DNA of 64,000 bases from Saururus chinensis (taxonomy: Eukaryota > Streptophyta > Magnoliopsida > Piperales > Saururaceae). Position numbers and translations under genes: made by a program. Below the pieces are notes generated by a model, which saw only the letters and a list, made by a program, of their open reading frames with translations, was not told where the DNA came from and ran no database searches. Below are positions 1 to 64,000 of the stretch, one piece after another. The DNA is taken from assembly GCA_035235625.1 (NCBI GenBank), contig CP141145.1:42574668-42638667 (forward strand), given 5' to 3'. How positions within the stretch are numbered: the first letter of the stretch is position 1; the number at the start of each line of letters is the position of its first letter.

Positions 1-217
1 ATTGTCGAGCCCATGTTAAATAGTGGGAGTTGTAAGGATACTTTATGCTGCATATGGCCCAAGATCATCCAAGGATACTTTATGCTGCTTGTGGCCCAAG
101 ATCGTCCACCGATCAAGTCAAACGCACAACCTTGTCGTATAAATTCTCAAAATATTTTTATGTAAAATAAAAAAAGTGTGTTTAGTAGAAAATATCTACA
201 CTAGGGCCCTTTTCCTT
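1..217. repeat. Direct-repeat unit, copy 1
   Basis: This stretch begins with ATTGTCGAGCCCATG and contains two tandem sub-units built on 'ggatactttatgctgc...ggcccaagatcgtcca'. It recurs in the same orientation at 600-826 and, with one sub-unit, at 42551-42730. The layout (TGTCGAGCCCA start, about 220 bp, 600 bp between copies) could be the ends of a small LTR-type or other element, but no matching target duplication was found. The element class is unassigned. Confidence 0.5.
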
Positions 218-574
218 GTGACTAGAAGGGGGATGAGGATGCAAGCCACCCTTCTTAAAGTCAGCCCACTCTATAGATATCTATATCTAGATAGTAGATA
301 TCTACCTGGTAGTAATTTTTATGTTCTCTCTCTTTAATGTGAACTGAGTGTAAGAAATATTTGAGAAGCGTAGATTTTAAGATTAACGACAAACATGTTA
401 ATATAAGTATTATTTATACTAAAATATGCTAACGTGTGTATCGTCAATATTGAAATCTGATATTTCTCAGGCTTTTCTTACTTTTTAGCTCATTGTCATA
501 ACATAGCATAAAAAATGCTTCTTACCTATAATGAGGTGGGGTAACAGCAAAGAGAGGTGAGAAACTTCTCATCC

Positions 575-1965
575 TAGGAAGGAAAAGGCTAATACGAAAA
601 ATTGTCGAGCCCATGTGAAACAGTGGGCCGGAGCTGTGAGGATACTTTATGCTACTTATGGCCCAAGATCGTCCAACGATACTTTATGCTGCTTATGGCC
701 CAAGATCGTCCACCCATCAAGTCAAATGCACAAGCTTGTCGTATAAATAGTCAAAATATCTTTATGTAAAATAAATAAAAAAATCTTTAGTAGAAAGTAT
801 CTGCACTACAGCACTAGGGCCCCGTTCTTTTTTGGATTTTGCTATATGGTACCTCAAAGACCACAGTGAACGCGTTGGAATGAGTGTGTTTCCCATCTTT
901 GATCTTACTTACTTACCAATAACCATGTCTTGGCTCTCCGATTCACCGCATGATCGTTGTATATTGAGGCAATCTTTTGATCAAAAGTAGACAAATATTC
1001 ACACACATTTAGAAAGCCCCTGTTCCTGGAAACATAAGCTGTGTGGCAGAAGGAGGTCGGCATACAAGACGTAAAACACTAATACGCATATAAGATTGCG
1101 CAGGTCACACCCAATGTGGTAGAACACATCAATTATTACTCCACGTTGTCGTGATTCGAGGTACATGGCAGAGCCAAATCCACGCTGGAGGGGTGGCCAC
1201 GGATCAATTTTTTAGCACCTTCGAGTGTGTGGAATATTTCAGAAACACCAGCCTGGTCCCTAGTGTCCAGACACATCCACCTGATGATGGTCGAAATGAT
1301 GCAAAATGATGAGGGCCATACCCTTTCAAGAAGAGGACAATTGATTGCTTCCCACGTACTGTAACTGAAACTCCACAATCAAGACCTTTATTAAGATGGG
1401 AGTTATGGAAGCTGTTACAGTAATTTAGCTATATATATAATTATGTATACACAAGAGGAAAACATGTAGTATAAGAAAAACTCTTACCTGTTCTAACCCA
1501 TTCTCTATAATTCTCTCTTAATATGATCTTCCGAGAATTCTTGGCCGGCATCACGCCGTTGCCTAAGAGAACTCTTTTTCAGGTCCGTTCTTCCTCCAAG
1601 ATCGTTTTCGCCTACACGAGTTTGACAGGCATGCATCAATGGGAGCTCGACCTTGGCCATGGCATGCCAACATGGCAGACACAATCCATGACTCCCCATT
1701 TACTAATGACGAACATGAAAAAACCAGGGCCTCGGGTAATACTCTGTAAGATTGTTACTCTCAATTGTACCAGCTCGTTGCTTCCTGAGGCCAAGGTGTT
1801 GGAGAGGGATTTACTAATGATTTTTTTTTATGTACCCAAAGCATGGAATACATTTGTTGCACTAGGCGAAAAAAGAACGGGGGCGGATTTTAAAAAATTC
1901 TGCCAGCCCCCTGAATGTCCCCGGTACAAACTAACAAGTTTCACTTGGACCAGTTTATTGAGCGT
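575..1965. repeat. Segmental duplication, A-side left block
   Basis: This block is collinear with 42530-43725, with small indels. It opens with the second copy of the GTCGAGCCC direct repeat (600-826). Short open frames exist on both strands (for example 1523-1969 on plus and 1136-1378 on minus), but the B copy does not conserve them as single frames and I recognise no protein family, so no gene is called. Homology to B stops at about 1900-1965, where A continues into AT-rich DNA and B into the Mutator-like element. Confidence 0.7.
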
Positions 1966-2399
1966 TTGAGCTTAAATAGGCTGGACTTGGGGCTGGAAGA
2001 CCTTAGTGAACAGCAGCCTAATTTGCGTTGGAAAGTATTTTTAATGTTATGTTTTACAATGAGTTCTGTATAAGGAATGCAGAATAATTTTTGATATTTA
2101 AGATCCATGATACATATGTTAGTGTGCATTAATGCTTGTGGTATTTTCGCTAATGTGTGCACCATCATTTTCCTTATCATCCACCGGAGAAAACTAATGG
2201 CACCTGCACCCACAAATCATTATTTCTCATTTTAGCCATAATCCCTTATTTTATCGTCATTAGTGCTCGTCAAGTAGCATCTCTACCACCTCAGGAGTTA
2301 CTCTTGGCTCAACGTGGGGAGTGGGTCTCTTTGTGACTTTCTTATTTCTTCTAAACTATCACTGGTGTTGCATAGAAACATAACGCAACCACCTTTATG

Positions 2400-3541
2400 A
2401 GGGTGCTAATGAGCCGAGTTGAATCAAGTTTTTGCCTTATGCAGCTTAAATTCAAAGTTAGAATACTTAGCTCGAACTGTACTCTCTAGGCTCAAATGAG
2501 CTCAAGCTTACTAGCTCGAACTAAAGCTCAAAGTCATTCTATTACAATGGCAAGCCTAGCTCAATTTGAGCTCGATTTGTATATAAAAATTAACATAATT
2601 TTGAATTTAAATTTTTATACTAATATTTAATTAGTAAATCAATCACACATAATGGGTTGATCATTTTAAAAATATATGAAAAGTTACAAATAAAAGTTAA
2701 TATATACTCGCTCATAGCAAATTTGCTCAAAGCCTCAAACTAGGATGTACTTAAGCCTTAGTTCCCCCACTCTTGAAGATATATAATATCAAAGTATCAT
2801 TATTTATTGAGCATGTATAAAAATATAATAGTTGATTATATAATCAATGTTATCATTTCTTAGAGATTTTATTTTCAGGTAATAACTACTCTTAATTTTT
2901 GTCTCAATATGTGGCTAGACATCTTGTGTATGTTTATATCTAATTCTTCGAATAATAATTATTCAGCAAATAATATTGTATTGGCGCAAAAACTTGGAGT
3001 CTTGTCGTTTTTGACTCATCATAAATAAGGATAACTTACTTTTATTTTATGAAATAAAAAGAGATTCCACAAGTCAATATTAAATAACTTTTAAAAAATT
3101 GTTGTAAAATTTAAATTTATAAGGATTCAAACATTAGTCTCTATATAAAAATTTAAAAAATATATTATAATTTATTTAATAGGTAGAGATGGTACATAAT
3201 ATTACCATTATATTTTTGTCTAATAATTAACATATAGTTTGATATGTAATATAATGTATAATATATTATTTTTTTTATTGATTGTACTATATATATTTAC
3301 ATTATAAAATTATATTTCAATGATACATTTAAATTTCAATATATATCACATGTGGACATCTGTGTCTTTAGAAATTTAACTTATCAATCTGTCTCTCTCT
3401 ATATATATACACACACTCAATACATAGACATTATATATATATATAATAATAATAATAATAATATATAAAATATAAATTTATTGTATATATATTTTAGGAT
3501 TGATAATTATATATGTATACACATAAATTAATATATATATA

Positions 3542-3584
<43 letters not shown>

Positions 3585-3799
3585 TTTATTTAAGTTTGAA
3601 TTGAGAATGAATCAAATTTAAGCTGACTTTGAATTTTATTCGAGCCAAGGTATACTACTTGATCTCGAATATGTTTAAGTTCAAGTTAAAATTAAGCTGA
3701 TTCGAGTTAAATAATATTCAAGTTGAGTCGAACTAAAGTACACTTTCTCAATAAGCTAAATTTGCTCGTTAACATCGCTAATGCTCATTAACACCCATA
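2400..3799. mobile_element. Non-autonomous DNA transposon with 10-bp TSD (Mutator-like)
   Basis: The left end reads AGGGTGCTAATGAGCCGAG and the right end, reverse-complemented, reads GGGTGTTAATGAGC, giving imperfect terminal inverted repeats. CACCTTTATG flanks it on both sides (2390-2399 and 3800-3809), a 10-bp target duplication that fits the 9-10 bp of Mutator-type elements. The subterminal parts are rich in 'gagctc/ctcgaa' words in inverted orientation, a common plant MITE style. The centre is very AT-rich and includes a (TA)n microsatellite near 3528-3582. No coding potential was found. Confidence 0.7.
3528..3582. repeat. (TA)n microsatellite
   Basis: An almost pure TA dinucleotide run with one short interruption lies inside the AT-rich centre of the MITE at 2400-3799. 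Confidence 0.9.
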
Positions 3800-3809
3800 C
3801 ACCTTTATG

Positions 3810-5490
3810 CGATGGCTGCTTACATCTATCTCTAAGACTGCATGTGCGTTTTATTTGAATTCTAATCCCCTGGTGAGAGGGACGTCTCCGGTGAAGACTA
3901 TAAGCGTTAACAACGTACGCTTACTAGATATAAAATAGCGTTTGAAAAAATAACGTTTGCGTTATCGTGGGATCCCGTGATATATGTAGATTTCGTTTTA
4001 TTTGGAGACGACTGTTTTCCCATTTTCGGCTGTGCGATTAATAGCCACCAGCTCGACGTTGATTTAGTTTACTCCAAACCATCAGTGAACACCAGATGGT
4101 GTCCCACACATACAAGTCAAACTACTGGAATTGTCCAGAAGTCTCTGGCGGGGAAGAAATGACGTGGTTGAGTGGGTTTGTCATTCTCTGCTTTAACTTT
4201 ACAAAACATGTTGGTTTATTTCATTTGTCTATTCTCACTTTTTTATCCCTATGTGTTAGTCCTTATCAAGGTTTAGCTAACAAGGTGATATTTTATTGGT
4301 GATTTTTTATTTTGTAACAACATGGGAATATTTTATTGTATTTCTTGTCCATTGTCATTTTATTTTTTTTGAGGGTATCAAATAGTTTGTCTGCAATTCT
4401 AAGATTAAAAAGGCATAGAAACTACTTTATTATTTACTACTACGTATTTGACTCACAAATTTAACTAATAATTTTTTTTCCTTCCTGACTAGTATGAGGG
4501 CGTAAGATCACTCATAATAAGAGTTAGTGTTACCTAAAATTTATATTTTCTTACCGTGTGTTTATGTCTCTATGAATAAACATCACCATGATTACTTAGT
4601 TTTCTATTTCATATTTGGTAGAATCAGCTGAGGCTGAGGGCGCCATAATCATATAAAATAATAATTTATACAAAATTATGCACATTTATGTTTTTGCCTA
4701 CTTATTCTTCGAGCCTAAGCTTGTCAATAAAAGATCTAATCGATGGATTTTTCTTTTCCTTATTAATTTGATTTATGTTTTTTTTATGAATCATAACTTT
4801 TGTTAAAAAATAGATATTTTTTTATATTACTTGGCCTAACATGTAAATATTCTATACCTCTTAGTTTTGTACAAGACATTCCATAAAATTTGAGTTTACA
4901 TAATTTTTTTTAAAATTAACTAAAATACCTCTACAACACAACTTAGGGTTTAAATCGTGTAAACCAGTCATGATGATACATAAATAGAGAGTTGATTGGA
5001 GCTCAGTAGTGATTTGCAATTTTCGCCCAATGATTCCCATCAATGACAATTTTTGATTTTCCGTTTGGTGATTGTTGACCTCCGTCACTTCATCAACGAT
5101 TGCTCTTTTTTAATTTTTATCTAAAAATTTAAAATCACATAAACTACTTATCCTCTCAAATGAGAAGATAATATCTATAATTTGAAAAATAAATCATGAC
5201 AGGACTAATCGAGGACAATAAGGTTATATAAGAATGGAGATAAATATTAATACTAAAGAAGAATACTGTAGAATGACTATGATGACCTCTTATCTTATTG
5301 TGTAAAGAGGCATTTTAGTATAATTTTTTTATATAAATTTAATTATGTAAAATAATTTATATAAATATGTGCCCGATCTTAAAGTTTTTTTTCTTTTAAT
5401 AAATACTTGTATTAATAAAACACATTTATGAATATTATATATATCATATTTTTGAATGTAAGCAAAAACGCGTATCATATTTCATATTTC
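3810..5490. other. AT-rich intergenic stretch, no gene recognised
   Basis: Only short unconserved frames are present (for example 3977-4162 and 4096-4302). No domain, splice structure or transposon end was recognised. It has no counterpart in segment B. Confidence 0.5.

Positions 5491-5493
<3 letters not shown>

Positions 5494-5540
<47 letters not shown>
5494..5540. repeat. (TA)n microsatellite
   Basis: A long uninterrupted TA run lies immediately upstream of the GH17 fragment and marks the point where recognisable GH17 sequence starts. Confidence 0.9.
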
Positions 5541-5542
<2 letters not shown>

Positions 5543-5609
5543 ATTATAGGTCACCGGTTAAAAGAACACTTACCGTGTTATAGTTATACGATGAATACCA
5601 TGTTGATCG

Positions 5610-6213
5610 GTGCCCGGATCGATCATCAAATTACTCCTGCACTTCCTCTCCACCACCAATTCGTCCTTTCTAGTCAATCTCTACCCCTACCATCTTTACC
5701 GATCCTCTCTCAACATTCCTGTCGGGTTTGTTCTGTTCCAAGATCACCAGACCTTCAACTATCGGGACGACCTTCTCACCGGAGTCCGGTATCGGAATGT
5801 TTTCGATGTGATGGTTGACGCGGTGATAAGCGCCATGGGTGCCCTGGGTCACGAGAACATTTATGTCGTAGTTACCGAGACGGGCTGGCCTAGTGATGGA
5901 GATATGAATGAGCCTGAGGCGAATGCTCTAAATGCCTGGACCTACAACAGCGGGCTGGTGAGTCATCTGAAGTCCGGTCTTGGGACGCCATTGAGGAGGC
6001 AAGGCGTACCAGAAGCTTACATATATGGGATCTTTGACCAAGACAGGAATCACGGACCTCGATCGACTAGGCAATGGGGAACCGTGTATCACGACGAGAA
6101 AGTACGAGATCGATTTATCGGGTTCAGATGCAGGTGTTGGCGTTGAGGCTGGCCTGATTGAGGTAGTTCTTGTGTTTTGGTTCATGTCAGTGATATTGCA
6201 AAGGAGATTTTAG
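5610..6213 (+). pseudogene. Glucan endo-1,3-beta-glucosidase (GH17) C-terminal fragment
   Basis: GH17 enzymes hydrolyse beta-1,3-glucan (callose) in the cell wall. The plus-strand frame resembles the C-terminal half of the family. A segment like FLSTTNSSFLVNLYPYHLYR matches the central 'FL..T.S.F.VN.YPY..YR' region. Next come YRNVFDVMVDAV and VVVTETGWPS, which contains the catalytic nucleophile Glu (about 5866-5900). Then come YNSGLVSHL and the 'R.WGTVYHDEK' end region. After about 6100 the natural continuation (KYEIDLSGSDAGV plus a hydrophobic tail, reminiscent of a GPI-anchor signal) is one frame over, so a 1-nt frameshift lies near 6097-6105. The signal peptide and the N-terminal half with the proton donor are absent; upstream is a TA repeat and AT-rich DNA. 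It is a truncated, frameshifted relic found only in segment A. Confidence 0.85.
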
Positions 6214-6612
6214 GGGTGCAGGCTTCTCTGGGCTGGCCTTAACTGCTGCACCAACATGACTGTAACATCCATTTTGTTCAAGTCATACACTTCTTTTGTA
6301 TACAAACTGTGCTTCATGTGCAGATATAGGTGGTGCAGTTGTCAAATAAAATTACCAGAGAGCCATTTCTTTTTGTTTCCGAATGGTGATGGAATTGATG
6401 TGGTGCATATCATGGTTTATGGCCCTTTTTGTTGAAAACTGCGTGTTTCAGAGAAAGACTGAAGGGAATTAAAGACTGCCCTTTTGGCTGGAATTTCTAC
6501 CGCCTTCTTCATTCTCCTTGTGCTCATCAAATTTTATACTATATTTCTTTTTCTATTGTGAAAGCATATGCCTTCGTCAGTTTGTAACAACACTGTTGGT
6601 TGTTGCCCCCTA
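6214..6612 (+). other. Possible 3' flank of the GH17 fragment
   Basis: This is non-coding DNA following the hydrophobic tail frame. An AATAAAAT polyadenylation-like word lies at about 6346-6353, so the copied piece may include the 3'UTR. Homology with segment B resumes at about 6612. Confidence 0.35.
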
Positions 6613-6782
6613 GAATAAATACATGTACATTCAATGAAGATCAATGCAGTAAAGCCTCTTCACTTGCTGAGCGACTTTTTGTCTCTGCTATTTGGAGGGA
6701 AATCATCCCTTCTTTCAGAGTCACAATGATATGCTCCACGAAAAGGACAATGATATACCCAACGAATTTATCCAATATCAGA
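6612..6782. repeat. Segmental duplication, A-side block next to the MULE 3' end
   Basis: Near-identical to 47212-47383, which in B runs from the last codons of the Mutator-like transposase into its 3' flank. In A the upstream neighbour is the GH17 fragment instead. At about 6780 A jumps straight to sequence that in B lies at about 49843, with 'CAAT' shared at the junction. Confidence 0.8.
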
Positions 6783-6873
6783 ACGTCCACATATGCACAA
6801 AATGATTGTTTCATAACAAGAATTCAGTAGCGGTTGTGTTATTATGTAATCGTGGTATATCACACAAAGAAGG

Positions 6874-8075
6874 CTACACTAATCGTTTCAAATATTCATC
6901 AATAGTGATTGCAATTAGAGCTTCCTCATACTGCGTTCGTTCCGTTTCACTATCACATAAAACCTCTTTTACAGCCATTCGCAAATCATCTGCAAAATAT
7001 TTGAGACATACAGTAATTGATTCCGAAGGTTAACATTAATAGGAGTCTTTCTACACATTGATGTCAGACGTTTGCTGCATGTTATCGGAGAGAATCTTAT
7101 ACCAACAACAACCATTCAAACATTTCTATAGTGTAACTGGGTTGTTAAGAGACATGAACCAAACACACATACACACACACGATGCCTGATATCACTTCTT
7201 ACACCAAATCATCAAAGACAGTTAGAAAAATCAAGTTCATAGTTTTAAAAATGGTTGAGTTAATTTTATCCAGAAGCTAGCAACCTGTTACTCATTTGAT
7301 TAATTATTAACTTACAGATTGGCAACACTTAGAAACTCACTTACGTGATCCTAGTTCTTATCCACTTGAATAATTTTGCAGGTGCAAATGTTAGATTTTT
7401 AATAAGACGCCGTTTTCAAAGAATTGTATTCCTTCAGGTCAATCAATATATGAATGCATAAAATCTAAGATTTGAAAAGGTCTTTACGATTTTTTATAAC
7501 TCATTTTTGCTCAGTGCATGGGCTGGACAATGATACTTAATTCAAATGAGTAAAACGGCGTACTTGCTTCTCAAGTTGATGGTAGTGAAGACCGAATACC
7601 AGACAACATCATTGAAACAAAATCACCAGAAAGAATCAAACCAGCAAAAACTACTTCCAAAAGCCTGGCCCAATCAGATGAATTTCTTTGACAATCATAA
7701 GATGAAAATGAAAGCACAAATTTGCATCACTAAAAGAGGAAGCTTTCCAGGAGGCCAAAATAGCACTTGACTACAAAAGCTTCTCTGGTCAGTTCTGGTT
7801 TACCTGCATCATCTTTCTCTTCACGGGGACCAAGAGTGATTCCTTTGTTCAAAGCCATTCCCTTCACTTGGATTGTGAAGCGCAGTCTAAAAATAAAAAA
7901 AGGGTAAAAAAATAGAGCCACCTGCGAGTACAAAATTTCATTTTGAAATGTTGGAACGAAATAAGAAAAAGCCCGCTAGCGCACGAAACATACACCACCC
8001 ATCTCCCGTAACTTTCTGAACTGAGTACCGCTTAACTTTCTTTGTGGCGGGCGATTCTTCCATATGTAAAACAAA
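6874..8075 (-). pseudogene. OTU-type cysteine protease relic (OTU4-like), segment A copy
   Basis: OTU proteases remove ubiquitin through a Cys-His(-Asp) catalytic site. Read on the minus strand, exon-like blocks appear in the right order. At about 8062-7972 is RYSVQKVTGDGWCMFRALA, holding the D-G-x-C catalytic loop with Asp and Cys present. At about 7866-7804 is VKGMALNKGITLGPREEKDD, followed by a GT donor (GCAG/GTAAACC). At about 6989-6874, after a TTTTGCAG acceptor, is DDLRMAVKEVLCDSETER followed by QYEEALIAITIDE..LKR. The order and wording match plant OTU4-type proteins. The last exons with the catalytic His (present in B at 49244-48645) are missing here, removed with the block that A lacks at about 6780. 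It is a broken host-gene copy. Confidence 0.8.
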
Positions 8076-8467
8076 AACCAAAAAATAAAAGAGAAAATAT
8101 TATTTTCCATGTATCATACTTACAATATAAAGTAAATTGGTATATTATATAACTTTGAAATAGTCAAAATTTGACCCATATTTTATATAATTAATCTCTA
8201 TTTTACCCTATATAACTCATCTTAATCCCCCAAAAGTTAAAAATATTAGAATCCTAATTCTTATTTATTAAGTTATATTAATTTTAATTTTAAAATATTA
8301 TATCTTGCACTCTCGAACTTAGATTTAAGTGTTCTTAGTTTCGTTAAAAAACTCTCAAAAAATTATATTAAATAAGATTCCACATGACTATGTATTCTTA
8401 AAATTTTTTTAAGCCTCATATAGATAACACACTTCTCAATAATAATTTTTTTATATTTTTACATATA

Positions 8468-8640
8468 CTCTATCCGTCCTATATTAATAACTTCATTTAC
8501 TAAAAAATTATTATATATTAATAGATCTATTTTGTTCAATTTAAATAGTTGGGCACTTTAAAAAAATATCATAAGCCTATTTTCCCTTTTCTTAGATGTG
8601 AGTTTTACTATTCAATATCTAAATGTAATTATTAATATAG
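8468..8640. mobile_element. Stowaway-like MITE, partial
   Basis: The left end is TA/CTCTATCCGTCCTATATTAA. It corresponds to the complete MITE at 51532-51715 in B. The right terminal repeat is cut by the same rearrangement that removed about 2.6 kb here relative to B. Confidence 0.7.
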
Positions 8641-8913
8641 AACAAATTTTTTTGCCAAATGAGCAAAAACCCTGTGTAACGAGAAGTACACCCTTGGTGT
8701 TGTTGTCTCTCAATTTCTTCTAGGAGGAAGACGACCACACCTAATTGGGAATATTAAATGTCCAGCTTAGTTTGTTTAATTTTAAGAAATTTATTAAAGC
8801 TATAAACCTAGGTTTTATAGGGATAGACTTTGCACTCAAACTAGTTGTCAAAGTGAATATTTAAATTCAGTCTTACCATTTTGGCTGAATTTCTATTTAA
8901 CTTTGGCCATTTT

Positions 8914-11006
8914 TGTAAGAACCCTTATCTCTAAGCCGGTTTTTGGTTTTCTTTAATTATCGGTTATCGTGAGGTTAACGCGTTTTCTAATTTTTTGGTG
9001 GTTTCAAAGATAAATAATATTTATGATGGTTTTAGTCAAAATCAACTTTAAGATTAGTAGTTTTAAGTGATTTTGAAACAAATGTGAATTTTTGGGTTTT
9101 TTTTTGAATTTTTACTATTTTTCTAAAAATTAGGGTTTTGGCTGGACCCCTATGGGCCCCACCATTGAAATTTTGGTTTTTGTGTCAAATGAACCCAGAT
9201 ATCTACTTAAGGTCATACAAAAATTTTCAGAATTTTCTTAGACTTAATTAGTGCTCAAATTTGTAAAATACTAATTTTTCTATGATTTTCGTTGGAAGTC
9301 ATGATTAGATGTTAATTCACATGTGTAGAGTGGTAGTGAGCTAATTTCAAACATGCTGAATTGCATTGTGTGAAGTACTTCTACTAGGTACACACACATG
9401 TGGGGTTTAAATAATGATGTTAAAACTTGATATCATGATTATGAATGATGGATTAAGGGCTGATGATAGCACTTATCATGAATTAGGATTCATGTATGCC
9501 TTGCCCACGTTTGTACTATGCTGCATGCATCATGAAAATAGATTTCCAATTGAGGCTTTATCGAGGTTAATTGAATTTGACCGATTGGATGCAATGTGGT
9601 GAAATTGTGTGTCAGATTGATCGGTCGTGGATTAATCGAAAGTTAATTGGTCCGAAAGGACATGTTTTGATTTGAGTTCCTGTGTGGAACGAGTGCACTC
9701 CCCGGGTTAAGTGTAGAGAAATGGAAGTATGTGGGGAAGAGTTGTATATTTATGTTGTGGACGTGAGATTGTTATTATGAGTGTCATCTAGACCCTGAAA
9801 ATCCAGTGTGGTATGCTACGTGTTCTAGGGTTCCCTGTGTGGGAATTCGAGCTCTCCCCTCCGTAGGAGATGTCCCTGGGCGAACACCCCTGCTCTAGAT
9901 TCTCTATGTGAGAATGAGACATCCTCAGCCAGGATCGTCTAGGGCGAGCAATCTTTAGGGATTAACAACCCCGAACTTTCTTTAATTCTTGTGTAAAATT
10001 TTGGACCATGACACGCCTTTGTAGCCTTGTCTATGTTCCTGTCTGTGTGACACTAAATTGTGATTACTCCTTGATGGAGGATGTTATGATGTGATGTATG
10101 ATTAAATATGTATGTTAAAGATACATTCATGTAGGTTGTTATGATATGTTGCATGATGGAATATGTATGTTAGAGATACATTTATGCAAGTTGTTATGAT
10201 GTGATGCATGAAGGAATATGTATGTTAGAGATACATTCATTCAGGTTGTTATGATGTGATGCATGAGGGAATATGTATGAGATACATTCATGTAGGTTGT
10301 TATGATGAAATATATATGTTAGAGATATATTTCATGCAGGATGTTATGATGAGAATGACACTATGTGGATTATGTACTATGATGCAGGTTTAGGTGATGT
10401 ATATGTGTGATCAAAAAATGATGCACCTTGCCAATCTTTGATCTGAATGATTATATTGCTATGCTATTGTATTTTCGATGATGATAGTTATATTAAAAGA
10501 ACCATTGCTGAGTTTGTTAAACTCACCCTTCTTTCTTGTGTTTTGCTTTGGGGTTGCGTGGTGTGACACATAGACGAACAGGATCTCCTCTTTGAGGAAA
10601 GGTCGGAGATAACTTGGATGTGATCGTTGAGATCTTTGTGTAACTTATTTCCTTGGTTTATACTTTATGTTTAGAACCTTTGTGTAGTGTTCTCTATTGT
10701 TTTGGATTTATGTCATATTTTACAGTTGTGTTGCTTAAGACTTATTTTGAGCCAGTGTGGGCTATAGTTGACTAAGCATGTGGGTTTGAGACTAGTTGTT
10801 TACTTTGTGTTAAGCAACTATCTTTCTTTTCTTCTTATTTGCTCTTACTCAAAGGAATGTGCGTACTCCGTATTTCTATTAAGTCGCTCATGGTTGGGGT
10901 TAAGTCTTCTACTAAATCATTTCTCAATTTCCTTTCGTCGCCCCTGCGCGCTTGACCGGCCCTTGGACCGGGTTTGGCTCGGGTCGGGCATTGCCAAGGC
11001 ATGACA
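8914..11006 (+). mobile_element. Solo LTR, family I (Ty3/gypsy-like), copy 1
   Basis: It runs from TGTAAGAACCC to GGCATGACA and is flanked by the 5-bp duplication ATTTT (8909-8913 and 11007-11011). The paralogous position in B (54507-54511) is empty and reads through GGCCATTTTGCATTAA, which shows a clean insertion after the A/B duplication. It is the shortest of the five family I copies and has no internal coding region. Gypsy affiliation rests only on the style of the ends (TGTAAG...GACCC / GGGGCGTGACA) and the 5-bp TSD. Confidence 0.9.
10080..10345. repeat. Tandem array inside family I LTR, about 55-60 bp units
   Basis: About five degenerate units are built on 'gttgttatgatgtgatgcat' plus 'tatgttagagatacattcat'. 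The same array recurs, inverted, in the other family I LTRs at about 28165-28620, 33985-34215 and 55625-55810, and is absent from the copy at 14817-17730. Its copy number is therefore variable within the family. Confidence 0.85.
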
Positions 11007-13239
11007 ATTTTGCATTAATTCAGTTGTACTCTTCAACACTGTTACATAGGTCACAATCCATAGCTTTGGTTCTCAACAAGGACAAGAGTCTTCGTTGCCT
11101 CTTAGTGGAAATTTTGAAACTTTTCGTTAGATTCACTTCTTTATGGCTGAATCAGGATTTGAGTATGCTCACTGTATTAGCCATGGCAGCACCGACCCAT
11201 GTGGTCGCAAGGCTTTGTGGCCTCTGCATTCTCATGGTTTTGGTCCTCAACTCTTTTTGGGCACTTTATACACATTTAGGTTTTTTAGGATGATAGAAGC
11301 CTCATCTACCTCTGACTATCGTTGTCTATGAACATGATGGTACTCACACCTTTAGGCTTATGGCTGATCCGAGTGGATATCTAGAGATGATGGGATTTGG
11401 TGTTAGTGTGTAGTTTACTCCTTTGAGCGGGAGTCCGTAGTCTTAAAAATAAATCAAGTTGCTTCTTGAGTAGAGTCTATTTACATTTGGTGTTAGAAAT
11501 GGTCCTCCCCTAACTTTGAAGTCGGATTCTTTGAGTAATGTTTCAATTTGACATATCGTTTGTGATATGCCTTTGTGTACTTGCGCTATTGTATAACTCA
11601 TGTCAAGCAGCACATTATCTAAATGTTCTCTTTAGTTTTTATCTCCATTTTCATGGCTTGATTATGAGTGATTATTCTTTCATCTTACTAAGTATTAGTA
11701 GAAATACTCATGCATCTTTGCTATGCAGGTTCTTTACCATATTCATAGTAGCAGGTCTCTGTTAGTGGGTGTTACTCAGTGCTAACAGAGTAGACTTATA
11801 TAATTAATAGAACTACCGACTTTATTTTAGTTTTGGTTTGTAATAAGACACTATGTTGCCAATAGACTACTTTATGTTATTGCAATCATGTTATTGGACT
11901 TGCACACTTAGCTATTATCGTATGTTGTGACAGTCACATTTCATTAGACTGTTCATTTTAATGTTATGTGATGTTTTGGCCATGTATGGTAACACCCAAG
12001 GTTTTAAAATATTTATCTATCCATTCTAAAAACCCGGGGCATTACACCAAGTGCATTCATTTTTGGTATTTCCAAAGGTATTCGAGAGAACTGTTATTCT
12101 TCTAGTGCCCAAGTAACAACATATTTGGTAACACATTTAAAAAAATAAAAAAAAAACTTTTAAAGGCGTTTGAAGAGGGTTATTTTTAACACACTTTTCT
12201 TTGTGATGTGACATTTTACACTTACAAAGAAAAACATATTCCTTTTTAACGTGCTAACCAAATACACATTGAGAAAGACCCTATCTAGCAAATTACAAGT
12301 TTAGCTCATACTTGTCTTTTTATTTTAATAATTTTATTTTATGTTAAGTTTACCTTTTTCAGCCCTACTACTCCCCGTCTGATTCAATTTGAGTTAGGCT
12401 ATCAAAAGGGTTGAGTCGTAGACTGCCGTAGACCGGTAATGGATCACCTGTTTGTTTGTGAGCTAGGTAAGCTATGACTACCCCTCCCTCCATATTTGTT
12501 CTTACTATTCCCCATAAAATCATAGTCTCACTTAAAATCACTGTACCTTTTTTATTTACTTTCATGAATCATTGTCAATTATCTATAATCAATGCAAATT
12601 GGATGTTTTGTCACTTTTCTTTAGTTTCAACACTCTTTTTTGTCTACATGCATAGTCTATGATTACCTCAAAACAATTTAAGTGTAAATTTAGTTTGCTT
12701 CTCTTAAATTTTTTTCTCCTTATTTTTTGCCTTATGTGCATGTTTGAAGTGACAAAACACTAGAAAACCCATATGCACTTCATATTTCACTGCATCCACA
12801 TTACCTGGTACCTAGCTATTTGCCTTATGGGTAAACGTGTAATGGAGCATGCATGAGTAAGAAATTTGGAGATGGGTAAAGGGTGAGCATGACTAAGAAT
12901 TTGGAGGGTACTGAAGCGGGTAAAATCTTACAAGATCCGTTCACATCCTATTTCCATAGTCACAAATTTTGTGAAAAATTGATGAATTTTTATTATTTTT
13001 GTTACTTTGAGCATAAAATGAAAAAAAAAGTTTTATTATAGAGTCGGGGTAGAGTGATTGGAGTAAAAAATAGTGTTTCATTATAGAGATGAGAATAAGA
13101 CATTTTAATTTTAATCAGTTGGTTAATGAAGCAACCACCTTAAGTAATAAAAAAGGTACAAATAGAATGTTCTTTTTTTAAGGGGAACTAGTAAGAATGC
13201 ACACACAATATATGTTGAAATACAGATTAGATAATTATA
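11007..13239. repeat. Segmental duplication, A-side middle block
   Basis: Collinear with 54507-54993 and 58418-60140 in B. The block up to 12046 belongs to LTR family III, and 12047-13239 is non-coding flank. B contains a family I LTR at the point corresponding to GAAAT at 11496-11500, which is unoccupied here. Short frames such as 11538-11765 and 12474-12662 recur in B only because the DNA is duplicated; no protein family was recognised. Confidence 0.8.
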
Positions 13240-15236
13240 CACTACAAAAAAAAAACTATTAGTGGGGGTTTTAAAACCCCGCTACAAGTCTCAAAACCTC
13301 CGTTAATACTTTTAGCGGCGGTTTTGAGGTCATAGTTGAAAAGAGCCCTGTAAAAAGTTTCTATGGGGAACATAGTGGTAGTTTTTTGAGCTGCCGCTAA
13401 AACTTAACCTTTAAGAGTGGGTTTCGGTAGCCTCGGCTAATGAGTTTCAAAAATCAATTTTTTTTAGCGGCAGCTAGACTAGCCCCCGTTAAAAGCTTAA
13501 TATTTTAGTGTTAGTGACTATGTTTAGTGGTGGTTTTTCAAAACCGCTGCTAAAGTATTTTAGTGGGTCTATATGAGTGTCAAAAAAATGCCGCTAAAAG
13601 GTTTTGAGAAACCTTTTATTGACTATTTGAGAAACCAAGGCCAACTTTTTTTCTTCTTATTTTCTGTTTTTATTTCTACAAATCATGTATAATAAACATC
13701 TATTTTTTATTTTCATTTCTACAAACCTTGTATAAAAAATATTTATTTTCCATTTTTATTTCTACAAACCCGGTATAATAATCATCACATATGTAGTACA
13801 ATTGAATTCAACCATCAACCACACTTTATAAATTAAAAAACCCTTAATTAATTAGAACAAAGATAGAATAGTATCAAACATATACATTAGTCTTAAAATA
13901 CAATTATGACTAAATGTTACTGAGTTTAAGATCCCAACACTTGTTCATAAAACTAAACAATAAACATGAATTACATATGACAAGTTCAAAAACAAAAAAA
14001 ATTATGTTTGGAACATGATCTATTCATGTAAGTTGACATCGTAGCATCATCCATCATTAACCTACCTACACAAAAATCCAAATCACCATGCATTAGATTA
14101 TAAAAGAGTTTATCAAAAACAATAATACATATTTATTCCCTCCCTTGAGGATGTAAACCTTGACTAGCCCCTCATGTAACTAATCCCCGACAAGTCATTC
14201 AATGTCAAACAAAATAAAATGAAGCATACCAAAGACAATCCTGGAGCATCTTCCCTTTTGCAAGCGGCTTCAATCTCAGTTTCTCAATTTTACAGGCACT
14301 AATTCCCTTAGGAGGGGCAAATAGTCAAATAATTATAACAATCAATTGTGAAAGAAAGACAGGATAAACTAATAAACAACATCTATGAGATAAGCTGTCG
14401 TGGTCTTGCAAGTGTGGTAGGGCATAGGTTAGGGGAAGTTAGCATTTAACCAGCTAAATAAAGAAACACAGGTGCCACCCCTATCAAATAGTTTCTTCGT
14501 TATCAAAAGTTCCTGAAACAAGACACCAAATCATAGAACTAAATTCCAATGCAAATACCAAAATATTGTTGACGTCAAACATTCAAATGCTCAACAATAA
14601 GAGAGAAAAATAGAACTAAGACAACTGGTACTTACTCTAATACTCATGCTATGATAAGACCAATTTTGAAGCAAAACAATCAACGAGATACATTCATCTA
14701 GTCAATGTCATTGGGATTAGGATGACACTTGTGCATCTCCCAGTGTAGAACTTCTCTCTTCTTTAAGCAGGCAAATGTGAAAGCAACTTTTTTCAATCCC
14801 TTGTCAGCAAACATTCTGTAAGATCTCTGATCTTAAACCGGCTTTTGGTTTTATTTAATTATCGGTTATTGTGAGATTAATGCGTTTTCTAATTTATTCG
14901 GTGATTTCATGAATAAGTAGTGTTTATGATGGTTCTAACTAAAATCAACTTTAAGATTAGTGGTTTTAAGTGATTTTAAAACAAATGTAAATTTTTGGGA
15001 TTTTTTTAAATTTTCACTATTTTTCCGAAAATTAGGGTTTTGGCAGGACCCCTGTAGGCCCACCGACGAAATTTTAATTTTTGTGTCAAATGAACCTAGA
15101 CATCTACTTAAGGTCATCCAAAAATTTTCAGAATTTTCTTAGGCTTAATTAGCACTTAAATTTGCATAATACCTACTTTTAGCCTACTTTTCCTATTTAC
15201 ACCCCATAACTTACCTATGCATATCCCAACCCTTAC

Positions 15237-15244
15237 TATATAAG
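15237..15244 (+). promoter_or_regulatory. TATA box of family I LTR
   Basis: TATATAAG, preceded by a conserved block and followed about 30 bp later by 'ccattcccatttttgggaataggc'. The equivalent in the copy at 33352-36649 is TATAAAAG on minus (36221-36228). This sets the sense orientation of the family. Confidence 0.55.
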
Positions 15245-15917
15245 GGTAAACCTGAGCCATTCCCATTTTTGGGAATAGGCTAAGGAGGGAGGGCTGGCCT
15301 AATCCCCAATTAGGCCTAGATTAGAAGACGATTAAGGTAAGCCTACTCTAATTAAGCACTAAACCCTAGCTTTCTTCTTAATCTCTTCCAAATCTACTAT
15401 TTTCCCCTTGTTTTAATTCATTTTTGGACATCAAAAACTACTGATTTGTGTTTTACTACAAACCCTAATATTCAAAATTCAATTTTTACTATCAACAAGC
15501 CCTAGATCTAAGTTTTAATTAAGGATTTTTTGGGTAAATCAATTTTTAATGGAGGTTAATTCAAACTCAATGTGTTTTTAAGGTTTTCAAGAAGAGTGAC
15601 CCTCCAATCCGAGCTCAATCAAGTGCTGAGGTAATGGACCTTCAAAATCTCTGTTTATCCATGGTAAAACTCTTCATTTTTGGCTTATTTCGAATGGAGT
15701 TGCTTGATTTGGTGTGCTAATGGTAAGATTAGAAAATAAAATTATTTAATCCCGATTTCTTAGGGTTTTGTATTATTATGATATGGTTTAACATTCTGGA
15801 AGTCATGAAGGACTTTTGATGATGATTAGGGTATTAGATGTGGATTTGAAGTGTTATCAATTGTGTCTCGGTTTGGATTTGCGAAAGGAAGAAGATGATC
15901 AATTCTGCCTTGTTGGC

Positions 15918-16075
15918 GTTCGAACGGCCTTCTGGGCGTTCGAATGGCAACACTGTCAAAATGACAGTTTTCCAGTTCAGCCGATCAAACGGCCTGCTAG
16001 GCATTTAAACGGCCAAACTGTAAATTTTAAATTTTTACGTTTAGCCGATGAACGGCCTGAAGGGCATTCGAACGG
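15918..16075. repeat. Near-palindromic CGTTCGAACG / CGATCAAACG module in family I LTR
   Basis: Five imperfect copies of a 'GCGTTCGAACGGCC' or 'GCCGATCAAACGGCC' palindrome occur in about 160 bp, spaced by 'tctgggc / tgctaggc / tgaagggc' linkers. Equivalents lie in the other minus-strand family I copies (31265-31500, 35450-35560, 57215-57320), and a closely similar module occurs in the unrelated LTR at 28974-30392 (29390-29490). Confidence 0.8.
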
Positions 16076-18398
16076 CTATACAGCAGAATTGTGTTATAAT
16101 GCATGATGTTTATTTCGATGATTCTAATTTAGCTTGCCAATTTTATATGAATGTGGAGTATTTTAAGCTATGTTATGCTACTGGAAAGGCATGCTATTGA
16201 GGTTATAGAGTTGAGATATATTCTTAGAGATTTGTGGAATGACTTATGGTTTGTGGCATGATGTTGAAATTATCATCTTGAAATTGTGAATGGTTGATTC
16301 CTCATAGTTAAGCATAATTTCAGTAGAACTACAAACTATTATTGGACCGATTTGTCATGATAGAATGTGGTTAGTTGATGTGTAGATGTTGGTGAATGCC
16401 ATGATTGAAGGATGAAATGAATGATCTTATATATGTTTAGCCTTTGTGGTTGAGTTTTGATTGAGTTATGATTTCAATGATTCTTCTCCTATGATTTTCA
16501 CTAGAATTCATGTTTAGATGGTAATTCTCATGTGTAGTGTGGTAGTGAGTTTAATTTCAAGCATGTTGACATGCATTGTGTAAAATGCTTCTACTAGTTA
16601 CACACACATGTGGGGGTTTAATGATGATGTTGAAGCTTGATATTGTGATTATAAATGATGTATTAGGGGCTGATGAGAGCACTTATCATGAATTAGGATT
16701 TATGTATGCCTTGCCCACGTATGTACCATGCTGCATGCATCATGAGAATGAATTTCAAATTGAGGCTTCATCGAGATTAATCGAATTTGACCGATTGGAT
16801 GCAATGTGGTGAAATTATGTGCCGGATTGATCGGTCTGGATTAATCGAAAGTTGATTGGTCCGAAGGGACATGTTTTGATTTGAGTTCTTGTGTGGAACG
16901 AGTGCACTCCCCGGGTTGTGTCTAATTAAATGGAATTATGTGGGGACGAGTTGTTAGAATGTTATTATGAGTGTCATATAGACCCTGAGAATCTAGTGTG
17001 GTATGCCGTGTGCACCCCGCTACCACGTGTTCTAGGGTTCTCTGTGTGAGAACTCGGGCTCTTCCCTCCGCAGGAGATGTCCCTGGGCGAACACCCCTGC
17101 ACTATGATGCAGTTTTAGGTGATGTGTATGCGTGATCAGAAAACGATGCACCTTGCCAATCTTTGATCTGAATGATTATATTGTTATGCTATCGTGTTTT
17201 TGATGTTGATAGTGATATTAAAAAAACCATTGCTGAGTTTGTTAAACTCACCCCTTTTTCTTGTGTTTTGTTTTGGGGCTGCGTGGTGCGACACGCAGAC
17301 GAACAGGATCTCCTCTTTGAGGAAAGGTCGGAGATGACTTGGATGTGATCATGGAGGTCGTTGTGTGACTTATCTTCTTTGGTTTTATGCTTTATGTTTA
17401 GAACCTTTGTGTAAGGTTCTTTGTTTTGGATTTATGTCACATTTTGCAGTTATGTTTGCTTAAGACTTATTTTGAGCCGATGTGGGCTATAGTTAAGTAA
17501 GCATGTGGGTTTGAGATTAGTTGTTTACTTTGTGATAAGCAACACTTTTTCTGTTCTTCTTATTTACTCTTGCTTAAAGGATTGTATGTACTCCATATTT
17601 CTGTTAATCGCCCGTAATTAGGGTTAAGTCTTTCGCTAAATCATTTTTCAATTTCTCTTTGTTGCCCCCGCGCGCTTGACCGGCCCTTGGACCGGGTTCG
17701 GCTCAGGTCGGGCATCGCCGGGGCGTGACACATTCATATGCTATATTTTAACTTGAGACAATCCACAAGCATGAAACTAATAAATATGAAACTATAGCCT
17801 TAGAAAAGGGAAACAATTAGTGAGTCATGTGATCTTGGAAAAGGAAAAGAGTAAGAAAGCAGAGCGAAACTTAAGCTTAGAAGCTAACTTTTTGTTATGA
17901 AGGTATTGACCACGAGGGAAAGTTGGAAAGGCATATGCATGATGTATGCTAGCAAGGTAGATCATCTATTATAAAAAAATGGAGCAGTACTTAAAATATC
18001 TATGTGACGCCCCGACCCGAAAACTGACCCGGGCTGGGGGTCCGAAAACCGATAAAAACCAAACCCATAACCAAGAACATCACACTTTGAGTGCGAGAGT
18101 CTTCTCGTTCCTCTACGTGCTACGGAACTTTAGCGCTCCGTTACGCGTAGGCAAGAACTGGCCTAATTATATAACTAATTCGGACCGGGCCAACATTGCA
18201 TTGCCGTTGGTTGCCTACGTACATATCGGCTAACATCCATGATGTTACTCCGATACGATCGGATCCAGACGTAGTTCTGCCTACTGGCTACTACATACAA
18301 CTGGCATACCAAAAACACATACGTATAAAATATGTATCTCCAAATATTTAATCGGAGCTATACGAAAACCCGATAAACACCGGCAACACACGTCTCGC

Positions 18399-19080
18399 TC
18401 TATCATAGAGACGAGCACCACACAACCACCACAACATGCCTCACTCTACCCCAGAGCAAGACCATCACAACATTCCTCACTCTATCCTAGAGCAAGACCA
18501 CATATCACATGTCTTGCTCTATCACTGAGCCGAGACCACACATCACTCGTCTCGCTCCATCACTGAGCCAAGACCACATACATCACATGTCTCGCTATAT
18601 CACTTAGCCGTGACTACACGCATCACACGTCTTGCTTTATTATAGAGTGAGATGGAACACAATCATAGGTCTCGCTCTATCACTGAGCCGAGACCGAACA
18701 CACACACAACCCGTCTCTCTCTAATCCAAAGTGAGACGACACACATCATGGCATATAAGCATAACATATCATAAGATAAACACATGCACAACCCGTCTCT
18801 CTCTAACCCAGAGCGAGACGACACACATCATAGCATATAAGCATAACAGATCATAATATAAACACACGCACAACCCGTCTCTCTCTATCCCAGAGTGAGA
18901 CGACACACATCATTCATATAAGCATAGCATAACCACATATAAACACACACACGACCTGTCTCTCTCTCACCCAGAGCGAGATGACACACAACATGGCATA
19001 TAAGCAACACATATCATAATATAACACACGCACAACACGTCTCTCTCTAACCCAGAGCGAGACGACACACCTCATAACTA
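18399..19080. repeat. Two tandem arrays of hairpin units in family II LTR
   Basis: First array (about 18399-18715): about 35-42 bp units, each holding an inverted pair such as GTCTCGCTCT...AGAGCGAGAC. Second array (about 18700-19080): five units of about 70-80 bp, each with a CGTCTCTCTCTAACCCAGAG-type arm, an inverse arm and an AT-rich 'catataagcataacatatca' spacer. Roughly a dozen potential stem-loops sit in a row. Confidence 0.85.
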
Positions 19081-19669
19081 GCACATGTCATTCTATAATT
19101 AAATAGAAGGTAAGAAACCCTTACTCCCCTGATGTCCCACGAGGTAGCGGTATTCGGGATGTACATTTCTGGGCGTCCTCCCCTTCAGATCTGGAGACAG
19201 CGGATAGAGCCTCCTCTAGCCTCCATACGTTCTTCCCCTTGCACTGAAAGACAACCCGACCAACTCTCTCCTTTCTCGGAGACCTCGTTTTTTGCGCTCG
19301 TGGGCGACGGACAGAACCTCCCCTACTCGGGGTGTCCTTCACACAGCGTGGCCCTTTGGTGGAGAACAAAGCCTCCCCTACATCGGGCCACTTCCCTTGA
19401 TCTAGCCCGGTAATGGAGGACGGAGCCTCCTCTCTCACCGGGCCATCTCTCTCTCACTCTCGGGGTAGGAGGGCGGCAGACAGAGCCTCCTCTTGCCCTG
19501 GGTTGTTCCTCCCTTATAGGAGTACCAACTCGAGGAATGGACCATGCCATTGCGTAGATCACCCTTAAATTAGCTAGGAACGCCTCAAGAACGGAAGAAA
19601 ACGGACTCCAAACGAGTCCAGAAACTCCTCCTGAAAATAACGAGAATCCGGTATTTATGGAGGAAGAAG

Positions 19670-20000
19670 CCGACGGCGTACGAGATGTACCTCGGACGCG
19701 CGTGCCATGCGTCGCGTGCTTGAGCGGCGTGCGACGCGCTGGCCAAGTGCGTGAAGCGCGTGGCTGCGTGCTGCGCCTGCATCCCGCGGATGCGCCCCGC
19801 GGGCCGACGCGCAGCTCCCGTGCGTCGTGTGGGAGCCGGTCCGCGACGCGGGCCCCGTCGCATTGCATGGGTCACCGCACATGCATCACGCTTCCCGGGT
19901 GACCGCACGGGCCCCGTCGCATTGCATGGGTCACCGTACGGGCCCACGGGCCCCCCACCGCGTGGTGCTGTGCCTCGCGTCGGGCGGCGTGGCTGACGCC
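19670..20000. other. CpG-dense block in family II LTR
   Basis: This is a strongly GC- and CpG-rich island in an otherwise AT-rich window. It contains a direct duplication of GGGCCCCGTCGCATTGCATG (about 19850 and 19909). Open frames on both strands through it are products of base composition, not genes. Confidence 0.7.
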
Positions 20001-20401
20001 AGCTATTCTGTCCTTATTTGATTAAAATAATATTTTCCTATATTATTTTAATCTAAAATTATCTAAACTTCAACGAGCGATATCTTCTTACCCCAAAGTC
20101 GGAATCGCGCGTTCTACATACCAATGGACTCATATTGACAAGCCCTTCAATAAAAGACCACACATGGGCAGGTTATCCCGCTCTTTTTGAGTGGGCCCCG
20201 CCCATGCGTCACGCTTCCCGGGGTCGTAGCTTTCGCTCCCGGCCTCCGTTTCACGCGTTCTTTGATTCATCACGCTCGTTACTCCAAGCTCTACCCAACT
20301 ACAGGGGTTTTCTCCTTTGAAACCCCAACACTTAATCACAAATTTACCGAATTACCCTTAACCCACCCGGGTTAAGCGTAATTGGAAAATGGGTCGTTAC
20401 A

Positions 20402-22348
20402 ATCTACATGGTCGCTATCATATGCAAATAAATAAACGAGCAAGGGAGAGGTAAAGGGGAGAGCGAAGAGGGATGCGAAGGTTTCCTTGCTATGACAAGT
20501 TTGGCATCAAGAAGGGACCTTAGACACCAGAGGAAGATATCATCCCGGTGTCTTACATCCAGGAGCGAATATGGCCTTGGGAACTAGAGAGCAGTGCCCA
20601 CTAAAACTGGTAACCACTTGAGTTTTTTTCTTAAATCATTTGACTAAAGTTTGTGAATCAGAGCCATATGAAGTGGTTCAAAATTTAAGATTTTTTATGG
20701 GTGTTCTCTCTCTTTCTCTCTAACACACAGTCACACACTATTTTTTGTTTGCATCTTTATATGGATGTCATCATTTTATAGGGCTGATGAGATGCAATAA
20801 GAATTGCAGGCTGAGATGGACCAATTACCTTAGACTAAGAGTTAAGTGAGGAAACTTCACTCCCTTGAAGACAACAAATAAGGTCATATATATTTCAACT
20901 AGACCCATTAGCAGAAGAAGTAGAAGTAGAAGTAGCAGGCATCAAGCTATACTTACCAACTCATTTGCATAAGCTATTCTACCATATCATCTAAGTAAAG
21001 AAAGCTTCTATTAATTCATTTTAGAATAGGAAAAGACATCAATTAATACAAATCATACAAAATTAAGAAAAATTAGCCAACAAGGTCGATGTAGCATGAG
21101 CATTTACATAATCCACTTCATTCGGTTGAAGTCCTGACTGTGGACAAAAGGAACAACTTTAACAACACTACTGATAAAATACACAATATTAATCAATGCA
21201 CGTCATATATAATCATCTCATTCATAAGACAGACAACAAGTAGAAGCCAAAGAAAGAAGCACACAACATTCACAACGGAACTTTTTAGGCAAAATGTAAA
21301 CAATAGTAACCGACGTAGAAATTAAAACCCCACAAAATATGAACTAGTTTGGCATTGTATCTTCAGATACCAGATCAATTGCAAACAAAAGGTAGGCAAC
21401 ATGATATGAATCCAACAATTTCCAACATAAAATCAAGAAATCGGTGACGAGAAAAGGAAGATGAATTCAATGCAAAAAGGATATCTAGAAAAGGAGAGAT
21501 TATCGAACCCATCAACTATAATTTGCCAGATCAAGGAACAATAGAGTGCATGAACTCCAATTTTTCTGTATATATAGAGAACAGAACAGAACAAAATAAT
21601 TTGTTTGTAAATATGTTACCACTTTCATCAAGGAGACAAAACATATAATATTAAAACAAAAGAGAGATGTAAATCAAAACATAATAGAATAGAACATAGC
21701 TTATTTATTCAAAATGCAATCAAAACATTGCATAACAGAATGTAAATCAAACGAATGCAAATCAAAGCAAAACATATATTAAAAAACGCAAACCAAGAGT
21801 TCAAGAAGTAAATTTGAAAACTTAATTGAAATAAATCCAAAATACAGGGACAAATCGTACCGATTGAAGCCCTCATGCCAAGGACAACGCACATCAGCCC
21901 AGAAGTTTCATTGATCAAGTCCTCAATGCTTACCTCGATCTATGACTGTCGTTGAAAAATGATCGGGTAAACTCATGCAAAAAGGATTATGATTTCCCAA
22001 ATAACAAATGTGTTGAAGCGGGATTTAATCCTGCCTTTACAAAATTTTCACGGTTCCTCTGTACCAGTGGAAATCCACCTTCTTGTGCCGATGAGCAAAC
22101 TATAGTGACGGTTATTGGGATATCTATCTTGATCTCCCCTACCGTCTCTCCCTACTCTTACTGCGCATGACTTTTGCGGCAGATGTAGTGGTGGCTTTCT
22201 CTAATCCCCAGTAAAATAAATGCGGCAACTATACCTTAAGTGACTCTAGCAGGGTCCATGTTAAACCCTTGCTATAAACTCTTTTTAGTGGGTACTCTTT
22301 CAAGCCCTCGCTTAAATGTCCCCATTGAAGGGTTTTAATTTTGTAGTG
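20402..22348. repeat. CACTA right part, collinear with B
   Basis: 20402-21915 matches 61929-63390. It is non-coding, and short frames such as 21140-21325 are shared with B only through duplication. 21916-22348 has no visible partner because B is interrupted by another insertion at about 63391. Confidence 0.75.
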
Positions 22349-23230
22349 TAAGGTGAACTAAAAAAAATTAAAAATATAGTATGTATTGAACCAGGGTCTC
22401 CCTTGGATGTTGTACTTACAATACATATTTTTCAGGATCATAATGATCATAAATTATACACACAAGCTCGATTTAAACCCAAAACACTCGTAGTAGGTAC
22501 TTAGGCTAAACATTATGTGATACCTCGGTGAAGACATTGGTGTCGAAGGACGTTATGTCATGGAGTATACTATTTATATTTAGGACCTAATTGGTGGTAT
22601 GTCTCATTTAATAGAGTTTTTCAAGGGCTCCTTTAAAAATATGCAAATCCAAACATGTATAATATAAATAAAATTTTTAAAAATTATTATTGAGAAGTAT
22701 TTTTATAAGTGAACCCATAAATAAGTTTATGAAAGCATAATCACGTACGATCTCATTTGATAGAGCTCATCAAGAGCTTTCTAATGATATCAAGAATGCG
22801 CAAATTTTAGTTTGGGATTATAAAATATAACATTATAAAATTAAAATCAAAATAACCTAAAAAATATACCTGTGCGTCATATATCTAAATGAATCTAAGT
22901 AAATATCTTCACTAAAGTATCCACAAATTATATGCCAATTCGAACTTACTTTAAAGGGCACAAGGATATAAAATATAGGTATAATAAGTAATAAATGTAA
23001 AAAGTATAGGTAAAATAATCCAGAAACAAAATTTATATTGTCACTCAATTTAATTTATTTAGCAAGTGTGATATAATATGACATGGTAGATACAAACAAG
23101 TTTTTTTATACTCATTTGGTCCCACTTTAATACTCTTATTTTTTTATTCTTTCAAGATTTCTTATACATATAGAAGACCCTACCCTCTAAATCCCAACCT
23201 CTCTTCCCGAAGGGGTCCCACAAACTCAAC
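22349..23230. other. Intergenic, nothing recognised
   Basis: AT-rich DNA beyond the CACTA right end. No gene, repeat pair or transposon terminus was found here. Confidence 0.5.
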
Positions 23231-23233
23231 TTG

Positions 23234-23599
23234 AGGGCCTGTTTGGCTCGAAAACTAAAGTGATTTTCCTTGTGAAATTAAAGTGTAAAATGTCACATCA
23301 TAAACACTATTTTTACAATTGTCTCAGCCAATAACATGGATTGGTAGCCGGGTCTGGGTTTTTCTTGTTCAACTGAGCATAAATAAGGTTCAACTGAGTA
23401 AATCCAAATTTAACCGCTAAATGGCCTTACTTAGAGAGCTTACCAAGTTTAGTCATTTTGAGCCTGACTAGTTAGGTTAGGTCGACTTTTAAAACACTGA
23501 TCACAAAGGAAAACCACTTTGAAAAATTACCCTCCTCATAAGGAGGATTGGAGGAAAAAACTTTTCTTTTGGCTTTTAAAGTGGTAGCCAAATTGGCCT
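23234..23599. mobile_element. Small MITE with GGGCCTGTTTGGCT ends
   Basis: The left end GGGCCTGTTTGGCT and the right end (reverse complement AAGGCCAATTTGGCT) form an imperfect inverted repeat extending about 40 bp inward. It is about 366 bp and non-coding. The target duplication is unclear (flanks CTTGAG and TTGAAC). It may be a hAT or PIF/Harbinger type MITE. Confidence 0.45.
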
Positions 23600-23940
23600 T
23601 GAACCTTGAGAAGAAGAGGTCCAATCCAACATACTCATGACTAGATTGGTCTTATTTAATTTTTTGTACTATATTAAAATTATATTTAAAAACCAAATAG
23701 TACAAGTAAAATAGAACATAGGGTGTATATAGATCCCTTCACGCTGGTGCAATAGGAGACTACATTGGCCTTCTCATTACCTCTGGCTTTTACCCCTGTA
23801 GCATGTCGACGTACCTAGAAAAGGGGCTTCATGTTTCATTTCTTTTGCAAACATTTATATAGATTATTGTATATAGAATGTATCAATATGCATGCTAATA
23901 ATCCCTGTTCTCATTTATCCATGCTAAATTTTTAATAGAA

Positions 23941-24667
23941 TGAGTCTATTTGCACCCCACTAATCCCCTTAGTACCCCGTTTTACTCATAAAATTTATAA
24001 GGAGGTTTATGTGGTTATTGGGCTATTGAGGCGATTATTAGGGTGAATATAAATTCATTCTTTTTAATATTTCTCAAACATGCATAACCCACAATATATA
24101 ATTTTTTTTCTTAATAGACCCTACCCCAATCTACCTCTTTTTCCCTCTTGCTCCTCCTCTAGCTCTGGCACTGGCATTGCTAACCAGTGATCTCCTCCTC
24201 TTCCTCCCCTTCTCAGCACCCTCTCCCCTGGCCAGGTTGTAGCGAGGAAGCCAAAAGTTGTCCTAACTAGATTTGGCCCAATTGTGGCCACGTGACCTTG
24301 CCCTCTTGACCGCAGAGGGATAACCTTAAACAGTAGATCTTGTCATGGCCAGGCTGGCCAAGACCCGATCCCTTTCATCCACAACACGAAGATGGTGTGG
24401 TTACTCCTTTGCATCACCGGCTATGAAGAAGGACAAAGAAGAAAAAGAAGTAGAAGAGGAATATGAGGAGGAGGAGGAGGTAGGGCTGTTGGCGCCACCA
24501 AAAATACATTCGCCTTCACTGGGGTAGGAGAGGGAGATGGGCTTTGTCTTAAATTAGGGTATTATATGTGAGAGAGGGAATTTTGTTAGAAAAGTAAAAT
24601 AAAAAGTATTGAATTTTTTTTGTGAAATGAGGCATTGAGGGGTTTATTAGGGTACATTATAGACGTG
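23941..24667. mobile_element. MITE-like element with about 43-bp inverted ends and GA/TC-rich core
   Basis: The left arm 'gagtctatttgcaccccact' continuing to 'ccccgttttac' (23940-23984) is matched in inverted orientation by 24625-24667 ('gtctataatgtaccctaata' in reverse complement, continuing to 'catttcac'), about two-thirds identical. The core has a TC-rich stretch (24120-24230) opposed by a GA-rich one (24430-24490), so it could fold as a long imperfect hairpin. The Glu-rich frame at 24345-24527 is explained by the purine run. Confidence 0.45.
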
Positions 24668-24671
24668 TTCA

Positions 24672-24900
24672 TTAAGGGGCTGTTTGGATTACGATTTACC
24701 ACTAAGATTCTTCTAAGATTAACCATTAATCTTATAAATCACATTTGGATGCAAATTTTTTTACGTGTATGAGATTCACGATGAATTATTGGATTCATCA
24801 AGATTTTCTATTAATTTTTATTTTCTTAAGTAATCTCCTCCGGAGGATATTTCGTGACTAATTGATGACGATAATCTGTTTTTATTTTTATTTTTATTTT
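24672..24900. mobile_element. Tourist-like MITE, left part
   Basis: TTAAGGGGCTGTTTGGATTACG opens a sequence resembling the complete MITE at 52884-53215, including the CTCC..GGAG central motif (24836-24848). The right terminus was not found, so it is partial. Confidence 0.5.
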
Positions 24901-25690
24901 CTAATTATACCCTTTGAGTATAATTTTAATTGACCTCTGCTGTGCAGGCCTCGTAGGCCCGGTGTGATTTTTGTGGAGCTCCACTGTTCAGGAAGACATC
25001 CAGTGGAAACGAGGCTTCGACATTGTAAACTGCTCAAGGTGGTGTTGGAGACTCAGCGGTGGACGAGTTCGGCCTCCTCCATGGCCACCATTGGCATCAA
25101 AATTTGTACCCACACCCTCGTCATCGTACACAAGTCTGTCAAGGCCCAGATTTGAGATCTTAGGTCTAAATTTGGGACACCTCTGGCGAAGCTGCGATCA
25201 AAGGCTTCTACTTCTCTTTGCACAATCTCGAAGCTGTGATCCTTCTATTTCCCAAGAGCATTTCCCTCTCTTCTCCGTCTTCATTCATCGATTCTGCACA
25301 ACATCTGCGGCAACTCTGGTTTTAGCAACCGATCCGGTCTACCTGGTTTTGTCTTGGTCGTTACTCTTTGAGGAAGATTCTCCTCATCCATGATGTCATT
25401 TGTTTAGGTATTTTGAATTTTACTTTGTCATCACTGAATTTGATTCGGAATCTTCCAATTTCCATGTCTGATGTAATGGTTTTTCGTTGGTAGATTAATA
25501 ATTATTGTTTCTGTTATAGGTAAGCGGCTGAAGCGCTAAAAAAGAAAGGTAGTGGTTTATCATTCTCATGATGCTGAAGGAGATCTTCTGTCCCATATCT
25601 GTTTAAAGAGTTTTCAATCTGAGATAGAGATGCTAATGGAATTTTATATCTACCTTAGTATGGCATATTATATAATAAGCTGCTTTCAAT
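24900..25690. other. Upstream flank of NUP62 relic, no exon recognised
   Basis: Contains a plus-strand frame (24971-25393) and local GC enrichment that could be a copied 5' region, but neither an NUP62 N-terminal FG sequence nor any other family could be recognised. Confidence 0.35.
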
Positions 25691-27355
25691 TTCATTGACG
25701 ATTACAACCACAAGCGCCTCCACACCTACAGGATCAGTAGCACCTTCGAGTGCTCCTATATTGATTTCTCAAGTTACAATGTCTTCTGCTTCAACTCTGA
25801 TTGTATCCCTTTTTGGAGTGGCCTCCGGTTCTACTATGGTTTTAACTTCTTTAGCTGCATCAGCCACTACGTCTTCCTCAGGGACAACCCTCGTCAACAA
25901 AAGGGTCAGCACCCACTGCAACATCATCTACAGGGACATTGTTTGGTAAGCTCTTTTAAACAATTGTATGTTGTTTAGAAGTTTGGTGTTTTTAGAATCA
26001 GAAAACTGCATGTATGAGGATTTGTTCATTTGTTATGAGTAGGGTAATCTATTTTGTGCTTAATTGATTTTTTGACAATAGATATGTAACCTGCACAAAT
26101 TGTTGCTATTAATTTGGTAGTCTTCTAGTTCTTCTTTGAAAAAGGATTGATGCCTATCGTCTGCAATAAATTTGTAAAGGGACTTCCATTGTCTGGCTTG
26201 TAGTTTACAATGAATTAGAAATTTATGTTCAAATTTTTAAGATGATTATGGATAAGTGCTCTTGATATGAGGGGTGCTTTATGTCCCTTTAATATATAAT
26301 TGTTTGTAGAATTATTATATGCAATTGAACATCGGATTCTGGGTTGCAATTGGTATCAGGTATCAACAAACATTAATGTCCACTTCAGCTTTGCCTTAAA
26401 TTTTCGTGGTAATTTATTTCAGGTCTTCCAGCTACAACATCTGCAGGTTTGTTAAGTGAAACATCTGTCAAAGCCATTTTTTTAAGTACTGGTGCGACAA
26501 CAATGCAAGCAGTCTCTTCCATTATTGCAGCTTCTAGTAGCGGGTTTGCTTATGTTCCTTTGAGAACTTCTCTTATTAAGAGTGCTTTGGTGCTATAAAA
26601 AAAATTACACTTTTGTGGGTTTCATTTATGACATCCTTTTTTCTTATTGGTTGTTTCATAGGACCTCATCTTTTTCCATCAGCACAACACAAGCTGCAGT
26701 TCCTAAGTTGCCATTTGAAATTACTGGGAAAACTGTTGAAGAGGTATTTGTTTAATATACGACTCTAAAGCTATGTCAATTGGAAACTTACACTTTTTTT
26801 CATCTAGAAGGCTTATGAAGATGTTTTATCTTCCAATATCACCTTTCTTTTGGGCTTAATCCTGACCTTTTTTGTCATAGATCATTAAAGCTTGGAATGC
26901 TGAGCTTTAGGAACGCACTGCATAATTTCGAAAGCAATAGCTGAGTGGGACCGATGAATTCTATGGAATCGGGATATTTTGCTTAGTTTGGAGGTATTTT
27001 TTTCGTACTTAATTACTGTATTGAAGGACTAAGATTTTAAGTCACATTACAGTTTTAGCATAACTTTTACCCATTGATACCAGTTGCGTGTGTTGAAATT
27101 ATTATATTATTCAATTTTATCCATGTGTAAATAGTATTTGAGGTACAATGATACTGTAGATAGAAAGTTCTCTAAAGAATGATATAGAAGCCCACTTAAT
27201 TTTGTTCGGTAGTAGCTTCAAGTCCTTGAATTTCGCTGACAAAATCCCGTGGTAAAAACTTGTTGTTGTACTTACAGAGTGAGGTTGCAAAAGTTGTGGC
27301 GACACAAACTAGCTTGGAATGGCAATTGGAGTTGATTGAAACTCATCAACAAGAG
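25690..27355 (+). pseudogene. NUP62: Nuclear pore protein NUP62 (Nsp1-like) fragment with introns
   Basis: NUP62 is an FG-nucleoporin of the central transport channel. Five exon-like blocks on plus retain GT-AG borders. About 25695-25945 is Ser/Thr-rich with an SLFG motif and, one frame over, a ...GTLFG end. 26423-26543 and 26662-26743 follow, the latter encoding LPFEITGKTVEE. 26881-26993 gives IIKAWNAEL and then IAEWDR...NRDILLSLE. 27278-27355 gives SEVAKVVATQTSLEWQ and LELIETHQQE, the start of the conserved Nsp1_C coiled coil. It contains in-frame stops (for example CAG to TAG after NAEL, and a stop after AEWDR) and frameshifts, and it lacks both the N-terminal FG region and the rest of the coiled coil. 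Retained introns show it is a DNA-level copy, not retroposed. A solo LTR follows at 27510. Confidence 0.88.
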
Positions 27356-28164
27356 GTTTGTGTGATAGCTTTGAAGACATTTGTGTCTTCACTTTTTCGC
27401 AGTTTGCAGTGATTGGGGATAATTCTAGTCATGTTATTTGCATGCATGATATTCCTTACATATTTCTTACTCGATAATATTGTTTAGGAATAGTTTTTCT
27501 CATTGTGGTTGTCACGCCTCGGTGATGTTCGACCTGAGCCGAACCCTATCAAAGGGCCGATCAAGTGTGCGGGGGCGACGAAGGAAAATTGAGAAACGAT
27601 TCAGTGAAAGACTTAACCCTAACCACGGACAACTTAACAAAATTACGGAGTACGCACAATCCTATGAGCAAGAGTAAATAAGAAGAAAAAAAAGAGACTT
27701 GCTTAACATAAACTAAATAACTAGTCTCAAACTCACATGCTTAGTCAATTATAGCCCACACTGGCTCAAAATAAGTCTTAAGCAACACAACTGTAAAATG
27801 TGACATAAATCCAACAGAGAACCCTACACAAAGGTTCTAAACATAAAACATAAAACTAAAGGAAAATAAGTCACACAACGATCTCCACGATCACATCCAA
27901 ATAATCTCCAACCTTTCCTCAAAGAGGAGATCCTATCCGTCTGCATGTCGTACTACGCAACCCCAAATCAAAAACACAAGAAAGAGAGGTGAGTTTAACA
28001 AACTCAGCAATAGTTTTTAATACAACTATCATCATCGAAAATATGATAGCATAACAATAAACTTATTCAGATCTAAGATTGGCAAGGTGTATCATTTTCT
28101 GATCACACATACACATCACCTAAACCTGCATCATAGTGCATAATCCACATAATGTCATTCTCAC

Positions 28165-28620
28165 CCTAACATCCTACATGAAATATATCTCTAACATACA
28201 TATTCCATTATGCATCGCATCATAACAATTTGCATGAATGTATCTCTAATATACATATTTCATCATGTATCACATCGTAACAACCTACATGAATGTATCT
28301 CTTACATACATATTTCATCATGCATCACATCGTAACAACCTACATGAATGTATCTCTAACATATATATTTCATCATGCATCATATCATAATAACCTGCAT
28401 GAATGTATATTTAACATACATATTCTGTCATGCATTATATCATAACAACCTGCATGAATGTATCTCTAACATACATATTACATCATGCATCATATCATAA
28501 CAACCTGCATGAATATATCTCTAGCATACATATTCTATCATGCATCACATCATAACAACATGCACGAATATATTTCTAGCATACATATTCCATTATTCAT
28601 CACATCAAATCATCCTCCAT
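28165..28620. repeat. Tandem array, about eight 55-bp units, family I LTR
   Basis: Units read 'catgaatgtatctctaacat' followed by 'acatatttcatcatgcatca' and 'catcataacaacctg'. This is the expanded form of the array seen at 10080-10345. Confidence 0.9.
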
Positions 28621-28973
28621 CAAGGAGTAATCACAATTTAGTGTCACACAGACGGGAACATGGACAAGGCCATGAAGGCGTGTCATGGTCCAAAATTCTA
28701 CTCAAGAATTCAAGAAAGTTCAGGGTTGTCAATCCCTAAAGCTGCTCACCCTGGACGATCCTGACCGAGGATGTCCCATTCTCACATAGAGAATCTAGAG
28801 CAGGGGTGCTCGCCTAGGGACATCTCCTACGGTGGGGAGAGTATGAGTTCCCACACAGAAAACCCTAGAACACATGGTAGCGGGTGCACACGGCATACCA
28901 CATTGAATTCTCAGGGTCTAGATGATACTTATAATAACAATCTCATAATCCGCAAGACAAGTACACAACTCGT

Positions 28974-30392
28974 TGATAAGTATGAAATCTATATCTATTT
29001 TATATGCCTTTTTACCTTATTTGCTAGTATAGATTAGGTTAATTTAGAGTTAGTTATAGTTTATTTAGATTAAGATAGATATTAGTATTTTAGTTTAATT
29101 ATTAATAATTTTGTAGTTATTAGTTGTTTAGACATGTATTTAAATCAAGTTGGAATTTTAATTATATTCTACATGTCTAAAGTATGGTATTTTATATTTT
29201 TGTAGGTAAAGTGCGCTTATCGAAGTACTTGGACGATGTTTGAAATGATTAAAAATAGTCTTCACATGCTTTAAAGTGATTTGGATAACTTTTCGGAGTT
29301 ATAAACAAGTTAGAAATTAATATGGACACGAAGGAAAGCTTAATGAACAGAATATGAACAGTTCGATAAAACAGAAACACTGTAGCCGATTGATCGGAGT
29401 CACTTACCGATCGATCGGGATAACGTGAATTCAGATAAAAATACAGTGTAGCCGATCGATCGGGCATGCAGGGCGATCGATCGGCATAACGTGCAGTTTC
29501 CTTGTTTGACCCAAATTCCAATCTTTTTCATATTGGACTTCTTCCTACGGAACTTATGCCTATAAAAAGACATATTTGGCTTAGAATTGGGGGATTCCAG
29601 TAGATTTTAGGAAGAGAAAAAGGAAGAAGAAGATGAAAGAGAATTCAAAGCTTCTAATGGAGATTCAAGTGCTTTCTTCTACCATGGAAAGCTAGACTTT
29701 TCTTTTACTTAGGAGTTGATGAAGCTATAAATAAGTTTCAGTTTCTTTTTTTTAAGTTAGATCTCAGTTGTGAATGATGACAATTGTATGATATGAATTT
29801 TCTTTTTAATGGAAGAGCTTTTAATGTTTATTCAAATCTATGTTGATTTATTGTCTTGTAGATGATAGATTGATATGGTTTTGATATTTTCATCGATTCT
29901 AATTTCTGTGATTTAGATGAGATGTTCATATAATAGTTTTAATGTTCAGATAATTAATGACTTAGATGAGTTATACTAAGATTAGACGGGTCATGCCTAT
30001 AGCTAGTTTAGTGTAGATGATCCGTGCTATTGTCGAAGATAGTTCATGCCATGGAAGTTAATTAAGGATTCTTTTTGAAGTAATTCTAGCTTGTAGCTAA
30101 GAGTACTTGTTCATATTCACACTAGATTTAGATTAAAAGTTAAGGAATTGTTATGGTTCTATAGTGGATTCAATTTCCTAAGTAATTTTCATCAAATTAA
30201 TCTCTTATTTTTAAACTAGTTGATTTCTTTCTTTTGCTTAATTTAAGTTTAAGTTATTTTTAGTTTTTAATCAACAAATTCCTCTTTAGATTTAGTAATA
30301 ACTCATCTGTCCCTGAGGTTTGACAACCCTTAAATACTTATCCTAGTACAATTACCTTGTATACTTGCAAAATATTTAATTATAAACGATCA
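28974..30392 (+). mobile_element. Solo LTR, family IV, nested in family I copy 3
   Basis: It runs from TGATAAGTATG to AAACGATCA, flanked by the exact 5-bp duplication CTCGT (28969-28973 and 30393-30397). The uninterrupted sibling at 34570-34590 reads ACAACTCGTCCCCAC. A TATA box (TATAAAAAG, 29561-29569) gives plus orientation. At 29390-29490 it carries CGATCGATCGG palindromes like those of family I. The TGATAAGT start is known from some plant Ty3/gypsy LTRs, but there is no coding region to confirm the class. It is younger than its host LTR. Confidence 0.88.
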
Positions 30393-32602
30393 CTCGTCCC
30401 CACATACTTTCATTTCTCTAGACTCAACCTGGAGAGTGCACTCGTTCCACACAGGAACTCAAATCAAAACATGTCCTTTTAGACCAATCAACTTTTGATT
30501 AATCCACAACCGATTAATCCAGCACACAATTTCACCACATTGCATCAAATCAGTCAAATCCGATTAACCTTGATAAAGCCTCGATTGGAAATCCATTTTC
30601 AAGATGTATGCAGCATGATACATATATGGGCAAGGCATATATGAATCCTAATCCATGATAAGTGCTCTCATTAGCCCCTAATGCGTCATTCATAATTATA
30701 ATATCAAGCTTCAACATTATCATTTAAACCCCACATGTGTATGTGTACCTAGTAGAAGTACTTCACACAATGCATTTCAACATGCTTGAAATTAACTCAC
30801 TACCACATTACACATATGAATTAACATCTAATCATGAATTCCAACGGAAATCATAGGAGAAGAATCATTGAAATCATAACTCAAATCAAAACTCAACCAC
30901 AAAGGCTAAACACATATAAGATCATTCATTTCATCCTTAAGCCATGATATTCACTAACATCCACACATCAACTAACCACATTTTATCATGACAAATCAGT
31001 CCATTAATAGGTTGTAGTCCTACTGAAAATATGCTTAACCATAGAGAATCAACCGTTCATAATTTCAAGATGACAATTCCAACATCATGCCACAAGCCAT
31101 AAGTCATTCCACAAATATCTAATTATATATCCCAACTTCATAACCTCGTTAGCATGTCTTTCCAGTAGCATAATATAGCTCAAAATACTTCATATTCATA
31201 TAAAATTGGCAAGTTAAAGTGGAATCATCAAAATAAACATCATGTGAATAACATAAAATTTTGCTGTGTAGCCGTTCAAACGCCCAAAAGGCTGTTCGAT
31301 CGGCTAAACGGGAAAATTTCAAATTCACAGTTTGGCTGTTCGAATGCCCAGCAGGCCGTTTAATCGGCTGAACTGGAAATCTGTCGATCCGATAGTGTTG
31401 CCGTTTGAATGCCCAGCAGGCCGTTTAATCGGCTGAACTGGAAATCTGTCGGTCCGATAGTGTTGCCGTTTGAATGCCCAGAAGGGCCGTTTGAACGCCA
31501 ACAGGGCAAACTGACTATCTTCTTCCTTTTACATTTTCAAACCGAAACTCCATTGATAACACTTTAAATCACCATCTACGAACCTAAATCCCATCAAAAA
31601 TCTACCATGACTTCCAGAATGCTAAACCACATCATAACAAGATAAAACGCTAAGAAATCGGGATTAAAAATTACCATTTTTTAATCATGCAATTAGCACA
31701 CTAAATCAAGTAACTTCATTCAAAATAAACCACAAAATCAAGAATTTTATCATAGACAAATTGAAATTTCGAAAGCCCATTACCTATCCCTTGATTAGAC
31801 TTGGATTTGATGGTCACCCTTTTTGAAAACCTTACAAAGACATAGAGTTTGAATTAAACTCCATTGAAACCGATTTAACAAAGAAAACCCTAATTAAAAA
31901 CTTAGATCTAGGGCTTGTTGAACATAAAAATTGGATTTTGAGAGCTAGGGTTTATAGTAAAAATACAAATAAGTAGTTTTGGTGTTTAAAAACGAATTGA
32001 AACAAAGAAAAAATGGTAGATTTAGAAGTGATTAAGAAGAAAGTTTGGATTTAGTGCTTAATTAGAATGAGCTTACCTTAAACACCTTCTAATCTGGGCC
32101 TAATTTGTGGATTAAGCTTGACCTCTCTTCCTTAGCCTATTCCCAAAATAGGAATGACTCAGGTTTAGCCTTTTATAGTCGGCCTTGGGGTGTGTATGGG
32201 TAAGTTATGAGGTGTAAATAGAAAAAGTAGGCTAAAAATGAGTATTTTAGAAATTTGAGCACTAATTAAGTCTAAAAAAATTCTAAAATTTTTTGTATGG
32301 GCTTAAGTAGATATCTGTGTTCATTTGACACAAAAACTAAAATTTTGATGGTGGGGCCCACAGGGGTCCCGCCAAACCCTAATTTTTGGAAAAATAATAA
32401 AAATTTAAAAAATACCAAAAATTCACATTTGATCCAAAATTACTTAAAACCACTAATATTAAAGTTAATTTTGATTAAAACCATCATAAACACTATTTAT
32501 CTTTGAAACCACCGAATAAATCAGAAAAAACGTGTTAACCTCACGATAACCGATACTTAAAGAAAAAAAAACCAGTTTAGAGATGAGAGTCCTTACAGTG
32601 GT

Positions 32603-33215
32603 GATTGCTTCTTAATATTTTTTAATTGTTAAATTTGCAGTTCTTTGCCCTCTATTCTACTACCACCAGATGCATTTGCTCGACATATTTGCTCTGGGTA
32701 TCAGCTTTGCCATTGGATTGACATGTGCATTTACTAGCGGTAAAATTTTCTTTGTAAATATTTTGACCAATTACCACATTGTGTTCTTTGTATTTTAGAA
32801 AGCTCATTTTTAGTTATTTTTATAACTTTCATTTTTCAACATTTTGTGGTGACAAAAATAGTGGTGTAGGAGGTAGAGAAGATTTCTGGAAGTGAATTGT
32901 CCCTGTATCATCTCAATCTCCTATTATAGAGCATTCTTGTATTCTTTTTCTTTTGGTCAAATGGCATGACTATTTTTATTTCTTCACATTTATGCAAGAA
33001 TAAAGGCTAGTATTATTGCTTTTATGGGGACCTTAGATTTTCGTACCATTTAACATTAACATTTAATGTTTAAGAGACAATATATCAAGAAATTTGTGTC
33101 TCATATATGTTTTTTGTACATGTAAACGGATTACTCCTACATGGTCTTCTATTTGTTTTTATGATATTAATGAATTTTATGTACTCATGCCATTCTTTAC
33201 TTTTTATGTGTGTAA
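32603..33215. other. Non-coding DNA between two solo LTRs
   Basis: AT-rich. It includes a possible AG acceptor followed by an unidentified sequence at 32640-32740. I could not assign this to NUP62 or to the Myb/SANT-like gene. Confidence 0.4.
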
Positions 33216-33219
33216 TAGG

Positions 33220-36200
33220 ATACTTGAAATGTCTTATGGTCAGGGAATGACATTTGATATTGGATCTACCTCTCGAGTAGAAAAAAAAGTATTCTAAAAA
33301 GGTGGTTTGGGATAAGCCATTGCATTATACCTTTATCAGGCATATGACCCATGTCACGCCCCGGCCATGCCCGACCCGAGCCGAACCCGGTCCAAGGGCC
33401 GGTCATAGCGCGCGGGGGCGACGAAGTGAAATTGAGAAACGATTCTAGCGGAAGACTTAATCCCTAACCACGAGCGATTAACAGCAACACGGAGTGCGCA
33501 CAATCCTTTGAGCAAGAGTAAATAAAAGGGAAAGAAAAGGTGTTGCTTAACACAAAGTAAACAACAATCTCAAACCCACAAGCTTAGTTTAAGTAAAGCC
33601 CACACCGGCTCAAAATAAGTCATAAGCAAACATAACTGTAACATGTGATATAAATCCACAACAAAGAACCCTACACATAGGTTCTAACATAAAACATGAA
33701 ACAAAATGAAGGAAAGTCACGCAACGATCTCCATCATCACACCCAAGCTACCTTTGACCTTTCCTCAAAAAGGCAATCCTGTCCGTCTGCGTGTCGCACC
33801 ACGCAGCCCCAAATCAAAACACAAAAGAGGGGTGAGTTTTAACACTCAGCAATGGTTTTAATATCACTAACAACGTTGAAAATACGGTAGCATGGTGATA
33901 TAGTCTTTCAAAAACAACGATGTACAAGGTGTATCACTTTCTGATCACATATTTACATCACTTATACACTGCATAACATCATAACTCAAACATGCAGGGA
34001 TGTATCTCTAGCATACCAATTTCCACATGCATTCACATCATAACCAATCCCGCATGGACGTATCTCTAACTCCCACATGCATAATGTCATCACAACCAAT
34101 CCCGCGTGGATGTATCTCTAGCATACATATTCCCACATACATTTTATCATCAAAATCAACATGCATGGATGTATCTCTAATATACATATTCCCACATGCA
34201 TAATGTTATCACAATCAACCTCCATCAAGGAGTAATCACACATTAACGTCACACAGACGGGAGCATAGACAAGGCCACGAAGGCGTGTCATGGTACAAAA
34301 TTCTACACAAGAATTCAAGAAAGATCGGGGTTGTTAATCCCTAATACTACTCGCCTTGGACGATCCTAGCCAAGGATGTCCCATTCTCACACAGAGAATC
34401 TAGAGCAGAGGTGTTCGCCTAGGGACATCTCCTGCGGAGGGAAGAGCCCGAGTTCTCACACAGAGAACCCTAGAACACGTGGTAGCGGGGTGCACACGAC
34501 ATACCACACTGGATTCTCAGGGTCCAGATGACACACATAATAATATTCTCACATATCCGCAAGACAAGTACACAACTCGTCCCCACATCATTCCATTAAA
34601 CAAGACTCAACCCGGGGAGTGCACTCGTTCGACACAGGAACTTCAAATCAAAATATGTCCTTTCGGACCAATCAACTTGCGATTAATCCACGACCGATAA
34701 ACCCGGCACACAATTTCATCACATTGTATCCAATCGGTCAAATTCGATTAATCACGATGAAGCCTCACTTGGAAATCCATTTTCATGATGCGTGCAGCAT
34801 GGTACATGCGTGGGCAAAGCATACATGAATCCTAATCATGATAAGTGCTCCCACTAGCCCCTAATGCATCATTCATAATCACGATATTAAGCTTCAACAT
34901 CATCATTTAACCCCCACATGTGTGTGTAACTAGTAGAAGCCTTTCACATAATGCATATTAACATGCTTGAAAAATCAACTCACTACCACACTACACATGT
35001 GAATTTCTACCTAAACATGAATTCCAGCGGAAATCATAGTAGAAGAATCGTTGAAATCATAGTTAAATGCAAAACTCAACCACAAAGGCTAAACATCTAT
35101 AACATCACTCATTTCATCATTGAGTCATGGCAATCACCAACATTCACATACCATTAATCACAATTTATCATGACAAATCAGTCCAACAATGATTGTAGTC
35201 CTACTGAAAATATATGCTTATCCAAAGGGAACCAACCGTTCATAATTTCAAGATAATGGTTCCAAGATCATGCCACGAAACATAAGTCATCCCACCATCT
35301 CTAAGCATATGTCTCAACTCTATAAACTCAATAGCATGCATTTTCAGTAGCCTAACATAGCTTAAAACACTCCACATTCATATAAAATTGGCAAGCTAAA
35401 GTGGAATCATCAAAATAGGCATCATACACACAACATACAATTTTCTGTGTAGCCGATCGATCGCCCTTCATGTCGTTCGATCGGTTACAAGTAAAATTTT
35501 GAAATTTTCAGTTCAGCCGATCGATCGCTCTGCAAGGCTGATCGATCGCCAACGCGACAAAACAGTCATCTTCTTCCTTTCGCAAATCCAAACCGAAACA
35601 CCATAGATAGCACTTCAAATCCACATCTAACACCCTAAACATCATCAAAAGTCCTCCTTGACTTCCAGAATATCAAACCAAACCATAATAATGCAAAACC
35701 CTAAGAAATCGGGATTACATAATTCCATTTTCTAATCTTACCATTAACACACTAAATCAAGCAAACCATTTCGAAATAAGCCAAAAATGAAGAGTTTTAC
35801 CATGGATAAACAGAGATTTTGAAGACCCATTACCTCAGCACTTGATTAAGCTCGGATTGAAGAGTCACCCTTCTTGAAATCCTTGAAAACACAATGAGTT
35901 TGAATCAAACACCAATAGAAATCGATTTACTTAAGAAATCCCTAATTAAATCTTAGATCTAGGGCTTGTTGGTAGTAAAAATCGAATTTTGAAAGTTAGG
36001 GTTTGTAGTAAAACACAAATAAGTAGCTTTTAATGGTAAAAAACGAATTGAATCAAGGGGAAAATGGTAGATTTGGAAGAAATTAAGAGAAAAGCCATGG
36101 ATTAGTGCTTAATTAGAGCAAGCTTACCTTAATCGGCTTCTAATTCGGGCCTAAGTGGGGATTAGGCCAACCCTCCTTCCTTAGCCTATTCCCAAAAATG

Positions 36201-37495
36201 GAAATGGCTCTGGTTTGCCCTTTTATAGTAAGGGTTGGGGTAGGCATAGGTAAGTTTTGGAGTGTAAATATGAAAAGTAGGCTAAAAGCGGTTATTTTGC
36301 AAATTTAAGCACGAATTAAGCCTAATAAAATTCTGAAAATTTTTGTGTGACCTTAAGTATATGTCTAGGGTCATTTGACACAAAAATAAAATTTTTGACC
36401 GTGGGGCCCACAGGGGTCCCGCCAAAACCCTAATTTTTGGGAAAATAGTGAAAAATTCGAAAAATTCTAAAAATTTACATTTGGTTTAAAATCACTTAAA
36501 ACCACTAATATTGAAGTTAATTTTGGTTAAAACCATCACAAACTCTATTTATTTACAAAATCACCGAATAAGATCAGAAAACACGTAAATCTCACGATAA
36601 TCAATAATTAAAGAAAACCAAAACCGGTTTAAAGATGAGGGTCCTTACAACCCATGCAATTAACAAAGGCCATAGGAGAGGGAGCTCTCTAGACTTTGAC
36701 GGTTAGGCATTAGTGATTGACCTTTTTAAGAAGGATAATGATGTTGAAGTTGATAAGATTGAGTTAAAAAATCACTATGACAACTCAAGGAGATTTTATT
36801 GTGGATGGAATGAGTTGAGAAATATAACTGGAGTTGGTTGGAACCTGATAGCGCACACATTCATTCTCTCTAATAATGCATGGAACAACTTTTTGAAGGT
36901 AATAATTGGTATATTTCTTTTTCTAGAAGTATGTACTTAAAAGTTAAAGGATTAACATTTATATTTATTTTTTGGTGCAAAGACATAAGTATGACTACTG
37001 ACTAAAACTATGGGGGTATGATGAGGAGTCGAAAGCTAACCTACAAATTGTATTCAGCAACAAACATGCCATAGGGAAGAATAAGCTTTATTATGATTCT
37101 GGTAATTCCCCTCCAACTGAAATGCTTGAGGAGGATAATGTTGAGGATGGTAGGGACACATCTACATGTTTTACTAGTCTAGATGATCCTTATTTTGGGG
37201 ATGAGGTTGAGGAAGGAACAAGGACTGTGAATGAAATATTTGGGACTACTAGGTAGGTTCCATTGGCATCTCTACCTACCCCTGCCCCTAATCTAGCATA
37301 AAGTACATCACAAGGTCCTATTGGAAACACAAGACCACTCATCCCCCCTAGTTCCAACACAAAGCACAAAGGAAAAAGAAAGTATCTTGAGGAAGCTTCA
37401 TCTATGGGATAGTCTATTGCTAAGGCCTTGTTAGTGAGGAATGAGATTGCACATGAGAGCTCCAACTCAGCCAAAGAGATGTTCGAAATAGAATA
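33220..37495 (+). pseudogene. Myb/SANT-like DNA-binding domain gene relic, split by a solo LTR
   Basis: The Myb/SANT-like domain (Pfam Myb_DNA-bind_3 type) binds DNA and occurs in plant nuclear proteins and in PIF/Harbinger companions. The exon starts after an AG at about 33220. VVWDKPLHYTFIRHMTH ends where the solo LTR begins (33352). After the LTR (36650) it continues AINKGHRRGSSLDFDG, a TAG stop where the family has Trp, then IDLFKKDNDVEVDKIELKNH, FYCGWNELRNITGVGWN and NNAWNNFLK with a GT donor near 36900. A second exon (about 36985-37490) gives YDYxLKLWGYDEESKANLQI and an acidic tail. There is an A-homopolymer frameshift at about 33280 and further stops. It is a broken copy. It could be a host gene or part of a Harbinger element; no Harbinger transposase was seen nearby. 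Confidence 0.78.
33352..36649 (-). mobile_element. Solo LTR, family I, copy 4, inserted in a Myb/SANT exon
   Basis: On plus it runs from TGTCACGCCCC to GTCCTTACA, flanked by the exact duplication ACCCA (33347-33351 and 36650-36654). The TATA box TATAAAAG is on minus at 36221-36228. The palindromic module at 35450-35560 has the CGATCGATCG form. The tandem array at 33985-34215 has about four units. It is a whole LTR of about 3.3 kb with no interior. Confidence 0.93.
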
Positions 37496-38520
37496 ATTCA
37501 AGAGAGTTGTTGAGCTATTCGGAAGCTACAAGCTAGCTTGTCGACAGAGGTCTAAAATCCCATTCTTGTACTTTTTCATGTGATGAACTTACACTTCCAT
37601 CAGTTTTTATATTGTTTTCATTAGCGTTCAACAGAATGAGCCAAAAACAGAATGAGCCAAAAGTTATAGTTAAGCGACTTGAAATGGTTAATCAAATAAA
37701 TGCAAATAACTCTAGATAATGATTGATTAAAGTTAAATAGAACTTTCTAGGCCAAGCAACGAGGATATAGATCATCTTATTATATTTTACTATTCAAAAG
37801 ATGAACTAATTAAGGTAGGAAAAATAAATGTCGTTGTAATTGGTGTGTGCTTGTTGCCACGTCTTCATTTCAATAAAAAAAAAACCCAATGGGTACCCCA
37901 AAAGGAGCACATGGAGACAACATAGAATAATGACCTTTTATATTTGAAATTTTTTGTTATATTTCCAATACTATGCTTACAATTTTTAATATGTTTGTTT
38001 TCACTTTTAAGCTCAAATTAATCAATCTAATGAGAGTTGGGATTTTGTTGATTCTTCATATTATTACATAAATGTATGAAAGAGAACCCATCAACATGGC
38101 CGCATTAGCATCAAAATAAGCCCACATATACACGCTTACGTTTCTACGTGAGGGTCGCCTCCTAGCCATGTCCATCATAGTGCTTGCTACATCCTAGAAG
38201 ATAGGTTTCTTTTAAAGAACAAAATTATAACTTATTAATTTGAAATGAGTTTCATACACAAGACATAATGTGTTGAAATACATTTTCTTTTAAAAGGGGT
38301 ATATATGTAATTTGTAACTTATGTATCATATTTCCATAAGAGTTTACCAAACATAATTCATATAAATTAGATTCACGAAATATGTATTACCGAACATAAA
38401 TGTGATTCATTAATAAATTTGACTAATCAAATTCATGTAAATCTTGATTTACTGACTAATCTGTGTCTCAGCAGTCCCTAAATTGTAATCTAATTAAAAA
38501 ATCCGACAATCCTAGATGGT
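37496..38520. other. Intergenic, with a MITE-like right end near 38330-38481
   Basis: No gene is seen. The last 150 bp ('gactaatcaaattcatgtaa' to 'actaatctgtgtctcagcag') resemble the right half of the MITE at 52884-53215. Confidence 0.4.
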
Positions 38521-40329
38521 TTACAGGTTTGTTGTGGTTCGGGAGATGAGATAAACCCTGGCCTTGATGACGGATCCGTCTCCAAGCTTAAACCCAGGCG
38601 TCAGGGGAAACCCCACCACCTGATTCCTACTCCTCTGAGCTGTTGGTCCGGCCTCGATGATCAGTGACCTGTCGACGACGCTTTCCATGTAGGCCGGATG
38701 GAACTCGGCGCCCCTCTTGGCCTGAAAGTGAGCCGCAGCTGGATCTAGGGCGAAGGCCAGCAGATGGAGCTGCCACACCTCCTTCGCCAGCCCCAGAAAT
38801 AACTCGTAGAACTCGGTCTTGGGATGAGTCCACGCCATGACCAGCCTTCTCTGCTCCAAGCCTCCGAACAGCGACTCCTCCATCTTCGGATGCACCACGG
38901 CCAGAAACTTCCTGCAGCAGAACTTCCCGAATCGGCACCCGGGCAATATCTCCACCAGCTCTGCCGGGTCCATGGTCTTCTTGTCGCGATACTGCGTGAT
39001 GCAAGCATCCCGGAATTTGTCCCGGCGAGAGAAGCCCGCAGTACCATTGTTATTGTCGTCGCTGATGCTACAGAAGGTTTCGTTCTCGAAGCCCTGGAAG
39101 ATTTTACGGCTGACGAAGGACTCGAGGGCACGCTTGGCGAATTCCTGATCATGGGGAAGAGACAGTCCCACGGCCGTGTAGGCGTCAGCAGCAGGGCCCT
39201 CGATGGACCGGACAGCGGAGGTGACGTCCCAGCGGGCAGAGCTCATGAGGGAGAGTAGCACAGCGGTGAAGGATTTGAGAGCTCCTTTCACGTGGTCCAT
39301 GGTGGATTCGAAGAGCTCTGGTGTTGGAGTTGAAGCAAATAACGAAGCAGCTGAAAGATAATACATGAAACTAAACTCATGACACAAGAAACGTTATATC
39401 TTATACTGAGATGTTATCTGTGATCTTGTTTCTTTTTACCTTGACTGGTGCAACTCACTTTCTTGTGAAGCGATTGGAGCCTCCATTTCTTTCCAGTCTG
39501 CTGCTCAGAGCGTTTGAGTCTCACCTTCAGGTTTTCCACCTCCCTCTCCTTCGCCTTCAACTGTTTCCTCAGCTCCTCCACGGCTGCCATGTGAGCACAG
39601 CCGTGGTTCATCGTCATACTGGTGATCCTTCTATCGCTCGCAGTTCCCTTGACCTCTTCAGTTAACTTTTCCAGACGACTCAGCTCCACCGCCATGGCCA
39701 AGTTAGCCGACGTGATCTTCTCAGGGTCCCGGAGACACTGTGCTTCCTGGAGGCTGACATACGCAGCCCTCACTGCCAACACTCCCTCCCAGACTTCTAT
39801 CACTACTCCTTCACCCTTCCCCTCCTGATCATATTCGTCTGGTCTTCTGTCCTCCAAACTCTCTTCTCCCGCAGGCAGTCGAAGCAGGCAGGAGCCGGCA
39901 ACTCGCCGGATCAGTACTTGGGAGATGTGGGACACTTTACCCTCAATTTCCAGCTGTTTATTCTTAGGATAAATTACGAGGTTCTTTCTGCACAAGTATA
40001 TTAAAGACGGAGAAAATGAATTAGCATTTGCCATTACAACACTTAAAACACTAAAGAAGGATTTTTTTTTTCGCTGAAGAAGAAGGGGTTGCATGTTATA
40101 AAAAACATAGGAGTAATAATTCATTTACCTGCCATTCTGCATTGACAACTTTGACAACCTTTTCTGCTCGCAAGGCTGTGTCGTTCCAGCTCCCTCGTCC
40201 CACTGGTTGGTGATTTTCTGCCTATAAAAAAGCAAGAATAGCCATGGGGACGGAAAATTAAAACAGAGAGAAAGGTTGAGAAGTTGAACTTAACGAAAAG
40301 GAACTTGCTAAGCTAGTTACATCCTCCAT
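38521..40329 (-). CDS. DUF641 protein, GIL1 / IRK-interacting-protein-like
   Basis: GIL1 (GRAVITROPIC IN THE LIGHT 1) and IRK-interacting proteins are plant DUF641 proteins with an N-terminal coiled-coil region and a conserved C-terminal domain; GIL1 acts in light control of gravitropism. Model: ATG 40329-40321, exon 40221-40129, exon from about 39983 (or 39987) to 39440, exon 39350-38521, giving about 491 codons, usual for the family. HISQVLIRRVAGSCLLRLP and AAYVSLQEAQCLRDPEKI mark the N-terminal DUF641 part. A Lys/Glu-rich coiled coil (EELRKQLKAKEREVENLK) follows. The C-terminal domain has FGKFCCRKFLAVVHPKMEES, HPKTEFYELFLGLAKEVW and AYMESVV. The 39440/39350 intron is clean GT-AG, phase 1. 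The first two exons and the 39983 acceptor are my inference. No stops or frameshifts are seen. This is the only intact-looking host gene here. It is more GC-rich than its surroundings. Confidence 0.9.
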
Positions 40330-42530
40330 TTTTTATTTGCTTAAACTTGGGACAATGCATTCTGGGGCCTCCTGTCTGAGCTAGTTCTTTGTTTAGTTAT
40401 TTTTTCTGCATAGTAATCCACCTTTTTATTTTAATTTTTTTTATAAGATATTGGAAAATCAAATAAGAAGATATTAGAATGAACTTGTCTAGCTTGACTA
40501 GACTTCCTTACCAAAGGCATGTCTATCACTTTGAAAATCAATATGAGTTTCCTTGTAAGTTAAATCAAAATATAAAATATTATATTCTCTATTTCCTAAA
40601 TTAATAGCTTTATTTTAATTTTTTTTTTGTTCCATGTTAATAATTTTATTTTTTCAAATTTAAGTAGTTTGGTACTTAAAAAAGGTATTATAAACTTTTT
40701 TTTACTTTTTAGATGTGGGCTTTACTATTAAATAAAAAATACTATTTTTTCATATGTAACTATTAATATATGATGGAGGGAGTATCACAAAAAATATAAT
40801 TTGAAAAATAGCTCTCCTCATTGCCCATGGTGAGAGTACAAAGAGGGTTGGAGAAGAAATACCCTTTAAAGAATTTTTTTTTTGTTATTTTAAAATTAAG
40901 TGGTTGCCAAACATGCTGAAAGTATAGGTGATCAACAATGAGAGGCTCCATGTTCTCCCTTCACGTATTCACCTATCACAAAGTATGGTCACGGTGGGGA
41001 GGTAAGTATAACATCTTCATTTTAAGGGCAGTCATGTGTATCATATAGTCTCTCGTCTTGTGTTAATAGCAAAAGTTTAGGAGAGCCTGGGCTCATGCAT
41101 GTACAACAGCATAAGCCTAAGCACTGTAAGCCATCAAATATAGATACGATGACTCGTGTTACTTGAGGCTTACCTGCCCCCTGAGTAATATGTGTCATTG
41201 AATTTAAATTCAACGGATAAAGATGCTGAGGCTCTTGTATACGTGCCTCTATATTAATTAAGTATTTCAATTTAAAAAAAAACTTTTACAGCTATAAATT
41301 GATTAAAAAAGTTAGTGGATAAGGTAAAAAGTTAATTTTTTGACCTCTTTAAATATTTTAAAATTTAAATATAAATAATTAATTTCTCCCTCTTACCCAA
41401 TCCACCGTTTGTTTTAGCCCGCGCACTCTACCTATTTATAGATATTTACCGTTTATATAATTAGGGTGGGTTAGCTAGAAAAAAGTGTAGTAGATTCCTT
41501 ATCTAATAAACGATAGTCAATGGATTAAAAAAACTTTTCTTTTTTTTCGGATACTAAATGAAGAGGAGAACTTATATCTCAAAAAAAGAGAGGTGCCATC
41601 CTCATCCCCTACACCTCAAAAATAGAGTATTGCCATTTCGACGGACTTACGTGGATCTGCGCCAGCGCTGCAATTTCTCGAAGTACACGCACATCTGAGG
41701 CGACATCTTTATAGAGTTCTAAGTCAGGTGGCGGTGAGAGCTTGAACTTAATATTAACTATCAGAAGCAGGGTTGTCCGTATATTTATAGGCTAGACAAT
41801 ATTAATAGGCTAGATAAGATTAAAAGGCTAGATAAGATTAAAAAGAGACAGACCTTTCACATGTTGATAAATAAAAAAGGGCCCACAAGGAAGCAGATGA
41901 GTCGTAAATCATTAGACGGAGCACCACGGGCACTAGCATCCATGCCATTAATTTGTAGCTTTGTTTGTGTTCTTTGCAGGGGGGACGAATATGGAAACGT
42001 CAGTTGTTATTAATGTGGGGTCATGTCCTTAAGTGGTATTAACACTGTAATCTGTAGCACGTCAACATTATGCACATTAATTAGTTCGAAGTATGGCATG
42101 GGTGAGGCCCGGGATGCATGCTTTTTAGTCAAATAATAACCAAGTTTAAATTATTCTTTTTAGGATAATATATTTAGAATTATCACTAAGGTGTAACAGA
42201 GTAAAATACATATAAATATTTAATTTTTTATTATTAAAAATTAGTGCATTCTAGCTCTTTTCATTGGTCTAAAATGATAACGTAACAAAAGAGGGTAAGG
42301 GAGTTTCAAAGTGGTGTCAATTGATGGACCGATATTGTATTTTTAGACCAACCCAACAAACTCATCAAAAGGAGGATATAATAGAAATTTCAATGCCATA
42401 GTCATCTGATTCCATGGATACACACAGATCCGTCCCTAGATGAGGCCCAACTCCCCCACAGACCATAGTGCTCCCACAGTTCCGTGACTGTTCCACCACG
42501 CCCTAGAAGTATCATGTTGTCATTAAGGAC
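40330..42530. other. Intergenic upstream of the DUF641 gene
   Basis: Promoter DNA of the DUF641 gene must lie at its left end. Apart from a Stowaway-like MITE (40585-40782) I see no gene or recognisable repeat in this stretch. Confidence 0.5.
40585..40782. mobile_element. Stowaway-like MITE (Tc1/mariner type)
   Basis: The left end CTCTATTTCCTAAATTAATA and the right end TATTAATATATGATGGAGGGAG followed by TA are inverted relatives of the Stowaway consensus CTCCCTCCGTNNC, with TA target sites. The middle matches the MITEs at 8468 and 51532 in outline. It lies about 250 bp upstream of the DUF641 start. Confidence 0.7.
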
Positions 42531-43725
42531 TAGGAGGGGAAAATGCCAATATGAAAAATTGTTGAGCCCAAAGCAGTGGGAGCTGTGAGGATGCTTTATG
42601 CTGCTTAAGGCCCAAGATAGTCCACCCATCAAGTCAAATGCACAAGCTTGTCGTATAAATCGACAAAATATCTTTATGTATAATAAAAAACGTGTGTTTA
42701 GTAGAACATATCTGCACTTAGGTCCCTGTTCTTTTTTTGGCTTTTGCTACATGGTACCTCAAAGACCATAGTTGAACGCGTTGGGATGAGTGTGTTGCTC
42801 ATCTTTGATCTTACTTACCAATTACCATGTCTTGCCTCTCCGATTCACCGCGTGATCGTTGTATATTGAGGCAATCTTTTAATCAAAAGTAGACAAATAT
42901 TCACACACATTTAGAAAGCCCCTGTTCCTGGAAACATAAGCTGTGTGGCAGAGGGGCGTCAACATATAAAACATAAAATACTAATACGCATAAGATTGCG
43001 CAGGTCACACCCAATGTGGTAGAACACATCAATTATTACTCCACGTTGTGATTCGAGTACACGGCAGAGCCAAATCCACGCTGGAGGGGTGGCCACGGAT
43101 CAATTTTTTAGCACCTTCGATTGTGTGGTACATTCTTTGTGTATATTTCAGAAACACCAACCTGGTCCCTAGTTTCCAGACGCATCCACCTGAAGATGGT
43201 CGAAATGATGCAAAATGATGAGGGCCATACCCTTTCAAGAGGAGGACAATTGATCGCTTCCCAAGTACTGTAACTGAAACTCCACAATCAAGATCTTGAT
43301 TAAGATGGAGTTATGGAAGCAGTTACAGTAATTTAGCTATATATAATTATGTATACACAAGAGGAAAACAGGTAGTATAAGAAAAACTCTTACCCGTTCT
43401 AACCCATTCTCTATAATTCTCTCTTAATATGATCTTCTGAGAATTCTTGGCCGGCATCACGCCGGTGCTTAAGAGAACTCTTTTTCAGTTTCCGTTCTTC
43501 CTCCCTATTTACTAATCACGAACATGAAACAACTAGGTCCTCGGGTAATACTTTGTAAGTTTGTTACGACTTTAAAATAATCAAAGTAACTCAATTGTAC
43601 CTCGTTGCATCGTGAGGCAAAGGTGTTGGAGAGGGATTTACTGATGAAAAAGTTTTATATGTACCCAAAGCATGGAATACATTTGTTGCACTAGGCGAGA
43701 AAAAAATAGGGTGGATTTTAAAAAA
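42530..43725. repeat. Segmental duplication, B-side left block
   Basis: Counterpart of 575-1965, beginning with the TTGTTGAGCCCA repeat. It is shorter by scattered indels. Homology ends at about 43725, exactly where the Mutator-like element starts. Confidence 0.75.
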
Positions 43726-46700
43726 GAGTTTTTTCCATATTGCCTAGTCAAAGAAGGAAAAATTTTATATTTCCTGGATTTTAAACGGAAATGCCATATG
43801 ACCTATTTTTGGACCAAAATACCCTTAGGTTTTCACTATATTAGGTTTTAATGTAGAGAGTAATATATGAACACCGGTATAGTGGCGCGCCGTTCCGGTG
43901 TACTAGTAGTCATTAACGGCGAATGGAACTCGCCGGTGGGAGTTGACCGACGATAACTCACAGGCGAGAGTTGATGAACAAGAAAAAAATATTTTTTGAC
44001 ACCGCAAACGCTGTGTGAGTGCTCCAAAGGCTACATTTCGCAGAAATGATTATTCTTTCATACCAATCATGATAGGATCGGTATTTGCATCCATTATAAT
44101 GGAGAGGTAGGTAATGACGATGTGTATATTGTGTGTATATTGGTGGAATGACACGGTTGATGAACATTCATCCATTGGTGAGCTTTGGCGAGCTACTGGG
44201 ACAAGTCAAAGCACAACTTTCTGTCAATGGTAATGTCACTTTGAAGTATTTAATTCCATCATCCCAATCATCCATGATATATGAATTATAAGACGATGAG
44301 GACCTCCAATTAGTGTTCATTCATAAGAAGGCGAATAAGGAGGTGCTATCATTATATGCCGAGATGAAACAGCCTGATAAGAGTGATAAATCACCATCAC
44401 CCTCCATAGAAAGGAACCAGACAGTCAATAGAGCTGAATCACCCATTGTAATGGCTCTTCCTAGCTCTAATGTTGGATTTCATTTTGGATTTAGGGTTAA
44501 GGGTAAATCATATCGTGTGAAGTAATAAACACGATGCGTAATATATCACATTAGTAATTACACGGTATACACATGTGTTATAGCAATTATGAGTTGTAAT
44601 GTAGATATAATAACATGACATGCATTCATGTCATAGTTTCGATAACACATTTTGAAATGTAAGCGTGTTAACAGAATACACGATGTTGACTGATGCCGCA
44701 TTTTTTTAACACGATAATGTGCAATGCAGATTGGGAGAATTGGGAAACTTGCCCTCAACAAATCCATGTCAATCATCTTTCACCAATCCAACGAGTACAA
44801 AACCTGAAATAGAAGTCAATCAGAATAGATTAGAGGAATGGTCGCTAATGATGAGTGGGACAAGGACTTCATTTGATAACTATGAACCTCCATACAACCC
44901 TTGTAATTACGATGGTAAACAAGGCGAAGAAGTTGAAAATATGTGGTGAGGATCTGTGGTACGATAATGATATAGTTGACATGGAAAGTATGTTTGACCA
45001 CGAAGAATTTGGAAACAATGAGGTTCCTAGTAACGTCGATGTTGAGGCGGAGGCAGATTGGGATACAGTTGATGATTTAAACATATTAGAACCAAATATT
45101 GGTAAAGGCCAGCTAATAACGGGCCATTTGCAAGCTAAGGATTACCAGAAGCTCCTTGAATTGGGTGCACATTTTCTAAGCCTGTCGCATTTCAAGAGGG
45201 TCTTAATCGACTTGGCAATAAAGGTGAATTTCACATATCGTGTTGTGGATGAAAACTGGAATACGTATGCCGCAAAGTGTTCCAATGATTCTAGTAACTG
45301 GTACATAAGGGCTTCAAATATAGGAGATTATGTGACTATCACGAGGTTAGTGTCGACTAATTCATGTGGAACCTAAAGAAAGTCAACTGACCGTCCCCTA
45401 GCATCGCACCTTTGGATAGATAAAAAATGTTATGGCCTCTTTAAAGACTCAGTGGACATTACACCTAAGAGCATAGCAAGTTATATATCGAAGCACTGGG
45501 GCATAACTGCCAACTACAAGAAATGCTGGCATGTATGTAATGCATGAGAAGAATCGAAGTGTTGATTTAGTGTCACGATATGTTAGTCTAGCATGTTATC
45601 GTTTACACGCTTAAACTATAGTCGGAATATGCACTCACACGACATATGTCAATATCGTATTACCATAAACACGACTAGTCATCATGTATGGATTCCGATC
45701 ACACAAAAACATAAAATGCCGTGCGATCGGGAACATGATGTAAGCCGGTGTCGTATAACATTTACTAAATTGTATTCGGTCATTCAAGTAAAGCTCCGAC
45801 TGATTTAATAGATAGTGACCTACACGAATCCTATCGCTTACTTCATGCTTACGGGAGGCAGATAGAATATATTAATCCAGGAAGTGTAGTTGTGCCAGTG
45901 AGATCATGTGATATTCCCGAACCTATGGGTGGGTATGATTTCAAAAGAGTATTCTGGATGTGTGGCTCCATTGCGAGAGCTTTTAGAACAACCCTAAGGC
46001 CGTTGCTAACGGTTGATGCAACTTTCTTAAAAAGAAAGTATCCTATACAGCTATTGATAGCAATTGCATTAGACGGGAACAATAATATGTTGTGCGTTGC
46101 ATTTGTAGTAGTTGAGAACGAGTGCGAGAAAACTTGGTGGTAGTTTCTTGAGTTACTTCGAAATCATTTATTTTTTGATCCTCCAGCCGAGTTGGATACA
46201 ATTGTTTTTGATAGATAGAAGGGATTGGCAAATGCTGTGAATAAGTTTTTCTCATCTACACACCACATATATTGCATACGTCACATGGCAACAAATATAC
46301 TAGACAGATTCAAGGACAACTACCTAAAGAATTAGCTCCATGTTGCAGCCGAAACGTTTAGACAAAATGTGTATGATGAAACAATGAATAACATTAAAGA
46401 ACATAATCCGGAAGTATATGCTTGGCTAAATAAGATAGGTTCGGAGCATTGGGCCAATGTATCATTTCTTGGGAAAAGATATGGGACCCTCAGCTCAAAT
46501 AGGTCCGAAAGTACAAAGGCAATGTTCAAAAAAGCCAGATTGATGCCTATAACTCGTTTAATTGAGCACATGAGGGAGCACATGACAACATTATTTGAAA
46601 AACGTTGGACAGGCGGTCAGAATATGATAGAAGAGTTAACCCCATTTGCCCAAAAACACGTTGAAAGTAGGCGAGAAGAAGCCAGGAATGTGATTGTATT

Positions 46701-47240
46701 GCCTGTGTCAATGTATGAATTCTAGGTTAACTCGCTATATCACCAGGTACATTGCATTCATACAACAATGTACATAGTGTGTGTTCGCTTATGCGTGAGG
46801 GCTTCATATCGTGTTAGTTTAAACACGTTAGTTTCATTCATCATGTAAGTAGATACGATTTTACTTAACGATAGTATGACACATCATGTAATCTAGAACA
46901 CGAGAAAGTTGTTTATTATGTGCTCATACTCACGATATTTTCTTCACAAGATGTGGTTAACCTGGTTGATTGTACCTACACATATGGAAGGTTTTAACAT
47001 CTAGGTCTACCATGTAAGCATGCAATCGCAACAATCGATAATAAACACTTCTACGTGTTTGAGTATTGCGAAAGATGGTATTCTATTGAAATGTGTAAAC
47101 TGACCTATCGAGAGCCCTTACACCCAACAGAGGATCGGCACCAGTGGGCACCAGTTGGAGTTAATGCCTACATTCAGCCCACATATCCCTCAAAAGCAGC
47201 GGGGGCATCCAAGAATAAATACATGTACATTCAATGAAGA
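43725..47240 (+). mobile_element. Mutator-like element (MULE), B-specific core
   Basis: The element encodes a decayed MULE transposase (44060-47237). The DNA at 43725-43850 ('ttttttccatattgcc', 'aaatgccatatgacctattt', 'ggaccaaaatacccttaggt') has the look of a MULE terminal repeat, but I found no inverted partner on the right, so the right end is undefined or lost. The last transposase codons run directly into sequence shared with segment A (47212 onward), meaning A once may have held this element too. Confidence 0.7.
44060..47237 (+). pseudogene. MULE transposase (MuDR family), decayed, four exons
   Basis: The transposase cuts and reinserts the element. In order: an N-terminal region (LMNIHPLVSFGELLGQVKAQ...DDEDLQLVF, 44060-44525); the DNA-binding region (HFKRVLIDLAIKVNFTYRVV, SNWYIRASNIGDYVTIT, about 44855-45545); ESYRLLHAYGRQIEYINPGS and then the DDE core with TVDATFLKRKYP (first Asp), IVFDR (second Asp) and SSNRSEST (Glu), about 45800-46730; and a SWIM zinc finger with LPCKHAIA (47004-47030). 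Introns at about 44526-44705, 45546-45789 and 46736-46955 are inferred. Three TAG stops (46141, 46216, 46333) replace expected Trp or Gln codons. Frameshifts occur at about 44130 and 44940. It is inactive. Confidence 0.88.
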
Positions 47241-48640
47241 TCAATGCAATAAAGCCTCTTCACTTGTGTGCGATTTTTTGCCTCTGCTATTTGGAGGGAA
47301 ATGATCCATTCTTTCAGAGTCACAATGATATGTTCCACGAAAAGGACAATGATATACCCAACGAATTTATCCAATAAAACCCTCCAAATGGGTTTTAGTT
47401 AGAGAGTATGTGAGCCTCAGACAAAGCTTACTTGTTGGGATGTTTTATAGAAAATTCTTAATGTTTAACTCGTATTTCAACAAAATAAATGCAACAAATA
47501 TATCACCAAACAAACTAATCAGAATAGATAAAGAGACACAAAATTTTAACGTGGAAAAACTCCTCAAATTAAGGGTAATAGCCCAATCAAGCAATCCACT
47601 ATGATAAGGTTTGATATAACCACAATTAAACCTTCAAAAAAGTTTAATTCTCCCTTATAGATCAATTCTTTATCATTAAGAAAAATAAAAACACAGAATA
47701 TAAAAAACCTGAGAAGTTGCTTAGTCTTCTCTCTTTCTCCCCTTGCACAAAAGATGCACCCTTAAACTCTAAAAATGATCTGAATAAGTGGGATGAAGAT
47801 GATGAGAATCTCCCGATCCAGTGTCGCTTGTAGGCACAAATCCTTTTTCTCCGTCGCCCTTCTCTTTTGTTCATGAACACAAGAAAAAAACCTTATCTAT
47901 TTTACGCACCGAACAAAAAGAAAAATCTCTTGCCTCAATTTCGTTGAAGACGGTCACAATTTGCCCACTAGAGTGTTTTGTCTTTTCCACGTGTCATCCA
48001 CAAACACGACATTGGACCTTCACGTCCAGGAATAAATCCTGCCGCATATTTCCTTATACATATCAAATTGATAAATGGCCTTATCATATCGTGGGTAGGG
48101 CCCACTCATGGGGTAGACCCCATACCACAGCATTACTTACCTACATAATCTGTCCCAGAAGGTTTTGGTGGACAGATTCGTTGGCTGGTTTATCATTTTC
48201 TCACAAAAACTTGAGCTAGAAATGGAGCAAAAACTACTTGTCCCAAAGCTGAAGGTGACTAATAGACGCATAAAAGGTAAATAAATCTACAGAAGAATGC
48301 TTGCACTTGTAACACCCAAGGTTGGTTATTGCAAGCATGCATGAAATATCCAATTTCGCTACTACGTGAAGTTACATGCTACAGCATTTCCAAAAATACA
48401 ACCCCAAAATTCAGATCAATATGAATTATCAAGCAAAGCACAATCTAATAATCACTAAATTAGTAAAGACCCTTTACGCAATACAAAACTTCTCAATGTA
48501 TAGTGCACCCATGCCTCACCAAAATGTCAACCAAGTGCATCACAGTCCAAAAATAATAAAACGTTGGGTCGTTTGTGGAAGACTTTCATGCAATCACTAC
48601 CTTGACCCTATGCTGCATGGTAACAGAAGGATATATTCAT
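47241..48640. other. Downstream of MULE, no gene recognised
   Basis: 47212-47383 matches A. From 47384 to about 49843 the sequence is B-only. 47400-48300 holds short frames and a word reminiscent of plant LTR sequence ('acgtggaaaaactcctcaa'), but no ends or domains. Unassigned. Confidence 0.4.
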
Positions 48641-48644
48641 TCTC

Positions 48645-51130
48645 TCAGACAAGAATATCATAATGGTTTCTACCGCTGTACAGAAGCTTCACTAGCTTCC
48701 TTGGCTTCCCCCCTTTCTTTGTCGCCTTCTCGAACTCGGTCCCATATTCTGCAATTGGGATATAACCAGTGCCCCATGTTCTAGATGAATGCTGTTCAAG
48801 AATTGGTATCAAGTAAACAGAGCGCTAAGTTAATTATGAACCAAAAAGAAAACATAGATAAAGGCAAACTCTATTGCCAACAAATTTTCCCAGTGTTTTA
48901 AAATATCTTCCTCACATATATCCCGTGTTTTTATAGAATAAATTATATCTTCAAGTATAATTGTGTTGCATTCAGATTCCATCATCCACATAGAATATTT
49001 TTCTATTTTTTGACGAAATGTACGGATGACACTAATATTTGAAATCAGTTGAGAATGGTACAATATGAAGATGTAACAATCTGCTTAAACAAACAACTAT
49101 CAAACATGATAGAACATTATTTGATTTTTCTCCTTTAAGGGTTGCAAATTGGCAAAAGCATATAATAATATAGTTTGAGAGGTCAGGCATCTCATGCTCT
49201 GGTATGTACACAAGGATTGGCTGACAGCACAACTTTGACAGTACCTGCATGGTGGACAAGTTAAATATCAAGAGATCAAATATATAGATCTAGTAAAAAG
49301 AAATTGCAAAACATAGCACTCAATCATATTATCATGTAGAGCAAATTAAAGCTGCTCCACAAAACATTCACAGGTTAGTAAGATACTTTTGGTCTATCAT
49401 CTCTCTATCGTGAAAACTGATGAAGACATTAAATATCTGAAGAAATGTCATTATATAAAAGATTGTTACTTCTAAACAACAATTACTCAAACAAAGATCA
49501 TCATAAAGCATTGCCTAAACAATAACCAAGTGGTTGAAACTTCACAGATATCTAAATTACACATCCTCCAAATTAAAATCAGGATATATATACATTCTGA
49601 GGCTTGCAAAGTGATATACCTTCTTTAGTTATTATGAGCCTCAAAAACATGCATGTACCACAATTTTTGTCCAGGTATCCATATGCTTTGAGTCAGAGTG
49701 CTAAAAGATATACAAGAGGATAGAGTAATGAAATAAATTCTCTTCTAGTGCTCACCAACAGTTAAGATTCTCCTCCCCAGAAATCAGAGTGATTGATACG
49801 TTCACAATATCTGAAGCATGAAAATTTACACCGTTATATGATCAATATCAGAACGTCCACAAATGCACAAAATGATTGTTTCATAACAAGAATTCAGTAG
49901 CGGTTGTGTTATTATGTAATTGTGGTATATCACACAAAGAAGGGTACACTAATCGTTTCAAAGATTCATCAATAGTGATTGCAATTAGAGCTTCCTCATA
50001 CTGCGTTCTTTCCGTTTCGCTATCACATAAAACCTCTTTTACAGCCATTCGCAAATCATCTGCAAAATATTAGAGACTGATACAGTAATTGATTCCGAAG
50101 GTTAGCATTAATAGGAGTCTTTCTACACATTGATGGCAGACGTTTGCTTCATGTTATCGGAGAGAATCTTATACCAACAACAACCATTCAAACATTTCTA
50201 TAGTGTAACTGGGTTGTTAAGAGACATGAACCAAACACACATACACACACACGATGCCTGATATCACTTCTTACACCAAATCATCAAAGACAGTTAGAAA
50301 AAATCAAGTTCATAGTTTTAAAAATGGTTGAGTTAATTTTATCCAGAAGCTAGCAACCTGTTACTCATTTGATCAATTATTAACTTACAGATTGGCAACA
50401 CTTAGAAACTCACTTAACGTGATCCTAGTTCTTATCCTCTTGAATAATTTTGCAGGTGCAAATGTTAGATCTTTAATAAGACGCCGTTTTCAAAGAATTG
50501 TATTCCTTCAGGTCAATCAATATATGAATGCATAAAACCTAAGATTTGAAAAGGTCATTACGATTTTTTATAACTCATTTTTGCTCAGTGCATGGGCTGG
50601 ACAATGAAACTTAATTCACATGAGTAAAACAGCGTACTTGCTTCTCAAGTTGATGGTAGTGAAGACCGAATATCTGACAACATCATTGAAACAAAATCAC
50701 CTGAAAGAGTCAAACCAGCAAAAACTACTTCCAAAAGCCTGGCCCTATCAGATGAATTTCTTTGGCAATCATAAGATGAAAATGAAAGCACCAATTTGCA
50801 TCACTAAAAGAGGAAGCTTTCCTAGAGGCCAAAATAGCACTTGACTACACAAGCTTCTCTGGTCAGTTCTGGTTTACCGGCATCATCTTTCTCTTCACGG
50901 GGCTTTATTCAAAGCCATTCCCTTCACTTGGATTGTGAAACGCAATCTAAAAATAAAAAAGGGTAAAAAAAATAGAGCCACTAGCGAGTACAAAATTTCA
51001 TTTTGAAATGTTGCAACGAAATAAGAAAAAGCCCACCAGCTCACGAAACATACAAAACCCATCTCCCGTAACTTTCTGAACTGAGTACCGCCTTAACTTT
51101 CTTCATGGCGGGCGATTCTTCCCGTACGTA
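48645..51130 (-). pseudogene. OTU-type cysteine protease relic (OTU4-like), segment B copy
   Basis: It has the same gene order as in A and keeps the 3' exons that A lacks. On minus: a catalytic block near 51120-51040 with RYSVQKVTGDGFCMFREL (Asp and Cys of D-G-x-C kept); a block near 50935-50880 that carries a 14-bp deletion relative to A after MALN; 50059-49944 with MAVKEVLCDSETER and EEALIAITIDES; 49244-49190 with VLSKLCCQPILVYIPEHE after a CATGCAG acceptor; and 48800-48645 with GTGYIPIAEYGTEFEKATKK, then KLLYSGRNHYDILV and a stop (catalytic His in RNHYD). The exon that should hold 'RIGRPDFWGGESE' was not recognised. It is frameshifted and incomplete. It runs convergently with the MULE, 1.4 kb away. 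Confidence 0.82.
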
Positions 51131-51531
51131 AAACAAAAACCAAAAAACAAAAGAGGAAATATCATTTTTTATGTATCATACTTACATTTTAAAGTAAATT
51201 AGTATATTATATAACTTTCAAATAGTCAAAATTTGACTCATATTTTATATAATTAATCCCTATTTTACCCCTATATGACTCATCTTAAGCCCTAAAAAGT
51301 TAAAAATATTAAAATTCTAATTCTTATTTTTTAGGTTATATTGATTTTAATTTTATAATATTATATTTTACACTCTCAAACTCAGATTTAGGCGTTCTTA
51401 GTTTCGTTAGAAAACTCTTGAAGAACTATATTAAATGAGATTCTACATGATTATGTATTCTCAAACTTTTTTTAGGCATTGTGTAGATAGCACACTTCTT
51501 AATAATAATATTTTTTATATTTTTGTATATA

Positions 51532-51715
51532 CTCCATCCGTCTAATATTAATAACTACATTTGGCAAAAAAAATTGGTCTATAGTAATAGATTCATTTTG
51601 TTCAATTTAATTAGTTGGGTACTTAAAAAAAATATCATAAGCTTATTTTCCCTTTTCTTAGATGTGAGTTTCACCATTCAATATCCAAATGTAATTATTA
51701 ATATTAGATGGAGAG
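51532..51715. mobile_element. Stowaway-like MITE, complete
   Basis: CTCCATCCGTCTAATATTAA at the left and TTAATATTAGATGGAGAG at the right form a good inverted repeat flanked by TA on both sides (51530-51531 and 51716-51717). 184 bp, non-coding. Confidence 0.85.
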
Positions 51716-52767
51716 TATTATACATATTTAAATTTACATATTTTTAACGTTCTTAGAAAACCTCTGAAGAGCTTTATCAGTAAGACTCACTGCCAAACTG
51801 GTCCTAAATATAAATGACATGCACCATGGTACAAAGTCATTCAACAACATTGTTTTTGCCGACATATGACATAATATTTATCTTATAAGATTTGGGTTCA
51901 CAAATGTCTATTACGAGTGTGTATGAGTTAGTATAAAGCTTGTGTGTATAACTAAAGATGATTGTGATTTTCATATCAATGTATTGTAAATATAGTATGT
52001 AAGGGAGGCCTTTATTCAATACATTTTTCCTAATATGTATTTACATGCATAATGTGTGTGCATTCTTGCTTGTAATAATTAATGTATGTAGTAAAGGAAA
52101 CCAAAGGGGAAAGTAATGAAAAGGCAGAGAGAGCAAAAAATCCAATACCCAAACAATCCGATTCTGGCAAAGAAGCGATGTGAACCGTCTCCAAGAAAAT
52201 CGAGAAAAAATTTGGAGAATATTGAAACAAAAGTTGTGCGGTCCAGATTGGGAAGATGTTCAAATGTTGTGGTTCCATTCTTCAGCTGCCGGAGAAGTAC
52301 CTCTACAAAGGAGAAATGGAGCAAATAATAATTAAGAGGATGAAGGAGGGTAAAAATGAAGTTCAAAATTCAGACGTAACAACTGAGTTTGACTGGCCTC
52401 ACCATTGGAAGGCGTAGCCATGAATTGGGGATGCCAAATTCCAAATTAAGCTTTTACGACAAACTCTGTTTGTTGCCTTCCCCAGCGTCTCTGTGACAGC
52501 TTGGGGTGGGTGAGCATTACGACGATGGTTGCGGTTCTGATTCCTTTGGCTTTAACTTTAAGCGCGCCCTTGTGTGGTGTTGCTCAGACTAGGTAGGGTG
52601 AAACTTTTTCGGGCCAACCCATCTATCTAGCCCCACCTTTCTTGCCCACAATAACGTGGGCCTAAAAAGTAAAAAGCCCATTGGCATGACGCCCTGACCT
52701 GCCTTTCAATACCTTTTCTGTTTCTAAAGTATATTTAAGTCTATAAATCCAAACACCCAAAACTAAG
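51716..52767. other. B-only block, possible 5' end of the OTU gene
   Basis: This block is absent from A. On minus, a GC-richer promoter-like stretch (52450-52700, with GGGCC motifs) precedes an ATG near 52425 that opens MATPSNGEASQTQLLRLNFE. A CTTTGTAG acceptor near 52305 follows. It lies upstream of and in line with the OTU relic, so it may be its first exon and promoter, but I could not match these residues to the family. Confidence 0.3.
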
Positions 52768-52883
52768 TGTAATATCCCTAATTGTACGTAATTTTTTGTC
52801 TTAACTTAGTATGTTTTTGTTGTTGTTAGAATTATATTATTATTATTTACTATGTATTGTATAAGAGGTGTTGGGCTTCTAGT

Positions 52884-53215
52884 TGAGGAGGGGTCCACTT
52901 TGGATGAAGATTTATCAGCATGATTCTTTTAAGATTAAGTATAATTTTTCTCAATTATGTTTAGATGTAAAAATTATTTAATGTATCCAATTCACAATGA
53001 ATTGTTAGATTTATCAATATTTTTGGTTAATTTTTACTTTTTAAAGTGATCTCCTCCCGAGGAGATTCACATAATTTATATATAAATATCTTAGAAATTA
53101 AATTTATATAATATATATTACTAAACATAAAAGTGACTTATCGATGAATTTAACTAATCAAATTAAGATAAATTAAGATTTACTACAACTAATAATCTGT
53201 ATCTAAACAACCCCT
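52884..53215. mobile_element. Tourist-like MITE inside LTR family III
   Basis: The left end GGGGTCCACTTTGGATGAAG and the right end ATCTAAACAACCCCT are inverted relatives. A central CTCCTCCCGAGGAG palindrome is shared with the partial copy at 24672-24900. Non-coding, about 330 bp. Confidence 0.6.
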
Positions 53216-53734
53216 ACTTATAGAATTGAGTGATTATTTAATTTAAATTAGTAGGAGAAATTTTCAAAGATAAGGTTAGATTGTGAAAGGATTGTGATTT
53301 GTGTGTTCCCTCCAAATTAGGGAGAGAGTTATCAAAGAGGTTGAGGGGTAGATGCATAAATCCTATGTCCGGCCATTTCTATTTATTTCTTTGTTACTTA
53401 AAACCCATGTTCTCTAAAAGTTGCAGTGGGGCATCTTGCATCATCGATCCCAAGCGAAGGAGTGTGGTAGTAACGATTTAGAGGGGCTGGTAGAGGTAGG
53501 ATGTTTGTTTTCACTCCTGCGTAAAAACCTGAGGAAGCCTAGCTTTGCTCTATTATGTTACAAAAGTCTTCATTCAGTAGTTTTTCATATGGTATAACAT
53601 GCACGTCCTTCCCTTACATTTGAGTAATTGGTATGACTGTAATCGTCTTTTGGTTATTAGCTGTACGTGCTTGCTTCCTTTCCTAATTTGTTAGACCCTA
53701 TAATGTGTTGAATTATACATTGTATATGGTTAAC

Positions 53735-53970
53735 TATAGAGTCTTTCATGCTTTGATAAGTTCATGCTCTGTTTTGTGTCATTCCCTGGTTTTGGTTGTA
53801 GTCTTGCTACAACAGGGTAGTTTAATAGAGTATTTCAAGCGTTGATAAATTCATACTCTGTTTTGTGTCATTCCCTGGTTCTGGCCGCAGTCTTGCTACA
53901 ACAGGGTAGTTTAATAGAGTCTTTCATGTGTTGATAAATTAATGCTATGATCTGCGTCAATCCGTGGTTC
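53735..53970. repeat. 89-bp tandem repeat, about 2.7 copies
   Basis: Each unit runs from 'atagagtctttcatgctttg' through 'tttgtgtcattccctggttc' to 'ttgctacaacagggtagttt'. It lies inside LTR family III in the block missing from A. Confidence 0.9.
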
Positions 53971-54993
53971 TGGTTTCCTTGAACCATATGAATTCCATGT
54001 AACTGAGTTCTAGGTTATCCCTACAATGAAAGGTTTGGTTGTAGTGCATGAAATCTCAAGGTATGTAGTAAATTTCGGGAGAGAACAGAAATTCTGCTTC
54101 AAATTAGAATTCAAAAATTATAAACCCAGGAAAAGTTTAAACCTCCATGTTTTGTTGCTACTCTGTGTAGGACATAGATATCTTGTATTTAGCTAGGTAA
54201 GATGACTTGGAGAATTCTGGAGCCAATTAGAGGAGATTTCAATTTTTTCGCCAGGTATGGGCAGAAGCCCTATGCATGGAGTAGAGCACCCTTGGTGTTG
54301 TTGTCTCTCAATTTCTTCTAGGAGGAAGACGACCACACCTAATTGGGACTATTAAATATCCGGCCCAGATCGTTTAATTTTGAGAAAATTATTAAAGCTA
54401 TAAACCTAGGTTTTATAGGTCTAGACTTTGCACCCAAACTGGTTGTCAACGTGAATATTTAAATTCAGTCTTACCATTTTGGCTGAATTTTTATTTAACT
54501 GTGGCCATTTTGCATTAATTGAGTCGTACTATTTAAATAGGTCGCAATCAATAGCTTTGGTTTTCAACAAGGACAAGAGTCTTCGTTGCCTCTTAGTATA
54601 AATTTTAAAATTTTCCGTTAGGTTCACTTCTTTGTGGTTGAATCAGGATTTAAGTATGCTCAGTGTATTAGCCATGGTGGCACCGGCCTATGTGGTCATA
54701 GGGCTTTGTGGCCTCCGCATTCTTATGGTTTTGGTCCCTAGCTCTTTTTGGGTACTTTACGTGCATTTATGTTTTTGAGGATTATGAAAGCCTCATCTAC
54801 CTCAGGCTATCATTATCCATAAGTATGATGGTACCCACGTCTTTAAGCTTATGGCTGATTCGAGTAAATCTTTAAAGATGATAAAATTTATTGTTAGTGT
54901 GTAGTTTACTCCTTTGAGCGGGAGTCCCTAGTCTCTTAGCAATAAATCAAGTTGCTTTTTGAGTAGAGTCTATTTACATTTGGTGTTAGAAAT

Positions 54994-57900
54994 TGTCACA
55001 CCCTGGCGATGCCTGACCCGAGCCGAACCCGGTCTAAGGACCGGTCAAGCACGTGGGGGTGACGAGGGGAAATTGAGAAACGGTTTAGCGGAAGACTTAA
55101 CCCTAAATACGGGCGATCTAACAGAATTACGGAGTAAACACATTCTTTTGAGCAAGAGTAAATAAGTAGAAAAGAAAGAGAGTCGCTTAATTTAAAATAA
55201 ACGACTAGTCTCAAACCCACATGCTTAGTCAACCATAGCTTACACTGACTCTAAAATAAGTCTTAAGCCACACAACTGTATAAAGTAACATAAATCCAAC
55301 AGATAACCATACACAAAGGTTCTAAACATAAAGCATAAACTAAGGAAAATAAATCACATAAGAGTCTCCATGATCACATCCAAGTCGTTTCCGATCTTTC
55401 CTCAAAGAGGAGATCCTGTCCGTCTGCGTGTCGCACCACGCAGCCCTAAAGCAAAAACACAAGAAAGAGGGGTGAGTTTAACAAACTCAACAATGGTTTT
55501 TAATATAACTATCATAGTCGGAAATACGATAGCATAACAATAAAATCATTCAGATCAAAGATTGACAAAATGTATCATTTTCTGATCACACATACACATC
55601 ACCTAAACCTGCATCATAGTGTATATTCCACATAGTGTCATTCACATCGTATCAACCTGCATGAAATGTATCTCTAACACTCATATCAAATCATGCCTCA
55701 ACATCACATCATCCTGCACAAAATGTATCTCTAATATACATATCATATCATGCGTCACATCATATCAACTTGCATGAAATGTATCTCTAACATACATATT
55801 TAACCATGCATCAACATTCTCATTCATCATGCATGTATAAGTGTCACACACACACTAGCCCAACATGCAAGTCCATACACATAGAGAATAAACCTGATCT
55901 TCAAGGCCAACTCCCTCGAGCAACTCCTGCTTATCAAGACACGAAGTCTCAAGCAACTCCTGCTTATCAAGACCGAAGTCCCAAGCAGCTCCTGCTTATC
56001 AAGACCGAAGTCCCAAGCAACTCCTGCTTATCAAGACACGAAGTCTCAAGCAACTCCTGCTTATCAAGACCAAAGTCCCAAGCAACTCTTGCTTATCAAG
56101 ACCAAAATCCCAAGCAACTCCTACTTATCAAGACACGAAGTCTCAAGCAACTCTTGATTATCAAGACCAAAGTCCCAAGCAACAATACTTGGTAAGCCGG
56201 TGCACTCGAATAAACCAACTGGATTCTCAGGGTCCAGATAATCATAATAATCTCAATCCGCAAGACAAGTACACAACTCGTCCCTACATAACTCCATTTA
56301 ACTAGACTCAACCCGACTCGGAGTGTGCACGTAAAAATACCTCTATGTCGACTCTAGTCATCACGTCCCATACCAAGAATATTCGTGATGCCATAGAAGC
56401 AAATTTAACTAAGCACTAGCGCAACGAACCTTGGAGCTATCCATTGACATAATGCGTCTCATACCACAAGTGTCTAATGGTCTCTCCTCGGCTATTCCAC
56501 ATAACTGATCAATTCCGATTAACCGACGGTAAAACCTCAATTGAAAATACATTTTCATGATGCATGCAACATGGTACATACGTGGGCAAAACATACATGA
56601 ATCCTAATTCATGATAAGTGCTCTCATCAGCTCCTAATGCATAATTCATAATCATAATATCATGCTTCAACATCATCATTAAACCCCACATGTGTGTGTA
56701 CCTAGTAGAAGCACTTCACTCAATGCATATCAACATGTTTGAAATTAACTCACTACCACACTACACATGTGAATTAACATCTCATCATGAATTCTAGCGG
56801 AAATCATAGAAGAAGAATCATTGAAATCATAACTCAAATCAAAGCTCAACCACAAGCTAAACACATATAAGATCATTCACTTCATCCTTGAGCCATGACA
56901 TTCACACATCAATTAACCACATCTTATCATGACATATCAGTCTGTTAATATGTTGTAGCTCTATTGAAAATATACTCAACCATAGAGAATCAACCACTCA
57001 TAACTTCAAGACGGCAATTCCAACATCAAATATCCAACCACAAGCCATTCTACATAACTCTAAATATATATATACCACAACTTCAAAATATCAATGGTAT
57101 ACCCTTCCAGTAGCTTACTATAGCTCAAAACACTCCACATAAACATAAAAATAATATTTTGGAGTAGATATGTCAAAATAAACAACATACATAAAATGGT
57201 CAAATTCTGCAGAGTAGCCGTTCGAACGCCCTACAGGGCCGTTTGATTGGCTAAACAGGAAAAATGCCAAAACTGCAGTGTTGCCATTCGAACGCCCTGC
57301 ATGTCCGTTCGAACACCAACAAGGCAGATTCGACCTTCTTCTTCCTTTTGCATTTTCAAACCGAAACTCCATTGATAAAACTCAAAATCACCATCTAACA
57401 ACCTAAATGCCATTAAAAGTCCACCATAACTTTCAGAATGCTAATCCACATCATAACAAGATAAAACCCTATGAAATTTGGATTAAAGATTACCATTTAC
57501 TAATCATGCCATTAGAACTCTAAATCAAGTAACTCTATTCAAAATAAACCACAAAATCAAGAGTTTTACCATAGGAAGACTGAAATTTCGAAAGTCCATT
57601 ACCTTATCCCTTGATTAAGCTTGGATTTGATGGCCACCCTTCTTGAAAACCTTACAAGGACATAGAGTTTCAATTAAACTCCATTAAAACCGATTTAACA
57701 AAGAAAACCCTAATTAAAAATTTAGATCTAGGGCTTGTTGAACATAAAAATCGGATTTTGAGAGTTAGGATTTGTAGTAAAGACGCAAATCAGTATTTTT
57801 GATGTTTAAAAAATGAATCAAAACAAAGGGGAAATGGTAGATCTAGAAGGGATTAAGAGAAAAGCTTGGATTTGGTGCTTAATTAGAAGAGACTTACCTT

Positions 57901-58417
57901 AAACACCTTCTAATCTGGGCCTAATTGGGGATTAAGCCTGACCTCTCCTTCTCAGCCTATTTCCAAAATGGAAATGACTCAGGTTTGCCCTTTTATAGTA
58001 GGGTTTAGGGTGTGCATGGGTAAATTGTGGGGTGTAAGTAGAAAAATAGGCTAAAAATGGGTATTTTACAAATTTGAGCACTAATTAAATCTGAAAAAAT
58101 TCTGAAATTTTTTGTATGAACTTAAGTTGATGTCTGGGTTTATTTGGTGCAAAAACCCAAATTTCAACGGTAGGGCCCATAGGGGGTCCTGCCAAACCCT
58201 GATTTTTGGAAAAATAGTAAAAATTTAGAAAAATCCCCAAAAATCACATTTGACTCAAATCACTTAGAAACCACTAATTATAAAGTTAATTTTGATTAAA
58301 ACCATCATAAACACCATCTATATTTGAAACCACCGAATAAATCAGAAAATGTGTTAACCTCACGATAATCGATAATTAAAGTGAAACGAAAACCGTTTTA
58401 AGATCAGAGATCTTACA
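54994..58417 (-). mobile_element. Solo LTR, family I, copy 5, nested in LTR family III
   Basis: On plus it runs from TGTCACACCC to GATCTTACA, flanked by GAAAT (54989-54993 and 58418-58422). The A paralog at 11496-11500 is empty (TTAGAAATGGTCC). It has the short array at 55625-55810, a copy-specific minisatellite (55914-56183) and the palindromic module (57215-57320). About 3.4 kb, no coding interior. Its insertion postdates the A/B duplication. Confidence 0.93.
55914..56183. repeat. 32-33 bp minisatellite, about eight units, only in copy 5
   Basis: The unit reads CAAGCAACTCCTGCTTATCA followed by AGACCGAAGTCC (or AGACACGAAGTCT). The other four family I LTRs have different sequence at this position. 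The frame at 55806-56195 simply translates the repeat. Confidence 0.92.
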
Positions 58418-60140
58418 GAAATGGTCTTCCCCTAACTTTGAAGTCAAATTCTTTGAGTAATGTTTCAATTTGACATATAGTTTGTGATATGCCTTTGTAT
58501 ACTTGTGCTATTGTATAACTCGTGTCAAGCAGCACATTATCTAAATGTTCTCTTTAGTTTCTATCTCCATTTTCATGGCTTGATTATGAGTGATTTTTTT
58601 ACATCTTACCAAGTGTTAGTAGAAATACTCATGCATCTTAGCTTTGCAGGTTCTTTACCAGATTCATAGTAGTAGGTCTCTGTTAGTGGATGTTACTCAG
58701 TGCTAGCATAGGAGACTTATGTAGTTAATAAAACTACATACTTTATTTTAGTTTTGGTTTGTAATAAGGCGCTATGTTGTCAATAGACTACTTCATGTTA
58801 TTGGACTTGCACACTTAGCTATTATCCTATGTTGTGACATACACATTTCATTAGACGGTTCATTTTAATGTTATGTGATGTTTTGGCCATGTATGGTAAC
58901 ACCCAGGGTTTTAAAATATTTAACTATCCATTCTTAAAACCCGAGGTGTTACACCAAGTGCGTACATTTTTGGTATTCCCAAAGGTATTCTTGAGAATTG
59001 TTATTCTTCTAGTGCCCAAGTAACAACATATTTGGTAACACATTTAAAAAAATAAAAAAATACTTTTAAAGGCCTTCGAGGATGGTTATTTTTAACGTAC
59101 TTTTCTTTGTGATGCGGCATTTTACACTTATAAAGAAAAACATTTTATTTTTTAACGTGCTAACCAAACACGCATTGAGAAAGACCCTATCTTCAAATTA
59201 CAAGTTTAGCTCATACTTGTCTTTTTATTTTAATAATTTTATTTTATGTTAAATTTACCTTTTTCAGCCCTAATACTCCCCGTCTGATTCAATTTGAGTT
59301 AGACTATCAAAATGGTTGAGCCGTAGGCTGCCGTAGACCGGAAATGGATCACCCGTTTGTTTGTGAGCTAGGTAAGCTATGACAACCCCTCCCTCCATAC
59401 TTGTTCTTGCTATTCCCCGTAATATCATAGTCTCACTTAAAATCACTGTACCTTTTTTATTTAGTTTCATGAATCATTGTCAATTATCTATAATCAATGC
59501 AAATTGGATGTCTTGTCACTTTTCTTTAGTTTCAACACTTTTTTTTGTCTACATGCATAGTCTATGATTACATCAAAACAATTTAAGTCTAAATTTAGTT
59601 TGCTTCTCTTAAATTTTTTTCTCCTTATTTTTTGCCGTACGTAGATGTTTGAAGTGACAAAACACTAGAATACCCATATGCACTTCACATTTCACCGCAT
59701 CCACATTACCCGGTACCTAGCTATTTGCCTTATGGGTGAACGTGTAATGGAGTATGCATGAGTAAGAAATTTGGAGATGGGTAAAGGGTGAGCATCTAAG
59801 AATTTGGAGGGTACTGAAGCGGGTAAAATCTTACAAGATCCGTTCACATCCTATTCCCATAGTCACAAATTTTGTGAAAAATTGATGAATTTTTATTATT
59901 TTTGTCACTTTGAGCATAAAATGAAAAAAAAGTTTTATTATAGAGTCAGGTAGAGTGATTGGAGGAAAAAAAGGTGTTTCATTATAGAGGCGAGAATAAG
60001 ACATTTTAATTTTAATCAGTTGGTTAATGAAGCAACCATCTTAAGTAATTAAAAAGGTACAAATATAAAGTTCTTTTTTTAAGGGGAACTAGTAAGAATG
60101 CACACACAATACATGTTTAAATACAGATTAGATAATTATA
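58418..60140. repeat. Segmental duplication, B-side middle block
   Basis: Collinear with 11496-13239. It comprises the rest of LTR family III up to 58953 and then non-coding flank up to the CACTA element. Confidence 0.85.
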
Positions 60141-63100
60141 CACTACAAAGAAAAAACTATTAGTGGGGTTTTAAAACCCCTGCTACAAGTCTCAAAACCT
60201 CCGGTAATACTTTTAGCGGCGGTTTTGAGGTCACCATTGGAAAGTGCCCTGTAAAAAGTTTTTGTGGGGAACATGCTGGCGGTTCTTTGAGCCGTTGCTA
60301 AAACTTAAGCTTTTTAGCGGGGGTTTTGGTAGCTTCAGTTAATGAGTTTCAAAAATTAATTTTTTTTAGTGGCGGCTAGACTAGCCCCCGCTAAAAGCTT
60401 AATATTTTAGTGTGAGTGACTATATTTAGTGGTGGTTTTTCAAAACCGCCGTTAAATGTATTTTAGTGGGGGGTCTATACGAGTGTCAAAAAACTGCCAT
60501 TAGTGACTATTTGAGAAACCAAGGCCAACTTTTTTTCTTTTTATTTTCTGTTTTTGTTTCTACAAATCCTGTATAATAAACATCTATTTTTTATTTTCAT
60601 TTCTACAAACCTTGTATGAAAAATATATATTTTCCATCTTTATTTCTACAAACCCTATATAATAATCATCACATATGTAGTACAATTGAATTCAACCATC
60701 AACACACTTCATAAATTAAAAAAACCTTAATTAATTAGAACAAAGATAGAATAATATCAAACATATCCATTAGTCTCAAAATACAATTACGACTAAATGT
60801 TAGTGAGTTTAAGATCCCAACACTTGTTCATAAAACTAAACCATAAACATGAATTACATATGACAAGTTCAAAAACAAAAAAAATTATGTCTGGAACATG
60901 ATCTATTCTTGTAAGTTGACATCGTAGCATCATCCATCATTAACCTACCTACACAAAAATTCAAATCACCATGCATTAGATTATAAAAGAGTTTATCAAA
61001 AACAATAATACATATTTATTCCCTCCCTGGAGGATGTAAACCTTGACTAGCCCCTCGTGTAATTAATCCCTGGCAAGTCATTCAATGTCAAACAAAATAA
61101 AATGAAGTATACCAAAGACAATCTTGGAGCTTCTTCCCTTATGCAAGCAGCTTCAATATCAGTTTCTCAATTTTATCCCTTATAGAGGGACCATTTACTT
61201 GTTTGTTAACATCCTAAAACAAAAAAAGAGTGAATTAGGAGGGGTGAATAGTCAAACAATTATCACAATCAATTATGAAAGAAAGACAGGATAAACTGAT
61301 AAACAACATATATGAGATACCCTGTCAAATAGTTTCTTCATTATCAAAAGTTCCTGAAATAAGACACCAAATCATAGAACTAAATTCCAATGCAAATACC
61401 AAAATATTGTTGACATCAAACATACAAATGCTCAACAATAAGAGAGAAAAATAGAACTAATACATCTGGTACTTACTCTAATACCCATGCTATGATAAGA
61501 CCAATTTTGAAGCAAAACAATCAACGAGATACATTCATCCAGCCAATGTCATTGGGATTAGGATGACACTTAACCTGTTTTTGTGCGTCTCCAAATGTAG
61601 AACTTCTCTCTTCTTTAAGTAGGCAAATGTGAAAGCAGCTTTTTTCAATCCCTTGTCAGCAATCATTCATATGCTATATTTTAACTTGAGACAATCCACC
61701 GGCATGAAACTATAAATATGAAACTATAACCATAGAAAAGGGAAACAATTAGTGAGTCATGTGAGCTTGGAAAAGGAAAAGAGTAAGAAAGCAGAGGGAG
61801 ACTTAAGCTTAGAAGCTAACATTTTGTTATGTAGGTATTGACCACAAGGGAGAGCTGGAAAGGCATCTGCATGATGTATGCCAACAAGGTAGATCATCTA
61901 TTATAAAAAATGGAGCAGTACTTAAAATATCTACATGGTCGATGCTGCTATCATATGCAAATAAGGCTTCCTTGCTATGACAAGGTTGGCATCAAGAGGG
62001 GACCTTGAACACCAGAGGAAGATATCATCTTGGTGTCTTACATCTAGGAGCGAACATGGCCCTGGGAATTGGAGAGCAGTGCCCACTAAAACCAATAAGC
62101 ACTTGAGTTTTTTTCTTAAATCATTTGACTAAACTTCGTGAATCAGAGTCATGTGAAGTGGTTCAAACTTTAAGATTTTTTTTGGATGTTCTCTCTCCTT
62201 CTCTCTAACACACAGTCAGACACTATTTTTTGTTTGCATCTTTATTTGGATGTCATCATTTTATAGGGCTGATGAGACGCAATAAGAATTGCAGGCTGAG
62301 ATGGACCAATTGCCTTAGACGAAGAATCAAGCTAGGAAACTTTGCCCCCTAGAAGACAACAAATAAAGTCATATATATTTCAACTAGACCCATTAGCAGA
62401 AGAAGTAGAAGTAGCAGGCTGACTCTAGCTATTCTTACCAACTCATTTGCATAAGTTATTCTACCATATCATCTAAGTAAAGAAAGCTTCTATTACTTCA
62501 TTTTAGAATAGGAAAAGACATCAATTAATACAAATCATACAAAATTAAGAAAAATTAGCCAACAGGGTCGATGTAGCATGAGCATTTACATAATCCACTT
62601 CATTCGGTTGAAATCTTGACTGTGGACAAAAGGAACAACTTCAACACCAACACTACTGATAAAATACACAATATTAATAAATGCACGTCATGTATAATCA
62701 TCTCATTCATAAGACAGATAGCAAGTAGAAGCCAAAGAAAGAAGCACACAACATTCACAACGGAACTTTTTAGGCAAAATGTAGACAATAGTAACCGACG
62801 CAGAAATTAAAACCCCACAAAATATGAACCAATTTGGCACCGTGTCTTCAGATATACCAGATCAATTGCAAACAAAAGGTAGGCAATATGATATGAATCC
62901 AATGATTTCCAACAAAAAATCAAGAAATCAATGACGAAAGGAAGACGAATTCAATGCAAAAAGGATAACGAGAAAATGAGAGATTATTAAACCCATCAAT
63001 TCTAATTTGCCGGATCAAGGAACAATAAAGTGCATGACCTCCAATTTTTCTGTATATATAGAGAGTAGAATAGAACAAAACAATTTGTTTGTAAATATGT

Positions 63101-63390
63101 TACCACTTTCATGAAGGAGACAAAGCATACAATATTAAAACAAAACAAAGATGCAAAACAAAACATAATAGAATAGAACAAAGCTTATTTATTCAAAATG
63201 CTATAAAAAACATTACAGAACAGAACGTAAATCAAAAGAATGCAAATCAAAGCAAAACATATATTAAAAAAAGCAAACCAAAAGTTCAAGAGGTAAATTT
63301 GAAAACTTAACTGAAATAAATCCAAAATACAGGGACAAATCGTACGAATTGAAGCCCTCATGCCAAGGACAATACACAGCAGCCCATAAG
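60141..63390. mobile_element. CACTA element, segment B copy (left part)
   Basis: It starts CACTACAAAGAAAA and has the same 'TTAGCGGCGG'-type subterminal words (60160-60480). It keeps uninterrupted target sites where A has LTRs (61664-61668 and 61929-61933). The right end is not in the window because another insertion begins at about 63391. No transposase was recognised. Confidence 0.8.
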
Positions 63391-64000
63391 TATAACGCCC
63401 GAGATTTTTCACACATTTTTCTTAAAATTCATAGAAATTTTTTGCAATATAGCATCTGTAAATCAGAAGAAAAATGACGAAATCAAAACCTGATAAAACA
63501 GTTTTTAATTTAATACAACTAAACATCCATTTTCCATCTAAATATTTTCATTATACGGTCAAACATCGTACGGCCAAAGCAAATATCATCAGGCGCTACT
63601 CGAAAACACACGTACGAATAAATTGCTATGATCATAGACTTTAAATACAAATCCCTCCCAGACATCTCTGAGTGCAAGTCCTATAACAGTCCACAGACTA
63701 ATCCAAATGAAAGTCCAGAATAAACATCTTAACGTCTCATCTTGCCCAATACATTGGATCGTGACACAAATAAACTCACAGTGAGTGAAGCATATACCTG
63801 AGTCAACGGGAATCAATCCACCGCTGAAATGAGCATCCATCACCAGGAGCTCTCCGCACAAACCTACAAAACCTCCCGTACAACGGGGCTAAAAAGTAGG
63901 GTAATGAGTATTTTCATACTCAGTAGGAAAATACCCAGTAGGGGAAATCCCAAATGGTGAACTCAAAAGTTCATAATTACATGCGTTATGCAACTCAAAC
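63391..64000. mobile_element. Start of another LTR-like insertion, runs off the window
   Basis: Homology with A (to 21915) breaks here and the new sequence opens TATAACGCCCGAGATTTTTC, close to the TGTAACGCCCGAGA style of plant gypsy LTRs. The text near 63900 ('gagtattttcatactcagta', 'aaatacccagtagggg') is of a kind often seen in such LTRs. The right end is outside the window. Confidence 0.5.

Follow-up and report, generated by a model that had tools for sequence, protein, structure and literature searches.

Why do two LTR retrotransposon families that seem unrelated carry the same palindromic module? The question arises in a 64,000-nucleotide stretch of Saururus chinensis contig CP141145.1 (here, the window), for which the original prediction suggested either that a regulatory cassette had been exchanged or that binding sites for a host factor had arisen by convergence, and also raised methylation-sensitive switches. 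The sequences that it quoted are present where it placed them. To these we add two palindrome types in both families, opposite reading strands, and a third carrier of the array.

LTR families I and IV in the window

Four family I LTRs in the window are each bounded by matching 5-bp target duplications, and nested inside one of them is a family IV LTR that reads plus. Three of the four family I copies read minus and the one at 14817-17730 reads plus; LTR length is ∼2.9 to 3.4 kb in the three uninterrupted window copies.

28974..30392, plus strand: family IV solo LTR, ends TGATAAG...CGATCA, 5-bp target duplication CTCGT on both sides
33352..36649, minus strand: copy 4 of family I, a solo LTR flanked by the target duplication ACCCA
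27510..32597, minus strand: family I solo LTR split by the family IV LTR, target duplication GTGGT, found by self-comparison
14817..17730, plus strand: family I solo LTR, target duplication CATTC
54994..58417, minus strand: family I solo LTR of a diverged subfamily, target duplication GAAAT

The minus orientation of copy 4 follows from the primer site adjoining another copy, L051, in which GGCGTGACA is followed by GAGTTTTTGGTATCGGAGC; we take this site, seen in one copy, to be of the initiator-methionine tRNA type. In copy L052, profile matches adjoining the LTR exceed the cutoff for RT_RNaseH and Integrase_H2C2 (one copy), rve falls just under it (32.0 versus 32.6), a Tf2-1-like SH3 domain scores 94.4 bits, and Chromo scores 22.5 bits, below Pfam's 25.1 and thus a weak chromodomain match. 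L052 therefore has the chromovirus order, an integrase and a (weak) chromodomain downstream of reverse transcriptase/RNase H, which together with the methionine-type primer site makes family I probably a chromovirus-type Ty3/gypsy element. In family IV, TGGCGCCGTTGCCGGGGA or a near match follows the LTR in L021, L029, and L033 (3 of the 30 loci listed), presumably a tRNA-Asp-type primer site such as characterizes Athila/Tat-type Ty3/gypsy elements. A search for family IV coding domains found no frame longer than 69 amino acids in ∼1.5 kb of sequence, either downstream of the L021 primer site or upstream of the L015 3′ LTR.

Several other features share the window. A fifth family I piece lies at 8907-11007; its array seems deleted, because matches jump across the array-bearing stretch of other copies. 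Family I LTRs also contain a second tandem array, of 55- to 57-bp units unrelated to the palindromes (28167-28607, 10074-10307, and 55642-55817), which varies in copy number and, read along the element, is situated downstream of the palindromes. The diverged LTR at 54994-58417 further contains ∼8 tandem copies of a 32-bp unit (55919-56183), which the repeat scan does not list for the other window copies of family I. Outside the LTRs are a GIL1/IRKI-type plant gene (38524-40124, minus; DUF641 and GIL1_IRKI_C domains in two adjacent frames), a partial glycosyl hydrolase family 17 gene, presumably of the beta-1,3-glucanase type (5607-6143, plus), and a MuDR-type transposase domain (DBD_Tnp_Mut; 44855-45373, plus).

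Are the two families related outside the module? LTR alignment gave no convincing match there: the best has an E value of 0.005 (95 bp, 63%), the next one of 0.014, and their order is unlike that of the module. Homology throughout both LTRs was thus rejected, bearing out the claim that the rest of the two LTRs is dissimilar. The leading gtgtagcc, also said to be shared, is common to both on the plus strand of the window; since copy 4 of family I reads minus and family IV reads plus, it lies at opposite array ends in the elements' own orientation. The array itself is nearly dyad symmetric and aligns between the families about equally well in both orientations (104 bp, 69%, E = 2.6e-10; 108 bp, 70%, E = 1.9e-9).

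A paired 10-bp palindrome recurs across the genome

The repeated unit is a 10-bp palindrome, CGWTCGAWCG, paired ∼21 bp apart in LTR families I and IV. We call arrays of CGATCGATCG palindromes the AT type and those of CGTTCGAACG palindromes the TT type.

29387..29483, plus strand: family IV array; sites at 29387 (CGATTGATCG), 29408, 29453, and 29474, with steps of 21, 45, and 21
35454..35548, minus strand: family I copy 4 array, CGATCGATCG type; sites at 35454, 35474 (CGTTCGATCG), 35518, and 35539 (TGATCGATCG)
31266..31497, minus strand: older family I array with extra 65-bp tandem units, decayed, CGTTCGAACG-like; decay-tolerant sites to 31497
15917..16074, plus strand: older family I array, CGTTCGAACG type, partly decayed; from the decay-tolerant scan, end counted from the sequence
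57219..57315, minus strand: older family I array, CGTTCGAACG type; from the decay-tolerant scan

The last three are the variants that had been predicted in other family I copies. Spacing is narrow. The 21-bp step recurs in 54/54 pairs counted in the 30 AT-set family IV copies (the window's own copy, L009, among them); family I has steps of 20 to 21 bp, mostly 44 to 45 bp between pairs, and one to several units of ∼65 bp, with TRF reporting a period of 65 at 31266-31492. Within the window, CGATCGATCG with at most one mismatch occurs 8 times versus 0.26 expected from shuffles, all 8 inside the two modules. The decay-tolerant scan for pairs 19 to 22 bp apart found 12, with steps of 20 or 21, all in family I/IV modules, whereas 30 first-order random sequences averaged 0.0.

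We then searched the genome (516 Mb, 11 contigs). Pairs of the form CGATCGATCG-N4..24-CGATCGATCG occur at 1,481 places (reversed control, 1) and CGTTCGAACG pairs with the same gap form at 497 (control, 0); single CGWTCGAWCG sites number 19,523 versus 1,260 for the reversed control. The gap was 11 bases in 89 of 100 distinct pairs listed, 10 in 9, and another length in 2, over a searched range of 4 to 24, and among the first 100 sites listed, 57/61 neighbor distances below 200 bp were 20 to 21, 44 to 45, or 64 to 66 bp. The switchable positions hold only A or T in 2,061/2,088 pairs of fixed form. They are self-complementary in 161/172 palindromes, counted in the 86 of 2,088 pairs listed with their letters (one place on both strands). 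Sampled family I copies carry an asymmetric A..A arm; in 39/39 its partner is self-complementary, where a hairpin would call for T..T. These copies are related by descent and not independent.

The 17-mer GTGTAGCCGATCGATCG occurs 744 + 700 times and its reversal 0 times. Twenty places sampled from the first 100 listed of 1,444 fell in family I LTRs (18/20, including L049, only 67% alike) or family IV (2/20); in another copy search, sequences were taken for 20/41 matches. At the level of sequence, a third context beside families I and IV is shown by L098 (C1:9739079-9739469), where four palindromes, two of them carrying a single mismatch, form two pairs with a step of 20 bp. Its sequence gave 40 scored matches (of 215 candidates), several of them on one strand at distances of ∼4.9 to 5.4 kb, which is what pairs of LTRs would give. 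Another locus, L106 (C1:11770080, 1-391), has a CGATCGATCG pair with a 10-base gap and further GATCGATC words nearby and belongs recognizably to neither family; we set it aside as possibly due to chance, because the reversed control pattern also gave 1 match.

Two palindrome types and a probable switch in both families

Each family has two types, CGTTCGAACG, which is older and diverse, and the younger CGATCGATCG; its CGTTCGAACG-type arrays carry the family's own spacers. When majority letters of the AT and TT sets are compared, family IV differs at 8/8 switchable positions, 0/32 other palindrome positions, 4/81 positions in spacers, linker, and edges, and 8/250 flank positions; the corresponding values for family I are 6/8, 0/32, 12/79, and 6/206. 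The TT sets are copies with exact CGTTCGAACG pairs (plus a second copy in L012, added by hand for family IV) and the AT sets are copies resembling the window copies, so that part of this contrast, and of the 0/32, is built in. Fisher tests of switchable positions versus flanks, which treat sites as independent, gave 2.9e-11 (IV) and 2.0e-7 (I); without the pair used to pick the TT copies, the differences are 4/4 (2.9e-6) and 2/2 (1.3e-3), respectively. The two switchable positions unchanged in family I form its asymmetric A..A palindrome, which does not differ between the types. In family I, more change than in flanks is also seen in spacers and edges (12/79 versus 6/206).

In midpoint-rooted trees inferred from flanks only, each AT set forms one clade within the TT diversity, with one change each (AT clade support of 0.335 in IV and 0.698 in I). 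Mean flank identity is 0.965 for AT-AT and 0.855 for TT-TT in family IV (45 rows), and 0.979 and 0.762 in family I (29/35 rows; 6 were dropped for a flank of <60 bases, and L098 and L106 were excluded from the set by hand); the tightness of the AT sets comes partly from their being chosen by similarity to window copies. Because most spacer letters stayed, the type change appears to be a parallel switch and not a transfer, and the later change looks parallel whether the array arose once or twice. That palindromes switched in parallel while spacers mostly did not speaks for a DNA-binding constraint common to families I and IV and disfavors recent wholesale transfer. The interpretation given in the original prediction is supported in part.

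The wider history of family I is not a single one-way step, since L049, a diverged family I relative that serves as an outgroup, has A..T second arms, which are of the younger type (2913-3009, CGATCGAACG and CGATCGATCG mixed in a 21/45/21 layout). Found through the 17-mer, which itself contains one palindrome, L049 matches window copy 4 at 31/32 palindrome core positions versus 786/1,274 in flanks, and two older copies at 28/32 and 29/32 versus 807/1,278 and 792/1,274. The possibility that the module is no better conserved than its neighbors holds for recent copies and fails between subfamilies and against L049. Among recent copies, CpG intactness in the two families revealed no excess conservation of palindromes: 0.919 in palindromes versus 0.898 in the rest for family IV (permutation P = 0.28), and 0.942 versus 0.980 for family I, lower if anything (P = 0.99, only 5 CpGs outside). 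Such unprotected palindromes are as expected if inserted LTRs drift neutrally.

A candidate array of binding sites for a dimeric factor

Where does the array lie with respect to the promoter? A likely TATA box was found in family IV:

29561..29569, plus strand: TATAAAAAG, likely TATA box of family IV by inference, at LTR position 588, 78 bp past the last palindrome

Other TATA-like words of the family IV LTR lie at positions 327, 753, and 1408. For family I, 20/21 copies have a TATA word at LTR position 411-424 (L040 gave no LTR start). The array is thus 78 to 174 bp upstream of the likely TATA box in family IV and ∼680 bp downstream of it in most family I copies examined, and because this placement differs between families, an enhancer-like element would suit the array better than a core promoter.

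A dimeric DNA-binding factor is consistent with the self-complementary arms, the narrow spacing, the near-exclusive A/T, and the symmetry of the switch, and it may be the host's because unrelated elements share the site. We give roughly even chances to the module being a tandem binding-site array for a sequence-specific dimeric factor, probably host encoded, with the change from CGTTCGAACG to CGATCGATCG tracking that factor. Counting against it are the lack of excess conservation among recent copies, the changes in family I spacers and edges, the location of the array on opposite sides of the likely TATA box in the two families, the low clade support for the AT sets, the way in which copies were picked, and the A..T second arms of L049. 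Each CGWTCGAWCG palindrome would be occupied by a dimer of the putative factor, adjacent dimers being about two helical turns apart on one helix face, and the factor might help LTR transcription or escape from silencing. The type change, which probably ran from CGTTCGAACG to CGATCGATCG, could reflect a changed factor specificity or a move to a paralogue. Only tentatively do we extend this to unrelated LTR retrotransposon lineages tracking one moving host DNA-binding specificity, the younger lineages having independently rewritten CGTTCGAACG to CGATCGATCG; such a history is possible, with the balance somewhat against it.

Could the array instead have passed a single time from one LTR lineage to another, through recombination or template switching, and evolved neutrally otherwise? 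Its architecture is in register across 104 bp in the two families, TGCAGGG occurs in spacers of both, and the older family I spacer GACATGCAGGG (57219..57315) differs by eye from the family IV spacer GGCATGCAGGG at 1/11 bases. Among family IV linkers, two older ones are closer to the linker after the L098 array (shuffle chance, 0.0007 and 0.0013) than the younger one is (0.014), in a comparison that used the L084 linker, from which that of L092 differs by a letter. Against this, the stretch after the family IV array is unlike L098 (0.40), and once palindromes are masked, family I linkers show no more than weak similarity to those of family IV (shuffle chances of 0.0017 to 0.84 in 20 pairs, uncorrected for multiple tests). 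The later switch also altered palindromes more than spacers, which a copied tract would not do, and neutrality does not predict 8/8 versus 8/250. We consider a single transfer followed by neutral evolution unlikely. A common origin of the array is nonetheless favored by the similar spacers, by the alignment in register, and by the linker of L098; convergence is also possible, because the masked similarity is weak and the alignment is equal in both orientations.

A role in the transcript, as a hairpin, a genome-dimerization palindrome, or a small-RNA source, would accord with the family I array lying downstream of the likely TATA box and so in the leader, and with RNA folding, in which 5/6 arrays beat all 200 shuffles and the sixth was matched by 1/200 (z scores of −3.0 to −7.3). 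These fold scores largely follow from the inverted repeats themselves, however, and the family IV array, upstream of its likely TATA box, would be transcribed only from the 3′ LTR. Moreover, hairpins need no self-complementary arms, yet 161/172 palindromes have them, and the A..A arms keep nonmatching partners in 39/39. These asymmetric arms disfavor a hairpin or cruciform despite the high fold scores, and we regard a structured RNA as quite unlikely.

Mutational bias is very unlikely by our estimate. Short templated repair would keep palindromes symmetric and spread one type without selection; palindromes do seem to change type as whole units, and 3/19 family IV pairs listed are mixed (T..A with A..T). 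But the asymmetric A..A arm of family I is identical in both subfamilies, the two family IV spacers are unlike, meaning that units have not been homogenized, and the same switch in two families is left unexplained. Finally, a CpG-methylation switch, in which the array matters as a dense CG patch, is highly improbable: 12/28 majority-position CpGs of the family IV LTR do fall in the four palindromes, but CpG positions are the same in both types (no change at the 32 other palindrome positions), and CpG density alone therefore cannot be what changed.

Implications and comparison with known systems

If lineages do track one moving specificity, the LTRs would form a genomic fossil record of a change in transcription factor specificity or of escape from a repressor, and hundreds to thousands of copies would date the change in a DNA-binding specificity that several mobile-element lineages use. 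The two palindrome types would in turn be ready-made probes for finding the factor. Among known sites, TTYGAA, which we take to be the CPP/TSO1 site, would fit CGTTCGAACG and not CGATCGATCG; the string was not found for CPP/TSO1 among the literature matches listed. The Pol III B box fits the motif only in part. Searches of open-license literature by title and abstract start found no earlier report of the motif in LTRs, and a text search for it gave no title on LTRs or plant promoter motifs among the matches listed; one match, in an isoprene synthase paper, was a cloning primer and was discarded.

Tandem regulatory repeats in an LTR have a precedent in the BII boxes in U3 of Tnt1.

Clustered sites for a host factor are described in several LTR families: heat-responsive elements are reported in ONSEN, COPIA37, TERESTRA, and ROMANIAT5 LTRs, with Brassicaceae families gaining heat-factor sites independently (PMC5059998). 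The array proposed here would likewise cluster sites for one host factor in several LTR families. Those sites, as described there, are nGAAn for heat shock factors, whereas ours are pairs of a 10-bp palindrome ∼21 bp apart, and here, unlike in that account, two families underwent a later letter switch.

A second parallel is the VANDAL transposons of Arabidopsis, in which a short VANC-bound motif lies in noncoding tandem repeats, subfamilies carry different motif types, and repeat units evolve together (PMC5735166). The array resembles this system in being a noncoding tandem motif array with subfamily-specific motif types, and differs from what is described there in that the type difference is concentrated in the palindromes. 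VANDAL is a DNA transposon bound by its own protein, whereas here one palindromic motif occurs in unrelated LTR retrotransposons. If our tentative reading of a shared, moving host specificity is true, motif-array coevolution, known between a DNA transposon and the protein that it encodes, would be extended to a site common to unrelated retrotransposons.
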